Part shown: piece by piece, positions 1 to 64,000 of the stretch
Numbering within the stretch: position 1 is the stretch's first letter
How the letters are laid out: every line of letters begins with the position of its first letter
Assembly: GCA_020859985.1 (NCBI GenBank)
Contig: JAJBVD010000077.1
Coordinates: forward strand, 1 to 64,000
From: Clostridiales bacterium
GTDB taxonomy: Bacteria > Bacillota > Clostridia > Lachnospirales > Lachnospiraceae
DNA: 64,000 bases
Direction of reading: 5' to 3'
Translations under genes and position numbers: made by a program
The notes under the pieces: model-generated
The model's database searches: none
What the model was told of the DNA's origin: nothing
The model's input: only the letters and a program-made list of their open reading frames with translations

Positions 1-58
1 AATCAAAAAAATGCTAAGCCACAGGTTTTAAGCCTTGGCTTAGCACTACTTTTTTGAT
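1..58. terminator. Bidirectional hairpin terminator
   Basis: The arms TGCTAAGCCA and TGGCTTAGCA form a 10-bp stem. An A-run flanks the left arm and a T-run the right, and the flanks themselves pair (AATCAAAAAA with TTTTTTGATT). This looks like a Rho-independent terminator usable from either side. It marks the downstream border of the glycan operon that ends at 209. Confidence 0.75.
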
Positions 59-150
59 TTAACTCCCAAAGTTAGGTATTATATCAATAGTCATAATAAA
101 TAGCAAATCATATTGTATAAACGGGTAAAACGCGAGAAAAACCAGAAATA

Positions 151-173
151 CCGGGGCGCACCAGGCGCCCCGG
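151..173 (-). terminator. GC-rich hairpin after the permease gene
   Basis: CCGGGGCGC and GCGCCCCGG form a perfect 9-bp stem with a 5-nt loop, starting 36 nt after the stop codon of the permease gene. On the minus strand the sequence that follows is only moderately T-rich, so it may be a weak terminator or a 3' stabilising hairpin in front of the stronger terminator at 1-58. Confidence 0.55.
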
Positions 174-208
174 CGTTCCGGGAACTATATTTTCATGCAT
201 CCTGCCGG

Positions 209-1042
209 TCAGCCCTTCACGCTGCCCGCGGAAATACTTCCGATGATGTACTTCGAGCAGAAGCAGAACACGATAATGATCGGGATGACAGAAATCGCTA
301 CCGCGAGGTAGATCGCACCCTGGTTCGCGTTGATATCGGTGGACGCTTTCAATGTCGCCATCATAACCGGCAAAGTGAACTTCTCATTCTTGTTCAGAAT
401 GATCATCGGCAGCAGGTAGCTGTTCCAGTTACCGATGAAGCAGCCGATCGACATGGTCGCAATACCCGGAGACATGATTGGAATCACGATTCTGTGGAAC
501 GAATAAACCTCGCTTGCGCCGTCAATTCTCGCCGCCTCGATCAGCTCCGGCGGAAGGGTTGACAGGACATACTGTCTTAAGAAAAATACCGTTCCGGGAG
601 AGGCGATTGCCGGTATGATCAACGGGATGTAGGAGTTGACCAGGTGCAGGGAAGTACATAAGTTGTAGAAACCGATCAGGCTCAGCTGTCCCGGAATCAT
701 CATGAAAACGAGGATCGTATAAAACAGGACCTTGCTTCCCTTGAACTTGTACATCGCCAGCGCATAAGCCGTCAGAGAGGAAAAATACGCGCACAGCAGC
801 GTCGCGGGTACCGCTACAAGGACACTGTTTAGCATACCCTTGAACAGATTAAAATAGGAAAATACCGTTTCCCAGTTTTCTTTCAGATGCGTACTTGGAA
901 TCAGCGTGAACGAGCTCACGATCTCACTTCCGCTTCTCGTGGCATTGACCATCATCAGAAGAAACGGAATCAGGCAGGTTACCGCCAGGAGGATCAGAAG
1001 GAAATAAAGGATTCCTTTTTTTATATTATCCCATGTAGACAT
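209..1042 (-). CDS. CUT1 carbohydrate ABC transporter permease (MalG type)
   Basis: This 277-aa inner permease subunit has about six membrane segments. The EAA loop that contacts the ATPase starts near residue 169 (EAARIDGASE), as in the MalG/LacG/UgpE family. An AAGGAGG site precedes the ATG. It is the last gene of an operon with a second permease 4 nt upstream, a solute-binding protein and two GH94 phosphorylases. No ATPase gene is present in the cluster. In Firmicutes such importers usually borrow a shared MsmK-type ATPase; that is inference here. The likely substrate is an oligosaccharide degraded by the GH94 enzymes. Confidence 0.93.
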   Translation of the reverse strand: MSTWDNIKKGILYFLLILLAVTCLIPFLLMMVNATRSGSEIVSSFTLIPSTHLKENWETVFSYFNLFKGMLNSVLVAVPATLLCAYFSSLTAYALAMYKFKGSKVLFYTILVFMMIPGQLSLIGFYNLCTSLHLVNSYIPLIIPAIASPGTVFFLRQYVLSTLPPELIEAARIDGASEVYSFHRIVIPIMSPGIATMSIGCFIGNWNSYLLPMIILNKNEKFTLPVMMATLKASTDINANQGAIYLAVAISVIPIIIVFCFCSKYIIGSISAGSVKG

Positions 1043-1046
1043 ACAA

Positions 1047-1979
1047 TCAATCCTCCTTATTCAAGAATTTCAGCTGAACGAGTGAGCACACCAGAATGAT
1101 CAGGAATAACACATAAGCAATTGCCGATGCATAGCCAATCTGAGTCGTCCCGGTCTCAAAGCCGAATTTATAGAGATACATGACCACCGTCTGAACAGAC
1201 TGATACGATGCGCTGCTCTTGCTGGCCATCAGATACGGCAGATCAAACATCTGCAGACCGCCGATCAGAGACGTGATGGTCACATACAGCATGATCGGGC
1301 GAAGCAGCGGAAGCGTAATCTTTCCAAAAATCTTCCAGCGGTTCGCGCCGTCAATGGCAGCAGACTCAAAGTATTCCTTTGAGATACCCTGCACACCGGC
1401 CATCAGCATAATAAAAGAATTGCCGAACCACATCCAGGCACTGATCACCGCGATCACATAGCCCGCCGTCGAGGAGGAACCAAGCCAGTCAATCGGGTTG
1501 TAGCTCTGTCCAAAGAGTTTGTAGATCATATTGATGATCTGATTGAACGTACCATAACGCCAGTCCAGAAGCGTTGAAAACAAAAATGCGATGGAAGTCG
1601 CGGCGATGATATTCGGCAGATAATACAGTGCACGGAAAATGCCGAGTCCGCGCATTTTGTACTTCACATCACTGAATACGATTGTGAGCAGGAACGCCAG
1701 CCCCAGCTGAAGGACAATGTTCACACCCCAGATCCGTATGGTATTGCCAAGCGCTTTCCAGAAAAATTTGTCATTGATGACTCTTATGTAATTGGACAAT
1801 CCGGTAAAACTTGAATTCAGCGTCGTCAGTTTGGCGTCTGTAAAACTGATATAGAGTGTCCGGAGCACCGGGTACACAGAAAAGATCAGAAATACGATCA
1901 CAAACGGAGCGCAGAAAAGGTAGCCCATCCGGTTATACCTGTCCAAAGCGTTCTTTCTTTTTACGGGTTTATCTTTCAT
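1047..1979 (-). CDS. CUT1 carbohydrate ABC transporter permease (MalF/UgpA type)
   Basis: This 310-aa permease partners the MalG-type subunit encoded 4 nt downstream. It has a basic N-terminus, about six hydrophobic helices and an EAA-type loop near residue 205 (ESAAIDGANRWKIF). The start follows an AAAGAGG site. It lies 245 bp after the binding-protein gene, and that gap holds several hairpins that may set a lower expression level for the permeases than for the binding protein. The family is clear; the substrate is inferred from the neighbouring phosphorylases. Confidence 0.93.
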   Translation of the reverse strand: MKDKPVKRKNALDRYNRMGYLFCAPFVIVFLIFSVYPVLRTLYISFTDAKLTTLNSSFTGLSNYIRVINDKFFWKALGNTIRIWGVNIVLQLGLAFLLTIVFSDVKYKMRGLGIFRALYYLPNIIAATSIAFLFSTLLDWRYGTFNQIINMIYKLFGQSYNPIDWLGSSSTAGYVIAVISAWMWFGNSFIMLMAGVQGISKEYFESAAIDGANRWKIFGKITLPLLRPIMLYVTITSLIGGLQMFDLPYLMASKSSASYQSVQTVVMYLYKFGFETGTTQIGYASAIAYVLFLIILVCSLVQLKFLNKED

Positions 1980-2005
1980 AGGATTTCCTCTTTTCCAACT
2001 TTTTG

Positions 2006-2147
2006 GATGCGCCGCGGTATTCCGTCAGCCTCGCCGCCGCCGGAGCACCGCGGCGCATCAATTTGCAAAAAGCACCCGGCGCCAGGCACCCGCTTCTGGA
2101 TGTCTGGCGCCTCCTCAATTCCTGTAAATGCCTTGCAGCTTTACAGG
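2006..2147 (-). other. Three stacked intercistronic hairpins
   Basis: Between the binding-protein gene and its permeases lie three inverted repeats. GATGCGCCGCGGT (2006-2018) pairs with 2047-2059 over 13 bp. GGCGCCAG (2078-2085) pairs with 2104-2111. CCTGTAAA (2121-2128) pairs with 2140-2147. None is followed by a U-run on the minus strand. They most resemble mRNA 3' stabilisers of the malE-malF kind, which would keep the binding-protein message abundant. Confidence 0.6.
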
Positions 2148-2183
2148 TACTTTTTCAACCCTGTCAGAGGGGCATTCTGCCTG

Positions 2184-2210
2184 AAACTGTTCAGTTCCTT
2201 CACAGTTACT
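2184..2210. repeat. Dispersed 27-nt palindrome, copy 1
   Basis: AACTGTTCAG followed by TTCCTTCACAGTTACT matches the family consensus GTAACTGTTC-mGTACyTT-CACAGTTAC with a degenerate left end. It lies directly after the stop codon of the solute-binding protein gene (2226). Confidence 0.6.
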
Positions 2211-2225
2211 TCTGCTTACTTATAC

Positions 2226-3578
2226 TTACTCTCTTGTAATGGTCAGTTCCGGATAAGTAGATTCAATCGTATCATAGAAGTTGCTGATCGCATCCTCTTT
2301 GGACATCTCTCCGGTCTTGATAGAGGAGATCGCGCTGCCCCACGCATCGCCGATAGCGGTATCATAAGATGTAACTAGGGAATAATCGATGCCCTCTGCA
2401 AGCTCCAGCCACAGTTCATTCAGGTGCTGCCCACCATAAACCTCATTCTCATCGTCTGCGTGTGCTTCCAGTACAGAGATCAGGGAAACCGCATCGCCTT
2501 CGGAGTACTCAATCCACCACTCAGCAGTCTCTTCGTTCAGCGTACAGAACTTCACAAACTCCCATGCCAGTTCCTGCTTCTTGGACTGAGAAGAAATACC
2601 GATGAATGTACCGCCGCCAAAGCCGTAGCTCGGGCCTGCGCATACGCCCCAGAGGCCGGAGGTCTCACCTACGTTGTCTCTCATGGTCAGTACGCCCCAG
2701 CTCGGAAGACCGAACGCAAATACTTCTGTCGTCTCATAGTCCGCTGTCGCCTCTGCGAAGGACTCGGAATCCCATACGTTTACAGAATCATCAGAGTAGC
2801 TCTGAATATCAGCGGTCAGGATCGGCACTTCGCCTGCCATCGCCTGATACCACGGAGTCGACCACTGGTTCGCATACGCGGTCAGATCATTCTGATAAAG
2901 TGCGATACAAAGATCCATGTAATCATATCTGGACTGTGCAACATTCAGTGCGCCGTCCACTACCCACGCTTCGTCGCCGGAGAAATAATTCATCTCCGCA
3001 TCCGATGCGAAAATACGATAGCCTGCGTCTTTCAGAGTTTGTGCGGTCTCAAGGATCGTGTCATAATCTGCAAACAGCTCTGCAATCTCATCCGGGTCTT
3101 CCGTGCCAAACACTTCCTGTGCGATATCGCGGCGATAGTAAATGCCTGCCGGTGTGATCTGATAGGAGATTGCTCTCTGTACACCGTCCGAGCTCTGGCC
3201 TGCCTGCCATACATAATCAACAATCTGGTCTGCATAATCCTGTGCACCAAACTGATCCAGATCTGCAAAGAAGCCTGCACCATAGAAGCTTCCAAGCATC
3301 TGCGGCTCTGCCACGATGATGTCCGGCTCGGACTCACCAGCAAGAAGCGCAGTCTGTATCTTGGTCGGATAGTTTGCCGGTTCAATCACGACCGTTTCAA
3401 CCTCCACACCATACGTCTCCGCAAACCGGTCACCAAAATCAATCAAATCATTTGCCAGTGTCCAGATCACGAGGCTCTCGCCCTCATACCCTTCCGCGGA
3501 AGCGGTGATGCCAACCGATGCCATGGATACGGCCATCGTACCCGCAAGAAGCATTGCCATCATTTTTCTTGTCTTCAT
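2226..3578 (-). CDS. Extracellular sugar-binding protein (family 1)
   Basis: This 450-aa protein has the two-lobed ABC solute-binding fold of the MalE/family 1 type. A basic, hydrophobic signal peptide ends near ITASA-EG. There is no cysteine at the cleavage site, so it is not an obvious lipoprotein, which is unusual for a Gram-positive cell and is shared by the other binding proteins here. The mature protein is acidic with many aromatic residues, as in oligosaccharide binders. The ATG follows an AAAGGAGG site. It sits between two GH94 phosphorylase genes and two CUT1 permease genes. The specific ligand cannot be read from the sequence; a beta-glucooligosaccharide is suggested by context. Confidence 0.92.
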   Translation of the reverse strand: MKTRKMMAMLLAGTMAVSMASVGITASAEGYEGESLVIWTLANDLIDFGDRFAETYGVEVETVVIEPANYPTKIQTALLAGESEPDIIVAEPQMLGSFYGAGFFADLDQFGAQDYADQIVDYVWQAGQSSDGVQRAISYQITPAGIYYRRDIAQEVFGTEDPDEIAELFADYDTILETAQTLKDAGYRIFASDAEMNYFSGDEAWVVDGALNVAQSRYDYMDLCIALYQNDLTAYANQWSTPWYQAMAGEVPILTADIQSYSDDSVNVWDSESFAEATADYETTEVFAFGLPSWGVLTMRDNVGETSGLWGVCAGPSYGFGGGTFIGISSQSKKQELAWEFVKFCTLNEETAEWWIEYSEGDAVSLISVLEAHADDENEVYGGQHLNELWLELAEGIDYSLVTSYDTAIGDAWGSAISSIKTGEMSKEDAISNFYDTIESTYPELTITRE

Positions 3579-3625
3579 TTCATATTCCTCCTTTAATTTT
3601 TTACTTCTGTTTCAAAGCTGAGTTC

Positions 3626-3631
3626 ATTATA
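3626..3631 (-). promoter_or_regulatory. Possible -10 element for the binding-protein gene
   Basis: A perfect TATAAT lies about 50 nt upstream of the binding-protein start on the minus strand. No good -35 hexamer is found 17 nt upstream; the place is occupied by a T-rich tract. This would fit an activator-dependent internal promoter, or chance in AT-rich DNA. Confidence 0.35.
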
Positions 3632-3688
3632 AAAATTCTGAGCGGTAAAAAAAGTGGTTTATTTTTTATTAAGGTGTCGTTTTTTTAG

Positions 3689-3715
3689 CGTAAAAGCAGC
3701 CATCTGGCTTTTACG
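3689..3715 (-). other. Hairpin overlapping the phosphorylase stop codon
   Basis: CGTAAAAGC (3689-3697) and GCTTTTACG (3707-3715) form a 9-bp stem that includes the stop codon of the upstream phosphorylase gene. On the minus strand it is followed by an A-run, not a U-run, so it is unlikely to be an intrinsic terminator. A role in mRNA processing between the enzyme and transporter parts of the operon is possible. Confidence 0.45.
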
Positions 3716-6700
3716 TAGTAGTGGAATGCAAATATACCTCCATCCCCTTTACTTTCCCCTCTCTCACATCCAGCGCAGCCTTTTGCGGCAGGATGCCTGT
3801 ATCGAACTCCATTTCTAAAATGCTCTCTTCTGAAGCACTCCGTTCTGATCCGCTGCCGCAGCCAATGTCTTCTTCCATGTCAGCATACTGCAAAATCATT
3901 TTTTCAATCTCATACTGCCCCGGCAGATAGTCCTTCTGCTCCGGGAAATGGTAACGCACGGTGATATTTCCAAGGAACCGCGCCTCGACAATGCCGTCCG
4001 CCGGAATCAGCCAGGCGGGAATAGCCGGGCACAGCGACAATGTTAAAGTCTGATCTTTTTCATCCATTGCAAACGGCTGCTTTCCAAACATCATTAACGT
4101 CCACATATGGATGAATTCCGCTGTGGAGCCGCTTAAGCGGGCTACGAAACCGCGTCCGTGCACGCGCGGATCGGGGTTCGCGCTGCTTGCGAGGAAAGAG
4201 GAATTCTCATAAACGCTCCTGCCATATACTTCCGGATTCAGGAACGGCACCGCCGCGGCGTGGAAATCCCGGAAAAATTCTTCGTAGAGACCGGATTTCA
4301 GCAGTTCCAGAAGATATTTGTACTCCATGTGCAGCCAGATGGACTCGTTTTCCAGCCAGCCCGGCGTGAACGCCATACAGCGTCCCAGTTCGAACGAGCT
4401 TCCCGCAAGGGGTTCATTGACCTTGTACATGGAAAGCTTCTTGTCATACAGTTCACTTTCCTTTATGCGCTCATAGAGTTTTTTCTTTTCGGACTCCGGC
4501 GCAGGAAGCCGCAGGGCATGCACCGGTCCCTCAAGGAAATGTGGGAGGCTTACCTGTTCAAAATGAGTCGGCAGAATTCCTTCGCTGCTCTCCTCATACG
4601 CAGTCACATTATAATAGAAGTAAGACGGGCAGATGCCGTCCGCTGCCGCGGTCGCTTTCTGAAGCCCAGCATTGACCAGGCAAAGCCATTCTTCCAGCGC
4701 AGATATCAGCTCTTCTGCTTTTAACGTCGCCTTTTTGCCGCTCACTCCGTTGTAAACTTTCGCGCGGTACGCCTCTTTTGCGTCGTTGACGCGGTTCCAG
4801 AAGGAAAGGCTCTCTCCCGGAGAAAGCAGATCTTCCTTTTCCTCCTGCGCGATTTCCCGAACATCACTGAAAAACTCCGCCATCTCCGTCAATGTCTCCA
4901 CATCCCGCCTATATTTTTTCAGGGAACGGATCGTGTATTCCAGCACACGGGAGAGCTCTCCAAGTTCGCAGACCGAGGAACCCAGAAGTCCCGGCAGACC
5001 ATTCAGCGCATCGTACCAGCCCGGTTTTCCGCCTTCCATCTCAATTCCCATGCCGTAGGCGTCCAGCGCGGCGAATTTGGTCGTGCAGAGCATCAGAAGC
5101 TTTTCCATGATTGTCGCATGGATCACATGTCCTGCTCCATAGTCGTCACAAAGCAGCAAATCATTCTCGCAGCCTGGTTTTGCTTTCAAATCTTCAGCGC
5201 CGCACCAACGCGAAGCGTTCTCTGAATGGGCGGCGCGTTCTGCCGCCGATGCATAGCGAGGGGGCACTTCCGTAAGGGAGTGATACTGGCGAATTCCCTG
5301 CTCCGTCTTTTCATAGCGTTTTCTCCGCTCCAGCACACCGGCCTGCGGGCGGAACCAGGTGCATTCCGGCGCGTAGAGCAGTTCTTCCTCTTTTTCTGGA
5401 AACACGCGCAGATAATTCTCGACCAGATCCAGATTGTAGATCCAGTGATCGGTCCAGTAGCCTTCCCCGAAGTTGCCGTTCACAAGCGGCGTCGCGAAAG
5501 AAAGGCAGCGATCAAAGACAGTATTGATCTTGTCATCTGCACTCTGAAAATCCACACTCTGGCTGTCTGCGTTTTGTGTCCGCACCATATGCGTTTCCGA
5601 TGTCTCCGATAATTTCTCCGCCAGCATCCGATACAGACTTCCAGGCGTGAATGTGAATTTTTTAACTGAATCCTTCATCCCTGCCTGAGAATGTTCTTCC
5701 GGGAACAGCTCCGGGCACTTTGCTTTTTCCAGCTCATAGGTAATCTTTTCCACACCGAGCGGATTGTAGCCGTCCGGCTGCAGCAGCGAATAGAATGTGC
5801 GCACATTAAAATCACCCACGAACGGGAAGAACAGCGGATCGCAGCGGCGGTTCTGGTTCACATCGCGGAAGTTGCCGTTTCCCTGCGAATAAAATTCCGG
5901 CATCATCGAAAAATAGTTGTAGTCCCGCTCCAAGTCGCCGTGCTTTCTGGAGTAAACATAAAACATTTTCGCACTCGCCTCTGCCCGGCTATTTTTCTTA
6001 TCATCAGCAATCGTGTGCGGACATTCCTTTTGCTTCTCTGACACAGAACCGATTGCTTCTTCGCTGCTTCCCAGCAGCACAGGCACGCCGCCGCGCAGAG
6101 CATTGTCCATAAAGGTATATCTGCAATACTCATCAAACACCGGATCCGCAGTATGGCAGTCCATGTTCGCTCCCAGTTCTTCTCCGAGAGCAAGCGCGGT
6201 CTCTTTTTTCCTGGCAAAATACGAAGCATCCAGCTTTTTCTCTCCAAAAGCCCGCAGCTCTTTCATCCTCTCTGCCTGCCCGATCACCTCATATAAGGTC
6301 ACCGACTCTCCTTTTCGCAGCGTCTTTTTGAGTCCGAAAAAGCTGCAGGGATAACGATTCTTCCGCATCTGCGGGCAGGCATTGACGCCATCCAGCCCCT
6401 CTTTCACAAATACCACAGGAAATCCCAGCGAGCTGTCGTACGCAAACACTGCCTGCGGATCTGCCACAGCCGTAATCCGTGTGCCGTCCGCAGTCGTGCC
6501 AATCGAATAATTCGCTCCTTCCACCGCACGCACAACAGTAGAATCTCCCATGCTCGCCCGTACCCGGTAGCAGCTAATGCCGTCTCCGATAACCTCTGAC
6601 TCCATCCAGGCCACGGAAAGCTCCTTCATCATCTTCGTCATCTCAATAGAAAGACCATAGGGTACTACCGCCGGCATACCGTCGAGAAGTTCCAGATCGC

Positions 6701-7142
6701 AGACCGGCATCTCGCCGGCACCCATATACGTCACCGTCACCGTCCGCACCAGCGCGCCGATTTCTTCATCAGGAAGCGTAAAATACGAAGTCTCTGTTCT
6801 TAAACCCGATGCCTCCTGCGTCAGCTCCAGACCGTTTTTATAAATCCGCATTTCATGAACTTCATTTTCATCCGCAAATGGCTCTCTGAATACTCCATTC
6901 ACCCGCAAAAACGTGCGGAATCCCGTGCGTTTCGCGTTCTGGTAGGCGTCCTGCGCAGGAAAAAACTCCATGATCGCTTTGTCCTTATTTTCCGCGCCAA
7001 AGCTCACCATGCACTGTCCGCGGTTGACATAATAGCACCAGAGCGGAATCCCCCTGATACCGCTGATGCCCGGCAAAAAACTGGCGAATGTCGGCTTTTT
7101 CCCGTAATCCTGTATTGTATATGCCTCTGCTTTTCTGTTCAT
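3711..7142 (-). CDS. GH94 phosphorylase, 1,2-beta-oligoglucan phosphorylase-like
   Basis: This 1143-aa cytoplasmic enzyme belongs to glycoside hydrolase family 94, whose members split beta-glucosides with inorganic phosphate to give a glucose 1-phosphate. The N-terminus (SFLPGISGIRGIPLW, YVNRGQ) and the length of about 1.1 kb of residues resemble the 1,2-beta-oligoglucan (sophorooligosaccharide) phosphorylase branch rather than the roughly 800-aa cellobiose enzymes. The motif GWYDALNGLPG, with Asp711, fits the general-acid region. Extra hydrophilic stretches occur, for example around 5525-5590, and a segment at 5207-5271 contains two repeat fragments shared with unrelated genes. The ATG overlaps the preceding GH94 stop by 4 nt (ATGA) after a GAGGAGG site. 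The GH94 family is secure; the linkage specificity is inference from memory of the family. Confidence 0.8.
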   Translation of the reverse strand: MNRKAEAYTIQDYGKKPTFASFLPGISGIRGIPLWCYYVNRGQCMVSFGAENKDKAIMEFFPAQDAYQNAKRTGFRTFLRVNGVFREPFADENEVHEMRIYKNGLELTQEASGLRTETSYFTLPDEEIGALVRTVTVTYMGAGEMPVCDLELLDGMPAVVPYGLSIEMTKMMKELSVAWMESEVIGDGISCYRVRASMGDSTVVRAVEGANYSIGTTADGTRITAVADPQAVFAYDSSLGFPVVFVKEGLDGVNACPQMRKNRYPCSFFGLKKTLRKGESVTLYEVIGQAERMKELRAFGEKKLDASYFARKKETALALGEELGANMDCHTADPVFDEYCRYTFMDNALRGGVPVLLGSSEEAIGSVSEKQKECPHTIADDKKNSRAEASAKMFYVYSRKHGDLERDYNYFSMMPEFYSQGNGNFRDVNQNRRCDPLFFPFVGDFNVRTFYSLLQPDGYNPLGVEKITYELEKAKCPELFPEEHSQAGMKDSVKKFTFTPGSLYRMLAEKLSETSETHMVRTQNADSQSVDFQSADDKINTVFDRCLSFATPLVNGNFGEGYWTDHWIYNLDLVENYLRVFPEKEEELLYAPECTWFRPQAGVLERRKRYEKTEQGIRQYHSLTEVPPRYASAAERAAHSENASRWCGAEDLKAKPGCENDLLLCDDYGAGHVIHATIMEKLLMLCTTKFAALDAYGMGIEMEGGKPGWYDALNGLPGLLGSSVCELGELSRVLEYTIRSLKKYRRDVETLTEMAEFFSDVREIAQEEKEDLLSPGESLSFWNRVNDAKEAYRAKVYNGVSGKKATLKAEELISALEEWLCLVNAGLQKATAAADGICPSYFYYNVTAYEESSEGILPTHFEQVSLPHFLEGPVHALRLPAPESEKKKLYERIKESELYDKKLSMYKVNEPLAGSSFELGRCMAFTPGWLENESIWLHMEYKYLLELLKSGLYEEFFRDFHAAAVPFLNPEVYGRSVYENSSFLASSANPDPRVHGRGFVARLSGSTAEFIHMWTLMMFGKQPFAMDEKDQTLTLSLCPAIPAWLIPADGIVEARFLGNITVRYHFPEQKDYLPGQYEIEKMILQYADMEEDIGCGSGSERSASEESILEMEFDTGILPQKAALDVREGKVKGMEVYLHSTTT
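5207..5271 (-). repeat. In-frame repeat fragments inside the GH94 gene
   Basis: Two pieces shared with other genes lie side by side. 5207-5224 is an AACGCGAAGCGTT palindrome plus YTCTG, matching 31427-31444 in the beta-mannosidase gene at 17 of 18 bases. 5240-5271 matches 53283-53313 in the alarmone synthetase gene: 10 identical bases, a variable 5-6 nt, then 16 identical bases. Both are translated (ENASRW and EVPPRYAS). This suggests insertion of a mobile or spreading short element into coding sequence. Confidence 0.6.
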
Positions 7143-9967
7143 GCTCTCCTCCTCTTTTTTCTGTCCAGCTCGACCTCAACTGACACTGCAGCCCCTTCCG
7201 GCAGCCGTTCCAGCTCTTCCTTTGCCATCCGATACAGCGTTTCGCTTCCCTGTATTTCCTGCGCCCGACCGTTGATCCACACTTTTTCGATTGCATACTC
7301 GCCATAATCCAGCCGCTCCCGGTTGCAGTAATGGATATTCCAACTTTTATGCGCAAATTCTGTCTGAATTCCCGCCCTTCCGGCATCATCAAACTGTTCG
7401 CGCATCAGCTTCGGCTCCAGCACCAGATCGCCGTAATCGCCCCTTACGCCAAACACTTCCGTGACCACAGTCATCATCATCCAGCTGGCCGCGCCGGTCA
7501 GATAATGGTACATGCCCCTGCCGCGGTCGTTGAAATATTCCGGAATCCCCGGATAAATTCGGCTCATTTCAAAATCCGAAGCCTGCTCAAACAGGCTGAC
7601 CAGAGCCTTATAGCCTTCTTTTGCAAAACCTCTCCGATACAATGCGTTTCCGTACATCACCGCCATGTGGGAAAAGACCGCTCCATTTTCCTTATGTCCG
7701 TAAGCAAATCCGAACATTCTCCCTAAATCAGTCTTTACTTCTTTAAAATCCGTGTTCAACCGATAGCCTCCGAGTTCCTTTTTATAAAGCCACCGGTCCG
7801 CCGCCCGCACGATCTGCCGTGTCTGTTCTTCCGTAGCGGTCCCGGACATGATTGTAAACACCTGACCGGTCAGCATCATGCGGGGTTCTGCGGTCATGAA
7901 TCCGCTTCCCGCCGCCTCTGCTGTTCCGGGTTCTTCCGTATCGCCGGCGGTTTTCTCTCCATTTTCTCTTGCAGACGGAATATGCTCCACAGCCCTTCCA
8001 TGATTATCATAATAGCTGTTGAACCAGCCGCAGTTCTCATCCTGCAGCCATTCTGTCTTGCGGATATGTTCGCGTATCTGCTCCGCCATCCTTTTCAGCA
8101 CTCCCGCCGCATATTCCGTATCGAGGAAGACGCTTCGGCCTGAAACGGTCGGATAGCAGGAAGCGCAGTATTTTTTCAGAATTTCCTGCCAATCATTCTC
8201 TCCTGCCGCAATGTCCGGTTTTTCCGCTGCCGTAAAGAGGATTTCCATCTCCCTCGCAATCTCCAGCTGCGTCATACCCGTTTTTTCCTTCAGCCACAGA
8301 AGAAGCTCTGAGAGGGTCTGCAGATTCATTGCGTAAGCCGCCGTAAATGCCACGCTTTCTCCCCGGTCAGGCGCCATGTCAAGCGCGTCGTTCCAGTCCG
8401 CCCCGCGCAGCCGCATATGCCCATGCTCTCCTGTCTCATAAAACGCGGTCAGATTCTGCACCAGAAGATGTTCAAGCACCGTACCGGTGTATATTTTCCC
8501 GTCCTGATCCTGCAGCACCGGTTTATCGGTATTTTCACACTCATCATCCACCACTGTCCCACGCATCTCCTGCCGATCCTTGAAATACGGACACTCCTTC
8601 ATCAGCACAGAAGCGTCCCCCGTCTGATCTATGTAAAACTTTACGGTAAACAGCGGCCAGAATCCATGGTCCATCCAGACACGGGTAATATTGTTGCGGT
8701 CCGCAATAAACTCTCCCGGCCTGCTGCCGATGATTGTCGCGTTGGTGCCGTCCATACGCACGCCGCCGCAGTTATCAATGATCATCTGACGCACCCCATC
8801 CGGATTCATGATCAGAAGCGCCAGACAATCCTGCCAGAGGTCTCTCCAGCCCCGCCCGCCTTTTCCGTAATCATGGTGCGGCAGAAATGAACAGCCATAG
8901 ATTCGCCGCAAAATCGGCTGAAACGTCACCCAGTACATCCAATGGTCAAATTCCGGATTTCCTGTCTGCAGCCGCACGTTGATCCGGTTGTTCCAGTAGT
9001 TTTTTGTTTCCTGCAGCACTGCTTCTGCTTCCTGAAGGGTCTGTATTTCAACAGATCCGGCATCGTTTTTACTTTGCTGTTCAACTTCTTCCATTCCGAT
9101 CCGAATCAAAAACGCTGTTTCTTCCTCCGGTTCCAAAGTCACATCTGCGAACCGTATCGCCCCAATAGCCTCATATCCGGCGTATTCCCGTCCAGGCTTT
9201 TCAAATGGTAAATTGCGCACAACCTTTTCCGGCCATAAAAGGCTGCCGCCCTCGCCGACAAAGTCTTCCAGTACCGGACAAAAACCGATTGGCTTTTCTC
9301 CATTGCCACTGCATCCCGTCACAAAATAGGTCTTCGTATTGACCTGATGCCCGCGTTCGTCAAACGTAAGAGTCGGCTTCACAAACACGCCGTCCTCCGT
9401 CGTATAGATTCGATGAAGCAAACTCGTAACATGCCGGTGGTCGCGGATATTATCCGCACTGCGCGCATACAATGGAATCGCCGCGATTGGGGAAAAGCGT
9501 ACGGTTTTATCCCCGGTATTCTGTATCCTGACGATCATCATTTCCGTGAGGACATCCCGCACCGGCACAAAATTCGTAATTGATGCCGTCAATCCAGTCT
9601 GCTTCTCTTTGCGTGTCACGCACTGCCACATCGGCCCAGCCGTGAGTACCGGTTCCCCATCATCCTTCCCCGCGTTCAAAAACTGTTCCATCTCCGCCGC
9701 CGCAGAATTTCCCGCCGCCGACCAACAAACGCCATCGTCCGTCACGCACCAGAAATTACGCCCCGCCTTCGATTCCATCAGATCTTCCGCGCTCACCGGC
9801 TGCAGCACAAAGGTATTCTGATCCATCTTTAAATCCCCGCTCAGTTTCGGGGTAATCGCTCCTTTCAGGCCATTTTCCCCTGCAATCGGGAAATACAGAT
9901 AGCTAGTCTGATCCGGCCTGCGCAGCCGAAAAGTGCCATTGTCATCCAAATATTCATATCCTCTCAT
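7139..9967 (-). CDS. GH94 disaccharide phosphorylase, specificity unknown
   Basis: This 942-aa cytoplasmic phosphorylase has a beta-sandwich N-terminal region (YLYFPIAGENG, then KMDQNTFVLQPVS) and a C-terminal helical barrel. DWNDALD (Asp524, Asp527) matches the catalytic region of GH94. GHKENGAVFSHMAVMYGNAL near the C-terminus is also typical of the family. The start at 9967 was chosen because GGGAGAAG lies directly upstream; a longer reading frame to 10069 would run through a terminator. A hydrophilic insertion (ENGEKTAGDTEEPG region) lies near 7900-7980. The N-terminus resembles laminaribiose-type rather than cellobiose-type members, but only from memory. It overlaps the next GH94 gene by 4 nt, so the two enzymes are co-translated and may act on long and short oligosaccharides in turn. 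Confidence 0.82.
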   Translation of the reverse strand: MRGYEYLDDNGTFRLRRPDQTSYLYFPIAGENGLKGAITPKLSGDLKMDQNTFVLQPVSAEDLMESKAGRNFWCVTDDGVCWSAAGNSAAAEMEQFLNAGKDDGEPVLTAGPMWQCVTRKEKQTGLTASITNFVPVRDVLTEMMIVRIQNTGDKTVRFSPIAAIPLYARSADNIRDHRHVTSLLHRIYTTEDGVFVKPTLTFDERGHQVNTKTYFVTGCSGNGEKPIGFCPVLEDFVGEGGSLLWPEKVVRNLPFEKPGREYAGYEAIGAIRFADVTLEPEEETAFLIRIGMEEVEQQSKNDAGSVEIQTLQEAEAVLQETKNYWNNRINVRLQTGNPEFDHWMYWVTFQPILRRIYGCSFLPHHDYGKGGRGWRDLWQDCLALLIMNPDGVRQMIIDNCGGVRMDGTNATIIGSRPGEFIADRNNITRVWMDHGFWPLFTVKFYIDQTGDASVLMKECPYFKDRQEMRGTVVDDECENTDKPVLQDQDGKIYTGTVLEHLLVQNLTAFYETGEHGHMRLRGADWNDALDMAPDRGESVAFTAAYAMNLQTLSELLLWLKEKTGMTQLEIAREMEILFTAAEKPDIAAGENDWQEILKKYCASCYPTVSGRSVFLDTEYAAGVLKRMAEQIREHIRKTEWLQDENCGWFNSYYDNHGRAVEHIPSARENGEKTAGDTEEPGTAEAAGSGFMTAEPRMMLTGQVFTIMSGTATEEQTRQIVRAADRWLYKKELGGYRLNTDFKEVKTDLGRMFGFAYGHKENGAVFSHMAVMYGNALYRRGFAKEGYKALVSLFEQASDFEMSRIYPGIPEYFNDRGRGMYHYLTGAASWMMMTVVTEVFGVRGDYGDLVLEPKLMREQFDDAGRAGIQTEFAHKSWNIHYCNRERLDYGEYAIEKVWINGRAQEIQGSETLYRMAKEELERLPEGAAVSVEVELDRKKRRRA

Positions 9968-10008
9968 ACACACTTCTCCCATCTTGTGATTTTCCCTTGT
10001 ATTATCAT

Positions 10009-10045
10009 AAAAAAAAGAACCATCTTTTGCAGTGGTTCTTTTTTT
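10009..10045 (-). terminator. Terminator of the toxin-antitoxin operon
   Basis: AAAAAAGAACCA and TGGTTCTTTTTT form a 12-bp stem around a 10-nt loop. On the minus strand it ends in a run of eight U, 44 nt after the toxin stop codon. It separates the toxin-antitoxin operon from the GH94 operon that starts at 9967. Confidence 0.85.
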
Positions 10046-10088
10046 AATAAAGTGTGTTTTTTTTATCAAATCCAGTTGCCAGTTTTCC

Positions 10089-10421
10089 TCATAACATCCT
10101 TTTTATTCTGGATAACTCTGCTTTATCGAGGGTTTTTCCTGAATTAAGGATTTTAAGATTTACCCAGTCAGAATGATCAACTCTTGTTAACGAATCCAGT
10201 TTAACAAAGGAAGGCATTACAAATGGTGGATTATATAATCTGAGCCGTTCGTTTGTTGAAAATGCCAGTTTGCGTTCTTTGCCCCTTATTGATGATACAT
10301 TTAACACTTCAATATAATCTGTATTTGCAGTCACAACCAAATATGTCCTGTCATAAGCAGGAAATTCTCCGTCGACAAATCTAATTCTTCCCAGAACACC
10401 TTGCCCTTCCATAAAGTTCAT
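10089..10421 (-). CDS. Probable MazF/PemK-fold toxin of a Panacea TA pair
   Basis: This 110-aa protein was not recognised by exact family. The pattern G-R-I, then YLVVTA, EVLNVSS, and a C-terminal PSFVKLDSLTRV followed by a helix ending in AELSRIKRM follows the layout of MazF/PemK-type beta-barrel toxins, which are usually mRNA-cutting ribonucleases. The ATG at 10421 shares one base with the stop of the antitoxin gene (TGATG), so translation is coupled; a TTG one codon earlier is less likely. The pair is clearly more AT-rich than its neighbours (one 60-base line is 33% GC), a sign of transfer. The fold call is inference from motif spacing. Confidence 0.6.
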   Translation of the reverse strand: MNFMEGQGVLGRIRFVDGEFPAYDRTYLVVTANTDYIEVLNVSSIRGKERKLAFSTNERLRLYNPPFVMPSFVKLDSLTRVDHSDWVNLKILNSGKTLDKAELSRIKRML

Positions 10422-11074
10422 CAATAAATCACCAACTTTCCATCATCCAAATAAACACTATAAGTGTCATCCTCAGCCAATAATGAAAAGCTTTCTAACT
10501 GGTTGATTATATCATCTGTTAATACAAAACCATCAAAATAGAACGTCACACCATTAATTACCTCACTTGCAGTAACATCTTGAGCCGTCTCTCTATATGC
10601 AGATATGATTTCCTGCATTTTTCTAATATCATCCTGCTGGGACATCATATCAACAACTGACATTTCCTTGTTATGATAACCAGTGGAACTAGTCCCCTTA
10701 TCATATCCTAGTTTCCAAAATTTAAATGCATGGTTAATGTCAGAAAGTTCTTTTGCAGAAGCATTTCCAAATATTTCTATAATCAAGTTTAGCACTGCAT
10801 ACTCTTTTTCAGAAAAATCTGGTTGAAATAATTTGCTGTCATTTTCAAATGCAATATAGTCATTCTTATACCTCAAACGTACTTTCTCAACCACACAACC
10901 ATTCTTAAATGCCAGCACGTGATCATCAAACAGCGGCTCACCGTATTCTGCAATACTCGCTAAATCTGCCAAGACTAAAAGCTTTTGCAATTTCATATTA
11001 CCATCGTAAGTATTCGGCATCGTATCAGCGCCACTCTTAATGAAAAATTTTGCAAAGTCATATACATCTCTCAT
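10421..11074 (-). CDS. Panacea-domain antitoxin (DUF4065/SocA-like)
   Basis: This 217-aa protein has the Panacea layout. MKLQKLLVLADLAS lies at the N-terminus, then GEPLFDDHVLAFKNG, then a helical segment ending in ELSDINHAFKFWKLGYDKG. Panacea domains are known as promiscuous antitoxin modules that neutralise unrelated toxins. About 60 residues after the domain are extra and may carry the toxin-specific contact. The start at 11074 has an AAGGAGAG site 8 nt upstream; a longer reading frame to 11125 lacks one. It is first in a two-gene operon driven by the promoter at 11166-11194 and closed by the terminator at 10009-10045. Confidence 0.82.
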   Translation of the reverse strand: MRDVYDFAKFFIKSGADTMPNTYDGNMKLQKLLVLADLASIAEYGEPLFDDHVLAFKNGCVVEKVRLRYKNDYIAFENDSKLFQPDFSEKEYAVLNLIIEIFGNASAKELSDINHAFKFWKLGYDKGTSSTGYHNKEMSVVDMMSQQDDIRKMQEIISAYRETAQDVTASEVINGVTFYFDGFVLTDDIINQLESFSLLAEDDTYSVYLDDGKLVIY

Positions 11075-11165
11075 TTTGACACTCTCCTTAATCAAATTTT
11101 TCGCTCCATAATGGGAACGACCCAATATGCCGAACCAAGTTGCAAGCGCAACCTATATCATATTT

Positions 11166-11194
11166 ATTATAATCATTGATGATTTTCTCGTCAA
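11166..11194 (-). promoter_or_regulatory. Sigma-A type promoter of the TA operon
   Basis: On the minus strand TTGACG (11189-11194) and TATAAT (11166-11171) are separated by exactly 17 nt. Downstream of it, GTTGC-gctt-GCAAC forms a short dyad before the antitoxin start and could be an operator for autoregulation. Confidence 0.8.
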
Positions 11195-11255
11195 TAACCA
11201 ATTACCGTAACAGTTCAGTATCCCCAAAGTGCACCTCTATAAAATTACCAAATAT

Positions 11256-11930
11256 CTACAGATCCTCAATCTGCCAGTCAATCGGTTCGATACCGTTCTG
11301 CTTTAAAAATTTGTTTGCTCTGGAAAAATGGCGACAGCCGAAAAAGCCGCGGTACGCGGAGAGCGGACTCGGATGCGGGGCCTCGAGGATCAGGTGCTTC
11401 GGATTGTCAAGCATGGACTTCTTCATCTGTGCCGGACGTCCCCAGAGCATAAAGACAATCGGGCGGTCAATCTGATTCACCGCGCGGATGGCCGCGTCGG
11501 TAAACTCTTCCCAGCCGATGCCGCGGTGAGAATTGGCCTGATGCGCACGCACCGTCAGAACCGTGTTGAGCAGAAGGACGCCCTGGTCGGCCCATTTCGT
11601 CAGATAGCCGTTGTTGGGAATGCGGCAGCCGCAGTCCTCATGCAGCTCGCGATAAATATTCACCAGAGACGGCGGGATTTCCGTGCCGGGCTTTACCGAA
11701 AAACAGAGTCCATGCGCCTGGCCTTCCTCATGATAGGGATCCTGTCCCAGAATGACGACTTTCACCTTAGAAAGAGGTGTAAACGCAAACGCGTTGAAAA
11801 TATCTTCCGCAGGCGGATAGACCACGCGGCTTTTGTATTCCTCATTGATCTGACGATACAGTTTTGCATAATACGGCTTGGAAAACTCCGGTTTTAACGG
11901 AACCAGCCAGTCATTGGATATTGCGGCCAC
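11256..11930 (-). CDS. ung: Uracil-DNA glycosylase, family 1
   Basis: This 224-aa base-excision repair enzyme removes uracil from DNA. It contains [18 protein letters not shown] with the catalytic Asp and water-activating motif, and the leucine-loop motif [17 protein letters not shown] near the C-terminus. The length is normal for the family. The start is a GTG at 11930 preceded by GGGGAG at a good distance. It stands alone between the toxin-antitoxin pair and the his genes, on the same strand. Confidence 0.97.
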
Positions 11931-12073
11931 GGTATTCTCCCCTTTCTTAAACTCTGCATTTCCAAAGCTACTCTTATATTTCTTCTTTACACCATTGTTT
12001 CTCTTGAAGGTTCAACAGTATTCCTGTTTATCCAGTATCTCTATTCGTGAAACACTATTCATAGATAAGACAC

Positions 12074-12835
12074 TCACAGTCTCACGCTCACCCCGCGCTC
12101 CCGCAGATACTGCTTCACCTCGCAGATTTCCAGCTCCTTGTAATGGAACAGGGAAGCCGCCAGCGCAGCGTCCGCTTTTCCTTCCGTCAGTGCGTCGTAA
12201 AAATGCTCCATCGTTCCGGCACCGCCCGAAGCGATGACTGGTACGGATACGTTCTCCGCGATCGTGCGAGTCAGTTCGATGTCATAGCCTGCCTTTGTGC
12301 CGTCGCAGTCCATGCTGGTAAGCAGGATTTCCCCCGCGCCCAGCCGATCCGCCTTCATCGCCCACTCGACAGCGTCGATGCCCATATCAACACGGCCGCC
12401 GTTTTTATAAATATTCCAGCCGGAGCCGTCCGCTCTTCGCCTTGCGTCAATCGCCACCACGACACACTGCCGTCCGAATTTTTCTGCGGCATCAGAAATC
12501 AGCTGCGGGTTCATGATTGCGGCGGAATTGATAGAAATCTTATCCGCGCCCTCCCGCAGCAACAGCCGGAAATCCTCGACTGTGCGGATGCCTCCGCCGA
12601 CTGTGAAAGGAATAAATACCTTCTTCGCCACCTCGCGCACCATATCCACGACCGTATTGCGCGCGTCCGAGGAGGCCGTAATATCCAGAAAAACTACTTC
12701 ATCCGCGCCTGCCTTATCATAGGCAGCCGCGATCTCGACCGGGTCGCCCGCGTCTCTCAGATTCACAAAATTCACGCCCTTGACCACGCGGCCGTTTTTT
12801 ACATCCAGACAGGGGATGATACGTTTTGTAAACAT
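12074..12835 (-). CDS. hisF: Imidazole glycerol phosphate synthase, cyclase subunit
   Basis: This 253-aa (beta/alpha)8-barrel subunit uses ammonia from HisH to close the imidazole ring in histidine synthesis. [20 protein letters not shown] carries the catalytic Asp, and AIDARR supplies the second. The start at 12835 gives the usual N-terminus and follows AAAGGAG at 12 nt. An alternative ATG at 12865 would overlap the hisH stop (ATGA) and add ten residues. It lies directly after hisH. No other his gene is in the window, so the pair is separated from the rest of the pathway. Confidence 0.96.
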
Positions 12836-12861
12836 AGGTCTGTTCTTCTCCTTTATAGATG

Positions 12862-13467
12862 TCATAGATTCACAAAATTTTTCAATATCGCAAGCCCCAC
12901 CTGACTGCTCTTTTCCGGATGGAACTGGCAGGCAAAGACGTTGCCCTGCTCGACAGATGCGTGTATATCTACTGAATAGTGCGTAGATGCAGTCACAATA
13001 GAAGGATCCGCCGCTTTCAGGTAATAGGAGTGCACGAAATAGACATAAGACTCCTCCGGTATGCCGGCAAACAGCCGGCCCGAATGGTCAAAGTTCAGGG
13101 AATTCCAGCCCATGTGAGGAATCTTCAGGCCCGCGCAGTCCGGTATCCGCAGGATCTGCCCCTTACAGATGCCAAGCCCCTCCACGCCGGGCGACTCCTC
13201 GCTGGATTCAAACAACAGCTGCAGCCCAAGGCAGATGCCAAGAAATGGCGTACCCTTATCCGCCACCTCGCGGATCACATCAGCCAGATGATACTGATGC
13301 AGCTTCCCCATCGCGTCTCCAAATGCGCCGACGCCGGGCAGTATGACCTTGTCCGCACGCAGGATCTCGTTGGGGTCGCGCGTAATGACGTTTTCCTCGC
13401 CTAAAGAGGCAAGGGCTTTCTCTACGCTCCTAAGGTTGCCAGCATCGTAATCTATAATCGCTATCAT
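12862..13467 (-). CDS. hisH: Imidazole glycerol phosphate synthase, glutaminase subunit
   Basis: This 201-aa class I glutamine amidotransferase feeds ammonia to HisF. The nucleophile Cys is in [19 protein letters not shown] and FVHSYY are the usual family motifs, and the His-Glu pair of the triad is in CQFHPEKSS. The ATG has AAAGGAACTC upstream. It forms a two-gene unit with hisF. A structured repeat fills the gap in front of it. Confidence 0.96.
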
Positions 13468-13491
13468 ATGAGTTCCTTTCCTTTATGATAT

Positions 13492-13568
13492 GTCATAGAT
13501 TCGCTTTGCGAATCTGTGACGAAGGCCACCGCATCGCCTGCAAGGCGATTCTGCATGCGGCGGCTTTC
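13492..13568. repeat. Two-stem structured repeat, copy a
   Basis: Stem 1 is AGATTCGC (13497-13504) with GCGAATCT (13508-13515). GACGAAGG follows. Stem 2 has outer arms GCCaCCGCAT (13525-13534) and ATGCGGcGGC (13555-13564), and an inner stem CGCCT-gca-AGGCG followed by the bulge ATTCTGC. Copy b at 48367-48447 has the same layout with different but still paired arms. Confidence 0.75.
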
Positions 13569-13591
13569 CAGTTTCTTATAAAAATAACAAA

Positions 13592-15199
13592 CTACACCAC
13601 AGCTTCAACAATCATTTTCTCTCTCAGGACAATATCTTTAACGCCTATCTGTTTGTTCTTATTAAAGTTAAAGCTAAGCATATATCCTTTTTTCAAATGA
13701 TAATGATCAAGATACTCCATAAGCTGCTGTTCTCCCCGCTCATGATAAGCATTTCCACGATAAATTTTCATTTCAATAATATATTGTGAGCCGCTATAAT
13801 CCACAATCAGATCTGTACGTTCCAGATTTCTTGTCCGCGCTTCCACATAATAGTTTCCTGTTCCATTGATTATGGGTTTCAAAAACAGCATGAAATACCG
13901 TCTTCCATCTTCTTCCACAAAGGTTTGATCACAATCTCCATAAATATCGTCAAAATACTCTGTGAATTTTTTCAAAATCTGGCGCATATCCAGTAATCCA
14001 TCCCGAATAAACTGGCTTCTGTCTCTCACAGAGTATTTATACAACTCACTTTTCTGCGCATCTGGCAGTGACAGGAAATAATTGTATAGCCGTACCTCAA
14101 AAATACGGTTTGCAATTTGTACAGTACCATGCTCTTCTTTGATAAACCCAAACATATGCAGCAAATCTGTAACCGGATTGTCAGCATTGTATGGAATCGC
14201 CCGCCCCTGGAACAGAAGCTGATGAATCTGTTCCATCATTTCCGGATATTCATTCAGTTTTCCGAACAGGGAATCAAACAGTGTATTCTTTTCCGTAAGC
14301 AGAATATTTACTGCTTTCCGAATGCCTTCTCCGTCCCATACGCAATGACTGTGTCTGAATGATTCTTTATCTATCACAAATTCATCTATAATCTTACAAA
14401 TACGGGAAACCAAAAACGGATACCCTGAAGTATAGTCATAAATCATCTGAGCCACATGTTCAATATCCATTCCCGTATGATAATCTTTTTCATACTGGCT
14501 CAACATTCCTGAAATTTCCTGTACAGAAAAACTCATGGATATATTAAAGTCAGCTGCAATATTCCAGGGGCTATTCATCTTATGCTCCGATTCCGGCCGT
14601 ATTTTTCTTTTCAAATTACGCAGGTCATATAATCCCGCAAGAATAACAGACTGAAACGTAGGAATCGTGTCGCGGTCAAGATAATATGCCCGCAGCTGCG
14701 CAAGGAAATCAAGAAAGACCTGATTGTTGGAAGCGGTATCTACTTCATCAATAATCAGAACCACCGGTTTTTCTGAAAGTTCACTCCACTCACTGAAGCA
14801 GTCAAATAGCTCCGCCAGTTTATACTCTGTTCTGTTTAAAGTGCTGTCTGTAATCCCGGCAAATCGTTTCAGCTTTTCTATCGTCTCCTGTGGTATATCC
14901 GTCCTGCGGCGGGTGACCCGGTTAATCTCACTAGCCAAACCATTCACAAAGTCAGCTTCCGAAGCAAAATCTGCTGAACTCATTCTCTGGAAATCCAGAC
15001 TGACCACCGTGTAGTCCGTTTTCAGATATTCCGCAAGAGCACGCAGCGTAGTCGTCTTACCATACTGCCGTGCGCGATTAATTGAAAAATAATCTCCGGC
15101 ATCCACCATAGCCCGGATTTTTTTTAATCTCGGCTGCAGATCGACCATATAATGTCTGTCCGGGCTGCAGGCACCTGTTACATTAAAACTTTTCACCAT
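13592..15199 (-). CDS. AAA-like ATPase with C-terminal PD-(D/E)XK nuclease-like domain
   Basis: This 535-aa protein has an N-terminal P-loop in an unusual form, NRARQYGKTTTL with Lys48, and a Walker B stretch VVLIIDEVDTAS. A winged-helix-like middle part follows. The C-terminus has the nuclease-type pattern Asp463 in RTDLIVD and Glu476-Met-Lys478 in IIEMKIYRG. The family is widespread in gut Firmicutes, often in many copies, and its role is unknown; defence or mobile-element functions have been guessed. The start at 15199 follows GGAAGAG. It is more AT-rich than neighbouring housekeeping genes. It stands alone, with no partner gene. Confidence 0.8.
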   Translation of the reverse strand: MVKSFNVTGACSPDRHYMVDLQPRLKKIRAMVDAGDYFSINRARQYGKTTTLRALAEYLKTDYTVVSLDFQRMSSADFASEADFVNGLASEINRVTRRRTDIPQETIEKLKRFAGITDSTLNRTEYKLAELFDCFSEWSELSEKPVVLIIDEVDTASNNQVFLDFLAQLRAYYLDRDTIPTFQSVILAGLYDLRNLKRKIRPESEHKMNSPWNIAADFNISMSFSVQEISGMLSQYEKDYHTGMDIEHVAQMIYDYTSGYPFLVSRICKIIDEFVIDKESFRHSHCVWDGEGIRKAVNILLTEKNTLFDSLFGKLNEYPEMMEQIHQLLFQGRAIPYNADNPVTDLLHMFGFIKEEHGTVQIANRIFEVRLYNYFLSLPDAQKSELYKYSVRDRSQFIRDGLLDMRQILKKFTEYFDDIYGDCDQTFVEEDGRRYFMLFLKPIINGTGNYYVEARTRNLERTDLIVDYSGSQYIIEMKIYRGNAYHERGEQQLMEYLDHYHLKKGYMLSFNFNKNKQIGVKDIVLREKMIVEAVV

Positions 15200-15294
15200 A
15201 GCACTCTCTTCCACCTGTCTTGCGAAGCGTTTTCAATAATTACCCAAATTTCTTATAAAGCAAGTATAAAGGAAAGTCCTCAAAATGGCAACCA

Positions 15295-15328
15295 TAAAAA
15301 AGAGCAGGCCTTTTTCAGAAACCTGCCC
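15295..15328 (-). terminator. Terminator of the CUT2 sugar transporter operon
   Basis: On the minus strand GGGCAGG and CCTGCTC pair (one G-U) around a loop of 13 nt and are followed by TTTTTT. It lies 18 nt after the stop codon of the last permease gene. Confidence 0.8.
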
Positions 15329-15345
15329 TTTCAAACCATATTTTT

Positions 15346-16311
15346 TTACTTCACGATCATACCCGTCTTGCGGTCGCTGAACAGCGCCACTTCCACGAGG
15401 AAGATGATGCCGAGAATGAGCTGCTGCATCTGCGTGGAGATCATCAGCATAACCAGGCCGCTGGAGAGGATCTTGTAGGTCATGACGCCGAGGATGATGT
15501 TGTAGAATTTCACCTTCGCGCCGCCGTTGACCGGCATTCCGCCAAGTACAAGAGCGATCATGATCTGAGTCTCAAGCTGGTTGCCTGCCGTGGAGGTCAC
15601 CGATCCTACCTTTACGGAGTTAACAAATGCCGCCAGACCTGTGATGCAGCCGGCTGCCATAAAGATCAGCATCTTTGTCCGCTCTACACGGATGCCTGCG
15701 TATCTCGCCGCCGTCTCACCGGCGCCGATCGCCTTCAGTCTGGATCCAAGACCTGTAAAGGTAAAGATGAAGAAGGTCACGGCAAAGATGATGACAGTAA
15801 AGGTAAGCATGAACGGCAGCGTATTGTATTTGGAAATATCGCTGACCGCGTACACCGGAGAGGTCGTCGTCGCGTAGGCTACCACGCCGCGGAACAGGTA
15901 CATCGTACAAATGGTTACGATAAAGCTGGTGATCTTCCGCTTTACATTAAAGTAGCCGTTGATCAGGCCGATCAGACCGCCGGTCACCACCCCGCCGATA
16001 ATCGCGAGAACGATGTTGTAGTGCGACAGATAGCAAATGACAATCGAACACACACCAAGCATCGAGCCCTGTGAGAAATCCAGCCCGCCCATTGTCATGA
16101 TCATGAACACGCCGATCGAGGAAATCAGCAGCATGTAGGACTGAGAAAGCAGCAGCGTCAGGTTCTTCGGACGGAACAACCTTCCATCGGTCAGAATGGC
16201 AAAAATAACACAAATCACGACAAATCCGGCAATGGGAAGAATGGTACGCACCATCGGCCGTTCCAGAAACGGAATCTTCTCAGCCGAGTCTTTTTTTACT
16301 GTTGTATCCAT
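15346..16311 (-). CDS. CUT2 sugar ABC transporter permease (RbsC type), second
   Basis: This 321-aa membrane protein has the GGLDFSQGSMLG region and about nine to ten helices, as in RbsC/XylH/MglC. It is the last gene of the operon binding protein-permease-ATPase-permease. The ATG has AGGGGG upstream and starts 12 nt after the ATPase stop. Two different permeases in one operon suggest a heterodimeric channel. The sugar is not identifiable. Confidence 0.92.
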   Translation of the reverse strand: MDTTVKKDSAEKIPFLERPMVRTILPIAGFVVICVIFAILTDGRLFRPKNLTLLLSQSYMLLISSIGVFMIMTMGGLDFSQGSMLGVCSIVICYLSHYNIVLAIIGGVVTGGLIGLINGYFNVKRKITSFIVTICTMYLFRGVVAYATTTSPVYAVSDISKYNTLPFMLTFTVIIFAVTFFIFTFTGLGSRLKAIGAGETAARYAGIRVERTKMLIFMAAGCITGLAAFVNSVKVGSVTSTAGNQLETQIMIALVLGGMPVNGGAKVKFYNIILGVMTYKILSSGLVMLMISTQMQQLILGIIFLVEVALFSDRKTGMIVK

Positions 16312-16323
16312 TAGCTTACCCCC

Positions 16324-17820
16324 TTAAATCATGTTATTGATCAGATCCGTATCTTTCAGAGACTCCGAGCGGAAGAATTCGCCGTTGATCTTTCCGTCCT
16401 TCATGATCAGGATCCGGTCTGCCATACCCAACAGTTCCATGATTTCCTCGGAAATCATAATAATGGATTTTCCGTTTTTGCGCATATCGTTCATCATCGC
16501 GTAGATGTCCGCCTTAACCTTGACGTCAATTCCGCGGGTCGGGGAGTCCAAAATGATCAGATCGGAGTCCTTGCCGATCCAGCGCGCCAGCACGACCTTC
16601 TGCTTGTTGCCGCCGGAAAGAGCGGATACGAACTGATCCACGCCCGTCATCTTGGTACTCATCTGCGCCGCATATTTCTCTGCGAATGCTTTCATATTCT
16701 TACTCCGCAGAATTCCGTTCCTCTTCAGATCCTCCAGAGACGGAAGGCAGATGTTCTCACCGATCGTATCGTTAATAACGAGGGATTCATTGTCTCTGTC
16801 CTTCGACGCGTAAGCCATACTGTGTTTGATCGCATCCGGGATGGAGTTGATCGGGGTGCCGTCGCCGAGCGTCACGGAGCCCTCCCTGAAATAGGAAGCG
16901 CCGAAAATTGCTTTTCCAACCTCATGCATACCGCACTCGGAAAGACCGCCGATGCCAAGGATCTCACCCTTATGCAGTTCCAGAGACAGATCCTCAATCT
17001 GGCCCTTTACCGTCACATTTTTCACGGAGATCACGACCTCGTCGGATATCTTCTCGCCATAGTCTGTGCGGTAATAGTTCTCGCCAATCTCACGGCCAAC
17101 CATCATCTGCTTCAGCTTGTCTGTCGTTGCCTCAGCTTTAGAAATGGAACCGATCATCACGCCGTCACGCAGGACGCTGATGTTGTCCGCCTGCTCAATG
17201 ACTTCCTCCAGATCGTGAGAGATAAAGATGACACAGTTGCCCTCGTCGCGGATCTTGTGCATGACCTTGAACAGTTCCTCACGACCCTTCTGGCCGAGCG
17301 CAGTCGTCGTCTCATCCACTACCAGTACCTTCGGATTGAAATAGGTCGACTTCACGATCTCGATCAGCTTTCTCTCCTCAAAATTGTAATCATCGATCGC
17401 GCGGGTCGCGTCTATGTAATTGAACCCGTAGCTGTCCAGATATTCCTGCGCCTTTTTGTTCATCGCCGACGTATTTTTGATGCCGTGGCTGATAAAATCA
17501 TTCTCATTCCCGAGGAAAATATTTTCCGCCACCGTCAGTCCGGAAAGCGTACCCATCTCCTGCACGACGATCGCCACGCCCTGATGGTTCGCCTCTACCT
17601 GGTTTTTCGCGGTGATTTCTTTCCCTTCAAGCGTAAACGTACCGGAGTCCTTCTGATAAATGCCGGTCAGACAGGATGTCAGTGTGGACTTTCCGGAACC
17701 ATTCTCACCGATCAACGCATGGATCTCTCCTTTTCCAAAGGTAAGGGAGACATGATCCAGGGCATGCGTAATTCCGAAATGCTTATCGATATTATCCGCT
17801 TTTAATAATACTTCACCCAT
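16324..17820 (-). CDS. CUT2 sugar ABC transporter ATPase, double domain, one degenerate site
   Basis: This 498-aa protein has two fused nucleotide-binding domains, as in RbsA/MglA. Domain 1 has a good Walker A (GENGSGKST, 38-46) and Walker B (VLVVDETTTAL), but its signature is replaced by NFEERK (146-151). Domain 2 has a good signature (LSGGNKQK) but a ruined Walker A (GGLSECGMHE) and Ser426 where the catalytic Glu is expected (LIILDSPTRG). One composite ATP site (domain 1 Walker motifs with domain 2 signature) is complete and the other has lost all key parts. RbsA-type proteins often have a weak second site, but loss of three elements together is marked. It lies between the two permease genes, 11-12 nt from each. 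Confidence 0.92.
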   Translation of the reverse strand: MGEVLLKADNIDKHFGITHALDHVSLTFGKGEIHALIGENGSGKSTLTSCLTGIYQKDSGTFTLEGKEITAKNQVEANHQGVAIVVQEMGTLSGLTVAENIFLGNENDFISHGIKNTSAMNKKAQEYLDSYGFNYIDATRAIDDYNFEERKLIEIVKSTYFNPKVLVVDETTTALGQKGREELFKVMHKIRDEGNCVIFISHDLEEVIEQADNISVLRDGVMIGSISKAEATTDKLKQMMVGREIGENYYRTDYGEKISDEVVISVKNVTVKGQIEDLSLELHKGEILGIGGLSECGMHEVGKAIFGASYFREGSVTLGDGTPINSIPDAIKHSMAYASKDRDNESLVINDTIGENICLPSLEDLKRNGILRSKNMKAFAEKYAAQMSTKMTGVDQFVSALSGGNKQKVVLARWIGKDSDLIILDSPTRGIDVKVKADIYAMMNDMRKNGKSIIMISEEIMELLGMADRILIMKDGKINGEFFRSESLKDTDLINNMI

Positions 17821-17831
17821 AATTGTCCTCC

Positions 17832-18770
17832 TTATTTCACCACTGCACCCTTGGTCGGCTTGGTTGTCAGCGTCACGATCAGAAGCAGCGCCACGCCGGT
17901 TACCACGTTCTGAATGGTCGTCGGAGCGCCCAGTGCCACGAAACCGTTGAACATGAGCTGGATGATCATCTCACCGACCACGATCGCGATGACCGGGTGG
18001 CCGTATTTCTTGAACGCCAGGCCGAAGAACGTACCCATCAGAGGTGTAAAGTTCCGGCTCATGGAGGAAAGGTTCGTCGCCGAGGTCATCGAAGTACCAA
18101 AGCTGATGGTCAGGATCGCCTGCAGGCCAAAAAACATACCTGCCAGTGTAAACGCTACAACTTTATATTTCGCCACGTTGACACCCATATTCTTTGCCAC
18201 GACCTCATTGCTGCCGATCGCGTAGGTATAGGTGCCGACCTTGGTATATTTCAGAATAAATGCGCACAGCAGATAAGCCACCAGAGCCAGGATCAGGTTC
18301 GCCGGATAGTCGCCGAACGCCCGGTAATCCGTGGAAAGGATAACGTTCTTGCCATTGGTCGCGTACACACTCAGCGCCTCATAGATCAGAGACAGCGCAA
18401 CCGTAACGATCAGGGAGGAAATGTGAAGCTTGATGTACACCATTCCGTTGATAAAACCGATAATAGTGCCGACGATGACCGGAGCGATCACCAGGCCGAG
18501 ATAGCCAAAGCGCTCGCTCATGTTACAGGCAATGATCGATGATAAAACAATGTTGGCGCCGACACTCATATCAAACGGTCCCATCGAGCAGATGAAATAC
18601 AGGCCGCAGCCGCCAACCGCATAGATCAGCGCTGATTTCATGTATGTCATCAGCTTATCCGGAGAGCCGAAAGTAGCCGGCGCAAGGATTTTAAAGACTG
18701 CCCAGAAAGCCACAAGCATCAGGAGCAGCAGAAGGATTCCGTAATACTGGCTTTGTTTCAGTTTTTTCAT
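17832..18770 (-). CDS. CUT2 sugar ABC transporter permease (RbsC type), first
   Basis: This 312-aa permease has many hydrophobic helices and the MGPFDMSVGANIVLSS motif near residue 70, equivalent to the family GGIDLSVG motif. AAGGAG precedes the ATG. The gene follows the binding-protein gene after a 257-bp hairpin-rich gap and is followed closely by the ATPase gene. Together with the 15346-16311 product it would form the membrane channel. Confidence 0.92.
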   Translation of the reverse strand: MKKLKQSQYYGILLLLLMLVAFWAVFKILAPATFGSPDKLMTYMKSALIYAVGGCGLYFICSMGPFDMSVGANIVLSSIIACNMSERFGYLGLVIAPVIVGTIIGFINGMVYIKLHISSLIVTVALSLIYEALSVYATNGKNVILSTDYRAFGDYPANLILALVAYLLCAFILKYTKVGTYTYAIGSNEVVAKNMGVNVAKYKVVAFTLAGMFFGLQAILTISFGTSMTSATNLSSMSRNFTPLMGTFFGLAFKKYGHPVIAIVVGEMIIQLMFNGFVALGAPTTIQNVVTGVALLLIVTLTTKPTKGAVVK

Positions 18771-18838
18771 AATCCATATTCTCCTTAAAAGTTAACGCAA
18801 TCGGGCAGAGCGATTTTCTCCTGCCCGCTGCGCGGTAT

Positions 18839-18963
18839 GCCATAAGGATTGCCGACGCAGTCGGAGGATTCCTTATGGCTCTGGGCCGGGTGCGGCTTCA
18901 GCCGCAAAACTCCCTGCCCAGTCCTGCGCATCAGCAAGACAGGCACGCACAAGGCGTGCCTGT
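18839..18963 (-). other. Intercistronic hairpins between binding protein and permease
   Basis: GCCATAAGGA (18839-18848) pairs with TCCTTATGGC (18870-18879), with an inner CCGAC-gca-GTCGG stem. ACAGGCACGC (18939-18948) pairs with GCGTGCCTGT (18954-18963) over 10 bp. On the minus strand no U-run follows either, so they look like 3' stabilisers of the binding-protein mRNA rather than terminators. The 257-bp gap otherwise holds only the repeat at 18887-18931. Confidence 0.6.
18887..18931. repeat. GC-rich repeat R3, copy a
   Basis: The 45-nt segment starts CGGGTGCGGCTTCAGCCGC and ends CCTGCGCAT. It matches 32392-32437, with the first 23 bases identical except one. The start folds as a hairpin, TGCGGCT with AGCCGCA. 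Confidence 0.65.
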
Positions 18964-19027
18964 ACCTCTTTATTTTCTTATAACAACATCATTTCAGGTC
19001 TTCGCTTTTGCGATATCCCTGTCTGCA

Positions 19028-20170
19028 TTAGTTGCTGTGACGGGAAATCACGTCCTCGATGGAGAGTGATGTCGCTGCGGTATTCAGGTCGTCAAAGCTG
19101 TAGCTAGCCATCTCAACGATCTCTTCATCCGTGTACGGATCGTCATCTACGAAGTAGGTCACATAGTTTGCATAGTCCTCAGAGGAGGATACATACAGAT
19201 ACGGGAACAGGATCTCATATCCGAATGTGCCTGCTTCCTTGGTGTAATTGCCCTGAATTGCGTTGTAGGTCATCAGGAACGCAAACAGCGGGTCGCAGAA
19301 ATGTCCGCCGGACTCTGCAAACATTCCGCCGGATTCCAGCTGCTCAGCCAGGTCATCCAGGAAGTCTGTAGAAACAACGTCGATCTCACCGGTCAGGCCT
19401 TCGTTTGCCAGAGCGCCGATTGCACCAACAAGCGGGTCACCGCCGCCGCCTGCTACGATCAGAGCGTCCATATCCGGGTTGGAGTTTACGAGAGAAAGAG
19501 CTACGGAAGCACCTTCCTCAGAGGAAGTGTTCGCGTATACCGGGTCAGTCATCGTCGCCTGATCATCCGGGTTCGCCTCGTTCCACTCATCGATTGCCTG
19601 CTGATATCCCTGCCATCTGAGCTGGAATGTCGCATCGCCTACCGTCCATGCCTCAAGACCGATGTTGCGGTCGCCGTTCTCAAGAAGAAGATTTACCAGT
19701 GTATAGCCGTTCGTTACCTCATCCTCATGAACCGCGCCAAGGTAGTACTCAGAATCACATGCGGTCTGATATACTTCCGGGCTGTTCTCCTCGGAGATGA
19801 TGCGGAAGAACTGGGTCAGATAAACGCCGTACGCATCGCAGGTCTGGATCGCGGAAGTCATCTCGGAATCTGCGGAGTTGCAGATGATGATGCCGTCGCA
19901 GCCAGCCGCGCAAAGTGTCTCAACGGAAGCGGTAACTTCCTCAGATACGTGGCCCTGGTCTACATACATTACGCTTACGCCAAGAGCGTCCGCAGCCTTG
20001 TCGATGATTGCCTTGCACTGGCTTCCCAGAACGTCCGTGGAACTCCAGATGGATACGCCGATCGTGATGTCATCTGCTGCAGATACCGTAACTGCGCCGG
20101 CGCCAAGGCTGGAGCCGAGCATTGCAGCTGTTGCCGTTGCCGCAACAAGCTTCTTCCATGTTTTTCTCAT
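19028..20170 (-). CDS. CUT2-type sugar-binding protein (periplasmic-binding domain 4)
   Basis: This 380-aa solute-binding protein is of the RbsB type (ITIGVSIWSSTDV, DGIIICNSADSEM). The signal peptide ends at VTVSA-AD, with no lipobox cysteine. It is the first gene of the importer operon, directly after the YesM/YesN-type pair, and an AAGGAGG site precedes the ATG. The ligand is unknown; a monosaccharide or similar small sugar is usual. It is probably induced through the two-component system. Confidence 0.92.
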   Translation of the reverse strand: MRKTWKKLVAATATAAMLGSSLGAGAVTVSAADDITIGVSIWSSTDVLGSQCKAIIDKAADALGVSVMYVDQGHVSEEVTASVETLCAAGCDGIIICNSADSEMTSAIQTCDAYGVYLTQFFRIISEENSPEVYQTACDSEYYLGAVHEDEVTNGYTLVNLLLENGDRNIGLEAWTVGDATFQLRWQGYQQAIDEWNEANPDDQATMTDPVYANTSSEEGASVALSLVNSNPDMDALIVAGGGGDPLVGAIGALANEGLTGEIDVVSTDFLDDLAEQLESGGMFAESGGHFCDPLFAFLMTYNAIQGNYTKEAGTFGYEILFPYLYVSSSEDYANYVTYFVDDDPYTDEEIVEMASYSFDDLNTAATSLSIEDVISRHSN

Positions 20171-20241
20171 AATGAAAAACCTCCTTAAAATTTGTAAAAC
20201 CGGATCATGGATTCACGTTCCCGGTTCGGTACTTACAGTAA

Positions 20242-20247
20242 ATCATA
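20242..20247 (-). promoter_or_regulatory. Possible -10 element of the CUT2 operon
   Basis: TATGAT lies about 72 nt upstream of the binding-protein start on the minus strand. No -35 consensus is seen 17 nt further upstream. That fits a promoter needing an activator such as the AraC-type response regulator encoded next door. Confidence 0.3.
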
Positions 20248-20347
20248 ATCCGGCTTTTCACAGTTAGGACATATTTGCGGAATTTACCCTTAAATTTTTG
20301 TAAACCAGTTTTTGAGGCGGTCTGCGGCCTGCTGTTCTGAACTTTGT

Positions 20348-22051
20348 TCACCCCATCCGTCCCCTGTACTCGCTCGGGCTAACGCCCATCTTTTTGCGGA
20401 ACACACGGCTGAAATAATTGTAATCGTCATAGCCGACCAGCATGGAGATCGTCTCCAGCTTCCGGTCCGGATCTCGCATCAGTTCGATCGCGTGCTCCAT
20501 GCGGGTGCGGGTCAGAAACGCGGTGATCGTTTCCCCGTAGGTCTTGCTGAACGTCCGCGAGAGGTAGCTGGCATCTACATGATACTGTTCCGCAAGCGAT
20601 GTCAGGGTAAATGTCTCATAATAAGATTTTTCTATATAGGCATGAATGTGCTCCACCTGTGCCATCACAGAATCGCTGTCTTTCCGGCTGTCATTTGCCC
20701 ACAGGCTGCCAAGAAGGATCCGCAGGGAGGAAATCACGGATTTCGCGTCCAGGCACTTCATATAATAATCAATGTTTTCCATGGATTCCTCAATCTGCGC
20801 AGTCAGTTCAGGCGTCTGGTTGCGTACAAAACCATAAAGAATGTTCGTCACCCGCCCCACATACTGCTTCACATCCAGATAGGTCCAGCCATCCTCCTCA
20901 CAGGTTGCCAGATGGGATACGTCAAATACCAGACGTTCCGCCGCGCTTTTCTGATTCGCGGACAAAAGATGAGACAGCTCGTCTTCCAGACGGATATCGG
21001 CGCCCTTGCATGCGGATATCCCATCCTGCACACTTCCTCCTATCTCCGGCTGCGTCTGCTCTTTTGTCAGCACAGTGCGGGAATTCATATGAAAATCATT
21101 CCCGTGTTCCTCAGGCTTTTGCGTTTTCTGTATACAATGCAGGATTGAATGCGACCGGCCAAACGGTCTTGTCATCAGCGCCGCGATCATCTCCCGGTAA
21201 ATCGTGCCGATGTCGTCAAGGGAGCTTGCCTGCTCATGCAATACCACAGAAACAGGACCGTATTCTTCCACCGGAAATTCCTTTAAAACATTTACAGCAA
21301 ACCGCTCCAACTTTGCCGCATCCGCAGCGCCCGCAAGGAGAAACTCGGACATTTTATTGCGGTAGTTAAAAATCACCGTTTTCCCCGTATCCCCAAACAG
21401 TTCCCGCAGCCTGCTTTTTATATTGAAGGAAGTCGTAAGCGCGTCATGATTCCAGAGCGCGGCGATCTCCGTGATATCGTAAAATTTGACCATCACCGTA
21501 GCCACCTCGGAAAACGTGCGCGTGCTGGATACATGCGGCTGCGTATCTCCGCCGCCATAGAGCTTCTGCGATAAAAGTGCCGAATATTCCCCGTCCTCCA
21601 GATAAGAGGACAACCGATATTCCTGCTGGCGGATGCTTTCGTCCTGCTCTTTTTTTGCCGCACGCTCCTCCAGAATGCCCAGCGCTTTCGTAAGAACCGC
21701 AATCAGTTCTTCCTTGCCGACCGGTTTCAACAGATAATCAATACCTCCGGAAATAAATACGCCTTTCACCTTCTGAAAATCGTCATAGCCGCTGATCGCG
21801 ACCGTGATGATCTCCGGATACTCCTTATGTATGCGCTCCAGCATCTCCAGGCCATTTAAAAAAGGCATGTTGATGTCCGTCAGAATGATATCCGGCTGTT
21901 CCTCCGGGATGCGTTCCAACACCTCCTCACCGTCGCAGGCCGGTTCCAGAAATTCAAAAGAATACTCCTCCCACGGAAGCAGATTGCGGATATTTTCACG
22001 GCTCCAATACTCGTCGTCCGCCGCCAGCACACGGTATATTCTCGAATTCAT
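20348..22051 (-). CDS. YesN-type response regulator, AraC family
   Basis: This 567-aa regulator has an N-terminal receiver domain (VLAADDE, phospho-acceptor Asp59 in ILTDINMPF, Lys in LLKPVGKEE) and a C-terminal pair of AraC helix-turn-helix motifs (ASYLSRTFSKTYGETI and YFSRVFRKKMGVSPSEYR). A long middle region is typical of YesN proteins. AAGGAGAACG precedes the ATG. It is encoded after its likely sensor kinase and before the sugar importer it probably activates. Confidence 0.94.
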   Translation of the reverse strand: MNSRIYRVLAADDEYWSRENIRNLLPWEEYSFEFLEPACDGEEVLERIPEEQPDIILTDINMPFLNGLEMLERIHKEYPEIITVAISGYDDFQKVKGVFISGGIDYLLKPVGKEELIAVLTKALGILEERAAKKEQDESIRQQEYRLSSYLEDGEYSALLSQKLYGGGDTQPHVSSTRTFSEVATVMVKFYDITEIAALWNHDALTTSFNIKSRLRELFGDTGKTVIFNYRNKMSEFLLAGAADAAKLERFAVNVLKEFPVEEYGPVSVVLHEQASSLDDIGTIYREMIAALMTRPFGRSHSILHCIQKTQKPEEHGNDFHMNSRTVLTKEQTQPEIGGSVQDGISACKGADIRLEDELSHLLSANQKSAAERLVFDVSHLATCEEDGWTYLDVKQYVGRVTNILYGFVRNQTPELTAQIEESMENIDYYMKCLDAKSVISSLRILLGSLWANDSRKDSDSVMAQVEHIHAYIEKSYYETFTLTSLAEQYHVDASYLSRTFSKTYGETITAFLTRTRMEHAIELMRDPDRKLETISMLVGYDDYNYFSRVFRKKMGVSPSEYRGRMG

Positions 22052-22131
22052 AGCTCGTTCTCCTTATCTTCGTTTCAACTCCGTCGTTCTTTTTGTCATG
22101 CCTTCCTTCGTTGTCAGCCCTTTTGTTATTC

Positions 22132-22157
22132 GTAACTGTTCAGTACCTTCACAGTCG
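22132..22157. repeat. Dispersed 27-nt palindrome, copy 2
   Basis: GTAACTGTTCAGTACCTTC followed by ACAGTCGCC: the left 22 bases fit the family consensus, and the right end is degenerate. It lies in the 130-bp gap between the sensor kinase and response regulator genes. Confidence 0.65.
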
Positions 22158-22181
22158 CCGTTATTCTTCTTACGTTCCTAT

Positions 22182-24014
22182 TTATTCCGTCATTTCTTTT
22201 TCGTCCGGTTTTTTCTCTGCCGGATTCCCTCCGCTCTCCACCGCCGGAACCATCAGAATCACGGTCGTACCTTCCCCCGGTTCGCTCTCAATGCGCAGGC
22301 CGTATATCTTTCCGAACAGTCGTTTCAGCCTCGCATTTACATTCAGGATCCCGATCGACACACCGCTCTCCACGCGTTTCGGGTCGTTCGCTTCGAGTGC
22401 CCGGTTCATCTCATCCGCATTCATGCCGATTCCGTTATCGCTGATGGTCACGACCAGCTTTCCGGCTGAGCGCTTCGCGCTGATCCGCAGGCATTTGTCC
22501 TTTCTCCTCACATTCCGCAGCCCGTGCGTGATCGCGTTCTCCACGATCGGCTGCAGACAGATCCTGGGCAGTGAAAGATTCAGTGTATCGCTGTCAATCT
22601 GATATTCATAGGCAATCGATGAACCATTGCGCACGTCCATCACATAGAGATAGTTCCGGACATGCGCCATTTCCTGCTGCACCGTTGAAAGCTCGCCCGT
22701 CATATTCAGGCTGTAGCGGAAAATGGCCGACAGGGAACTGCAAAGACCACTGACCAGAGGGCAGTTCTGCGCGTTCGCGATCCCGCTCATGGTATCCAGC
22801 GTATTATACAGAAAATGCGGATTGATCTGCGCCTGCAGCATTTTGTACTCCGTCCGCTCCACCATCAGCTTGTACTTATATTCTTCCTGTGCCATCGCCT
22901 GGATCTGGTCCAGCATCTCATTAAACTCTGTACCGAGGACTTCCACTTCTTCCGACCATCCTGCAGGCTGTACACGCAGATCCGTCTCCCCGTTTTTGAT
23001 CCGCTCGATGCTATTGCGCATTTCCTCCAGCGGCTTTGTCAGCCAGCCGGTAAGAACAATCACGAACAGACCGACAGCGGCGATCATCAGAATCATGATC
23101 ACGATCAGGGTCCTCACCAGAGCCTGCTGTGCCGCGGTCATCAGAGACTGAGAGACCAGCGCAAACGCTGTAAGATTGTATTCTTCCTGCCCCACCTGGA
23201 TCAGATAATAATTTTCATATTCGTCTCCCAGACTGACTTCCTCATAGGAGTTTTCTATGATCTCCGAGACTTCCTCTCTCATACTCACCTGTTCTTGCGA
23301 ACTGTCTCCGGTCACAGCGACAGCCCGGTCTCCCAAAGGCTGCAGCCAGAGGCAAACCTGCGACACATCCACATACTTTTCCATGATTGTGACAAGCGCA
23401 GCCGCGTCAATGTCGCAGACCAGATATCCGAGATCCAGCCGTTCCTCGTCATACGTATGCAGTTTCAGAACAAAACGCACGACATTCTTACCCTCATCCG
23501 GATTGTAATACCCCGTGATCAGCAGATCGCTCCGGTCACTCTCAAGGTACTCTGTGACACTCTCTGTATTCATATCATAATCCGCACTGTAAATATTTCT
23601 GGGAAAGGTCGTACAGTTGTAACGGTAGGTACTGACCAGATTGTCATTGGCATCATAAAGATACATGGCAAGCAGCCGGTCGTCACTCGTAAAGCGCTTC
23701 CGTCCAAGATACCAGGTACGCCAATAAAAGGCTTTCAGGTCCGCGTCCTCATCCGACGCGGCAGCCCGCAAGCCTTCCATCAGGTCACTCTCATTGTAGG
23801 TCGTCAGCATTTCCGATTTGAAATTAAAAATAAAAGAAGCGATATCCGTCTGCAGCCTTCCGAGCGCTGTCTCATTCTCCGTCACGCTTTCCGTGCGGAT
23901 CTGCTGCCGAAGGGAGCGCTGAAATAAAAACGTCTGCAGCAAAAGCGCGATCAGGACGCTCGCTATGCAGGATATCAGGATTGCCGACCGCATGGTCCAT
24001 CTTCGGTGTTTCAT
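22182..24014 (-). CDS. YesM-type sensor histidine kinase
   Basis: This 610-aa membrane kinase has a first helix at about 10-30, an extracellular sensing domain of about 260 residues and a second helix near 295-315. A HAMP segment follows, then the phospho-acceptor region QINPHFLYNTLDTMS with His400, and an ATPase domain (ISDNGIGM, then GEGTTV). This is the HisKA_7TM-free, YesM/LytS-like class. The ribosome-binding site is weak. It pairs with the response regulator gene 130 bp downstream and probably senses an external sugar. Confidence 0.94.
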   Translation of the reverse strand: MKHRRWTMRSAILISCIASVLIALLLQTFLFQRSLRQQIRTESVTENETALGRLQTDIASFIFNFKSEMLTTYNESDLMEGLRAAASDEDADLKAFYWRTWYLGRKRFTSDDRLLAMYLYDANDNLVSTYRYNCTTFPRNIYSADYDMNTESVTEYLESDRSDLLITGYYNPDEGKNVVRFVLKLHTYDEERLDLGYLVCDIDAAALVTIMEKYVDVSQVCLWLQPLGDRAVAVTGDSSQEQVSMREEVSEIIENSYEEVSLGDEYENYYLIQVGQEEYNLTAFALVSQSLMTAAQQALVRTLIVIMILMIAAVGLFVIVLTGWLTKPLEEMRNSIERIKNGETDLRVQPAGWSEEVEVLGTEFNEMLDQIQAMAQEEYKYKLMVERTEYKMLQAQINPHFLYNTLDTMSGIANAQNCPLVSGLCSSLSAIFRYSLNMTGELSTVQQEMAHVRNYLYVMDVRNGSSIAYEYQIDSDTLNLSLPRICLQPIVENAITHGLRNVRRKDKCLRISAKRSAGKLVVTISDNGIGMNADEMNRALEANDPKRVESGVSIGILNVNARLKRLFGKIYGLRIESEPGEGTTVILMVPAVESGGNPAEKKPDEKEMTE

Positions 24015-24064
24015 AGTGTTACCCTCATACTGTTCCGTACCTGATAATTACTTATCCTGAATAA

Positions 24065-24727
24065 TCACGTCCGTCTGCGGTCAATCATCCTCGAGCAGAA
24101 CATCCCGATCATCTGAATCAGCTGTGCCAGGATCACGAGCAGCACGACCGTTATCATCAATATCTTCGGCATCCACCGCTGGTAACCGTATCGCAGCGCG
24201 ATATCGCCGAGTCCACCGCCCGCGCAGGCGCCGGACATTGCGGAGTAGCCGAGGATCGTGTTCATGGCGATCGTCGCGTTTACAACCAGAGAGGTGCGTC
24301 CTTCCGGAAGCAGCACCTTCCAGATAATCTCCCAGACACTTGCGCCCATACTCTGCGCCGCCTCGATCACGCCGCGGTCCACTTCCTTTAAAGAAGACTC
24401 GACCATACGGGCGATGTAAGGAGCCGCCGCGACAGTCAGCGGCACGATCGTCGCCGTCGCGCCGTAGCTCTTGCCGGCGATCAGACGTGTGAGCGGCCGG
24501 ATGGTGATCATCAGGATCAGGAACGGCACGCTCCGCAGCAGGTTCGTGATCACATCCACGATCTTATAAACAAACGGATTCTTTTTGATGCCGTCCGCCC
24601 CGGTCACTGTCAGCAGCACTCCCAGCGGGAGGCCGATGATGTAGCCAAACAGGGTCGACATACAGGTCATCCAGAGGGTCTCACCGATGCCCTCAACAAT
24701 CATCTCAATCGTACTACTGTCCAACAT
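24065..24727 (-). CDS. metI: Methionine ABC transporter permease
   Basis: This 220-aa permease has five or so helices and the MetI loop EAAQSMGASVWEIIWKVLLP. The start at 24727 (MLDSSTIEM) overlaps the metN stop by 14 nt and follows GGAGGAG at about 10 nt; an earlier start at 24751 is less usual. It works with MetN and MetQ to import methionine. It is the last gene of the met operon. Confidence 0.94.
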   Translation of the reverse strand: MLDSSTIEMIVEGIGETLWMTCMSTLFGYIIGLPLGVLLTVTGADGIKKNPFVYKIVDVITNLLRSVPFLILMITIRPLTRLIAGKSYGATATIVPLTVAAAPYIARMVESSLKEVDRGVIEAAQSMGASVWEIIWKVLLPEGRTSLVVNATIAMNTILGYSAMSGACAGGGLGDIALRYGYQRWMPKILMITVVLLVILAQLIQMIGMFCSRMIDRRRT

Positions 24728-25727
24728 AATTTTCCAACTCCTCCACTGCAAGTTTTGCGTTTTTCAGCCAGACTACCATCTTCTCCGCCATTTGTTCATC
24801 CTCCGGAAGCTGCAGCACCATCTCTCCCTTCGCCACGCCGTCCAGATTGCGGGTGTTCGCGTACAGAATGTTGACCGGCGTCTTAAACGCCATCACCATG
24901 TTGGCGATTACCGGCTCATACGAAGAATTCTCAGAAAATACAATGCGCACGCAGCGCCTGCCTTTCATCTCCGCGACATTCTCGTATCCCTGATAGATCA
25001 GGCGCTTTGCCTCTTTTGATTTGGGCGAAAGGAAAATCTCCTCCATCGTGCCGTGCTCGACCAGATTGCCCTGATCAATGATCGCCACATGACTGCAGAT
25101 CTCCTGTACCACCGCCATCTCATGCGTGATCACGACGATCGTAATCCCGTACTCGCGGTTGATCTGCTTTAAAAGCTGAAGAATCGACTTCGTTGTCTGC
25201 GGATCAAGTGCGCTCGTCGCCTCATCGCAGAGCAGGATCTTCGGGTCGGAAGCCAGCACACGCGCGATCGCGACACGCTGCTTCTGTCCGCCGGAAAGCT
25301 GCGCCGGGTAGGCGTTCGCCTTTTCCGTAAGGCCGACAATCTCCAGATATTCCAGCGCCTTTTTCCGCGCCTCCGACTTTCTTACACCGGCAATCTCCAT
25401 CGGAAAGCATACATTATCCAGCACACTCCGCTGCATCAGCAGGTTAAAATGCTGGAAGATCATACCGATATTCTTTCTCTTTTCCCGCAGTTCTTTATCA
25501 GAAAGCGCCGACAGATCCTCTCCGTCCACGATGACCGTTCCCTCTGTCGGACGCTCCAGAAAGTTCAGGCAGCGCACCAGTGTGCTTTTCCCCGCGCCGG
25601 ACATACCGATGATGCCGTAAATATCGCCCTTGTATATGTCCAGCGAAACGCCGCGCAGGGCGTGCACCTCAGTGTTCTTCTGCCGGAACTCCTTGTCCAG
25701 ATTCTGTATTTTAATAATAGGTTCCAT
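24714..25727 (-). CDS. metN: Methionine ABC transporter ATPase
   Basis: This 337-aa ATPase has Walker A (GMSGAGKSTLVR), signature (LSGGQKQRVAIARVL), Walker B (ILLCDEATSALDP) and the switch His (ITHEM). The C-terminal NIL domain, where methionine binds and inhibits transport, starts near residue 260 (RRCVRIVFSENSS). The ATG follows CGGAG. It is the second gene of a metQ-metN-metI operon. Confidence 0.96.
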   Translation of the reverse strand: MEPIIKIQNLDKEFRQKNTEVHALRGVSLDIYKGDIYGIIGMSGAGKSTLVRCLNFLERPTEGTVIVDGEDLSALSDKELREKRKNIGMIFQHFNLLMQRSVLDNVCFPMEIAGVRKSEARKKALEYLEIVGLTEKANAYPAQLSGGQKQRVAIARVLASDPKILLCDEATSALDPQTTKSILQLLKQINREYGITIVVITHEMAVVQEICSHVAIIDQGNLVEHGTMEEIFLSPKSKEAKRLIYQGYENVAEMKGRRCVRIVFSENSSYEPVIANMVMAFKTPVNILYANTRNLDGVAKGEMVLQLPEDEQMAEKMVVWLKNAKLAVEELENYVGQ

Positions 25728-25913
25728 AAATGACTCCGTTTAAAAATTTTTATGTCCGCTCATTCCTTTGCTCATCATAACATAATTCTTTTGGACATGC
25801 ATTATATTTTTAATCAAAAATAATCTGCCTACCGTCTGCTTGCGGATACCTGAGGCCGAAAATCTCCTGATATGAGCAACTATATAACGTGCAAAAAATA
25901 TCACGGACAGCGG

Positions 25914-25947
25914 AAAGACCGCCAGCCTGCTGCCAGGGGCGGTCTTT
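25914..25947. terminator. Hairpin between metQ and metN
   Basis: AAAGACCGCC (25914-25923) and GGCGGTCTTT (25938-25947) form a 10-bp stem just after the metQ stop codon. The longer T-run is on the plus-strand side; on the minus strand only three T of the stem follow. It may be a partial terminator that lowers metNI expression relative to metQ. The 242-bp gap holds no gene. Confidence 0.6.
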
Positions 25948-25969
25948 TTGTCCATCATCCCAAAAAATT

Positions 25970-26848
25970 TTACTCCGTCACTGCCTCGGTCTCGGCCGCT
26001 TCTGTTTCTGCTTCAGCGTCCTCTGCCGGCTCCTCATACGGAAGCACCGCGCCGTCGTAGGTCTCGTTGATGTAGTCTTTGATCTCATCGGACTGAAGTA
26101 CGGCTACCAGTGCCTGTACACCTTCATTGTCCTCGTTGCCCGCCGCTACCGCGATAACATTTACATACGCTGCAGCTGTTTCAGAATCAGAACGCTCATA
26201 AGCGATCGCATCCTCTGATACGGAAAGGCCGGCTTCCAGAGCATAATTGCCGTTCAGGACTACAAGCGCCACTTCCGAAGTATACTGCGATACCTGTGCC
26301 GCCTCTACTTCAAGGATCTCTACGTCCACCGATTCCGATACAATGTCATTTTTCGTAGCAGTAAGACCGGCATCCTCGCTCAGCGTCAGGATACCATTCG
26401 CCTCAAGCAAAAGAAGGGCTCTCGCTTCATTCGTCGTGTCGTTCGGCACCGCGATCACGTCACCGTCTTCGAGCTCATCCAGGCTGGACTTTGTTCCCGG
26501 ATAAATACCAAACGGCTCATAATGAATCCCCGCCACACTCACAAGATCGGTACCATATTCTTCATTAAACTCGTTCAGATAAGTGATGTGCTGGAAATAA
26601 TTCGCCAGAATCTCTCCCTCGGCTACGACCGTGTTCGGCTGTACATAGTCAGAGAAAATCTCCACTTCCAGCTCCCATCCTTCCGCTTCCAGCGCCTCGC
26701 GCGCCGCTTCCAGGATCTCCGCGTGCGGTGTGGAAGAAGCCGCTACGGTGATGACCTTGTCCTCGTCTGCGGATGCTGTCACAGAAAGACCCGCCACTGC
26801 GGTGACCGTCAGGCTAAGTACCAGTAACTTTGCGATTGTTCTCTTCAT
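25970..26848 (-). CDS. metQ: Methionine-binding protein, NlpA/MetQ family
   Basis: This 292-aa binding protein has the family pattern VAASSTPHAEILEAA near the mature N-terminus, EIFSDYVQPN, and NYFQHITYLNEF. The signal peptide ends at VTASA-DE without the lipobox cysteine that MetQ proteins normally have. The C-terminus ends in an unusual Glu/Ala-rich tail (EDAEAETEAAETEA). It is first in the operon, whereas metN usually leads. A good promoter lies at 26969-26997. Confidence 0.92.
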   Translation of the reverse strand: MKRTIAKLLVLSLTVTAVAGLSVTASADEDKVITVAASSTPHAEILEAAREALEAEGWELEVEIFSDYVQPNTVVAEGEILANYFQHITYLNEFNEEYGTDLVSVAGIHYEPFGIYPGTKSSLDELEDGDVIAVPNDTTNEARALLLLEANGILTLSEDAGLTATKNDIVSESVDVEILEVEAAQVSQYTSEVALVVLNGNYALEAGLSVSEDAIAYERSDSETAAAYVNVIAVAAGNEDNEGVQALVAVLQSDEIKDYINETYDGAVLPYEEPAEDAEAETEAAETEAVTE

Positions 26849-26968
26849 AATGAAATCCTCCTCTTTTTCAGCAGCGCCCCGGCGATAATCTGATCTGCTG
26901 CGAAATCAGTCCCACTGTAAGATCTGATCTGTAATGCGGCGCAACTGCATTTTCTGAAATCTGGGGCT

Positions 26969-26997
26969 ATCATAAACCAGATTTTTCGATTCGTCAA
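26969..26997 (-). promoter_or_regulatory. Promoter of the metQNI operon
   Basis: On the minus strand TTGACG (26992-26997) and TATGAT (26969-26974) are exactly 17 nt apart. The leader to metQ is about 115 nt and contains a CAGCAG/CTGCTG stem. It has no sequence resembling a SAM (S-box) riboswitch core. Confidence 0.75.
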
Positions 26998-27031
26998 ATT
27001 TCTTCTGACTATAGCTGGTTATAAATAAAAT

Positions 27032-28315
27032 TTATATCAAAAACTGTTTTCTGATATACTCCATCTCCTTTTCTCTCAAAAAAGCCTGTTCCGCACAGGT
27101 CTCCCATCCGGCTAAAGCCTCTTTCACGTCCTCCAGTATTGTCTGAATACGTTTTGGGGACAAGTTCATTCTTTTCCCGCTTATCTGAAAGTCCTCCAGC
27201 GTAAACTGATCCATTTTGCCATTCATCGTCATTTGATGACGACAAAGCCATCTGTTTGACACATCATTCGCGTAGGTAATGTCATATGCCGGAGCAAGCC
27301 GCCATTTTCCAGATTTATCCATGAGGAATGAAATATTCTTGACATGATCATCCTGATTACGGGCACATATATTAAATACCATCCTCCGATAAAGCTGTTC
27401 AGCCTCTTTTTGACCGAGGCCAAGATGATTCATAATTTCATATGCCTGTTCATAACTGTAAGCCCCCGGCATATTGTAATCATAATGTGCCAAGGCCCCC
27501 AGCGTCTGCATATGAATTTTCTCCCCTGCATCACTACGGTCAAACCGTTTTGTCATAAAATGATAACGGCCGTTTTCCTGATACAGTCTGCACTCGTTCA
27601 TAGTGATTCCCGCCATTTTCGCCATTATATAATATGCATACTCAATACGAGTATATGCTTTTCCGTCCGCACGATTACCATGATCTTTGTTATTCGACAC
27701 ACCGTCAAATTTAATCATCCAATATTCATAACCATCTCCGGCTTCAATCTGTCCGGAACGAATATCCGAAGTCGTCCGGTTCCATGCCACCACCGCTTTT
27801 GCACGAGCTCCTCCAGCAGATGTACCAATATTCAGAATCTGTTCCATCAGATGCTCATTTTCTGTCAAGTGCATACCTTCCCGATCTGACAAAATTTCTG
27901 ATGCAAGCTCTACCAGAGCAGCTACATCTATTGAGGCGTCCTTTGTACTCGCATAATCTGCAGGCGGCACATATTCTAATGCCCCCATTCCCCGTTTCCC
28001 CGTATACAACAGTCTTTCTACAGCCGTCAGAGAACGAATATCACGCCCCTGATCTGAGAGATACCTCTCAATCAGTTTTGTTCCATACTTGTCCGGAAGA
28101 GAATCTGAAAGCAATCCGGGTAACCCATAAAAAGATTCCCTCGAAAGAGAAGGAAACGTATAGTTACGCTGATTCAATGGCATTACAATAGGTGAAACCT
28201 CAATCCCGCTCTTTAAAAACGCGCTGTCATAGGAAAACACCGGCATACTGTCAGGCGCTTCCTGGTACACAGCACCAATGCGTGTCCCCCACAGATACAC
28301 TTCTGCAACATTCAT
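27032..28315 (-). CDS. hipA: HipA-type serine/threonine kinase toxin
   Basis: This 427-aa protein has the HipA kinase fold. It has an N-terminal subdomain (YLWGTRIG), a glycine-rich loop (GTSAGGARAKAVVAW), the catalytic NQDDHVKN with Asp322 aligned to the HipA catalytic Asp, and the metal-binding APAYDITYA. HipA kinases phosphorylate aminoacyl-tRNA synthetases and cause dormancy; the target here is unknown. The start at 28315 follows AAGGAG at 10 nt. It lies after hipB in the usual antitoxin-first order. Confidence 0.93.
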   Translation of the reverse strand: MNVAEVYLWGTRIGAVYQEAPDSMPVFSYDSAFLKSGIEVSPIVMPLNQRNYTFPSLSRESFYGLPGLLSDSLPDKYGTKLIERYLSDQGRDIRSLTAVERLLYTGKRGMGALEYVPPADYASTKDASIDVAALVELASEILSDREGMHLTENEHLMEQILNIGTSAGGARAKAVVAWNRTTSDIRSGQIEAGDGYEYWMIKFDGVSNNKDHGNRADGKAYTRIEYAYYIMAKMAGITMNECRLYQENGRYHFMTKRFDRSDAGEKIHMQTLGALAHYDYNMPGAYSYEQAYEIMNHLGLGQKEAEQLYRRMVFNICARNQDDHVKNISFLMDKSGKWRLAPAYDITYANDVSNRWLCRHQMTMNGKMDQFTLEDFQISGKRMNLSPKRIQTILEDVKEALAGWETCAEQAFLREKEMEYIRKQFLI

Positions 28316-28366
28316 TTCCGTCTGTCTCCTTCTCATTTTCATGTGTTCATGATATTTTTATACGGA

Positions 28367-28726
28367 TCATTTCCCCTCTGGCCTGTCTTCCCCCCATACC
28401 CAGCCATTTTTTGTTGAAGCATTTTTTCGGGTTCTGGATACGCGCTGGGTTTTTTTCCTTCCATCTGCAATGTCTGTCGCTCGAAGTGTCTGTTCCGAAA
28501 TCAGCAATTCTACATTGGATAAATTACCAAGTGCACGCAAAACGTTCAAAACATTTTCAAATGCAGTGTTTTCCCCTTTTTCAAGACGTACCAGCGTATT
28601 CATAGCAACTCCCGCACGCTCTGCCAGCTCTGACTGAGAATATCCCGCTGCAATCCGTGAATCTCTGACACGTTTACCAAACTCTTTCAATATGATCTGG
28701 TTGCTATCCCAATCTGTAATCCGCAT
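28367..28726 (-). CDS. hipB: HipB-type XRE family antitoxin
   Basis: This 119-aa protein has a helix-turn-helix at about 18-70 (RIAAGYSQSELAERAGV, TLVRLEKGEN) and a basic C-terminal tail (RKKTQRVSRTRKN). It should bind the operon promoter and neutralise the HipA kinase. A 51-bp gap separates it from hipA, and a strong promoter lies 90 nt upstream. Confidence 0.9.
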   Translation of the reverse strand: MRITDWDSNQIILKEFGKRVRDSRIAAGYSQSELAERAGVAMNTLVRLEKGENTAFENVLNVLRALGNLSNVELLISEQTLRATDIADGRKKTQRVSRTRKNASTKNGWVWGEDRPEGK

Positions 28727-28816
28727 ATCTTTTCCCCGTTTTAATTTCTCAAATATTGTAAATTATTTTAATAAACAGCATCTATTTCACATTATTTTGC
28801 CATTTAAATTATTATC

Positions 28817-28845
28817 ATCTTAGCATGCTTTACATGGTGCGTCAA
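28817..28845 (-). promoter_or_regulatory. Promoter of hipBA
   Basis: On the minus strand TTGACG (28840-28845) and TAAGAT (28817-28822) are 17 nt apart. The leader to hipB is about 85 nt and very AT-rich. The rest of the 293-bp gap up to 29019 holds two degenerate copies of the dispersed palindrome and a possible plus-strand promoter. Confidence 0.75.
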
Positions 28846-28853
28846 TAAAAAAA

Positions 28854-28880
28854 TGTAACTGTTCAATGCTTTCACAATTG
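28854..28880. repeat. Dispersed 27-nt palindrome, degenerate copy
   Basis: GTAACTGTTCAATGCTTTC followed by ACAATTG fits the family consensus with several changes. It lies just upstream of the hipBA promoter. A related segment at 28959-28987 (AACTGTTCCGTACCCG then GGTTACG) precedes the plus-strand gene. Confidence 0.5.
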
Positions 28881-28892
28881 CCCAAATTATAC

Positions 28893-28921
28893 TTTTCATT
28901 TTACACTGAGTCTGATACAAT
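28893..28921 (+). promoter_or_regulatory. Possible promoter for the small membrane protein
   Basis: TTTTCA (28893-28898) and TACAAT (28916-28921) are 17 nt apart on the plus strand, about 100 nt upstream of the start codon at 29020. The -35 match is modest. Confidence 0.35.
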
Positions 28922-29019
28922 ACTCCATATATTTTATCAACATATTCAAAGAATCTTCGAAACTGTTCCGTACCCGCCCGGTTACGAAGCATTATAGGGA
29001 CAAGAAAGGCAATTACAAA

Positions 29020-29310
29020 ATGAAAAAAATCAAACGCATCGCCGCCATGATCGGCGTAATCTTACTTGTCGGCATGTATATCGCAACTCTGGTTCTCGCG
29101 CTGAGCTCCAGCCCGCAGGCGCAGAATCTGCTGATGGCTTCCATCGTATGTACCGTTGTGATTCCGGTCCTCATCTACGCCATGGAGCTGGTCGCGCGCG
29201 TGCTCGATTCCTCAGATAAAGAGGAACCGCCGATGAAAAAAACTGATGCTGCGCAGGCAAAGGGTTCTAAAAAAAAGAATGCCTCCTCCAATAAGAAGAA
29301 GCATTCTTAA
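29020..29310 (+). CDS. Small membrane protein of unknown function
   Basis: This 96-aa protein has two hydrophobic helices (about 8-28 and 38-60) and a Lys/Ser/Ala-rich tail (KGSKKKNASSNKKKHS) that is probably cytoplasmic. GAAAGG lies 10 nt before the ATG. It is the only well-supported gene on the plus strand. Similar two-helix proteins are common in Lachnospiraceae but have no known role. A hairpin terminator follows. Confidence 0.75.
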   Translation: MKKIKRIAAMIGVILLVGMYIATLVLALSSSPQAQNLLMASIVCTVVIPVLIYAMELVARVLDSSDKEEPPMKKTDAAQAKGSKKKNASSNKKKHS

Positions 29311-29333
29311 CTGTTCAGTACCTTCACAGTTAC
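29308..29333. repeat. Dispersed 27-nt palindrome, copy 3
   Basis: TTAACTGTTCAGTACCTTC followed by ACAGTTAC is one of the best matches to the family consensus. It starts at the stop codon of the small plus-strand gene and is directly followed by a hairpin. Confidence 0.7.
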
Positions 29334-29335
29334 GA

Positions 29336-29425
29336 GGGAAAAGCCCATTTAAAATCGCTTCGCGATGGGGCTTTTCCCCACATGCTATATACTTTCATAC
29401 GTACCTCGCAGCAAGTGCGAGGTAC
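29336..29425. terminator. Convergent terminator region with two hairpins
   Basis: GGGAAAAGCCCAT (29336-29348) pairs with ATGGGGCTTTTCCC (29365-29378) with one bulge. GTACCTCGC (29401-29409) pairs with GCGAGGTAC (29417-29425). They lie where the plus-strand small gene meets the minus-strand beta-mannosidase gene and probably stop transcription from both sides. Confidence 0.6.
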
Positions 29426-29507
29426 TGTCCTGAATAGTTACAAGCATTCTTAATTCCTGTTTTGCTAACCCTGTTTTACAGCACTCACATCGGAAATGCC
29501 AGAACAA

Positions 29508-32096
29508 TCACCGAATATCATACACACTCCGCAGACGCAGCTTCGAAGCGTCTCCGCTCTCAATCTTCACGCGCTTTGTCCCTGCGTTCATGTCAAAATA
29601 GTTGTCAGAAAGGATCAGATCCTCGTTCTCATTGAGGATCTCCACGCTCTTTGCGTAAGCGGAAGCCGTCACCTCAATCTCATCCCCGATCACACGGCAG
29701 GTCAGCTGCGGATCCTCGTATCGGAAGTATTTCGGATAAGAAAAGTTCACGGTGCCTTCTGATATAATCTTTCCATCTTTTTCCAACTCGTAGCTGATGT
29801 ACTCACGGTAAATATCCGCATCCGGGAACTCGACTTTATCCAGCCAGACGCTCATAAGCGCCGGCACGAGAATCTCGTTCTCGCCGCTGCGCAGGATCTT
29901 CGCTGACGGGTCGCGCAGCGCCCAGCGGACGGTCACAGTCTCATCGTGCATCGTCTCATTCGCCACATTCAAACGAATGGACTTCTCGAAATCAAAGTGC
30001 TCGCGCACCAGCTCTTTCCCGGATGTCACCAGTCCCTGTTCCTCACAGGAAATCATTAGTGGAGCAAAGAACCGCTTCGCGTAATAATGCAGCGCCTTCA
30101 GGCGGCCGCAGTAGTCAATAGACGACCAGGAAGCCACCGGCCAGCAATCATTGAGCTGCCAGTAGATTGCTCCCATGCAGCGTCCGCGGTTCCGGCGGAA
30201 ATGCTCGACACCATAGCGGATACCGTCCGCCTGCAGCAGCTGCGACGCATAAAGCACTGTCTTAAAATCAGACGGATAACGGTAAGTCTGCTGCATATAG
30301 TTCATGATCTTGCCGTTTGCGCTGCCGTTGCGCTGATGCTTTTCCATAATATAAGAGAAAATATTGTAATCAGCCGGATCATCGCTGATCTGCTCGATCG
30401 TCTTCATCGTCGGGAAGGACTGGAATCCGAACTCGGACAGATAGCGGAAATAATACTTCCGGTACTCGGTAAACGGCTTATCTCCATGCCATACCTGCCA
30501 GTAATGCACATCGCCGCGGTTCGGATCCTGCGGGTCGTCAAAGCTGCCGCCTGACGACGGGCTCGACGGCCAGTAAAAGGTCTGCGGGTCGTATTTCGCC
30601 AGTTCCTCCGGAATCACGCGCTCATACATAAACAGATAGTCGCGCACCTCCTGCGGCTTCGTCACCCACTCATTGCGTTCCGCAACAAAGGATTCCATCT
30701 CATTGTTGCCGCACCAGAGTCCCAGACTCGCGTGATGACGCAGTCTCTTGATATTGTCCGCAAACTCCGCCCGGATATTTTCCTCAAATTCCGGCGTCAG
30801 ATCGTAGACTGCGCACGCAAACATGAAGTCCTGCCATACGACCAGTCCCAGCTCATCGCAGGCATCATAAAACCAGTCTTCCGGATAATAACCGCCGCCC
30901 CAGACACGGATGGCGTTGTAATTCGCCCACTTACACTTTTCCAGCAGCGTACGTGTCGTCTGCGGCGTCACACGCCCAAGCAGATGATCCTCCGGAATAT
31001 AATCCGCACCCATCGAGAAAATATCAACGCCATTAACCTGGCAGGCAAACGATTCGCCCCACTGATCCTTCTCCCGGTGCATCGTCATGGTGCGAAGACC
31101 GATGCGGCGCGTCCAGGTATCAAGAACAGAATTATCTTTCTCTATCAGTTCCACCGACACCGTATAAAGCTTCTGCTCGCCGTAGCCGTTCGGCCACCAG
31201 AGCTGCGGCTGGTCAATCTCAATATCTGCCAAAGGTTCTGAAACCGTCACACTCAAAACCTTGCCGTCCGGATCGGTCACCGTTACCCTGTATTCAAATG
31301 CCGGTGATGCATCCACATCAGAAGCAAAGCGCACGGCGTTCTCTGCAGCATTTTTTTCACTGCAAACACTGCTCAACTCCGTCGCGATATCAAGGTGCAG
31401 CCGTACCTTCTCCACAGCGTCTGCGAAACGCGAAGCGTTTTCTGCATCGCAGGAAGATCCTTCTTTGCGGATATGCTCCTGCGTCACATACACGCTGTCA
31501 ATCCTCGCCGCACCAATGCCGAGCAGCGATACCGGGCGAAACAGCCCCGCATCCGGCAGATGTGCGCCCCAGTCCCAGCCAAACATACAATGTGCCTTAC
31601 GGATGTGTACAAAACCATCCATCGCGTCCGCAGTCCCTTTCGTCGGACGTTCTGCATATTTTTCCGCTATGTATTTTGTCGGCGAATGAAACACTACGCG
31701 AAGTTCATTTCCCTCTGCTTTCAGAATATCTTTCACACCAGCAGCTGCGGCTTTCAGCTCGTACTCCCACACGCGGTGCATATTGCACGGTGAGCCAAGC
31801 AGCACACCGTTCAGGTAGACGTCCGCAATTGTATCCACGCCGTCAAAGTGCAGCAGTACTCTCTCGCAGGAACGCAGCTCGTCCGGACAGTCAAACTCTG
31901 TCACATACTCATAATCCTTATCCATCAGGCGAAGCGCCTCGTCCTCATTATCTTTCCAGAACGGGTCTTCCATCCTGCCTTCCCGCAACAGGTCCGTGTA
32001 CACCGATCCCGGCACAACAGCCGGAATAAATTCCATTGCCGGATCGTCACTGATTTCCCTCATCCTCCAGTTTTCATTCAAGTCAAGTCGTATCAT
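29508..32096 (-). CDS. Beta-mannosidase, GH2 family
   Basis: This 862-aa cytoplasmic enzyme removes terminal beta-mannose residues. The N-terminal jelly-roll has NENWRMRE and DPFWKDNEDE, typical of beta-mannosidases. The acid/base is Glu466 in CGNNEMESF and the nucleophile is Glu555 in YLSEFGFQSF. The second of two adjacent ATG codons was chosen because GGAGG lies 5 nt before it. A hydrophilic insertion (residues about 215-260; AENASRF, AENAVRF) contains a palindromic repeat shared with the GH94 gene. It follows a CUT1 importer and a LacI regulator, forming a mannoside utilisation cluster. Confidence 0.93.
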   Translation of the reverse strand: MIRLDLNENWRMREISDDPAMEFIPAVVPGSVYTDLLREGRMEDPFWKDNEDEALRLMDKDYEYVTEFDCPDELRSCERVLLHFDGVDTIADVYLNGVLLGSPCNMHRVWEYELKAAAAGVKDILKAEGNELRVVFHSPTKYIAEKYAERPTKGTADAMDGFVHIRKAHCMFGWDWGAHLPDAGLFRPVSLLGIGAARIDSVYVTQEHIRKEGSSCDAENASRFADAVEKVRLHLDIATELSSVCSEKNAAENAVRFASDVDASPAFEYRVTVTDPDGKVLSVTVSEPLADIEIDQPQLWWPNGYGEQKLYTVSVELIEKDNSVLDTWTRRIGLRTMTMHREKDQWGESFACQVNGVDIFSMGADYIPEDHLLGRVTPQTTRTLLEKCKWANYNAIRVWGGGYYPEDWFYDACDELGLVVWQDFMFACAVYDLTPEFEENIRAEFADNIKRLRHHASLGLWCGNNEMESFVAERNEWVTKPQEVRDYLFMYERVIPEELAKYDPQTFYWPSSPSSGGSFDDPQDPNRGDVHYWQVWHGDKPFTEYRKYYFRYLSEFGFQSFPTMKTIEQISDDPADYNIFSYIMEKHQRNGSANGKIMNYMQQTYRYPSDFKTVLYASQLLQADGIRYGVEHFRRNRGRCMGAIYWQLNDCWPVASWSSIDYCGRLKALHYYAKRFFAPLMISCEEQGLVTSGKELVREHFDFEKSIRLNVANETMHDETVTVRWALRDPSAKILRSGENEILVPALMSVWLDKVEFPDADIYREYISYELEKDGKIISEGTVNFSYPKYFRYEDPQLTCRVIGDEIEVTASAYAKSVEILNENEDLILSDNYFDMNAGTKRVKIESGDASKLRLRSVYDIR
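31427..31444 (-). repeat. In-frame palindrome inside the beta-mannosidase gene
   Basis: AACGCGAAGCGTTTTCTG matches 5207-5224 in a GH94 gene at 17 of 18 bases, including the palindrome AACGC-GAA-GCGTT. It is translated in the same frame in both genes (ENASR). Shorter pieces (GCGAAGCGTTTT) occur at 15222-15233 and, reversed, at the 3' end of addB. Confidence 0.6.
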
Positions 32097-32291
32097 CATG
32101 TCCTCCCAAATTGTCTTTCTTGTTCACTATTATCTTTTTATCACAGAATCAGGAAATTGTCTTGTGTTTTTTTACTTTCAACCAAATCATTTTGCACCAC
32201 TCGTTTGCAATTGTCTCTTTCAAACATTATCATTTGTAAAGAAGCAAAAAGTAAACTATTCACGACTGTCGGAAAAACTCCTCACGCAGCT

Positions 32292-32321
32292 CTACGATCG
32301 AGCAGAAGACGGATTGTCGGC
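32292..32321. repeat. Repeat R4, copy b
   Basis: The 30-nt segment starting CTACGATCGAGCAGAAG matches 58725-58754 at 26 of 30 bases. It lies in the 448-bp gap (32097-32544) upstream of the beta-mannosidase gene, which otherwise holds repeat R3 and a hairpin but no gene. Confidence 0.6.
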
Positions 32322-32391
32322 TCCTACTCGCCCGCGCGGTTGCTGCGTGCCAGTGGCACGCGTTTAGCAACGACCGGAGCGGCAGCGGAGA

Positions 32392-32437
32392 CGGGTGCGG
32401 CTTTAGCCGCAAAAACACCTTGCCCGGCTCTGCGCAT
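32392..32437. repeat. GC-rich repeat R3, copy b
   Basis: The 46-nt segment starts CGGGTGCGGCTTTAGCCGC and ends TCTGCGCAT. It matches 18887-18931. The C/T difference falls in the loop of the hairpin TGCGGCT/AGCCGCA, so the stem is kept. Confidence 0.65.
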
Positions 32438-32443
32438 TATAGA

Positions 32444-32476
32444 AATAGCCTGGCAAGAATTCCAGGCCAGGCTATT
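32444..32476. terminator. Hairpin after the second CUT1 operon
   Basis: AATAGCCTGG (32444-32453) pairs with CCAGGCTATT (32467-32476). On the minus strand it is followed by TTTCT. It lies about 70 nt after the permease stop codon and may partly separate the importer from the beta-mannosidase gene. Confidence 0.55.
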
Positions 32477-32544
32477 TTTATGAGGAAATTATTATGAAAA
32501 ATCGAAACTTTTTTATGCCCTCACAATTACGAGGGAACTACGCA

Positions 32545-33408
32545 TCAGCCCTTCACGCCGCCGAGCGCTACGCCGCCCACGATGTATCTGGACAGGAGCA
32601 GGTAGACGATAACCAGCGGGATGATCGCCACGAACAGTCCTACGTATACCACGCCGTAGTCCGTACGGAACTGGTTAGAGCTCAAGAGCTGTACGAACAT
32701 AGGCAGAGTCTTCTTGGAGTCCGTGGTCAGGATGACCGTCGGAGTAAACAGGTTGTTCCACTGCGCGATGAACTGGAAGATCGCCTGTGTTGCCACGGCC
32801 GGTTTCAGAATCGGCAGGACAACGCTGTTGAACGTCCGGAACTCGCCGGAGCCATCGATACGGGCTGCCTCGATCATCTCAATCGAGAGGATGCTCTCCA
32901 TATACTGCTTCATGAAGAACACGACTGTCGGTGCCGCGATCGTCGGGATGATCAGCGGAATATAGGTATCCACCAGACCTAACTGCAGCATGAAACGGTA
33001 GAAACCGATGATGGAGATCTGGCTCGGCACCATCATGACTGCCATGATGAACGCCCAGGCAAATTTCTTTGCCTTAAAATCATACACATGCACGCCATAC
33101 GCTGTCATGGATGAGAAATAGACCGAAAGGACCGTGCCCGGAACCGTGATACAAAGGGAGTTCAGGGTCGCCTTCTGCAGCGTGATCTGCATACCGTTCT
33201 GCTTCGCCAGCAGGTTCTTCCAGTTCTCCAGAAAGTGTGTCGACGGGATCAGAGACAGGCCGGATTTGATGGCATCCGATGTCCTGGTCGCGTTCATACA
33301 CAAGATCACGAACGGCAGCAGGGAAATAATGCAGAATATGATACAAACGATCGTGCGGAAAATCCTCTGACGTCTGAGATGGCGCATATAGCCTTCATCT
33401 GTCATCAT
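32545..33408 (-). CDS. CUT1 carbohydrate ABC transporter permease (MalG type), second cluster
   Basis: This 287-aa permease has about six helices and the loop EAARIDGSGEFRTFNSVVLP. The ATG shares one base with the stop of the preceding permease gene (TAATG), so the two subunits are translationally coupled. It is the last importer gene before the beta-mannosidase gene. As in the first cluster, no ATPase gene is present. Confidence 0.93.
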   Translation of the reverse strand: MMTDEGYMRHLRRQRIFRTIVCIIFCIISLLPFVILCMNATRTSDAIKSGLSLIPSTHFLENWKNLLAKQNGMQITLQKATLNSLCITVPGTVLSVYFSSMTAYGVHVYDFKAKKFAWAFIMAVMMVPSQISIIGFYRFMLQLGLVDTYIPLIIPTIAAPTVVFFMKQYMESILSIEMIEAARIDGSGEFRTFNSVVLPILKPAVATQAIFQFIAQWNNLFTPTVILTTDSKKTLPMFVQLLSSNQFRTDYGVVYVGLFVAIIPLVIVYLLLSRYIVGGVALGGVKG

Positions 33409-34385
33409 TATCTACCACCTGCCTTTCTTCTTGCCTTTTCTGCTTTTTTTAATTTCTTTTCTTCCTTGTCACCCATAAAGAAGAACAGCAACAGGCTGAC
33501 AACCAGAGTCACAACAAACAGGAACACAGACACAGCCGCGGCTTTTCCGACGTCGCTGTTGTACAGACGCATGATATACATGGCCATGGTCGTCGTCGTA
33601 TTGTTCGGAAGTCCGTTGTAGCCGGTCTCGGTCACGTTGAACAGTGCCGGGATATCGTACATCTGCAGACCGCCGATCGCGGAAGTAACCAGTGTATAGA
33701 GCAGGATCGGCTTCAGCAATGGAAGCGTGATATCCGTAAACTTCTTCCAGCCGCCCGCGCCGTCGATATCCGCCGCCTCATAGAGCACCGGATCGATACC
33801 CAGTACACCGGAAATCAAAAGAATCGAAGTATTGCCATACCACATCCACCAGAGAATCAGAGAAATCAGTCCGCGGCTGCCTGCCACGCTTGACATGAAA
33901 TCAAAATTCTCAGAAAGGATACCGATGCTCTTCAAAGCCAGCGTGATCGGTCCATACTGGGAAAACAGGTTCTTAAACAGGACGGATACCGAAGCGGCTG
34001 TGATAACGCTCGGAAGATATATGATGACCTTGATTGCTCCGGTACCCTTTACCTTCACCTTGGTGTCGGTCAGCCAGACAGCCATCAGCAGGGATACCAG
34101 AATCTGCGGAACAAAGTTGCAGCCCCACATGATCAGGGTATTTTTCAGATATTGGAGTACATACGCGGTCTCACCAGGAGCCAAACCAAAGATATTCAGG
34201 AAGTTCTGAATCCCGGCAAAGCTGATCACCTCACGGCCGTTACGCTTATAATAGGATAACGTGCTGTAATAGAACGTATTGATCAAGGGCCATAACTGGA
34301 AGATCAGGTATGTAATAAAGAACGGCGCTATAAAGAAATAGCCATATCTGCCGTATGTAACTTTCTTTTTTTTGTTCTTTTTCAT
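33408..34385 (-). CDS. CUT1 carbohydrate ABC transporter permease (MalF type), second cluster
   Basis: This 325-aa permease starts with a lysine-rich tail (MKKNKKKKVTYGRYGYF) and has the loop EAADIDGAGGWKKFTDITLP. The start at 34385 has AGGAGG 5 nt upstream; a longer frame to 34448 lacks such a site. It lies between the binding-protein gene and the MalG-type permease gene. The substrate is probably a mannose-containing oligosaccharide, judged from the beta-mannosidase. Confidence 0.93.
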   Translation of the reverse strand: MKKNKKKKVTYGRYGYFFIAPFFITYLIFQLWPLINTFYYSTLSYYKRNGREVISFAGIQNFLNIFGLAPGETAYVLQYLKNTLIMWGCNFVPQILVSLLMAVWLTDTKVKVKGTGAIKVIIYLPSVITAASVSVLFKNLFSQYGPITLALKSIGILSENFDFMSSVAGSRGLISLILWWMWYGNTSILLISGVLGIDPVLYEAADIDGAGGWKKFTDITLPLLKPILLYTLVTSAIGGLQMYDIPALFNVTETGYNGLPNNTTTTMAMYIMRLYNSDVGKAAAVSVFLFVVTLVVSLLLFFFMGDKEEKKLKKAEKARRKAGGR

Positions 34386-34491
34386 AATGCCTCCTGGTTG
34401 GAAACAAATTAGAATGTGCTGCTCCTTCTTTGTAAGAAGAAGTAGCACGTCCGGTTATGTTATAAATTCAATTTTCCATTATGGATGCGGA

Positions 34492-35838
34492 TTACTCTAC
34501 GCTCAGGTAGGAGTAGGTATCATGAATAGCTGCAGTCAGATCTGACAGAGCTGTATCCAGATCCTTCTCGCCTGTTACATAAGCCTGGCACTCAGTATCC
34601 AGCAGGGACAGGATGGTCTGATCCTCAGCGGTTACAGTAGAAGCATCGATCGCGTCTGCCTTGTCAAGGAAGAACTCGATGAAGTTCTGGTCATTTCCGC
34701 TGTACATATAACCATTGCCGTCTGCAGAAGCGCCGCTCTCAACGATTGCGGAGATTGCTTCGGTGTTGTTTACGAAGTCAGAGTTCTGAGCGTTGATCGC
34801 TACCATGCCGTCGGTATCGGTGGTCAGATAGCTCATGATCAGAGCTGCAAGCTCGGTGTCAGCGCACTCAGCGGTAGCTGCAAGACCTGTGCCGCCCCAG
34901 AAGCACTGCTCCTGCGCTGCAACAAGGATGGTGTTGTCCTGCCATGTATCAGACAGTGACCAGTATACGAACCACGGGCATCCGAAGTATGCAAGAGCTG
35001 CGTTGGACTCTTCTCCATCGCCGTCCATGTTAGCATACCAGTCAGCGCTCCACTGAGAGGTGTTGTAGGTCAGATCCTCATCATACAGGGTCTTTGCTGT
35101 CTCAAAGTAAGTCGTAACGTTCTCATCAAGTGTGATGACATCGTTCTCATCATAGAAGCCAACCTCACGGGAGTTCATGAGGGATCTCTTGATCTCATCA
35201 TAACCGGAGAACAGCTTGCAGGTGCCGCCTGATGCTTCGTTTACCATCTCAGCGGTAGCAATGATGGTGTCAAGATCTGTGAAGTAAGCAGCTACTTCAT
35301 CCGGATCGGTCGTGCCGAGATACTTCTCAGCGAGGTCTGCACGTACTGCGTAGCAGCCCGGAGTTGCCTGCCAGAACAGAGCCTTAATGTTTCCATCATA
35401 GTCTGTGCCCAGGTCGATGTTGTACTGATACATATTCGCCAGAGAATCCTCGGAGATGCCGATATCAGTAACAGAAAGCAGCCAGTCGCTGTTGGTGTAC
35501 TTCTGTACATAGTCAACCTCGAGACCCATCAGATCCGGATACAGCTCGTTGCTGGAGCCTTCCTCGAGAACTGCGTCAAGCTTTGTCTGATAGTAGTCAG
35601 AACCACCCGTGTTTACGAATACGATTCTGGAATACTCTTCCGGATACGCCTCAGCGAATACGGTATCAAGGATCGTCTTGATGTCGTCGTTCCAGCCCCA
35701 TACTACGAACGCGTCGTCAGCAGAAGAATCACCGGTGATCGTGTTGTCCGGCTCGGTCTCTTCCTCAGCCATTACCGGAACAGCCATTGACGCAACCATA
35801 GCGCCAGCCATCAACAGGCTTAACCATTTCTTGCTCAT
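34492..35838 (-). CDS. Extracellular sugar-binding protein (family 1), second cluster
   Basis: This 448-aa acidic solute-binding protein has a signal peptide ending at PVMA-EE and no lipobox cysteine. The mature part has the two-lobed family 1 layout with many Trp/Tyr residues (FVVWGWNDD, QATPGCYAVR, STDWYANM-like region). The ATG follows AAGGAGG. It is the first gene of the importer operon, 69 bp after the LacI regulator gene. A mannoside ligand is inferred from the cluster. Confidence 0.92.
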   Translation of the reverse strand: MSKKWLSLLMAGAMVASMAVPVMAEEETEPDNTITGDSSADDAFVVWGWNDDIKTILDTVFAEAYPEEYSRIVFVNTGGSDYYQTKLDAVLEEGSSNELYPDLMGLEVDYVQKYTNSDWLLSVTDIGISEDSLANMYQYNIDLGTDYDGNIKALFWQATPGCYAVRADLAEKYLGTTDPDEVAAYFTDLDTIIATAEMVNEASGGTCKLFSGYDEIKRSLMNSREVGFYDENDVITLDENVTTYFETAKTLYDEDLTYNTSQWSADWYANMDGDGEESNAALAYFGCPWFVYWSLSDTWQDNTILVAAQEQCFWGGTGLAATAECADTELAALIMSYLTTDTDGMVAINAQNSDFVNNTEAISAIVESGASADGNGYMYSGNDQNFIEFFLDKADAIDASTVTAEDQTILSLLDTECQAYVTGEKDLDTALSDLTAAIHDTYSYLSVE

Positions 35839-35885
35839 TTTGTTTCCTCCTTATAAAATATAAAATTGTTTGTAGCTCTATTTCA

Positions 35886-35902
35886 ATTACTTTAAAAGTA
35901 AT
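35886..35902. promoter_or_regulatory. AT-rich palindrome between lacI-type gene and binding-protein gene
   Basis: The arms ATTACTTT and AAAGTAAT surround a single central base. It lies in the 69-bp gap in front of the binding-protein gene, about 50 nt before its start codon. It could be a regulator-binding site, although it lacks the central CG of most LacI-family operators. Confidence 0.4.
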
Positions 35903-35907
35903 GGAAA

Positions 35908-36912
35908 TCAATGTATCTTGCGGACGGTCTGTCCTTCCAGAATAAAACTCTTGACCGTGTGAATCGTCGGAGCCGCCGTCATCGGCCGCTCGATCTCATC
36001 AATCAGGCTCTCCGCCGCCAGCCTTCCGAGCTCTTCCATATCCTGTCGTATCGTCGTCAGCCTCGGCTCACTATACTGCAGTGACCGGATGCCATCGTAT
36101 CCGGCTACTGAAATGTCCTCCGGAACTCTCAAACCTCTGGCACGGATGGCATTCATCCCGCCGATCGCCGCCACGTCATCCGGATACAGGATACAGGTCG
36201 GCGGTTCATTCAGATCCAGAAGTGCTTCTGTCTTCTCATACGCCTGCTGCCAGTCCCGGTACAGGGACGGCACTATGTATTCCTCCCGGACCTCCTGACC
36301 GTGCTCCTCCATACTGCGATAATAGGAGGCAAGTCTCTGTCTGGTCACCCGGCCTTCATCACCATGGATATAGGCAATCCTTGTGTGACCCTGATTTAAA
36401 ATGTACTCCATCAGCCGGGTCATGCCATCGGTATTGTCTGAAACGACCGCCGTGCGGTTGTCGGCAATGTAGCCAACGGTAACGACCTTCACGCTGCTGC
36501 GAAGCAGCTCCTGCACCTTTGGATCCGTAAAGTCTGAGCATGCAATCGCCACGCCGTCGAATCCCCTGTACTGTGCTCGCTCTACATATGACATGTCCTG
36601 AGATGACGTATTTAAAAATGTAATGTCATAGCCTCTGGACTCCGCAGTGATTTTCAAATTCTCCAGTACGCCGGAGAAGAAATCATGGGTAAGGCCGCTT
36701 TGTGCCGCATCCTGAAACAGTACTCCCAGATTGTAGCTGCGGTTCGTCTTCAGATAACGTGCAGACAGGTTTGGAAGATATCCCATCTGATCCGCTGTCT
36801 CCCTGACGTACTGCTTCGTCTTCTCACCGATATCGTGGTGATCACTCAGCGCCTTACTGACAGTCGCTACAGATACTCCGCAGGCCGCCGCGATTTCTTT
36901 CATGGAAACCAT
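35908..36912 (-). CDS. LacI family transcriptional regulator
   Basis: This 334-aa repressor has an N-terminal helix-turn-helix (MKEIAAACGVSVATVSKALS) with hinge region (NLSARYLKTNRSYNLGVLF) and a sugar-binding core domain. The start at 36912 follows AAGGAG at 6 nt. It leads the cluster with the binding protein, two permeases and beta-mannosidase, and probably releases them when a mannoside is present. It has its own strong promoter, with two CG-centred palindromes further upstream. Confidence 0.94.
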   Translation of the reverse strand: MVSMKEIAAACGVSVATVSKALSDHHDIGEKTKQYVRETADQMGYLPNLSARYLKTNRSYNLGVLFQDAAQSGLTHDFFSGVLENLKITAESRGYDITFLNTSSQDMSYVERAQYRGFDGVAIACSDFTDPKVQELLRSSVKVVTVGYIADNRTAVVSDNTDGMTRLMEYILNQGHTRIAYIHGDEGRVTRQRLASYYRSMEEHGQEVREEYIVPSLYRDWQQAYEKTEALLDLNEPPTCILYPDDVAAIGGMNAIRARGLRVPEDISVAGYDGIRSLQYSEPRLTTIRQDMEELGRLAAESLIDEIERPMTAAPTIHTVKSFILEGQTVRKIH

Positions 36913-36965
36913 GCTTTTCTCCTTGCTTGTCAAATCTGTCATTACTTAAACGATTTCTTGTTTGT

Positions 36966-36994
36966 ATTAAACAGCATTTCGACCATTTTGTCAA
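36966..36994 (-). promoter_or_regulatory. Promoter of the LacI regulator gene
   Basis: On the minus strand a perfect TTGACA (36989-36994) and TTTAAT (36966-36971) are 17 nt apart, about 55 nt before the start codon. The 312-bp gap 36913-37224 otherwise holds the palindromes at 37093-37151 and a terminator. Confidence 0.8.
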
Positions 36995-37092
36995 CCTCTT
37001 TTTTCGTCAATTTCACGTTTTGGGCAATGTGCTTTTTTTGCCCCCTGTTTTTTTGTGCAATTTCACATTAATATTTTTTGTAATCTTTTAGC

Positions 37093-37151
37093 TTTTCGAA
37101 AACGGACTGCATTGTTTTCGTTTCCGTCATTCAGAACCTCTAAAACGTTTT
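37093..37151. promoter_or_regulatory. Two CG-centred palindromes, possible LacI-family operators
   Basis: TTTTCGAAAA (37093-37102) and AAAACGTTTT (37142-37151) are perfect 10-bp palindromes with a central CG, as in many LacI-family operators. Their centres are 49 bp apart. They lie about 100-160 bp upstream of the regulator promoter, which would fit DNA looping or an upstream autoregulatory site. Confidence 0.45.
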
Positions 37152-37183
37152 CTAAATTCAGAAATGACAGGTCTGCGCACAGC

Positions 37184-37207
37184 AAAAGAGGACGCTTCCG
37201 CGTCCTC
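37184..37207 (-). terminator. Terminator of the murB-whiA-crh operon
   Basis: GAGGACGC (37188-37195) and GCGTCCTC (37200-37207) form an 8-bp stem with a TTCC loop. TTTTG follows on the minus strand. It begins 17 nt after the stop codon of the acetyltransferase gene. Confidence 0.8.
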
Positions 37208-37224
37208 CCATACGTATCATTCCG

Positions 37225-37794
37225 TTAACCAGAATTATTTTCAGACAAGAGCCGTACCACATTACGATATAATGCTCCGTAAATGGACCGATATACCGGC
37301 TCACATTTTTCAAAGGTAAGACCTGAAATCGTGGATAAAAGCTCCATCCTTACTCCGAACAGCTCTACATCGATCCCCGTTTCATTCAAACCGTTGCGCA
37401 GGTAAAAACGCTTGCGGCGGCGCCGAATGTCTTCGGATTCCATATCTGCTTCTGCTCTTTCATCGTTCCCATATGAGACTTTTTCAATCTCAAGAAACAT
37501 CTGCCGGTCGCTGTACAGCCCCTCCAGCAGTTCAAGAGCCATACTGCCATATCCCTGATCGCGCCAGCGTTCATCAATCGCAAAATAATCGAGCAGAACA
37601 AGATGCTCCGCGTAGGCTACAATTGCAAAGCCGATCCGCTTTCTTTCCTCCCGTATCAGGAGAATCTCCATCTCTCCCATGGACGCCTTACGTTCAATCA
37701 GAGAAAATGGTTTGCGCTCATTATCAGGAAATGCTTTCTGATACAGATCCAGAATAAATTTCATGTCAAGACTGTCTGCCGTACTGATATCCAT
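37225..37794 (-). CDS. GNAT family N-acetyltransferase
   Basis: This 189-aa protein has the GNAT core. It has a central beta sheet (EILLIREERKRIGFAIVAY, LDYFAIDERWRDQGYGS) with the acetyl-CoA loop R-D-Q-G-Y-G. An acidic and basic insertion (NDERAEADMESEDIRRRRKR) precedes the last conserved part. The acetylated substrate is unknown. It starts 13 nt after the Crh-like gene and is the last gene of the murB-whiA-crh unit. Confidence 0.85.
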   Translation of the reverse strand: MDISTADSLDMKFILDLYQKAFPDNERKPFSLIERKASMGEMEILLIREERKRIGFAIVAYAEHLVLLDYFAIDERWRDQGYGSMALELLEGLYSDRQMFLEIEKVSYGNDERAEADMESEDIRRRRKRFYLRNGLNETGIDVELFGVRMELLSTISGLTFEKCEPVYRSIYGALYRNVVRLLSENNSG

Positions 37795-37807
37795 ATCCGC
37801 ACCCGTT

Positions 37808-38065
37808 TCAATCCGCTTTACTAAGATACGCTTCTATATTCTTCACCGCTTCCTGCTCATCCGCACCCTCAGCGGTAACCACAACCTTTTCGCCGGTATC
37901 AAGCCCCAGTGTCATCATGCCCATGATGCTCTTGGCATTTACCGTCCTGCCGTCAGTCTCAAAATGGATCTCGCTGTCATACTGGCTCGCCACCTGAACC
38001 AACATTGCTACCGGTCTTGCCTCCAGCCCACTCGGAAGCTGAATCGTGATTTCCTTTTTTGTCAT
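37808..38065 (-). CDS. Crh-like HPr paralogue with Glu at position 15
   Basis: This 85-aa HPr-fold protein has Ser46 in NAKSIMGMMTLGL, the site phosphorylated by HPr kinase. The PTS-active His15 is replaced by Glu15 (SGLEARP). Bacillus Crh is also 85 aa, has Gln15, and is likewise encoded next to whiA. It is therefore probably a regulator of carbon catabolite control rather than a sugar phosphocarrier. The start at 38065 puts Glu exactly at position 15; an in-frame ATG at 38071 overlaps the whiA stop. HPr kinase is not in the window. Confidence 0.88.
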   Translation of the reverse strand: MTKKEITIQLPSGLEARPVAMLVQVASQYDSEIHFETDGRTVNAKSIMGMMTLGLDTGEKVVVTAEGADEQEAVKNIEAYLSKAD

Positions 38066-38067
38066 AA

Positions 38068-39018
38068 TCATTCCTCGCTTTCTCTTACCTGCTCTGCCAG
38101 CCTGCCAAGCTTCCTCAGCCTGTGGTTCACTCCGGATTTCCCAATGGGAGGTGTCAGCATCTCTCCCAACTCCGCAAGCGAAGCATCCGGATGTTCCAAT
38201 CGTGCTCTGGCTATATCCGCAAGATTCGGCGGAAGCTGCTCAAAGCCGATCCGGTCAATCAAAAAGCGGATGTCTTCCGCCTGTCTGACAGATGCATTTA
38301 CAGTCTTGTTGATGTTCGCCGCCTCACAGTTCACCTTACGGTTCACAGAATTTCTCATCTCCCGAACAATCCGGATATTTTCCAGATTCATCAGTGAGAC
38401 ATGAGCTTCCATGATGTTCAGCATGTCAACAATCTGGGCTCCTTCCTTAATATATACAATGTAATGACTTTTACGCTGTACAATTTTGGCATCGGGGCCG
38501 AATGAATGAATCAGTGACTGCAGCTGTCCGGCACACTTCCGGGTCGGACAAACGATCTCAAAATGGTAAAACCTCTCAGGATTGCTGATTGATCCTGCGC
38601 ATAGAAAAGCGCCCCGGATACAAGCTCTGCGGCAGCAGGGCTGCTGCACCAGAAGCGGATCCAGACTCTTTGCACTGGCCAGAATGACGGCATCATCTGC
38701 CATCTTCAGTGCGCGGAGAACGGATCTGGCGGATTCCGGATCTTTTACAAGAACCGTATAAATCCGCTCGCTGTTCTTTTCACCTCTGAGTATATGTACT
38801 GAGACATCAACACTTATATTAAATGTTTTTTTCAATAATGTAAAGCTTTTTCTTGCGACGAAAAGATTTTCGGTGCGAATTTTTATGATGCGTTCATTTC
38901 CGGCCGGCAGAATTTCTCCCGCCATACTGATCATCATGGCCAGTTCAGCCAGCCTGCAATGCCGTGCAGACGCAATCTGCGTGGAAAGCTCCTGCCTCAC
39001 GTCCTGTGAAAATGACAT
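38068..39018 (-). CDS. whiA: DNA-binding protein WhiA
   Basis: This 316-aa protein has the WhiA layout: an N-terminal homing-endonuclease-like (LAGLIDADG-derived) region and a C-terminal helix-turn-helix (EHPDASLAELGEMLTPPIGKSGVNHRLRK region). WhiA affects cell division and chromosome segregation in Gram-positives. The start at 39018 (MSFSQDVRQEL) follows AGGAGAGG. The gene lies between murB and the Crh-like gene. The rapZ and glmR genes that often accompany whiA are absent. Confidence 0.95.
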   Translation of the reverse strand: MSFSQDVRQELSTQIASARHCRLAELAMMISMAGEILPAGNERIIKIRTENLFVARKSFTLLKKTFNISVDVSVHILRGEKNSERIYTVLVKDPESARSVLRALKMADDAVILASAKSLDPLLVQQPCCRRACIRGAFLCAGSISNPERFYHFEIVCPTRKCAGQLQSLIHSFGPDAKIVQRKSHYIVYIKEGAQIVDMLNIMEAHVSLMNLENIRIVREMRNSVNRKVNCEAANINKTVNASVRQAEDIRFLIDRIGFEQLPPNLADIARARLEHPDASLAELGEMLTPPIGKSGVNHRLRKLGRLAEQVRESEE

Positions 39019-39105
39019 TCCGGCGCCTCTCCTTTCCCAGACCTCACTCATCGTAACTTTCTGTACATTCACAGTTCCCATTCATTGTACAGCAGACCCG
39101 AAAGA

Positions 39106-40104
39106 CTACATTTCTCCAAGCATACGGATCTCCGGCTCCAGTGTCACTCCAAACTGCATATTTACCCGTTCCGACACGTCAGTGATCAGCTGCAGGACAT
39201 CCGCGGCAGTCGCGCTGCCCCGGTTAACGACAAATCCGCAGTGTTTTTCTGAAACCTGTGCGTCCCCGACCGTGTAGCCTTTTAATCCCGCATCCATGAT
39301 CAGTTTTCCGGCAAAAAAACCCTCCGGACGCTTGAACGTGCTGCCCGCACTTGGCATCTCCAGAGGCTGTTTCTTCACCCGCTGCTCTTTCAGCTCCTCC
39401 ATACGGTTTTTAATCACAGCCGGTTCTCCCTTTTTTAACACGAGCTTCGCCTCCAGCACAATCCAGCCATTGGGAAGCACTGCACTTTGGCGGTAGCCAA
39501 GCTGCAGTTCAGAAGCAGGGATCTCCCGCACCTCTCCGTCCCGGGTCAGCACAGTCGCCGAGACAAGCACCTGCTTCATCTCACCGCCATAGGCTCCGGC
39601 GTTCATCACCACCGCACCGCCAAGCGTTCCGGGAATTCCTGAAGCGAACTCCAGTCCGGTCAGCCCTGCCTCCAATGCCCGTTTCGCAATCACGGAGAGC
39701 ATAGCACCGGACTGTGCTGTAATAACGCAGGATTCCGGGCTGTCTTTCCGGCTGATGCCGTCATGACAGCAAACATCCTGATCCGAGTTCTCGGAAACGC
39801 ATACCGCATCTTTATTGACCATGATCCGGCTGAAATTTCTATACAGCTGCAACACCAGCCCGCGATATCCCGCATCGGATACCAGAAGATTGCTCCCGTT
39901 TCCGATCACATAAAACGGATAATCCTGCTCACGGCAGATCTGTATGATCTGACAGATCTCCTCCACACTCTTTGGCGCAGCAAAAAGATCCGCCGGACCG
40001 CCGATTCGGAAGGTGGTATGTTTTTTCATACTTTCCTGTTCACAGACACAGTCCTCTCCCACTGCGTTCCGCAGCAGAGTCAGCATCTTCGAACTGTCTG
40101 TCAT
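39106..40104 (-). CDS. murB: UDP-N-acetylenolpyruvoylglucosamine reductase
   Basis: This 332-aa FAD enzyme makes UDP-MurNAc for peptidoglycan. The FAD region has FRIGGPADLFAAP and GNGSNLLV. The catalytic Ser is in SAGSTFKRPEG and the Glu is near the C-terminus (VTLEPEIRMLG). It is longer than usual because of a hydrophilic insertion of about 20 residues (SENSDQDVCCHDGISRKDS, DNA 39716-39805). GGAGGATTTAAC precedes the ATG. It heads the unit murB-whiA-crh-GNAT. Confidence 0.95.
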   Translation of the reverse strand: MTDSSKMLTLLRNAVGEDCVCEQESMKKHTTFRIGGPADLFAAPKSVEEICQIIQICREQDYPFYVIGNGSNLLVSDAGYRGLVLQLYRNFSRIMVNKDAVCVSENSDQDVCCHDGISRKDSPESCVITAQSGAMLSVIAKRALEAGLTGLEFASGIPGTLGGAVVMNAGAYGGEMKQVLVSATVLTRDGEVREIPASELQLGYRQSAVLPNGWIVLEAKLVLKKGEPAVIKNRMEELKEQRVKKQPLEMPSAGSTFKRPEGFFAGKLIMDAGLKGYTVGDAQVSEKHCGFVVNRGSATAADVLQLITDVSERVNMQFGVTLEPEIRMLGEM

Positions 40105-40278
40105 GTTAAATCCTCCATAATAAAACTAATATTCCGGCCACTATCCGCGATTCGCCCTGCAGATCATAGATGCAGGCATTTCTGAGCACTTGCGGACAAC
40201 ATATTATTACTCCGAAACGTGTTCTGGCGCAGCCTGACAGCAAGTTTCAGGCTCGCCGTGAATAGTATCAACATATTT

Positions 40279-41463
40279 TCATACACCGGACGGGTCTGAC
40301 AGCACTTTGCTCTCACGAATGCTCTCCACCGCCTCCAGCAGTTTTTCCGGCGGCAGCACCAGCGCCATGCGCACATACCCCTCTCCCAGTGAGCCGAAGC
40401 TGCTGCCCGGCGTACAGATGACGCCGGATTTTTCCATCAGTGTCAGACAGAATTCATTCGAATTCGTATAGCCTTCCGGAAGCGGCGCCCACACAAACAT
40501 CGTCCCCTCGCTGTCCGGCACATTCCAGCCGATTGAGCGTAAGCCGCCGCACAGTGTCCGGTTGCGTTCTTCATATTCAGCGCATTGGCTTAAAACACTG
40601 TCGAACGGGCCGTTCAGCGCCGCGATCGCGCCGATCTGCACCGGAAGGAAGGTTCCATAATCATATTGCGTCCGCATGGATTTAAATTTCTGAATCACAT
40701 CGGCGTTGCCAAGCGCAAAGGACACACGCGCACCTGTGTAATTAAAGGTTTTCGAAAGCGAATAAAACTCGACACCAACCTCTTTTGCGCCTTCAAAGGA
40801 CAAAAATGACCGGCAGGTTCTCCCTCCGTATACAATATCTGAGTATGCGCTGTCATGCAGAATAATAATCTGGTATTTTTTCGCAAAAGCAATCAGATCC
40901 TGATAGAAGGAATCCGGTGCAACGCGGCAGATCGGGTTGGCCGGATAGCTCACCACCATCAGCTTTGCCTTTTGTGCTACCTCTTCCGGAATATCAGCAA
41001 AATCCGGAAGAAATCCATTTTTCTCATACAGGGGGTATTCCCAGAGCTCAGCGTCGCAGAGCTGCGGGCCGATACCAAAGATCGGGTAACCCGGATTCGG
41101 CACCAGCACCAGATCTCCCGGATTGCAAAGCGTCCAGGCAATGTGCGTCATACCCTCCTGCGAGCCATAGAGCTCCATGATCTCATCTGTCTTCAGCTCC
41201 ACATCAAAACGGCGCTTATAAAATGCCTGCACAGACGTGATCAACTCCGGCAGCTCCACAAGCGAATATTTATAGTTTTCCGGCTTGCGCGCCGCTTCGC
41301 TCACTGCGTCCATAATGTGCTGCGGAGGCTTGAAGTCCGGCGTCCCCACAGAAAGATTGTACACGGTCTTTCCCTGTCGGAGCAGTTCCTCCTTTTTCGC
41401 ATTCAGGGTTGCAAAAATGCCCGCCTGGATGCTGTTTGCCTTATCTGAAAATGTGATGTTCAT
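40279..41463 (-). CDS. PLP-dependent class I/II aminotransferase
   Basis: This 394-aa fold-type I aminotransferase has NLSVGTPDFKPP near the N-terminus, NPGYPIFG, SYPANPICRVAP, and the PLP lysine Lys238 in YSLSKTFNYTGAR. It belongs to the aspartate aminotransferase-like group that includes LL-diaminopimelate aminotransferase. The substrate cannot be set from sequence alone. GGGAGGATATACCG precedes the ATG. Its neighbours are a YfhO-type protein upstream and murB downstream. Confidence 0.9.
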   Translation of the reverse strand: MNITFSDKANSIQAGIFATLNAKKEELLRQGKTVYNLSVGTPDFKPPQHIMDAVSEAARKPENYKYSLVELPELITSVQAFYKRRFDVELKTDEIMELYGSQEGMTHIAWTLCNPGDLVLVPNPGYPIFGIGPQLCDAELWEYPLYEKNGFLPDFADIPEEVAQKAKLMVVSYPANPICRVAPDSFYQDLIAFAKKYQIIILHDSAYSDIVYGGRTCRSFLSFEGAKEVGVEFYSLSKTFNYTGARVSFALGNADVIQKFKSMRTQYDYGTFLPVQIGAIAALNGPFDSVLSQCAEYEERNRTLCGGLRSIGWNVPDSEGTMFVWAPLPEGYTNSNEFCLTLMEKSGVICTPGSSFGSLGEGYVRMALVLPPEKLLEAVESIRESKVLSDPSGV

Positions 41464-41489
41464 CGGTATATCCTCCCTTTTTACGTTCT

Positions 41490-41522
41490 GTCGTAACTGT
41501 TCCGTACCTTCGCAGTTACGAC
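41490..41522. repeat. Dispersed 27-nt palindrome, copy 4, extended arms
   Basis: GTCGTAACTG (41490-41499) and CAGTTACGAC (41513-41522) form a perfect 10-bp stem around TTCCGTACCTTCG. This copy has compensating extra pairs outside the core. It lies 27 nt upstream of the aminotransferase start. Confidence 0.75.
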
Positions 41523-41560
41523 CGCTTCAGGCACCACAACCCGACCATAAAAGCAGACGG

Positions 41561-44284
41561 TCAGGCATTCCTGCATACGATAGTTTTTCGTTTTTCCCAT
41601 AGTGCCGTCAGTAGAAACAACAGCGCTGAAAGAGCCGTGATGCCGCACCCGAGCCGGAAGCCTGCCGGCGTATATTTCATATCAATCGTGTGCTCCCCTT
41701 CATCCAGATGCACGCCGATCAGTGCGCCGCCCACGCAGGAAAATTCAGTTTCAACCCCATCCACCAGGATCGTCCAGCCCTCGTCATAAGGCATGGTCAG
41801 AAGCAGTGTCCCGGCTTCCTGCACCTCCACGGTCCCGCTGACCTTATTGCCGTCCACAACGACATTCTCCAGCTGGCTTTCGGCCAGCATGTCAATGACT
41901 TCCTGATAGGCCTCGTTGGAACAGGTGTAGATCTGAGCCTGTACCGTTGTCTGAGTCTCTTTCAGTGTCACTGTAAAATCCGCCAGATTGCTCTCATCCG
42001 AACTGTTGATCACATAAAGGTGATCCGTGTAATCCGAGAAAGTCTTGGTATATTCCGGCGTATTCAGCACAATTTCTTCTACACGCGTATCGATACACAT
42101 ATAGACCTGTTTATTATCCGGTATTTTGATCGCATAATTTTGCCCGTCAGCCATATCAATATAGCGGTCAAGGACAAAGATCGCCTCATGACCGGTTGCC
42201 AGCTCCACAAAGCTGTTCTGGATGTCCAGAGGTTCCCCGGAGCTGGTATCCCACTCCAGAATCGCATCGTCCACCATAAAGCCAAGGGAAAGTGCGTTGT
42301 CATTCTCGTACAGGGTCAGCTCACCGTCCTGCCCCACCTTTTCAAACTGGTAAAAGGTATCGGAATCTGTCGGCGAAGCTACATATTTGATACCAAAAAC
42401 ATCGTTCATCAGCTTCGTCACGCCCAGATAACCGTTTTTGTTCGTCCGCGCCTCAATGCCAAGCGCATCGCAGAAATCGATAACGGAGCTCTGCATGGTT
42501 GAATTGAACATAACAAGCGCGTTGCCGCCCACAAACATCGTGACATTCCGCATACGCTGACGGTCCACCTCGCTGCGGTAAAAGCTGTCCTCATCCTCAT
42601 CCTGTTCAGCGATCAGTGCCTGATAAGAGGTCTGATCCGCCAGATAAATACTTCTTGTGACGCTGCCGTTCTGCGAGATACCGTAGATCGCGTTCGCGGC
42701 AATCTCAACCACCATCACACAGGTGAGTGCGGTGCGAAACACCGAGGGTTTCAGCCGGTCCACATACCTTCCTATTAAAAGAAATACAAAGTAGAAAATC
42801 AGCAGTCCCAATGAGATCAGGAACAGATAACCCTCCAGCTCCTGCTCCGGATCAAGATAACGCACAATCAGAAACGCACAGGGCACCGCCGCCGCAAACA
42901 AAAGCTCCGGCAGCCAGAATTTTTTCAGATGTCCCAGCGCATCATAGGCCATCACAAGCAGAACCGCGACATAAATGAAGGCGAAGCGGTTCGGCAGCCC
43001 GTTCTGCTGGTGAAACCCGTGCCAGATATAGTTCGGAATGTTGCAGGCAAAGCTGAAGAGCAGCAGCGCGCACAATCCATAATGCGCCAGCCGCTCCCGC
43101 AGACGGATCTCGCGGTCAAACAGGTACAGCAGCGCCAACAGCACCGTCGCCACCCCGCAGTAGACATTCAATCCGACCTGTGAGCTGGAGATCGTCACCG
43201 GCTCCATAAACGCCATGTGATTCTCCAGAAGCTCCGCCAGACTCTCGTAAAACTTGACCACGGTCGGGAAAGTGTTGGACTCCATCGACTCAGAGGAGGT
43301 CAGCCCCATGAAGGCCGGAACAAGCATCAGCGCCGCCATACCTCCGGCAAGGAGCGAGTGCCAGGCAAAGGTCAGGCAGCTTTTTACGAGATCGCACGGA
43401 AAGCTGCGTCTCGCTTCCTGAACTGTATCCGCCCGAGCGCTGCCGCTTCCGTTATCCGGATCTGTTTCTGAATTGCTTCGGAGTTTCTCATGAACACTGC
43501 CCGTAAGCGCATCCGTTTGCTGTTCTCCACGCCGACTATATTCACCAGTCTGCGCGATCCAGCGCACAAGAAAATACAGGCAGGAAAACAGACACAGCAT
43601 AAAGCCGATATAATAATTGCACCAGAGCCCGTAAAAGAGAGCCAGGCAGTAAAAGCGTCCGCTTTTGCCCTTTACGATCTGTTCAATCCCATACATGATA
43701 AGCGGCAGCATCGCTACGCTGTCCAGCCACATCAGATTGAAATAATAGCCGATCACGAAGTTGCTCAGGGCGTACATCAGGCCAAAAACAGTAGGTAAAA
43801 AACTTCTTTCCTCATCCCGCTTATGCATGTACCAGGAAAAACAGCCGCCGCAGAGCGCGATCTTCAGGAGAATCATCAGATCCATAAAATCGCAGACATT
43901 GGCCGTCGGTATCAACACCATCAGCAGATTCAGCGGACTCGCCAGATAATAAGCAATGGTAGACCAGAAATTATATCCCAGGCCGCCGGAAAAAGAATAC
44001 AAAAGAGACTCGCCGTTTACCAGCTTCTCATGAAAATCCGTATAAAACGGCAGATACTGGTGAAGCGAATCAATGATCAGCAGCGTCTTGTCGCCAAACG
44101 GCCAGACGCCCATCAGCGCAAATCCAACGCCTGCCACCAGAGCGCTTAAGAAAAATCCCGCCAGAAAATATCTGCGTGAGACAGCTTTCGCTCCTGTTTC
44201 GCTCTTCATACTGTGCTTCCTCAAAAGCGAAGCACCCTTCTCTCTCGAACGGTTTTCTTTTGATTTTTCAGATAATTCTTCCAT
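41561..44284 (-). CDS. YfhO family membrane protein
   Basis: This 907-aa protein has about 12 membrane helices in the first two thirds, starting near residue 40, and a large soluble C-terminal domain followed by a last helix (TALSALLFLLTALW). YfhO proteins are thought to be GT-C-type glycosyltransferases for lipoteichoic acid or other surface glycans. A cytoplasmic loop carries a hydrophilic insertion (DNA about 43405-43545; SNSETDPDNGSGSARAD). AAAGGGG precedes the ATG. It follows addA. Confidence 0.88.
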   Translation of the reverse strand: MEELSEKSKENRSREKGASLLRKHSMKSETGAKAVSRRYFLAGFFLSALVAGVGFALMGVWPFGDKTLLIIDSLHQYLPFYTDFHEKLVNGESLLYSFSGGLGYNFWSTIAYYLASPLNLLMVLIPTANVCDFMDLMILLKIALCGGCFSWYMHKRDEERSFLPTVFGLMYALSNFVIGYYFNLMWLDSVAMLPLIMYGIEQIVKGKSGRFYCLALFYGLWCNYYIGFMLCLFSCLYFLVRWIAQTGEYSRRGEQQTDALTGSVHEKLRSNSETDPDNGSGSARADTVQEARRSFPCDLVKSCLTFAWHSLLAGGMAALMLVPAFMGLTSSESMESNTFPTVVKFYESLAELLENHMAFMEPVTISSSQVGLNVYCGVATVLLALLYLFDREIRLRERLAHYGLCALLLFSFACNIPNYIWHGFHQQNGLPNRFAFIYVAVLLVMAYDALGHLKKFWLPELLFAAAVPCAFLIVRYLDPEQELEGYLFLISLGLLIFYFVFLLIGRYVDRLKPSVFRTALTCVMVVEIAANAIYGISQNGSVTRSIYLADQTSYQALIAEQDEDEDSFYRSEVDRQRMRNVTMFVGGNALVMFNSTMQSSVIDFCDALGIEARTNKNGYLGVTKLMNDVFGIKYVASPTDSDTFYQFEKVGQDGELTLYENDNALSLGFMVDDAILEWDTSSGEPLDIQNSFVELATGHEAIFVLDRYIDMADGQNYAIKIPDNKQVYMCIDTRVEEIVLNTPEYTKTFSDYTDHLYVINSSDESNLADFTVTLKETQTTVQAQIYTCSNEAYQEVIDMLAESQLENVVVDGNKVSGTVEVQEAGTLLLTMPYDEGWTILVDGVETEFSCVGGALIGVHLDEGEHTIDMKYTPAGFRLGCGITALSALLFLLTALWEKRKTIVCRNA

Positions 44285-44393
44285 AATACCCCTTTAGAAC
44301 ACGCCCTGTAACTATTCCGAATCCTCTTATCAGAGTTCTCACATCAGAATCCTTTCTGTCACCGTGTCCTTTCCTTATAAATCCGTCCCGAAG

Positions 44394-47300
44394 TCACAGC
44401 CGGATTTCTTCTCCAAGATGGAACGAATAAATCATCCGCTCACGCACCGGCTGTCCGGTCAGGCGTTTCAACGCTTTTTCGTAATAATCAATCTGTGTGC
44501 GGTAACGCCGGATAAGCGTTTCCCCATCCGGTACGCGGTCCGTCTTATAATCCACTACCGTAATCTCACCATCTTCTATAAAGTATGCGTCAATGATTCC
44601 CTGGACCAAAACGATTTCTTCTTCGAATGCGTTCTCCGGATCGCCATGATCCTTCACGGCAGACATTTCCATAAAATCTTCACCGCTCATCCTGCGCTCT
44701 TTTGCGGAAGGGCTTCCGTATATCTCCGAAGACGGAACACCCAGCACAAACGGCTGCTCCCGGAACAGCTGTCCCCTGACTGCCGCCCGCTCCATCCTTT
44801 CTCCCAGATTCGTCTGCAGGAATGCCGAAATATCTTCCAGCCGGATCGAAGCCGCCGCATCCTCGGACATTTTACCACAACTGATCAATTCTTCCAACTG
44901 CAAACGTAAATCTTCTTTCTTAGAAAAATCTAAATTTTCCATGAACGTATGATAGGCTGTTCCGCGTTCCGCGCCAATTGGGGAATTCACTGGAGCGTTG
45001 CCCATGAACCGCGGGATCAGCGGCACGACTGTTTCTTCTATTTTATATAGCTCCTGCGCGTCATTTTCTTCCATTTTCTGCGACATCTTTTTCAGCTCCG
45101 AGACCGTCACCTTTCCCGGAATTGATTGGTTCTTCTCATAAGGATAAACAGCCGAAAATACCTGTCCCAGATAGTCCTTTGCCTGCTCATCCAGGCAGCG
45201 GGTCCGATCAAGCCGTAACAGATCCTGCAGAGTAAACAAGTCCTTCATCTGTTCTGTCTGTGCAGCCTCCTGATTTTCCTCCGGACAGAGTACTCGCACA
45301 GCAAACAAAGAATCCGCTTTTAAAACAGCCGGAACCACCCAGTCCAGATAATTGGACGCGCCGGAAAGCCAGGAATAAGAAATATGTTCCGCTGCCATAG
45401 CCCAGGTCTGCATCTTTTTCTCCAGATTTTTTACTCCGCCGGTCAGGATCAGCTTTTCCTTAGCTCTTGTCATGGCAACATACAGCACTCGAAGCTCCTC
45501 GCCAAGGTTTTCCGTGGAAAGCTTCTGCTGAATGGCCTTTTTAAGAAGCGTTGCCTGACGCATGCGGGGAAGCTGATCATCCGACGGATGCTGCTCTGAA
45601 GCAGACGGTGTCCACGTATAGTCGCAGGCAATCCCCCATTCGGGATGCATCACGACCTTACTTCGGGCGTCGGACTCATTGAAAGCTTTCCCCATGCCGC
45701 CAACGAACACGATCGGGAATTCCAGCCCCTTACTCTTGTGAATACTCATGATCCGCACGACATCGCCCGCCTCGCCGGTCAGACTGGCTTCCCCATAATC
45801 CACCTCATATTTCTGCAGATTTTCAATGTAGCGGACGAAATGATACAGGCCACGGAAGCTTGTCGATTCGTACGCGATTGCTTTTTCTACCAACATATTC
45901 AGGTTCGCCTGGCGCTGCTGACCAGCGGGCAGTGCGGCCGCATATTCTCCGTATCCGGTTACATCGAGCAGTTCCCATATCAGCTGATGTACAGGCGTGT
46001 GCGCGCACCTCGATCGCAGGTTCTCATAGGTGTCAAAGAAAGTGTACAGCTTTTCTACAATAAGGTTGTCAGATGGCGTCTCTAAAAAGGCTTCACCTGT
46101 CATATACCTCCGGCAACAGTCATAGAAAGAAACATTCGGCTCGTTTTTCGCCGCAAGCCGGATTTTTGCAAGCTCCTCATCCGTAAAACGGCCGATCGCG
46201 CTTCGAAGTACCGCCGCAAGCGGGATGTCCTGCAGCGGATTGTCCAGAGTCTGCAGATAAGAAAGCACCGTGCGCACCTCTGCGGCCGAAAAATACCCTT
46301 TCTGTGAACCGGTAAACACAGGAATGCCCATATCGGCAAGCACCTCACCAAAGGTCTCTGCCCAACCGCTGACTGTGCGAAGCAGGATCACGATATCTCC
46401 ATATCGGGCCGGACGGATGCCGCCGTTCTCCTTTGCATCATCTTTATCAACCACCGGCATATGCCCCACCAGTTCCAGAATGCGGCGGCCGATCATTTTC
46501 GCCTCTTCCTCGCGCAGATTGGCGGAAGCGGCGGCATCCTCCGCGGATTCCCCATCCAGAAGAAGCAATTCTGTCTGATACGGATCTGACACCTCCGGCT
46601 TTTCCGGATATGTTCTCTCGTCTGCCGCCCTGTCTGCAGAGCGTTGTGCGAACGCTGCTGTTTCCGCCGGTTTGCTTTCAGGAAAATCAGCTCCCGGATA
46701 GAGAGCTGCGTCATCGTCATAAGCCACACCGCCCAACTCCTCGGTCATGATCTGCCGGAATACAAAATTGACCGAATCCAGCACCTGATGCCGGCTCCGA
46801 AAATTGCTGTGCAGATCGATGCGGCAGCTGCCTTCCTCCCGGAAATTTTCTGCGGAACCCGCCCCATCTGCGGAATCCATATTCTGTACAGAACCTGATT
46901 TGCCTGTTGGTTCTGCTGTCACTCTTGCCGGACGATAGCTGTGATACTTTTCCATGAACAGCTCTGGTCTTGCCAGACGGAACCGGTAAATGCTCTGCTT
47001 TACATCCCCGACCATAAAGCGGTTGTGCGCACCGATGCATTTTCCGCTAACACTGCTTAAGATCAGTTCCTGCACAAGATTGCTGTCCTGATACTCGTCG
47101 ATCATGACTTCTTCAAATGTTTCCGCATACTCAAGAGCTACCGCGGACGGCTGAAGCTCACCGCTTTCTTTTTCCCGGTTTACCAGCGCATTCAGTGCCA
47201 GATGCTCCATATCCCCGAAATCCAGAACATTCTTTTCCGCTTTCTTTTCCGAAAGACGTTTCATAAATACTTCTGTCAGCCTTGTCAGCTCGCGGACGAT

Positions 47301-48326
47301 CACACCGCTTTTCTGAAACTCCTCCATCAGCACATCAAGATCATCATAATAATAGCGTTCACGCAGTGCTTTGATCTGCTCCTTGCAGTCTGCCCGGATC
47401 GCAGCCACCTGCTGCTTCTTCTCCTCGGAAATCCGTTCATCCTTTTTTGTGCCAAGGCGCGCCCAGCCGCCCATGCTCCGGAAATCATTTAAGTATTCAG
47501 CAAAGGTTTTCCCGCCGGACGCTTCGCGGGCAGACGCTTCCATCAGTTTCCCGACAAGCTCCAGATCCGAAAGCAGCGCTTTCTCATAAGGATACGGGCC
47601 GTCCGGCTCCCTCGTGATACGAAGTGCCTGTTCCAGTTGTCCCTTCACATCGTTCAGGCGCACCGCCGTGTCCGATTCAATAAAGGAAAACCAGGCTGCA
47701 TCCTCAGAATCGGTGAATACATACGCCTCACGGCATTCCTTCAGCCAGTCTTCCGGAAAAGGCTGTCCCAGCGCAAAATGATAAACCTGCAAGATCATCT
47801 CTTCCACGTCCGCATCGCCTTTTCCGGTCGAAAACTGCTCCAGAAATGCAGCAAATTCCGTTTCTTCCATTCTCTCAGGTATATATGCCTCATCCACAAT
47901 CTCTTTCACTGTCTCCTGCTCCAGCAGAAGCATCTCTCCCTCATCTGCGATTCGAAAAGACGGATCAATCCCGATCGTCTGGAAATGATTGCGCAGTACA
48001 TGCAGGCAGAAGCTGTGTATCGTCATAATCTTCGCGTTCATCACAAGGACCAGCTGTCTCTGCAGATGTTCATTATCCGGATCCTGCTCTGCTCTTTTTT
48101 CCAACGCATCACGGATACGCCCACGCATTTCCGCCGCAGCAGCGTTGGTAAAGGTGACGACAAGCAGACGGTCGATATCAATCATGTCTGCACCCGTGAT
48201 AATGGTAATAATACGCTCAACAAGCACTGCCGTCTTTCCGGAACCGGCCGCCGCGGAAACAAGAATATCCTTTTCCCGCGTGTCAATGACCAGCTGCTGT
48301 TCAGCTGTCCATCGTACTTCACTCAT
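44394..48326 (-). CDS. addA: ATP-dependent helicase/nuclease AddA
   Basis: This 1310-aa subunit of the AddAB helicase-nuclease processes double-strand breaks for recombination. UvrD-like helicase motifs include SAAAGSGKTAVLVERI, MIDEYQDSN and VFVGGMGKAF. The C-terminal nuclease has VVDYKTDR. Insertions rich in Ser/Ala/Asp/Glu occur (SVQNMDSADGAGSAENF, and QRSADRAADERTYPEKPE). The start at 48326 follows AGGAGG at 8 nt and overlaps the addB stop by 8 nt. Confidence 0.96.
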   Translation of the reverse strand: MSEVRWTAEQQLVIDTREKDILVSAAAGSGKTAVLVERIITIITGADMIDIDRLLVVTFTNAAAAEMRGRIRDALEKRAEQDPDNEHLQRQLVLVMNAKIMTIHSFCLHVLRNHFQTIGIDPSFRIADEGEMLLLEQETVKEIVDEAYIPERMEETEFAAFLEQFSTGKGDADVEEMILQVYHFALGQPFPEDWLKECREAYVFTDSEDAAWFSFIESDTAVRLNDVKGQLEQALRITREPDGPYPYEKALLSDLELVGKLMEASAREASGGKTFAEYLNDFRSMGGWARLGTKKDERISEEKKQQVAAIRADCKEQIKALRERYYYDDLDVLMEEFQKSGVIVRELTRLTEVFMKRLSEKKAEKNVLDFGDMEHLALNALVNREKESGELQPSAVALEYAETFEEVMIDEYQDSNLVQELILSSVSGKCIGAHNRFMVGDVKQSIYRFRLARPELFMEKYHSYRPARVTAEPTGKSGSVQNMDSADGAGSAENFREEGSCRIDLHSNFRSRHQVLDSVNFVFRQIMTEELGGVAYDDDAALYPGADFPESKPAETAAFAQRSADRAADERTYPEKPEVSDPYQTELLLLDGESAEDAAASANLREEEAKMIGRRILELVGHMPVVDKDDAKENGGIRPARYGDIVILLRTVSGWAETFGEVLADMGIPVFTGSQKGYFSAAEVRTVLSYLQTLDNPLQDIPLAAVLRSAIGRFTDEELAKIRLAAKNEPNVSFYDCCRRYMTGEAFLETPSDNLIVEKLYTFFDTYENLRSRCAHTPVHQLIWELLDVTGYGEYAAALPAGQQRQANLNMLVEKAIAYESTSFRGLYHFVRYIENLQKYEVDYGEASLTGEAGDVVRIMSIHKSKGLEFPIVFVGGMGKAFNESDARSKVVMHPEWGIACDYTWTPSASEQHPSDDQLPRMRQATLLKKAIQQKLSTENLGEELRVLYVAMTRAKEKLILTGGVKNLEKKMQTWAMAAEHISYSWLSGASNYLDWVVPAVLKADSLFAVRVLCPEENQEAAQTEQMKDLFTLQDLLRLDRTRCLDEQAKDYLGQVFSAVYPYEKNQSIPGKVTVSELKKMSQKMEENDAQELYKIEETVVPLIPRFMGNAPVNSPIGAERGTAYHTFMENLDFSKKEDLRLQLEELISCGKMSEDAAASIRLEDISAFLQTNLGERMERAAVRGQLFREQPFVLGVPSSEIYGSPSAKERRMSGEDFMEMSAVKDHGDPENAFEEEIVLVQGIIDAYFIEDGEITVVDYKTDRVPDGETLIRRYRTQIDYYEKALKRLTGQPVRERMIYSFHLGEEIRL

Positions 48327-51300
48327 GCGCGTCACCTCCTATCCCGCCATTTAAAAAACGCTTCGCGTCATGTCCCGATTCGTCTGACGAATCGTGGACG
48401 AAGGCCGTGCCATCGTCCGAAGGACGATTCTGCATGGCACGGCTTTCAGATTTAGACAGGCGCTCCCATACTTCGTCAGCTGTGATCTGCGGTTTGTGCG
48501 GCGCGCAGCGTCCCGGAAGCTTTCGGTCTATACCGCAGACATCCGCGTAGGGGCAGTAATCACACGCGCTTTTATTCTTATCCGTAAACGGATGCGCCCC
48601 GATCTCACCCGCCAGGATCCGGTTCCCTGTCTGGGAAAGCAGCTGTGACACATAAGCCGAAAGATGTTCAAACTGCTCCGTCGTTGCGAGACTGGATGTT
48701 GCTTTCGGGGTCCCGTCCTTTTTCATACCGACCGGTATCACGAGCGAATCTCCATTCAAGTCTTCATCCATGAGACGTACCACCGGCCCGTCCCCGTTGA
48801 CCAGACCGTTCGGCCGCATTTTTTTCAAAAGCGCGTCGGAAGCCTGCTGCGGATTTTCTTCTTTTTCCAGGACCGGATCCCAGAGATGATGGTAAAAAAT
48901 TCCCGCCGGAACTACCTTTTTCCCGGGATGCAGCTTTTTCTCCATCTCCAAAGCGGCGTTCAGGTAGACGACAAGCTGCAGCTGCAGGCCGTAATAAAGC
49001 GACACCGGATCAAACTGCGCGGAACCGGATTTGTAGTCTACCACCTTCACATACACGGTATCCTCTGTCTCCGCCGTATCAATGCGGTCAATCCGCCCGC
49101 GCAGGTGTATGCGCCCGTGGTCGTCCAGCAATACCTGCGCTGCGTCAATATCCTGTGTATCTGCAAAAGAAACCTCTGAACTGACAGGACGGAAACGTCC
49201 GGCCATAATCTGCTCGCGCATCACCCAGACGGTACGCCGCAGAATGCGTTTCAGCCGCCTGATCGTATATTCCTCTCTGGCTCCCGCATGCAGGATTCCG
49301 CCTTCATATGTCTTCGCTGCCAGCTCTACGCATTGATCCATCTCCTTTGCCTGCTCCTCATACGGGTATTCGCCCCAGTCACGCTTTTTGGCAAGCATGC
49401 GCCGGGAAAAAAGCTCGATAGCCTCGTGGAAAAGGTTCCCCAGATCCGCCGCCTTTACCCCGTACTCCGTGCGCTCCTTCAGCAGCAATCCGTAAGAAAC
49501 AAAATGAGAAAACGCGCAGCCCGCAAACTGTTCCAGCCGGGTCACGCTCGCTGTCATCTGTCCCGCTCCTCCGGACGGGTCTGAGCCAAGGTACAGCTCT
49601 CTGGCTGTCGATGCACTCAGCTTTTCCTCCATGTCGGATCCGTCCATCTTACAGCGATCCTGCATGGAAGCGGCGTCCTGTCCGCGCGAAAATGCCGCAC
49701 ACGCAAGAGTCCGCACGCGAGCACTGTAATTTTCATCATTTAAGTACTGACGATAAAGCTCCAGCCATGAAGTCCCGGCATGATCCGTCACAGTACCGTC
49801 ACGGGAAGGGGCGGATGATGAAGCGGTATCCGGATATCCTTGCTGTTCACGCACAGATATTGCAGATGTCCGCAGGTTCTGCAGTCCGTGCAGCAGATAC
49901 AGCATACCGTTCTCTTTTGATGTCACCTGTGAAAGAGTGCTTCCCGCATCCTGCTCCTTTTGCACCTCCAGCTTCGGAAACAGCCTGCGGATTGTTCCGA
50001 CCAGATAAGAAGGCCGCATCGCCGTCCCGTCTCCGCTGCTTACGCACCAGGACAGATACAGCCGATCCTGCGGCTTGGTCAGATTCTGATATAGATAAAA
50101 TCTCTGGATATAGCTGTTTTCCCGCGCTGTCGGCGCAAGATTCGCGCCCGTCGCGATCAGGATCTCACGCTCCGTATCAGAGACGATCCCGCCGCCATCC
50201 CCGTGGGACGGCACCCAGCCGTCATTCAATCCGAGGAAAAAAAGAACTTTCACATTCGCAAGTCTGGAACGGCGGATATCGCCTACCTGCACCTGATCGA
50301 TACCGGGCGGGATAATCCCGATCTTCGCCTCAGAAAGCCCGGCATCCAGAATCTGTGCAAATTCCGCACAGTCCATCGTCTCCTCACCGAGCAGATCGAC
50401 CATCTCATCTAAAAGTCCGATCAGAACCGGATAGACCTGCCGGTATTCATCCGCCAGTTCCGCAGTTCCGCCAACCAGCCGTGATGTTCCCTGAACATCA
50501 CGGCCGGACGCTTTTCCGGGATTTCCATGTGAATCCGTTTTCAGTTCGTCTTCACGATCTTTCAGCAGCTGCTGCACCCCGCAGTCCTCCAGAAGCTGAT
50601 AGAGGCAGCGCGCATATTCCGATAGAGGCCGGCCCTGCCTTTGCATCTCTTTTGCAAATGTGCCGACACGTTCCATGAAACGGATGCGCAGAGAATTGTA
50701 GAGGGCCAGACCCACAAGCGGAATCTCAGCCTCCTCCGGCCGGCTGTCCGCGCTGCCTGAATCAACTGAATTCTCATCAGCGGAAGAAATATCCCCGGAA
50801 AACGCTACATTTTGCAATCCGGCCGGGCACCACGTCCATTCCCTCTCCCAGCTGCTTCGGCCGCGAATTCCCGCAGCCAGGCAATAATTTTCCAGCCGGT
50901 CCGTTTCGTCCGAAGTCAGTCCCGCCATGCCGGTACGCAGGAAACGGAACACACTCTCCCGCGAAAAATCCTGCTGCACCATCGCGAGCGCGCCGCGCAC
51001 AAATTCCAGACAGGGATTCAGAAGCAGCTGCCTGGTCTCGTCAACGAAAGCCGGGATGCCGTAGGTTGGAAAGATTTTATTAACATAATTTCCATAGGCG
51101 GCCATATCTCCGGCAATCACCGCAATCTCCCGATAACGGTAATGTTCTTCCCGCACCAGCTTCGAAATCGTACGCGCCGCAAAATGCACCTCCTGCGCCG
51201 GAGATGTCAGTTCATGCAGGGAAATCTCATCGCAATGAGATGGAGCAACGTTGTCCGTCTGATCCTGGCCGGGCCAGGAACCGTCACCAGATGTTTCCAA

Positions 51301-52350
51301 TACGTCCTCTTTATAAGGCCGCTGTTTTTTGCGGAATAAATTCTGCTCAAGATGATACAGCTCCCCGCCTTTTCGGAAGCGCGGGAGCCCGATGCTTTTC
51401 TGATTGAAACCATCTTCTCTCCCATGAGCGGATTCTTTGAAGGATTCTTTTGTCGGTCCCAGCACGACCGGCTCGCCAAAAACCCCGGGGTTTTCATCTG
51501 CGTCAGATTTCTCATTTCCTGCTGTCTCACCCATCGCACGGGAAACACTGTCTGATGGATTTGCCTCCATCGCGCACTGCACCACACTCCGGATCAGGCG
51601 GCGGCTCGGCGTAAACAGCTCATGCTCCCGGATTTCTCCGAAAAAGTTCTCGCGGGCGTCAATCGTCACAGTCAGATAAATCATCGGACAAACTCGCAGC
51701 AGTTCTCTTAATACCGTGAGCTGGGAAGGCGTAAATCCGGCATATCCGTCAAACGCCAGTACACTATTTCTCAAAAGCTCCGAACGTCCCGCTACCTGCG
51801 CGAGCATCTCCAGCAGCTCCTCCGGCTTCATAAAACGTTCCCGCTGATAGTCGAGAAACGCACGGTAAAGCACCCGGATATCCTCCAGCTTTGCATGCAG
51901 CAGCGGGCGGTTTTCAACAGAATCAAGCATGTCCTGCAGATCCATATCCGAAATCTCATACTGCATCAGCTCGGAAAGGATGGATTTGACCTCTGAGACA
52001 TACCCGGTGCGGTTCATACGCGCACCAAGTACCTTCAGTTCATCCCTTTTTTCCTCTGCCACACGGCGGATCATCAGGTTTTTGCCGGTCTCTGTGAGCA
52101 CCGTTCTCTGGTCCGCACCTACCTCCTCGAAAACGCGGTGCGCCAGCCTCCGGAAGCTCAGGACGTCAATGTTCATGATGCCCTTATCTGGATGCAGCAT
52201 CACCAGATCCCGCTGCGTCTGCATCGTGAACTGCTCCGGTACGATCACCAGATAGCTGCGTTCCGGATGCCTGCGGGACTCCTCTATGATTTTCTGATAA
52301 AGGCAGTAAGATTTCCCACTTCCTGAATTTCCAAAAATGAACTGCAGCAC
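48319..52350 (-). CDS. addB: ATP-dependent helicase/nuclease AddB
   Basis: This 1343-aa partner of AddA has an N-terminal P-loop (FGNSGSGKSYCLYQK), a helicase-like body, and a C-terminal nuclease (VVDYKSGSAQFD). It carries a 4Fe-4S cluster made from an early Cys (FAGCAFSHF) and the late CDYCPYADVC group. It is longer than usual because of several hydrophilic insertions (SSADENSVDSGSADSRPEE and others). The last 45 residues are encoded in part by a structured repeat (48367-48447), so the natural C-terminus may have been extended by insertion. Confidence 0.95.
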   Translation of the reverse strand: MLQFIFGNSGSGKSYCLYQKIIEESRRHPERSYLVIVPEQFTMQTQRDLVMLHPDKGIMNIDVLSFRRLAHRVFEEVGADQRTVLTETGKNLMIRRVAEEKRDELKVLGARMNRTGYVSEVKSILSELMQYEISDMDLQDMLDSVENRPLLHAKLEDIRVLYRAFLDYQRERFMKPEELLEMLAQVAGRSELLRNSVLAFDGYAGFTPSQLTVLRELLRVCPMIYLTVTIDARENFFGEIREHELFTPSRRLIRSVVQCAMEANPSDSVSRAMGETAGNEKSDADENPGVFGEPVVLGPTKESFKESAHGREDGFNQKSIGLPRFRKGGELYHLEQNLFRKKQRPYKEDVLETSGDGSWPGQDQTDNVAPSHCDEISLHELTSPAQEVHFAARTISKLVREEHYRYREIAVIAGDMAAYGNYVNKIFPTYGIPAFVDETRQLLLNPCLEFVRGALAMVQQDFSRESVFRFLRTGMAGLTSDETDRLENYCLAAGIRGRSSWEREWTWCPAGLQNVAFSGDISSADENSVDSGSADSRPEEAEIPLVGLALYNSLRIRFMERVGTFAKEMQRQGRPLSEYARCLYQLLEDCGVQQLLKDREDELKTDSHGNPGKASGRDVQGTSRLVGGTAELADEYRQVYPVLIGLLDEMVDLLGEETMDCAEFAQILDAGLSEAKIGIIPPGIDQVQVGDIRRSRLANVKVLFFLGLNDGWVPSHGDGGGIVSDTEREILIATGANLAPTARENSYIQRFYLYQNLTKPQDRLYLSWCVSSGDGTAMRPSYLVGTIRRLFPKLEVQKEQDAGSTLSQVTSKENGMLYLLHGLQNLRTSAISVREQQGYPDTASSSAPSRDGTVTDHAGTSWLELYRQYLNDENYSARVRTLACAAFSRGQDAASMQDRCKMDGSDMEEKLSASTARELYLGSDPSGGAGQMTASVTRLEQFAGCAFSHFVSYGLLLKERTEYGVKAADLGNLFHEAIELFSRRMLAKKRDWGEYPYEEQAKEMDQCVELAAKTYEGGILHAGAREEYTIRRLKRILRRTVWVMREQIMAGRFRPVSSEVSFADTQDIDAAQVLLDDHGRIHLRGRIDRIDTAETEDTVYVKVVDYKSGSAQFDPVSLYYGLQLQLVVYLNAALEMEKKLHPGKKVVPAGIFYHHLWDPVLEKEENPQQASDALLKKMRPNGLVNGDGPVVRLMDEDLNGDSLVIPVGMKKDGTPKATSSLATTEQFEHLSAYVSQLLSQTGNRILAGEIGAHPFTDKNKSACDYCPYADVCGIDRKLPGRCAPHKPQITADEVWERLSKSESRAMQNRPSDDGTAFVHDSSDESGHDAKRFLNGGIGGDAHE
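48367..48447. repeat. Two-stem structured repeat, copy b, inside addB
   Basis: Stem 1 is CGATTCGT (48376-48383) with ACGAATCG (48387-48394). Stem 2 has outer arms GCCGTGCCAT (48404-48413) and ATGGCACGGC (48434-48443), and an inner stem CGTCC-gaa-GGACG followed by the bulge ATTCTGC. The layout and linkers match copy a at 13492-13568, while the paired arms differ in both strands together. It encodes AddB residues including MQNRPSDDGTAFVHD. Confidence 0.75.
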
Positions 52351-52401
52351 GCCTTACCACCTCCCGATGCATAAATTCCGCTTTCAGATGCTCATATGAT
52401 T

Positions 52402-52431
52402 TTCACGGCAGATACGGGGACCTGCCGTGAA
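52402..52431. other. Hairpin upstream of addB
   Basis: TTCACGGCAG (52402-52411) and CTGCCGTGAA (52422-52431) form a 10-bp stem just after the alarmone synthetase stop codon. No U-run follows on the minus strand. It may be a 3' end structure between the two genes. Confidence 0.5.
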
Positions 52432-52442
52432 TCACTCCCATT

Positions 52443-53354
52443 TTACAGAATCGGATCGTCCAGCCGCTTGATTTTTTCCAGCAGCTGTTCTACCTCAAGC
52501 GCTTCGATATCCTGTTCCGTACTTTGTGCGTTCTCTGTTTTGCCTGCTGCCTCAATCTCTCTGCGGAGATCCAGCATCGTCATATCCGTCTCCGAAATCA
52601 CATCCGCACAGTTTTTCAGACGCTCCGCAATCTTGTCCTGATCCGGAATATCCTTTTTGTACTTCATCTCATGCTCCAGGCTCGCCCAGAAATCCATGGC
52701 GATCGTGCGGATCTGCACTTCCACCTTCATGTCCTTTTTCTGGTCAGTAAAAAAGACCGGCACGCTGACGATCAGATGCAGACTCCGATAGCCGTTCGGC
52801 TTCGGATTGGAAATATAATCCTTTTCCCGCAGCAGATGGATATCATCCTGCGCGATCAGCGCCTGCGCCAGCAGGTAGATATCATCGACATAAGAACAGA
52901 TTACGCGCACTCCGGCGATATCGTTGATATTATCCACCAGACATCTCATCGAGAGCTTCTGATCCTGCCGGAGCATTTTTTCGAAAATACTGTGCGTACT
53001 TTTTACCCTCGTAGTGATAAAATTGATCGGGTTCCGCTGATAGCGAACGCTGAACTCCGTATTCAGCACATCAAATTTTGTCCGGATCTCTTTTAACGCG
53101 CAGGTGTACATCATCCGAAGCTTTTTATATTCTACCATCTGGTCGATGATCTGCTCTACCTGCGTAAGTGAGAGTCCGGACATGGCAATCGGGTTCTCGA
53201 TCTGCCCGAGAAACATCTGCTCGACATATTCATCTTCCAGAGCTTCGCCCATCGCGCAGCGATTTTGCATTGGCGAAGCGACCTGCCGCCGAGCCTCGCG
53301 AGGGGGCACTTCCACATTGAGCAATGCATTTTCTTCCATGTTAGCGGATGCCAC
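52443..53354 (-). CDS. Small alarmone synthetase, RelA/SpoT domain
   Basis: This 303-aa protein makes (p)ppGpp or a similar alarmone from GTP/GDP and ATP. The synthetase domain spans about residues 105-235, with INDIAGVRVICSYVDD, KPNGYRSLHLIV and VEVQIRTIAMDFWASLEHEM. There is no hydrolase domain. It resembles RelQ/YjbM-type enzymes but is about 50-80 residues longer. The N-terminal extension (EVPPREARRQVAS, MQNRCAMGEALED) is encoded by repeat fragments shared with hisH, addB and the GH94 gene. The start is GTG at 53354, after AAGGAGG. Confidence 0.92.
   Translation of the reverse strand: MASANMEENALLNVEVPPREARRQVASPMQNRCAMGEALEDEYVEQMFLGQIENPIAMSGLSLTQVEQIIDQMVEYKKLRMMYTCALKEIRTKFDVLNTEFSVRYQRNPINFITTRVKSTHSIFEKMLRQDQKLSMRCLVDNINDIAGVRVICSYVDDIYLLAQALIAQDDIHLLREKDYISNPKPNGYRSLHLIVSVPVFFTDQKKDMKVEVQIRTIAMDFWASLEHEMKYKKDIPDQDKIAERLKNCADVISETDMTMLDLRREIEAAGKTENAQSTEQDIEALEVEQLLEKIKRLDDPIL
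53242..53313 (-). repeat. In-frame repeat fragments in the alarmone synthetase gene, copy c
   Basis: GCTTCGCC (53242-53249) pairs with GGCGAAGC (53272-53279), with inner CGC-gca-GCG and the bulge ATTTTGC, the same layout as stem 2 of copies a and b. Next to it 53283-53313 matches 5240-5271 of the GH94 gene, including 16 identical bases. Both are translated. Confidence 0.65.
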
Positions 53355-53400
53355 GCGTATTCCTCCTTCGTTTTTTTCTCTGTTTTAAACAGTTATTTCA

Positions 53401-53459
53401 ATGCTCCCTCCATGTAAAACAGTAATTTGGTATTTCACTGTTCTCCATAGAGGGAGCAT
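53401..53459 (-). other. Long hairpin in front of the alarmone synthetase gene
   Basis: ATGCTCCCTC (53401-53410) pairs with GAGGGAGCAT (53450-53459), with an inner ACAGT/ACTGT stem. It lies in the 184-bp gap between valS and the synthetase gene, about 50 nt before the latter's start. A terminator for valS, or a leader structure, are both possible. Confidence 0.55.
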
Positions 53460-53538
53460 ATCCATTCTCATTTAACAACCTTTTCAGCCAAATGAAAGTC
53501 TTTGACCGATCTGACTCCTGCCAGACATCACGACTGAT

Positions 53539-56424
53539 TTACGCATTCTTCAGTCTTGTAAGCTGCACCTGCACCTGCTCCATCATCTGCGTATACTTCG
53601 CAAGCTTCGCCTTTTCCTCGTCAATCTTCGCCTGCGGCGCTCTGCTCGTAAACTTCTCGTTGCCAAGCATTCCGTTGACACGGGCCAGTTCTTTGGTCAG
53701 GCGCTCCTCCTCTTTGGTCAGGCGGGCGAGTTCCTTTTCGAGATCCACCAGCTCCGCAAACGGCATATACACTACCGCGTCCGGAGTCACCGCCGAAACC
53801 GTATCGTCACTGATGCCGGTCTTGTCGGCCTGCACGTGCACCTCGCTCGCGTAGCCAAGTGTCGCGAAGAATACTTTTCCGTTTTCGAAAATGGAACGGA
53901 TTTCTTCATTCTCTGATACAACGAATACCTGCGCCTTTTTGCTCGGCGGCACATTCATGCCGGTACGGGCGTTGCGGATGGCGCGGACGGCTTCTTTGAT
54001 GGTCTCCACCGCTTTTTCATCGTCTTTAAAGCACCATTCCTCTTTCCACTCCGGCCAGGAGGAGATCATGATGGACTCCGCAATCTCCGGCATCGTCGCA
54101 GAAATGCAGCCGGGTCCTTTTACATCCTGTGCGCAAGTGCTTCCTGCCGCAGCTGTACCGTTCTGCGCGTCTCCGTTATGCAGTGTACAGAAAATTTCTT
54201 CTGTGATAAACGGCATAAACGGATGCAGCAGCTTTAACGCGTTGGTAAGCACCGTCTTCAAAGTCCAGAGTGCGGCGCCTTTTGTGGTATCAGTCTCGCT
54301 GTAAAGGCGCGGTTTTACCATCTCAATGTACCAGTCGCAGAATTCCTCCCAGATGAAGTCGTATACCTTCTGCACGGCGATACCCAGCTCGTAACGGTCC
54401 ATGTTGTCCGTCACTTCTTTTGCCAGGTCATTTACCTTGGAAAGGATCCATTTGTCCGCAATGGTTAATTCTGAAAGATCAATCTGCGTTCCGGCCTCAT
54501 CCGCCTTATCCAGATTCATCATGATAAAGCGGGACGCATTCCACACCTTATTTGCAAAATTGCGGGATGCCTCCACACGCTCCATGTAGAAGCGCATATC
54601 GTTGCCCGGCGCGTTGCCGGTAATCAATGTCAGACGCAGTGCGTCCGCGCCGTACTGGTTGATGATCTCCAGCGGATCGATGCCGTTTCCTAAGGATTTA
54701 CTCATCTTGCGGCCCTGCGAATCGCGTACCAGACCGTGGATCAGCACATGGTGAAACGGCACCTTGCCGGTCTGCTCAATCCCGGAGAATACCATGCGGA
54801 TGACCCAGAAGAATATAATGTCGTATCCGGTCACCAGCACATCGGTCGGGTAGAAATATTCCAGCTCCGGCGTCTTATCCGGCCAGCCCAGTGTAGAGAA
54901 CGGCCAGAGTGCGGAGGAGAACCAGGTATCGAGCGTGTCCTCATCCTGTTTAAAATGTGTGCCGCCGCATTTCGGGCAGATCTTCGGCATTTCGCGCGCC
55001 ACTACGGTCTCGCCGCAGTCGTCGCAGTAGTAAGCCGGAATCCGGTGTCCCCACCACAGCTGCCGGGAAATACACCAGTCTTTGATGTTTTCCAGCCAGT
55101 GCAAATAGGTCTTGTCAAACCGGTCCGGGACGAAGGTCAGCGTACCTTCAAAATCATATCCATCTGCCGCTGTTCCCTGAACGGATCCGTCTGCCGCGGA
55201 ATTCTCAGCAGTTTCCTGATCCGCGCTCTCCTGTGTCTCATGGGCAATCTCCGAGGCGAGATCTGCTCCCGGTACGTTAATCTTTCCGCGTTTCAGTGCC
55301 TCGATCGCCGGCTCCGCCATCTCCTTCATGCGCACGAACCACTGTGGCTTGATCATCGGCTCGACCGTGGTCTTGCAGCGGTCATGTGTTCCGACGCTGT
55401 GGGAATGCGGAACCACTTTTACCAGCAGGCCCAGCTTGTCCAGATCCTGCACCATCGCCTTGCGCGCTTCATAACGATCCATACCGGCGTATTTTCCGCC
55501 CAGCTCGTTGATCGTCGCATCGTCGTTCATGATGTTGATCTCCGGCAGGTTGTGGCGCTTGCCCACCTCAAAGTCGTTCGGGTCATGAGCCGGCGTGATT
55601 TTCACGCAGCCGGTCCCGAATTCTTTGTCAACATACTCATCTGCGATCACCGGAATCTGACGTCCTGTCAGCGGCAGCTCCAGCATTTTCCCGACCAGAT
55701 GCGTGTAGCGTTCATCGTCCGGGTTCACCGCCACCGCGGTATCGCCGAGCAGCGTCTCCGGACGTGTCGTCGCGATCTCGACAAACTGCCCCGGTTCTCC
55801 GACCACCGGATAATTGATGTGCCAGAAAAAGCCGTCCTGATCGACATGCTCCACCTCTGCGTCCGAAATGGAGGTCTGGCAGACCGGGCACCAGTTGATG
55901 ATGCGGGAGCCCTTGTAGATATAGCCTTTTTCGTAGAGGCGGATAAAGACCTCTTCTACTGCTTTGGAACAGCCCTCATCCATTGTAAAACGCTCGCGCT
56001 CCCAGTCTGCGGACGCACCGAGTTTTTTCAGCTGGTTCGTGATTTTTCCGCCGTACTCTTCTTTCCACGCCCAGGCGTGTTTTAAGAATTCCTCGCGGCC
56101 GATTTCCTCCTTGTCGATGCCCTGTTTTTTCAGCATCTCCGTCACCTTGACCTCCGTCGCGATCGCGGCGTGGTCCGTACCCGGCTGCCAGAGCGTCTCA
56201 TAACCTTCCATCCTCTTAAAACGGATCAGGATGTCCTGCATCGTCTCATCCAGCGCATGTCCCATATGCAGCTGCCCAGTCACGTTGGGCGGCGGAATCA
56301 CGATTGTAAACGGTTTCTTGTCCGGGTTCACCTTTGCGTGGAAGTATCCCTTATCCAGCCAGTTCTGGTAGATGCGGTCTTCCAGCCCTTTCGGGTCATA
56401 TGTCTTTGCCAGTTCCTTGCTCAT
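53539..56424 (-). CDS. valS: Valyl-tRNA synthetase
   Basis: This 961-aa class I synthetase has the HIGH-type motif (HMGHALDET, near residue 54) and [11 protein letters not shown]. An editing domain lies between them ([15 protein letters not shown]), and a C-terminal coiled coil forms the last 65 residues ([19 protein letters not shown]). Two hydrophilic insertions lengthen it: DNA about 55152-55245 ([19 protein letters not shown]) and about 54117-54180 ([16 protein letters not shown]). A T-box leader precedes the gene, so expression should rise when tRNA-Val is uncharged. Confidence 0.97.
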
Positions 56425-56526
56425 ATGCTCCTCCTTTATTGTGATGTGAAATCAGGCAGGGCTACTGTTGCCTCTGCCGTGCGCGCGATATGCCGATACA
56501 TTCATTTTGCGGCCGTGCGCAAATGA

Positions 56527-56980
56527 AAACGCCCTCTGCATGCACAAGCATACAAAGGGCGAATGTCTCGCGGTACCACCTTTTCTTACAGACACATCTC
56601 CTGCCGCCGATTTCAGCAGGTTTCCGGAGAATTCAGTCTGTATCTCATGTTTTCTGTAACGGGAAATCCCGGAATGCCTTACTCACTGTCCGATTCCGGC
56701 GTTCTTTGTACTTTTGCAGGTACAAATACATCGTCCCGAATTGTCCCCCGTAGGGAAATTGCCATTTTCATCCTTCTTCGGGCAGCTTCAGCCATTCAGT
56801 TCGAAAGCCACGTTCCGCATCCGTCATCCCCGGAAGGTCTTCCAGCCTGTGGACCCTCTTCTCTGTCGGCACCGCAATGCGTACTCCTCTTTCTCTATAC
56901 TGTCTCAATCAGTATTTAATTTTCATTTTCTCTCTGTATCGGATTGCCGTATGCGATTTCTGCAAGCAATCCTTACAGCT
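56527..56980 (-). promoter_or_regulatory. T-box leader of valS
   Basis: On the minus strand AGGTGGTACCGCG (56569-56581) is the conserved T-box sequence that binds the acceptor end of uncharged tRNA. Directly after it lies a terminator: GCCCTTTGTATGC pairs with GCATGCAGAGGGC (56531-56560) and is followed by GTTTTC. Upstream are AGTACGC and a long Stem I region (about 56740-56905). The specifier codon was not assigned; valine is inferred from the gene controlled. The leader is long, near 450 nt if it starts at the promoter at 56987-57015. Confidence 0.92.
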
Positions 56981-56986
56981 TTTTTC

Positions 56987-57015
56987 ATCTTAACGAACAG
57001 CGGGCTGTTTGTCAA
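56987..57015 (-). promoter_or_regulatory. Promoter of the valS T-box transcript
   Basis: On the minus strand TTGACA (57010-57015) and TAAGAT (56987-56992) are exactly 17 nt apart. It lies about 40 nt after the stop codon of the MATE gene. Confidence 0.8.
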
Positions 57016-57056
57016 GACAGATTTTACGGAACCTGCGGCAAAAATTATTACGAAAA

Positions 57057-58442
57057 TTATTGCGCTGCCCCGGCTTCCGGTCCTTTTCCCTGCTTTTCCA
57101 CCAGCGAAATATACTTCCATTTCCCCTGCGCGTATCTCGCAATGCAGGCAAACGCCGTGATCAGCCAGGTCAAGCCGGTCGTATACCAAACAGCCCAATA
57201 ACCGATCTGCGCAAAGGACGAAAGGAGCAGCGAAAAACCGACGCGGCCGATTACCTCCACGAGTCCGCTGATAAACGCGAACACAGAGTCTCCCGCCCCG
57301 TTCATCAGGCTTCGCGGTATGTAGATCATGCCAAGCGGGAAATAAAACAGCGCCGTAATGCGCACCGCCCTTCCCCCGATACCAACGACTGTCTCGTCGT
57401 CCACAAACAGACGGATAAAATCATTTCCAAACAGATACATCAGAGCCAGCATCGCCACGCTGAATATCAGGACGAGGACAGTGCTGCTCCAAAAGCCTTT
57501 TTTCACCCGTTCCCGGTATCCCGCACCCAGGTTCTGCCCGGTAAAGGTCGCGACTGCGGTGCCGAGGGAGCTGAACGGCTGCTGCACGAGCGTTTCAATC
57601 CGCGATGTCGCGGTAAACGCTGCGATCACATCCTCGCCGAAACGGTTGATCACGCCCTGCAGGATCACACAGGAAATCGCGATCAGGGAGCCCTGCGCCC
57701 CAAAGGGAATCCCCAGCTTCAGACTCTTTTTTATCAGGTAAGAATCCGGCAGGAAATCCTCTTTCGTAAGCCGGAAGTATGGATTCTTTTTCACCGCGTA
57801 GATCATGCACCCGACCGCCGCAATCAACTGTGCCAGAAGCGTTGCGATCGCCACGCCGGCAACGCCCAGTCCAAACACCAGCACAAACACCAGATCGCCG
57901 ATCACATTCAGTACGCTCGCAACGATCAGAAAGATCAGCGGCGTGGTCGAATCCCCGAGTGCCCGCAGCATCGCCGCGATTCCATTGTAAAGGCCGGTAA
58001 AAATAATACCGCCGCACAGGATCCGCATATACAGGAGCGCATCTTCAAAAATCACCTCCGGCGTATTCAAAAGATGCAGGATTGGCCGCGATAAAAGCAG
58101 CGAGAACACGCTGACCAGAACACTCACTCCCAGAATCGGGTACCACGCATTCCCGATCACCGTCTTTAATCGTTTTTCATCCCGGCATCCGAAATACTGC
58201 GCGATCAGAACGCCTGCTCCATTCGCAAAACCGGCGCACAGAGAAAAAAACATAAAATGCAGCGACGAGGTCGCGCCCACTGCCGCCAGCGCGTTTTTTC
58301 CCACATAATTCCCCACCACGATCGAGTCCACCATATTATAGAACTGTTGGAAAAGATTCCCGACCAGCATCGGAAACGCAAACTTCAAAAGCAGGGACAT
58401 CTCGTTTCCTTCGGTCATATCACTGATACGCTGTTTCGCCAT
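57057..58442 (-). CDS. MATE family efflux transporter
   Basis: This 461-aa membrane protein has 12 predicted helices and MATE motifs (FQQFYNMVDSIVVGNYVG, and NGAGVLIAQYFG). MATE proteins export drugs or other organic cations using Na+ or H+ gradients; the substrate is not known. The start at 58442 (MAKQRISDM) follows GGAGG at 11 nt; a start three codons earlier is also possible. A long leader with two hairpins lies between promoter and start. Confidence 0.92.
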   Translation of the reverse strand: MAKQRISDMTEGNEMSLLLKFAFPMLVGNLFQQFYNMVDSIVVGNYVGKNALAAVGATSSLHFMFFSLCAGFANGAGVLIAQYFGCRDEKRLKTVIGNAWYPILGVSVLVSVFSLLLSRPILHLLNTPEVIFEDALLYMRILCGGIIFTGLYNGIAAMLRALGDSTTPLIFLIVASVLNVIGDLVFVLVFGLGVAGVAIATLLAQLIAAVGCMIYAVKKNPYFRLTKEDFLPDSYLIKKSLKLGIPFGAQGSLIAISCVILQGVINRFGEDVIAAFTATSRIETLVQQPFSSLGTAVATFTGQNLGAGYRERVKKGFWSSTVLVLIFSVAMLALMYLFGNDFIRLFVDDETVVGIGGRAVRITALFYFPLGMIYIPRSLMNGAGDSVFAFISGLVEVIGRVGFSLLLSSFAQIGYWAVWYTTGLTWLITAFACIARYAQGKWKYISLVEKQGKGPEAGAAQ

Positions 58443-58531
58443 TTCTGTCATTTCCTCCCATTTTATGATTCGACCGACAAAAATCATTCTGTCACGTAAT
58501 AAACATTACTGTCATAGTGCGCACTGAAACG

Positions 58532-58606
58532 CCATCACGAACTCACCATATTACTCGTGATGGTGCCTCAGCTCATTGCGCAAAAGAAACGGCACAGGGC
58601 CGTTTC
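58532..58606 (-). other. Two hairpins in the MATE gene leader
   Basis: CCATCACGA (58532-58540) pairs with TCGTGATGG (58555-58563), and GAAACGGC (58586-58593) pairs with GCCGTTTC (58599-58606). Both lie in the roughly 185-nt leader between the promoter and the start codon. Neither has a clear U-run. A drug-responsive attenuator is one possible reading. Confidence 0.5.
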
Positions 58607-58633
58607 GGATTCATGCGATATGCAACGCTGTCT

Positions 58634-58661
58634 ATTGTATCTCGAATGCATAAAAAATCAA
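58634..58661 (-). promoter_or_regulatory. Promoter of the MATE gene
   Basis: On the minus strand TTGATT (58656-58661) and TACAAT (58634-58639) are 16 nt apart. The 347-bp gap 58443-58789 holds this promoter, two leader hairpins and repeat R4. Confidence 0.65.
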
Positions 58662-58724
58662 GAAAAAATGAGCAAAAAAAGCGCCGAAAATTGAGTTGAA
58701 AATGCAAGATTCTTTTGCGAAATG

Positions 58725-58754
58725 CTATGATCGAGCAGGAGGCGGCTTGTCGGC
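58725..58754. repeat. Repeat R4, copy a
   Basis: The 30-nt segment starting CTATGATCGAGCAGGAG matches 32292-32321 at 26 of 30 bases. It is followed by a GCCACTT/AAAGTGGC hairpin with CCCTGCGCAT, the same end sequence as repeat R3. R3 and R4 may be parts of one larger element. Confidence 0.6.
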
Positions 58755-58789
58755 CACTTACGCGCCCCTGCGCATAAAAGTGGCACAGA

Positions 58790-59785
58790 TTACTGTCTGC
58801 GTTCCGGCCGTTCACTGAATTTCACCAGCAGCATCTCCACCGCCAGCTGGTCATTCAGGCGTCCGGTCTTAACTGATGTCTCAGCTTCCACGCAGTCCTC
58901 CACCCCCTGGCGCAGCGCTTCCTTTGAAAAATGCGCGGCCTGCGAGACTACCCGCTTTGCCACGAAAGGAGCCATACCCGCCTTAGAGGCAATCGCACGG
59001 TCGTCCAGTCCCTGCTCCCGCAGATCCTTTACCTGCAGCATCTGATTAAACTGCCGGGCGATCAAAAACAGAATCCGCATCGGCGGAACCTTCAGCGACA
59101 GCAGATCATAATACAGATCCAGCGCCAAACGCTGCTGCTTCTGTGTCATGGCATCGATCATCTTAAAAATCTGATCCTCCGTCGTCCCGATGCAGACCGC
59201 TTCGACATCCTCCCGGGTGATCGAGTCGCCGTCCAGCGTGTAACAGAGCAGCTTTTCCAGTTCATGATCGATATTTTCCATATCGTCGCCTGTCAGCTCC
59301 AGAAAACGGGAAAGCGCATCCTGCGTGATCTTTTTCCCTTCCTTTTTCACGGTACCAAGCACCCAGGTCGTCAAAGTGCGTGCATCCTGCCGTCCCATCT
59401 CGACGACGCGGCCGGCATCCTTCACCCGTTTAAAGAGCTTCCCACGCTTATCTACCTCGCTCTCCACAAAGACGAGGATTGTCTCCTGCGGCATCTGCGG
59501 CAGATACTCCGCCAGCTCCGGACAGGCGTTTTTGAAAAAACCGCTGTCTTCAATCTGTATCAGGCGGTGTTCCGCGAAAAACGGCATGGTCTCCGCCTGA
59601 TCAATCACCCCTTTTACATCAATCCCCTTGCCCATATAAGCACTGAAATTCATCGTATCCCCATCCGGCAGGATCGCTTCGTGAAGCCTCTTCTTATATC
59701 TGTTTTTCAGATAGACTTCCTCGCCATACAAAAGATAGACCGGACGGAAGCTTTTGTTTTTGATGTCTTCATTCAGGGATTTCAT
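58790..59785 (-). CDS. holA: DNA polymerase III subunit delta
   Basis: This 331-aa clamp-loader subunit opens the beta sliding clamp. PVYLLYGEEVYLKNRYKKRL is at the N-terminus. A Walker-like region without a working P-loop follows, then LTGDDMENIDHELEKLLCYT and the C-terminal helical domain. Length is normal. The ribosome-binding site is weak. A dispersed palindrome lies 20 nt upstream of the start. The neighbours are a spore protein gene and a MATE gene. Confidence 0.93.
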   Translation of the reverse strand: MKSLNEDIKNKSFRPVYLLYGEEVYLKNRYKKRLHEAILPDGDTMNFSAYMGKGIDVKGVIDQAETMPFFAEHRLIQIEDSGFFKNACPELAEYLPQMPQETILVFVESEVDKRGKLFKRVKDAGRVVEMGRQDARTLTTWVLGTVKKEGKKITQDALSRFLELTGDDMENIDHELEKLLCYTLDGDSITREDVEAVCIGTTEDQIFKMIDAMTQKQQRLALDLYYDLLSLKVPPMRILFLIARQFNQMLQVKDLREQGLDDRAIASKAGMAPFVAKRVVSQAAHFSKEALRQGVEDCVEAETSVKTGRLNDQLAVEMLLVKFSERPERRQ

Positions 59786-59804
59786 ATCTGGTGCCTTTCT
59801 ATAC

Positions 59805-59831
59805 GTAACTGTTCAGTAACTTTACAGTTAC
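59805..59831. repeat. Dispersed 27-nt palindrome, copy 5
   Basis: GTAACTGTTCAGTAACTTT followed by ACAGTTAC: arms GTAACTGT and ACAGTTAC pair perfectly over 8 bp. It lies just upstream of holA. Confidence 0.75.
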
Positions 59832-59974
59832 TTCTGTACTTTACTGTCGAAAAGCCAACGCATGCAGGAGCGCCCTGCAGCGGCTGGCATCACAGATTCT
59901 ATCATTTTTCCGTCCAAAAAACAATGTCAGTGTAGCGTGGCAGTCGCAAAATATGTGACAACCAATTCGTTTTC

Positions 59975-60160
59975 TTATTCTTCTCTCATTTCCCTTTTCT
60001 TCCTTGTCATCAGTCCGCCGATACGGCCGGTCTCCTTTGCGGTCAGGGACTTCCATCCCAACGTTTTTACCTTCTCCAGAAGTCCAAGCTCCTCGGCAAT
60101 CTCATATTTCAGCTTGTCATCCGGGCTGAGGTTATTCCAGTCAATCTTCTTTTCAGACAT
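59975..60160 (-). CDS. Small acid-soluble spore protein, alpha/beta type
   Basis: This 61-aa protein has the family pattern LKYEIAEELGLLEKV, which resembles the GPR protease cleavage site, and SLTAKETGRIGGLMTRKKRE at the C-terminus. Such proteins coat spore DNA and protect it from UV and chemicals. The start at 60160 follows AAAGGAG at 12 nt; a longer frame to 60199 reads through an inverted repeat. It sits between trpA and holA. It indicates that the organism can form spores. Confidence 0.9.
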   Translation of the reverse strand: MSEKKIDWNNLSPDDKLKYEIAEELGLLEKVKTLGWKSLTAKETGRIGGLMTRKKREMREE

Positions 60161-60163
60161 AAA

Positions 60164-60238
60164 CAGGTCATACTCCTTTCCTGCGCCCATCCGTTCCAAA
60201 CTGTAAATAATGGGCGTTTCTTTCTGGAGTATGACCTG
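60164..60238 (-). promoter_or_regulatory. Inverted repeat covering the spore-protein ribosome-binding site
   Basis: CAGGTCATACTCC (60164-60176) and GGAGTATGACCTG (60226-60238) are a perfect 13-bp inverted repeat, with an inner 7-bp stem (60184-60190 with 60210-60216). In the mRNA the stem would include GGAG of the Shine-Dalgarno sequence and could block translation. It could equally contain sporulation promoter elements. Confidence 0.6.
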
Positions 60239-60258
60239 CCTGTAGAAAAATATTCACG

Positions 60259-61035
60259 TTATAAGTCTCTGATCGCGTCCTTCATGCTCTTTACGTACTC
60301 CGCAACCTTCGGCACGCAGTCCGCGCCGTATTCCTTGCAGATTTTCACAATCGCCGAGCCGACGATAACGCCGTCCGCGTCTTTTGCCATCTTCGCAGCC
60401 TGCTCCGGCGTGGAGATGCCGAACCCGATCGCGCAGGGAATATCGGAAGTTGCGCGCACCAGACGCACCATTTCGCCGATGTCGGTCGTGATCTCGCTGC
60501 GGACGCCGGTCACACCCAGCGAGGAAACACAGTAGATAAAGCCTTCCGCCGCTGAGGCAATCTGAGAAATCCGTGCGTGGCTTGTCGGCGCGATCAGCGA
60601 TACCAGCGCCAGACCGTTTCTGCGGCAGGCATCCGCGAACTCTTCTTTCTCCTCAAAAGGAACATCGGGAAGGATGATGCCGTTCATCCCGACCTCTGCC
60701 GCTGTCTTTGTAAAACGCTCAATACCGTAGGAGAAAACCACGTTTGCGTAGGTCATGAATACCATCGGAATCTGCGTGTTGGCGCGGATTTTTTTCACCA
60801 TATCGAAGATTTTGTCTGTCGTCACACCGCCTGACAGGGCGCGGTTGTTGGCCTCCTGGATCACCGGGCCTTCCGCAGTCGGGTCGGAAAACGGGATACC
60901 CAGCTCGATCAGATCTGCTCCGGCCTGTTCCATCGCGTAGACCAGCTGCTCCGTTGTCTCCAGCGAAGGATCGCCGCAGGTAATAAAAGGAATAAAGGCT
61001 TTTCCATGCGCGAACGCATCCTGTATCTTACTCAT
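60259..61035 (-). CDS. trpA: Tryptophan synthase alpha subunit
   Basis: This 258-aa (beta/alpha)8 barrel cleaves indole-3-glycerol phosphate to indole. The catalytic Glu is in [17 protein letters not shown], and the Asp region is PFITCGDPS. The start at 61035 follows GGGGAGG at 7 nt and overlaps the trpB stop by 8 nt, so the two subunits are coupled. It is the last gene of the trp operon. Confidence 0.97.
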
Positions 61036-62209
61036 AAATATCCTCCCCTCTGTAACGCGCGATTGCCGCGCAGTCCTTGTCGCCGCGGCCGGAAATCGTG
61101 ATGACAATGATCTGATCCTTATTCATGGTCGGAGCCAGCTTTCTCGCGTAAGCCACCGCATGGGCGCTCTCGATGGCAGGGATAATGCCCTCTAAGCGGG
61201 ACAGATATTCGAACGCATCGACCGCCTCATCATCCGTGATCGCCACATATTCCGCGCGGCCCTTGTCGTAAAGATCCGCGTGCTCCGGACCGATGCCCGG
61301 ATAATCCAAGCCGGCGGAAATGGAGTATACCGGCGCAATCTGACCGTATTCGTCCTGACAGAAATAGGATTTCATGCCATGGAAAATGCCAAGTTTTCCG
61401 GTCGCGATCGTCGCTGCGGTCTCCGCCGTATTGACGCCCCGACCTGCAGCCTCGCAGCCGATCAGGCGGACACTCTCATCCTCAATAAAATGATAAAAGG
61501 TTCCAATCGCATTCGAACCGCCGCCGACACAGGCGAGCACTGCGTCCGGAAGACGTCCTTCCTTTTCCATCAGCTGCTGTTTGATCTCTTTGGAAATCAC
61601 GCTCTGGAAATCACGCACGATCGTCGGGAACGGATGCGGTCCCATAACAGAGCCGAGGCAGTAATGCGTATCGTCAATCCGTCTGGTCCACTCGCGCATT
61701 GCCTCAGAGACTGCGTCTTTCAGGGTCGCCGTTCCGGTCGTCACCGGATGCACCTGAGAGCCGAGAAGCTTCATGCGGTAAACATTGAGCGCCTGACGTT
61801 TTGTATCCTCCTCGCCCATGTAGACCTCGCACTCCATATCCAGCAGCGCCGCCGCGGTCGCAGTCGCCACGCCATGCTGTCCGGCGCCTGTCTCCGCAAT
61901 CAGACGGGTTTTTCCCATCTTTTTCGCCAGAAGCGCCTGACCAAGCACGTTGTTAATCTTATGGGCGCCGGTATGATTCAGATCCTCGCGCTTCAGATAA
62001 ATCTTCGCGCCGCCGAGATCCTTTGTCATGCGCTCCGCATAGTACAGACGCGACGGTCTGCCCGCATAATTATTGAACAGATCGGTGAGCTCCCGGTTGA
62101 ACTCCGGATCGTCCTTGTAGTGATTGTAAGCCTCTTCCAGCTCAATCACGGCATTCATCAGCGTCTCCGGGATATACTGACCGCCGTGTATTCCAAATCT
62201 TCCGTTCAT
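61028..62209 (-). CDS. trpB: Tryptophan synthase beta subunit
   Basis: This 393-aa PLP enzyme joins indole and serine. The PLP lysine is Lys84 in [25 protein letters not shown] binds the cofactor phosphate. The sequence is of the standard TrpB1 type that pairs with TrpA. GGAAGGAATTGGAAC precedes the ATG. A 162-bp gap with two dispersed palindromes separates it from trpF. Confidence 0.97.
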
Positions 62210-62290
62210 GTTCCAATTCCTTCCTGTTATAACAAGCCCCGATCATTACATATAAAGGCTTCTTGTTTTCCTGTCAACCTCTTTTCGAAT

Positions 62291-62317
62291 CGTAACTGTT
62301 CCGTGCTTTCACAGCCG
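62291..62317. repeat. Dispersed 27-nt palindrome, copy 6
   Basis: CGTAACTGTTCCGTGCTTTC followed by ACAGCCG: the left arm is intact and the right arm degenerate. It is one of two copies in the trpF-trpB gap. Confidence 0.6.
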
Positions 62318-62329
62318 CAATGTTTTATC

Positions 62330-62356
62330 GTAACTGTTCAGTACTTTCTCAGTTAC
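62330..62356. repeat. Dispersed 27-nt palindrome, copy 7
   Basis: GTAACTGTTCAGTACTTTC followed by TCAGTTAC. It is 39 nt from copy 6, in the same orientation, next to the trpF stop codon. Confidence 0.7.
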
Positions 62357-62371
62357 AATTTATCTTCTGAG

Positions 62372-63076
62372 TCAGCCACGCCACTCCCGCACTTTCGCGA
62401 CCGCCTGCAGCATCTTCTCCCGATCCTTTTTTCCGTCCGTCTCCACGCTGCTGCTCATATCAACGCCCCAGGGATGCAGGCGGTCAAGAGCCTCCGTGAT
62501 ATTGTCCGGACCGATACCGCCCGCCAACAGGAACGGCCGCCGGATAAGATCCGTCAGCGCCCACTCAAACGTTTTTCCCGTGCCGCCGCCTCCGTTATCC
62601 AGAAGCACCATGTCCGCGGAGCTCTTATTTACCGTGTCCGCCCAGGCAGCAAGCACGTCCGAATTCCCGTGTTCGCCTGCTGTGTTCGCAGAAGACACAG
62701 CGTTTTCGCCGCTATCGGCGCGCTGCTCTACTGCCGGTGCACGGAATGCCTTGAATATTGTAAAATCTCCAAAGCTGCGAAGCTGCTGAATATAGGCCTC
62801 ATCCTCGCTGCCGTGCAGCTGCGCCACACTGATCGTACCATCCAGAAGGAGCCCCGCCACCGTCTCGACCGGCTCATTGCGGAACACGCCGACCGGAATG
62901 ATATCCGGGGAAAGCTTTTCCCGCAAAGCGCGCACCTGATCCGGCGTGGTGTTGCGGATGCTCTTTGGTACGTTGATGATAAATCCGCAGTAATCTGGCT
63001 TCGCCTCGTTGACGTAATCAATGTCCACCGGGCGTGACAGACCGCAGAGTTTGATTTTTACTGAGTTATTTTCCAT
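62372..63076 (-). CDS. trpF: Phosphoribosylanthranilate isomerase
   Basis: This 234-aa enzyme catalyses the third step of tryptophan synthesis. IKLCGLSRPVD holds the catalytic Cys, VQLHG-type AQLHGSEDE follows, and LLDNGGGGTGKTFEW is near the C-terminus. It is longer than the usual 200-210 residues because of an insertion (DNA about 62640-62740; ADSGENAVSSANTAGEHG). The start at 63076 has GGGGG about 12 nt upstream. It lies between trpC and trpB. Confidence 0.95.
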   Translation of the reverse strand: MENNSVKIKLCGLSRPVDIDYVNEAKPDYCGFIINVPKSIRNTTPDQVRALREKLSPDIIPVGVFRNEPVETVAGLLLDGTISVAQLHGSEDEAYIQQLRSFGDFTIFKAFRAPAVEQRADSGENAVSSANTAGEHGNSDVLAAWADTVNKSSADMVLLDNGGGGTGKTFEWALTDLIRRPFLLAGGIGPDNITEALDRLHPWGVDMSSSVETDGKKDREKMLQAVAKVREWRG

Positions 63077-63212
63077 TTTTCTTATTCCCCCGAGCACCAT
63101 ATTACTGAATCTGCTGTGAATTATCCACCGTCGGAAGACACTGGACTTGCGGTCGGCTGATTCCAATCCTCTGAAACCGGCTGCAGCCGATGCACTCACA
63201 TGCATTTTGCCT

Positions 63213-64000
63213 CTACAGTCTGCTGCGCAGTTCGTTCAGCATCGCGGCCTTATCCGGTGCGCGCATCAGGGTCTCGCCGATCAGCACCGCATTCGTCCCG
63301 TTTTCGACCAGCTTACGGATATCATCCGCATCCCGCACACCGCTCTCCGAGACGAAAATCGTCTCCGGCGGCACCATCTTCCGGTATCTGGCACTGGTGC
63401 CCAGATCCACCTGAAAGGTCTTCAGATCGCGGTTGTTCACGCCGAGGATCTTCGCGTCCGCATGCATCGCGCGCGTAACTTCTTCCTCTGTATGCGCCTC
63501 TACAAGAGCGGAAAGCCCCAGCTCGTGTGCGAGCTGCCCATACGCTTTCAGCTGCGCATCGTCCAGGATCGAGCAGATCAGAAGCACTGCTCCCGCGCCA
63601 AACGCCCGCGCCTGATAGATCATATACTCATCCACTGTGAAATCCTTGCGCAGCACCGGTATGCTTACATTCTGTACAATTTCACGCAGATACGCGTCCT
63701 GCCCCAGGAAATAATACGGTTCTGTCAGGCAGGAGATCGCCGCCGCACCCGCTTTCTCATAATCCATCGCAATCTGCAGGAAAGGAAAATCCGGCGCGAT
63801 CAGTCCCTTGGAAGGGGACGCTTTTTTTACCTCGCAGATAAACGCGATCGTTTCGGCAGACCGCAGCGCTTTTTCAAATGCAAAAGCTTCCTGTTTCGGA
63901 CCTCCGTCCGCAAATGCCGTTGCCCTACGATGCGCCGCCTCCGCCTGCGCACGGATTTCTTCCAGCGGAACCGTTTTCCGTGCGTCAGCTACACGTTCTC
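63213..64000 (-). CDS. trpC: Indole-3-glycerol phosphate synthase, 5' part cut by window end
   Basis: At least 262 residues are visible; the N-terminus lies beyond 64000. The frame stays open to the window edge and includes FICEVKKASPSKGLI, the conserved catalytic motif. VPVLRKDFTVDEYMIYQA-like and GVNNRDLKTFQVD motifs and SESGVRDADDI follow. The enzyme closes the indole ring before trpA/trpB. It is 136 bp upstream of trpF, and the rest of the operon (trpE, G, D) would lie beyond the window. Confidence 0.95.
   Translation of the reverse strand, partial: ERVADARKTVPLEEIRAQAEAAHRRATAFADGGPKQEAFAFEKALRSAETIAFICEVKKASPSKGLIAPDFPFLQIAMDYEKAGAAAISCLTEPYYFLGQDAYLREIVQNVSIPVLRKDFTVDEYMIYQARAFGAGAVLLICSILDDAQLKAYGQLAHELGLSALVEAHTEEEVTRAMHADAKILGVNNRDLKTFQVDLGTSARYRKMVPPETIFVSESGVRDADDIRKLVENGTNAVLIGETLMRAPDKAAMLNELRSRL

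Follow-up and report, generated by a model that had tools for sequence, protein, structure and literature searches.

Two related families of short structured repeats, TH and GA-cis, are multi-copy in the genome studied here (G000; other G numbers denote further genomes, L numbers denote loci), missing at many orthologous sites, frame-preserving in several conserved genes, and present as identical copies in another genus. We consider it likely that they are non-autonomous mobile palindromic elements of a selfish kind, which resemble the RPEs of Rickettsia and are probably recognised by their shape. A preliminary description of the window (the whole stretch of DNA analysed, 64,000 nt) had proposed that a structured, RPE-like repeat has spread into coding DNA, and this is supported by its multi-copy occurrence, in-frame inserts and empty sites; the observation as a whole is real and has been confirmed. 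Three copies, a, b and c, had been regarded as one repeat. This holds for copies a and b, which belong to the two-hairpin family labelled TH, but not for copy c, which constitutes the left-hand portion of a complete GA-cis member (Rfam RF02987), a separate but related element. The features in the window are the following.

13492..13570, + strand: TH copy a; 87.3 bits with model R1; crossed by no open frame of at least 100 codons.
48367..48449, + strand: TH copy b; 97.1 bits with R1; antisense in the 3' end of addB.
48319-52350, - strand: addB, with copy b within its 3' end, read as ESRAMQNRPSDDGTAFVHDSSDESGHD in the addB frame.
48347..48366, + strand: remnant of a GA inner hairpin, AAAACGCTTCGCGT, adjoining copy b and read as DAKRF in AddB; recognised by eye.
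53238..53317, + strand: GA-cis, the complete form of copy c; 42.7 bits with RF02987 (cut-off 34.7), model positions 1-88.
52443-53354, - strand: alarmone synthetase gene with a RelA_SpoT domain; GA-cis lies antisense and in frame near the N-terminus.
5193..5275, + strand: second GA-cis copy of the window; 33.5 bits, slightly under the cut-off of 34.7.
3714-7175 (stop to stop), - strand: open frame of 1154 codons that holds the antisense second GA-cis copy, peptide LTEVPPRYASAAERAAHSENASRWCGAE.
31420..31460 (ends approximate), + strand: lone GA core, an inverted repeat with outer stem, AAACGCGAAGCGTTT inner hairpin and TCTGCAT bulge; recognised by eye.
2175, 22124, 28951, 29299, 41485, 59797, 62284 and 62322: third repeat family, in up to nine places, eight of them clear by eye.

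Both families are about 75-90 bp long and are built round a common core, which consists of an outer stem (8-9 pairs), an inner hairpin and a 3' bulge near TTCTGCAT; an extra hairpin is placed 5' of this core in TH and 3' of it in GA-cis. Copies a and b each fold as two hairpins, and in most TH copies the stem of hairpin 1 has 12-13 pairs, with CGTC inside the stem and a loop of 3 nt. The ends of 51 TH copies, compared by eye, are mostly GTCC on the left and mostly GGCTYTCC on the right. Copies a and b have been found at the positions, with the linkers and with the arms differing on both sides that had been described for them, and their likeness lies far beyond chance: R1, a model made from seven TH copies of the own genome with copies a and b among them, detects these two as the only strong TH copies of the window (next match 20.3 bits), and a BLAST search with copy b leads to further copies genome-wide. 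Copy c reaches 16.2 bits with R1, over the core only (model positions 33-72). At the gathering cut-off the TH copies of the window are without an Rfam match, and an Rfam search up to E 1 at 12 loci (L001-L012) gave no hit, neither RF02987 nor any other family being recognised in copies a and b.

Single modules occur as well, as seen by eye in the lone GA core near 31428, which falls within an open frame of 871 codons (- strand) and lacks the 3' portion of a full element, and in the GA remnant adjoining copy b; the first hairpin is doubled in L064 and L189. Two loci, L186 (G013:C31:153300-154150) and L189 (G008:C10:124700-125350), are composite, with an extra hairpin unit in or after TH, a sign of nested insertion. 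At L062 (G000:C21:10880) a TH copy lies within a longer palindromic repeat, CTTCCCTTGCTTCGCC..GCGAAGCAAGGGA, the flank of which matches many places in G008. The third repeat family of the window forms a GTAACTGT..ACAGTTAC hairpin with an 11-nt loop, TCAGTACCTTC, and is unrelated in sequence to TH and GA-cis. The window also contains a match to the T-box leader at 56552-56906 on the - strand (77.9 bits, below the cut-off of 93), upstream of a gene at 53539-56424 that we take to resemble valyl-tRNA synthetase.

The further genomic copies on which the proposal of a repeat depended number dozens. In the own 3.8-Mb genome, TH has at least 43 matches at E 0.01 or better, a lower bound from 150 of 927 candidates scored, and GA-cis has at least 41 at E 0.001 or better, likewise a lower bound (150 of 314 candidates scored), of which 36 (copy c and 35 others) lie above the RF02987 cut-off. 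Between copies the paired arms change together, as had been claimed, and the evidence for this is strong. In a MAFFT alignment of the seven TH copies, 86.1% of the cells are paired and both sides have changed in 14 of 26 pairs, values reached by none of 500 shuffles on either the pairing or the double-change measure. With 55 distinct TH copies from the own genome and congeners, aligned to the model and hence leaning towards structure, 25 of 26 pairs have changed on both sides, and 215 doubly changed cells compare with 47.5 in shuffles (0/500 as high on pairs and cells). For GA-cis (30 copies, MAFFT), 13 of 15 pairs are doubly changed, with 77 cells against 22.4 in shuffles, again with 0/500 as high.

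TH and GA-cis copies are insertions. The joined flanks of 25 of 60 loci were searched in nine congeners; 22 were aligned, with L060, L037 and L055 left out, and a clean empty site has been found in at least one congener at 15 of the 22, namely at L027, L030, L031, L035, L039, L041 and L052 for GA-cis and at L058, L062, L065, L067, L069, L070, L075 and L078 for TH. The remaining seven aligned loci (L033, L044, L061, L063, L064, L073 and L082) gave no clean empty site: the differences were larger or unclear, or an empty site was lacking altogether. An open frame of at least 150 codons runs through the repeat at 12 of the clean loci, and at 11 of these the net insert is a multiple of three bases (75, 78, 81 or 84 nt), the exception being L062 with 79 nt; the net inserts at the other three clean loci amount to 86, 88 and 88 nt. 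Two of the unclear loci lie in genes and fit poorly: L033 differs by 113 nt, and L044 by 66 or 83 nt from two congeners and by 30 and 6 from two others. At L065 (G000:C36:248519), an 88-nt TH insert seems by eye to shorten a small gene; congeners have several places similar to this gene, and in G008 it is uninterrupted.

The two genic copies of the initial proposal have been compared with their orthologues as well. The alarmone synthetase segment is not ordinary conserved sequence, as copy c is a 75-nt insert relative to the G008 orthologue, and the suspicion that the addB end is an insertion is borne out by R1, which among 19 AddB loci with readable 3' ends detects the segment in just two, those of G000 and G008. 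By eye, the site of copy b holds a scrap resembling hairpin 1 in G001 (GATTCGTAAACGAATCATGGACAT, L114) and a stretch resembling the end of the element in G014 (GAAAGCCGTGACCAG, L113), neither of which is found by R1; because of the hairpin-1-like scrap in G001, the insertion of copy b may be older than the split between G000 and G008.

The signal for target duplications is weak (best z 3.0, the best of 180 settings, in 51 TH copies), and duplications are clear by eye in L068, L072, L073 and L231, the last with AGTATTGATG on both sides. Terminal inverted repeats, a feature of MITEs, have not been seen by eye in the 51 TH copies, the ends of which are not inverted. The longest direct match across the element, determined for 60 copies, is at least 9 in 4/30 GA and 3/30 TH copies, compared with 1.1% and 0.9% of cross pairs. 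That the arms are copied from the target, an idea taken from L044 and L067, has been rejected as a general rule because L028 and L037 resemble tandem copies that have been truncated, and because arm and target are, by eye, unrelated at five empty sites (L031, L035, L039, L041 and L052).

Within the own genome, 26 of 30 GA-cis copies (20 antisense, 6 sense) and 15 of 30 TH copies run through frames of at least 150 codons; the frames are counted from stop to stop, so that copies near the upstream stop, such as L034 and L046 (GA-cis) and L060, L064 and L072 (TH), may be leaders. Of 30 insert-bearing proteins, 28 match a Pfam family at 1e-5, L045 among them under the curated cut-off, and those of L082 and L068 match none at this threshold. 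The genes named in this way include those for MutL (L028), MutS (L030), PriA (L053), a topoisomerase (L067), a RelA/SpoT-domain protein (L041), a radical SAM/TRAM protein (L037), a Mur ligase (L052), a response regulator (L039), ABC and MFS transporters and others; the identity of AddB has been adopted from the preliminary description, outside the Pfam scan. MutL, MutS, PriA, topoisomerase and AddB are hosts with a role in DNA maintenance, which echoes the intragenic REPs reported, in the available part of that source, from many DNA-repair genes as well (PMC3733652). The antisense GA-cis inserts are read in the same phase in 16 of 20 cases. This phase also lacks stops in more copies than the others do (24 of 30, compared with 19 and 16), but its excess remains after weighting for stop-freeness (p = 0.0004).

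After insertion, the stems at fixed sites seem somewhat conserved. In 11 pairs of filled orthologues at nine loci, the arms of which are nearly alike, differences amount to 21/606 in stems, 22/244 in unpaired positions and 215/2815 in flanks; stems thus change more slowly than unpaired bases (p = 0.0016), in pairs that share loci and hence are not fully independent. These totals omit L070-L096 and include the partly aligned L069-L187 and L061-L189, and the stems were defined by the minimum-energy fold of the own copy in question, which in some cases departs from the family fold. Eleven of the 21 stem changes retain the pair and ten break it. The claim that the structure is kept by joint change does not extend to single loci, as no compensated pair has been found among the 21 changes, the divergence being too small to expect one. 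The large differences between arms arise with separate insertions and not by change at a fixed site.

Among 60 relatives, every match falls within the own genus, with TH in 13 genomes and GA-cis in 16, and the congeners with at least 10 TH matches and those with at least 8 GA-cis matches are the identical 12 of 36. This co-occurrence is not independent evidence of a common enzyme, because the seven carriers in an AddB tree (22 genus genomes and 3 outgroups) form one clade (support 1.00), in which G000 and G008 are sisters (support 0.76). A family-wide survey of 299 Lachnospiraceae genomes from 298 genera, the own included, with 14-15 candidates scored per genome, has revealed a patchy distribution of GA-cis in at least 20 genomes at E 1e-7 and of TH in at least nine at E 1e-6. 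In other genera, 22 of 30 GA-cis copies examined lie outside long open frames, and tandem arrays occur. Counted in 27 rows, with arrays taken by their ends, GGAG stands among the element's first 12 nt in 21, and GGAG or GGAA follows within 20 nt after the element in 24, a count without chance control in which several of the stretches belong, by eye, to the start of another GA copy or piece and not to the site of a gene. The assignment of the other-genus TH copies rests on the common plan and the short linkers, ACGTAGGCC and GGCTCTC being kept while the arms are unlike those in the window. G251 has eight equal-scoring TH places, of which the seven compared are identical over 79 nt, have no common 25-mer in their flanks and all stand, by eye, just before a start codon; in G319, the four copies compared out of five are identical. 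At ten other-genus TH loci, an Rfam search up to E 0.5 has found no family at the repeat, its sole hit being sub-threshold and elsewhere in L248. An origin of other-genus TH from tRNA has been rejected, as no tRNA was detected in the six loci scanned.

These patterns have to be weighed against other explanations, the most serious of which leaves the mobility of the repeats in place. Correction of the hairpins, by template switching or gene conversion within a palindrome, would keep the arms complementary without selection on a fold. The pairs of TH are almost all Watson-Crick (1239 of 1353 cells, with 40 G-U), stems at fixed sites change more slowly than unpaired bases without a compensated pair, and long coding palindromes have been reported from nematomorph mitochondria, according to the available part of PMC6649704; yet ten of the 21 stem changes stay mismatched, and correction alone does not account for the conserved linkers and bulge, so that we regard this explanation as possible, if rather unlikely. 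If the elements instead were cis-regulatory RNAs acting in the transcript of the adjoining gene, the covariation would reflect selection on the RNA in place. Such a role would fit the slower change of stems, the intergenic GA-cis copies of other genera with GGAG or GGAA behind them, and the seven G251 copies in front of start codons. It fits poorly with the own genome, in which most GA-cis copies lie in long frames of functionally unrelated genes and 20 of them antisense, with a presence that differs between close species, and with the rarity of G-U pairs, the G-U versus A-C balance indicating one strand for TH and the other for GA (each marginal, p about 0.04); we therefore judge it improbable.

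The remaining alternatives concern the agent of mobility; a search confined to two enzyme families, Y1_Tnp and RVT_1, has brought no mobilising enzyme to light. A reverse transcriptase that inserts copies of a structured RNA, in the manner of SINEs, would agree with structured elements that have, by eye, no terminal inverted repeats and, in some copies, direct repeats of variable length, and RVT_1 is present in 9 of 10 congeneric carriers scanned. The exception, G013, is 100% complete and holds 57 TH and 26 GA-cis matches with neither RVT_1 nor Y1_Tnp, so that any reverse transcriptase there must have been lost, and we find this route slightly more improbable still. Movement as REP-type elements by RAYT or IS200-IS605 Y1 transposases is strongly disfavoured. 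The repeats are palindromic, multi-copy and intragenic like some REPs (available part of PMC3733652), with GTAG in some linkers, and the own genome has 2 Y1_Tnp matches; but of 12 aligned own copies only 3 have GTAG, and Y1_Tnp is missing from 4 (G013, G027, G030 and G035, with G027 65% complete) of the 12 congeners that reach 10 TH matches. It is also missing from 11 of the 14 carriers in other genera, among these 11 G251 and G319 with their identical copies.

On the favoured reading, TH and GA-cis would be two families of short non-autonomous mobile elements round one common module. A putative trans-acting enzyme would recognise the folded shape, as single-stranded DNA hairpins or as RNA, together with the short linkers, and we infer this recognition from the covariation and the conservation of the linkers. 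Because shape would be recognised, the arm sequences would drift in the source copies while remaining complementary. Insertion would favour TYTCC/GGAGR-like sites of the Shine-Dalgarno type and would sometimes leave a short target duplication. In the own clade, copies within genes would survive where they contribute 25-28 codons free of stops at a position that tolerates them, as with RPEs. We know of no duty of TH or GA-cis for the host, and they are most likely selfish and tolerated. More tentatively, both may be parts of one modular, shape-recognised superfamily of mobile hairpins across the Lachnospiraceae, with a mover that belongs to neither the Y1 transposases nor the reverse transcriptases and aims at Shine-Dalgarno-type sites; one clade would have turned to inserting the hairpins repeatedly, and in frame, into proteins.

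Several known systems offer partial parallels. The original description of GA-cis reportedly concerned a single species, Coprococcus eutactus, and gave the family a probable cis-regulatory role; its core, with outer stem, inner hairpin and 3' bulge, has the same plan in TH, and its name implies a leader position, whereas in the own genus it lies mostly inside open frames. To our knowledge, the CIRs of Caulobacter have no core bulge like the one in TH and GA-cis. They share the two long hairpin arms with a linker but, unlike TH and GA-cis, have not been found intragenically, as stated in the available portion of PMC2229807. The same portion describes the Rickettsia RPEs as short palindromic selfish elements of 105-146 bp that are intergenic as well as in frame in conserved protein genes (PMC2229807). 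TH and GA-cis are likewise palindromic and inserted in frame in conserved protein genes; they differ by their occurrence in another phylum, two covarying modules and a length of about 75-90 bp, and are likened to RPEs by their behaviour. CGTC-tagged REPs are palindromic with heterogeneous stems, occur intragenically also in DNA-repair genes and have no known transposase, and the available part of the source gives an unpaired CGTC tag, stems of 8-9 bp, loops of 4-5 and a CCA tail as their features and lists five phyla, Firmicutes not among them (PMC3733652). TH also has CGTC adjoining hairpin 1, read on the other strand, but there it is paired within a longer stem, mostly of 12-13 pairs, with a mostly 3-nt loop, so that TH lacks the features of the class as far as these are set out in that part. 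The literature searched, on palindromic or REP repeats in Coprococcus and Lachnospiraceae and on in-frame palindromic insertions, has yielded no report of these elements, with no mention of TH at all or of GA-cis inside reading frames, and with GA-cis only as a table entry in the Rfam 15 paper.

The finding extends protein-coding palindromic insertions from Rickettsia and some carriers of REPs to gut-type Firmicutes, in which an Rfam family named for cis-regulation acts as a mobile element, mostly within reading frames, a behaviour that a purely intergenic view would miss. It also provides natural pairs of genes with and without an insert of 25-28 codons, for MutS, a RelA-type synthetase, a Mur ligase and a topoisomerase, which lend themselves to tests of tolerance. 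Finally, it suggests that covariation may stem from mobility, which bears on approaches to RNA discovery that treat covariation as proof of a regulatory RNA.
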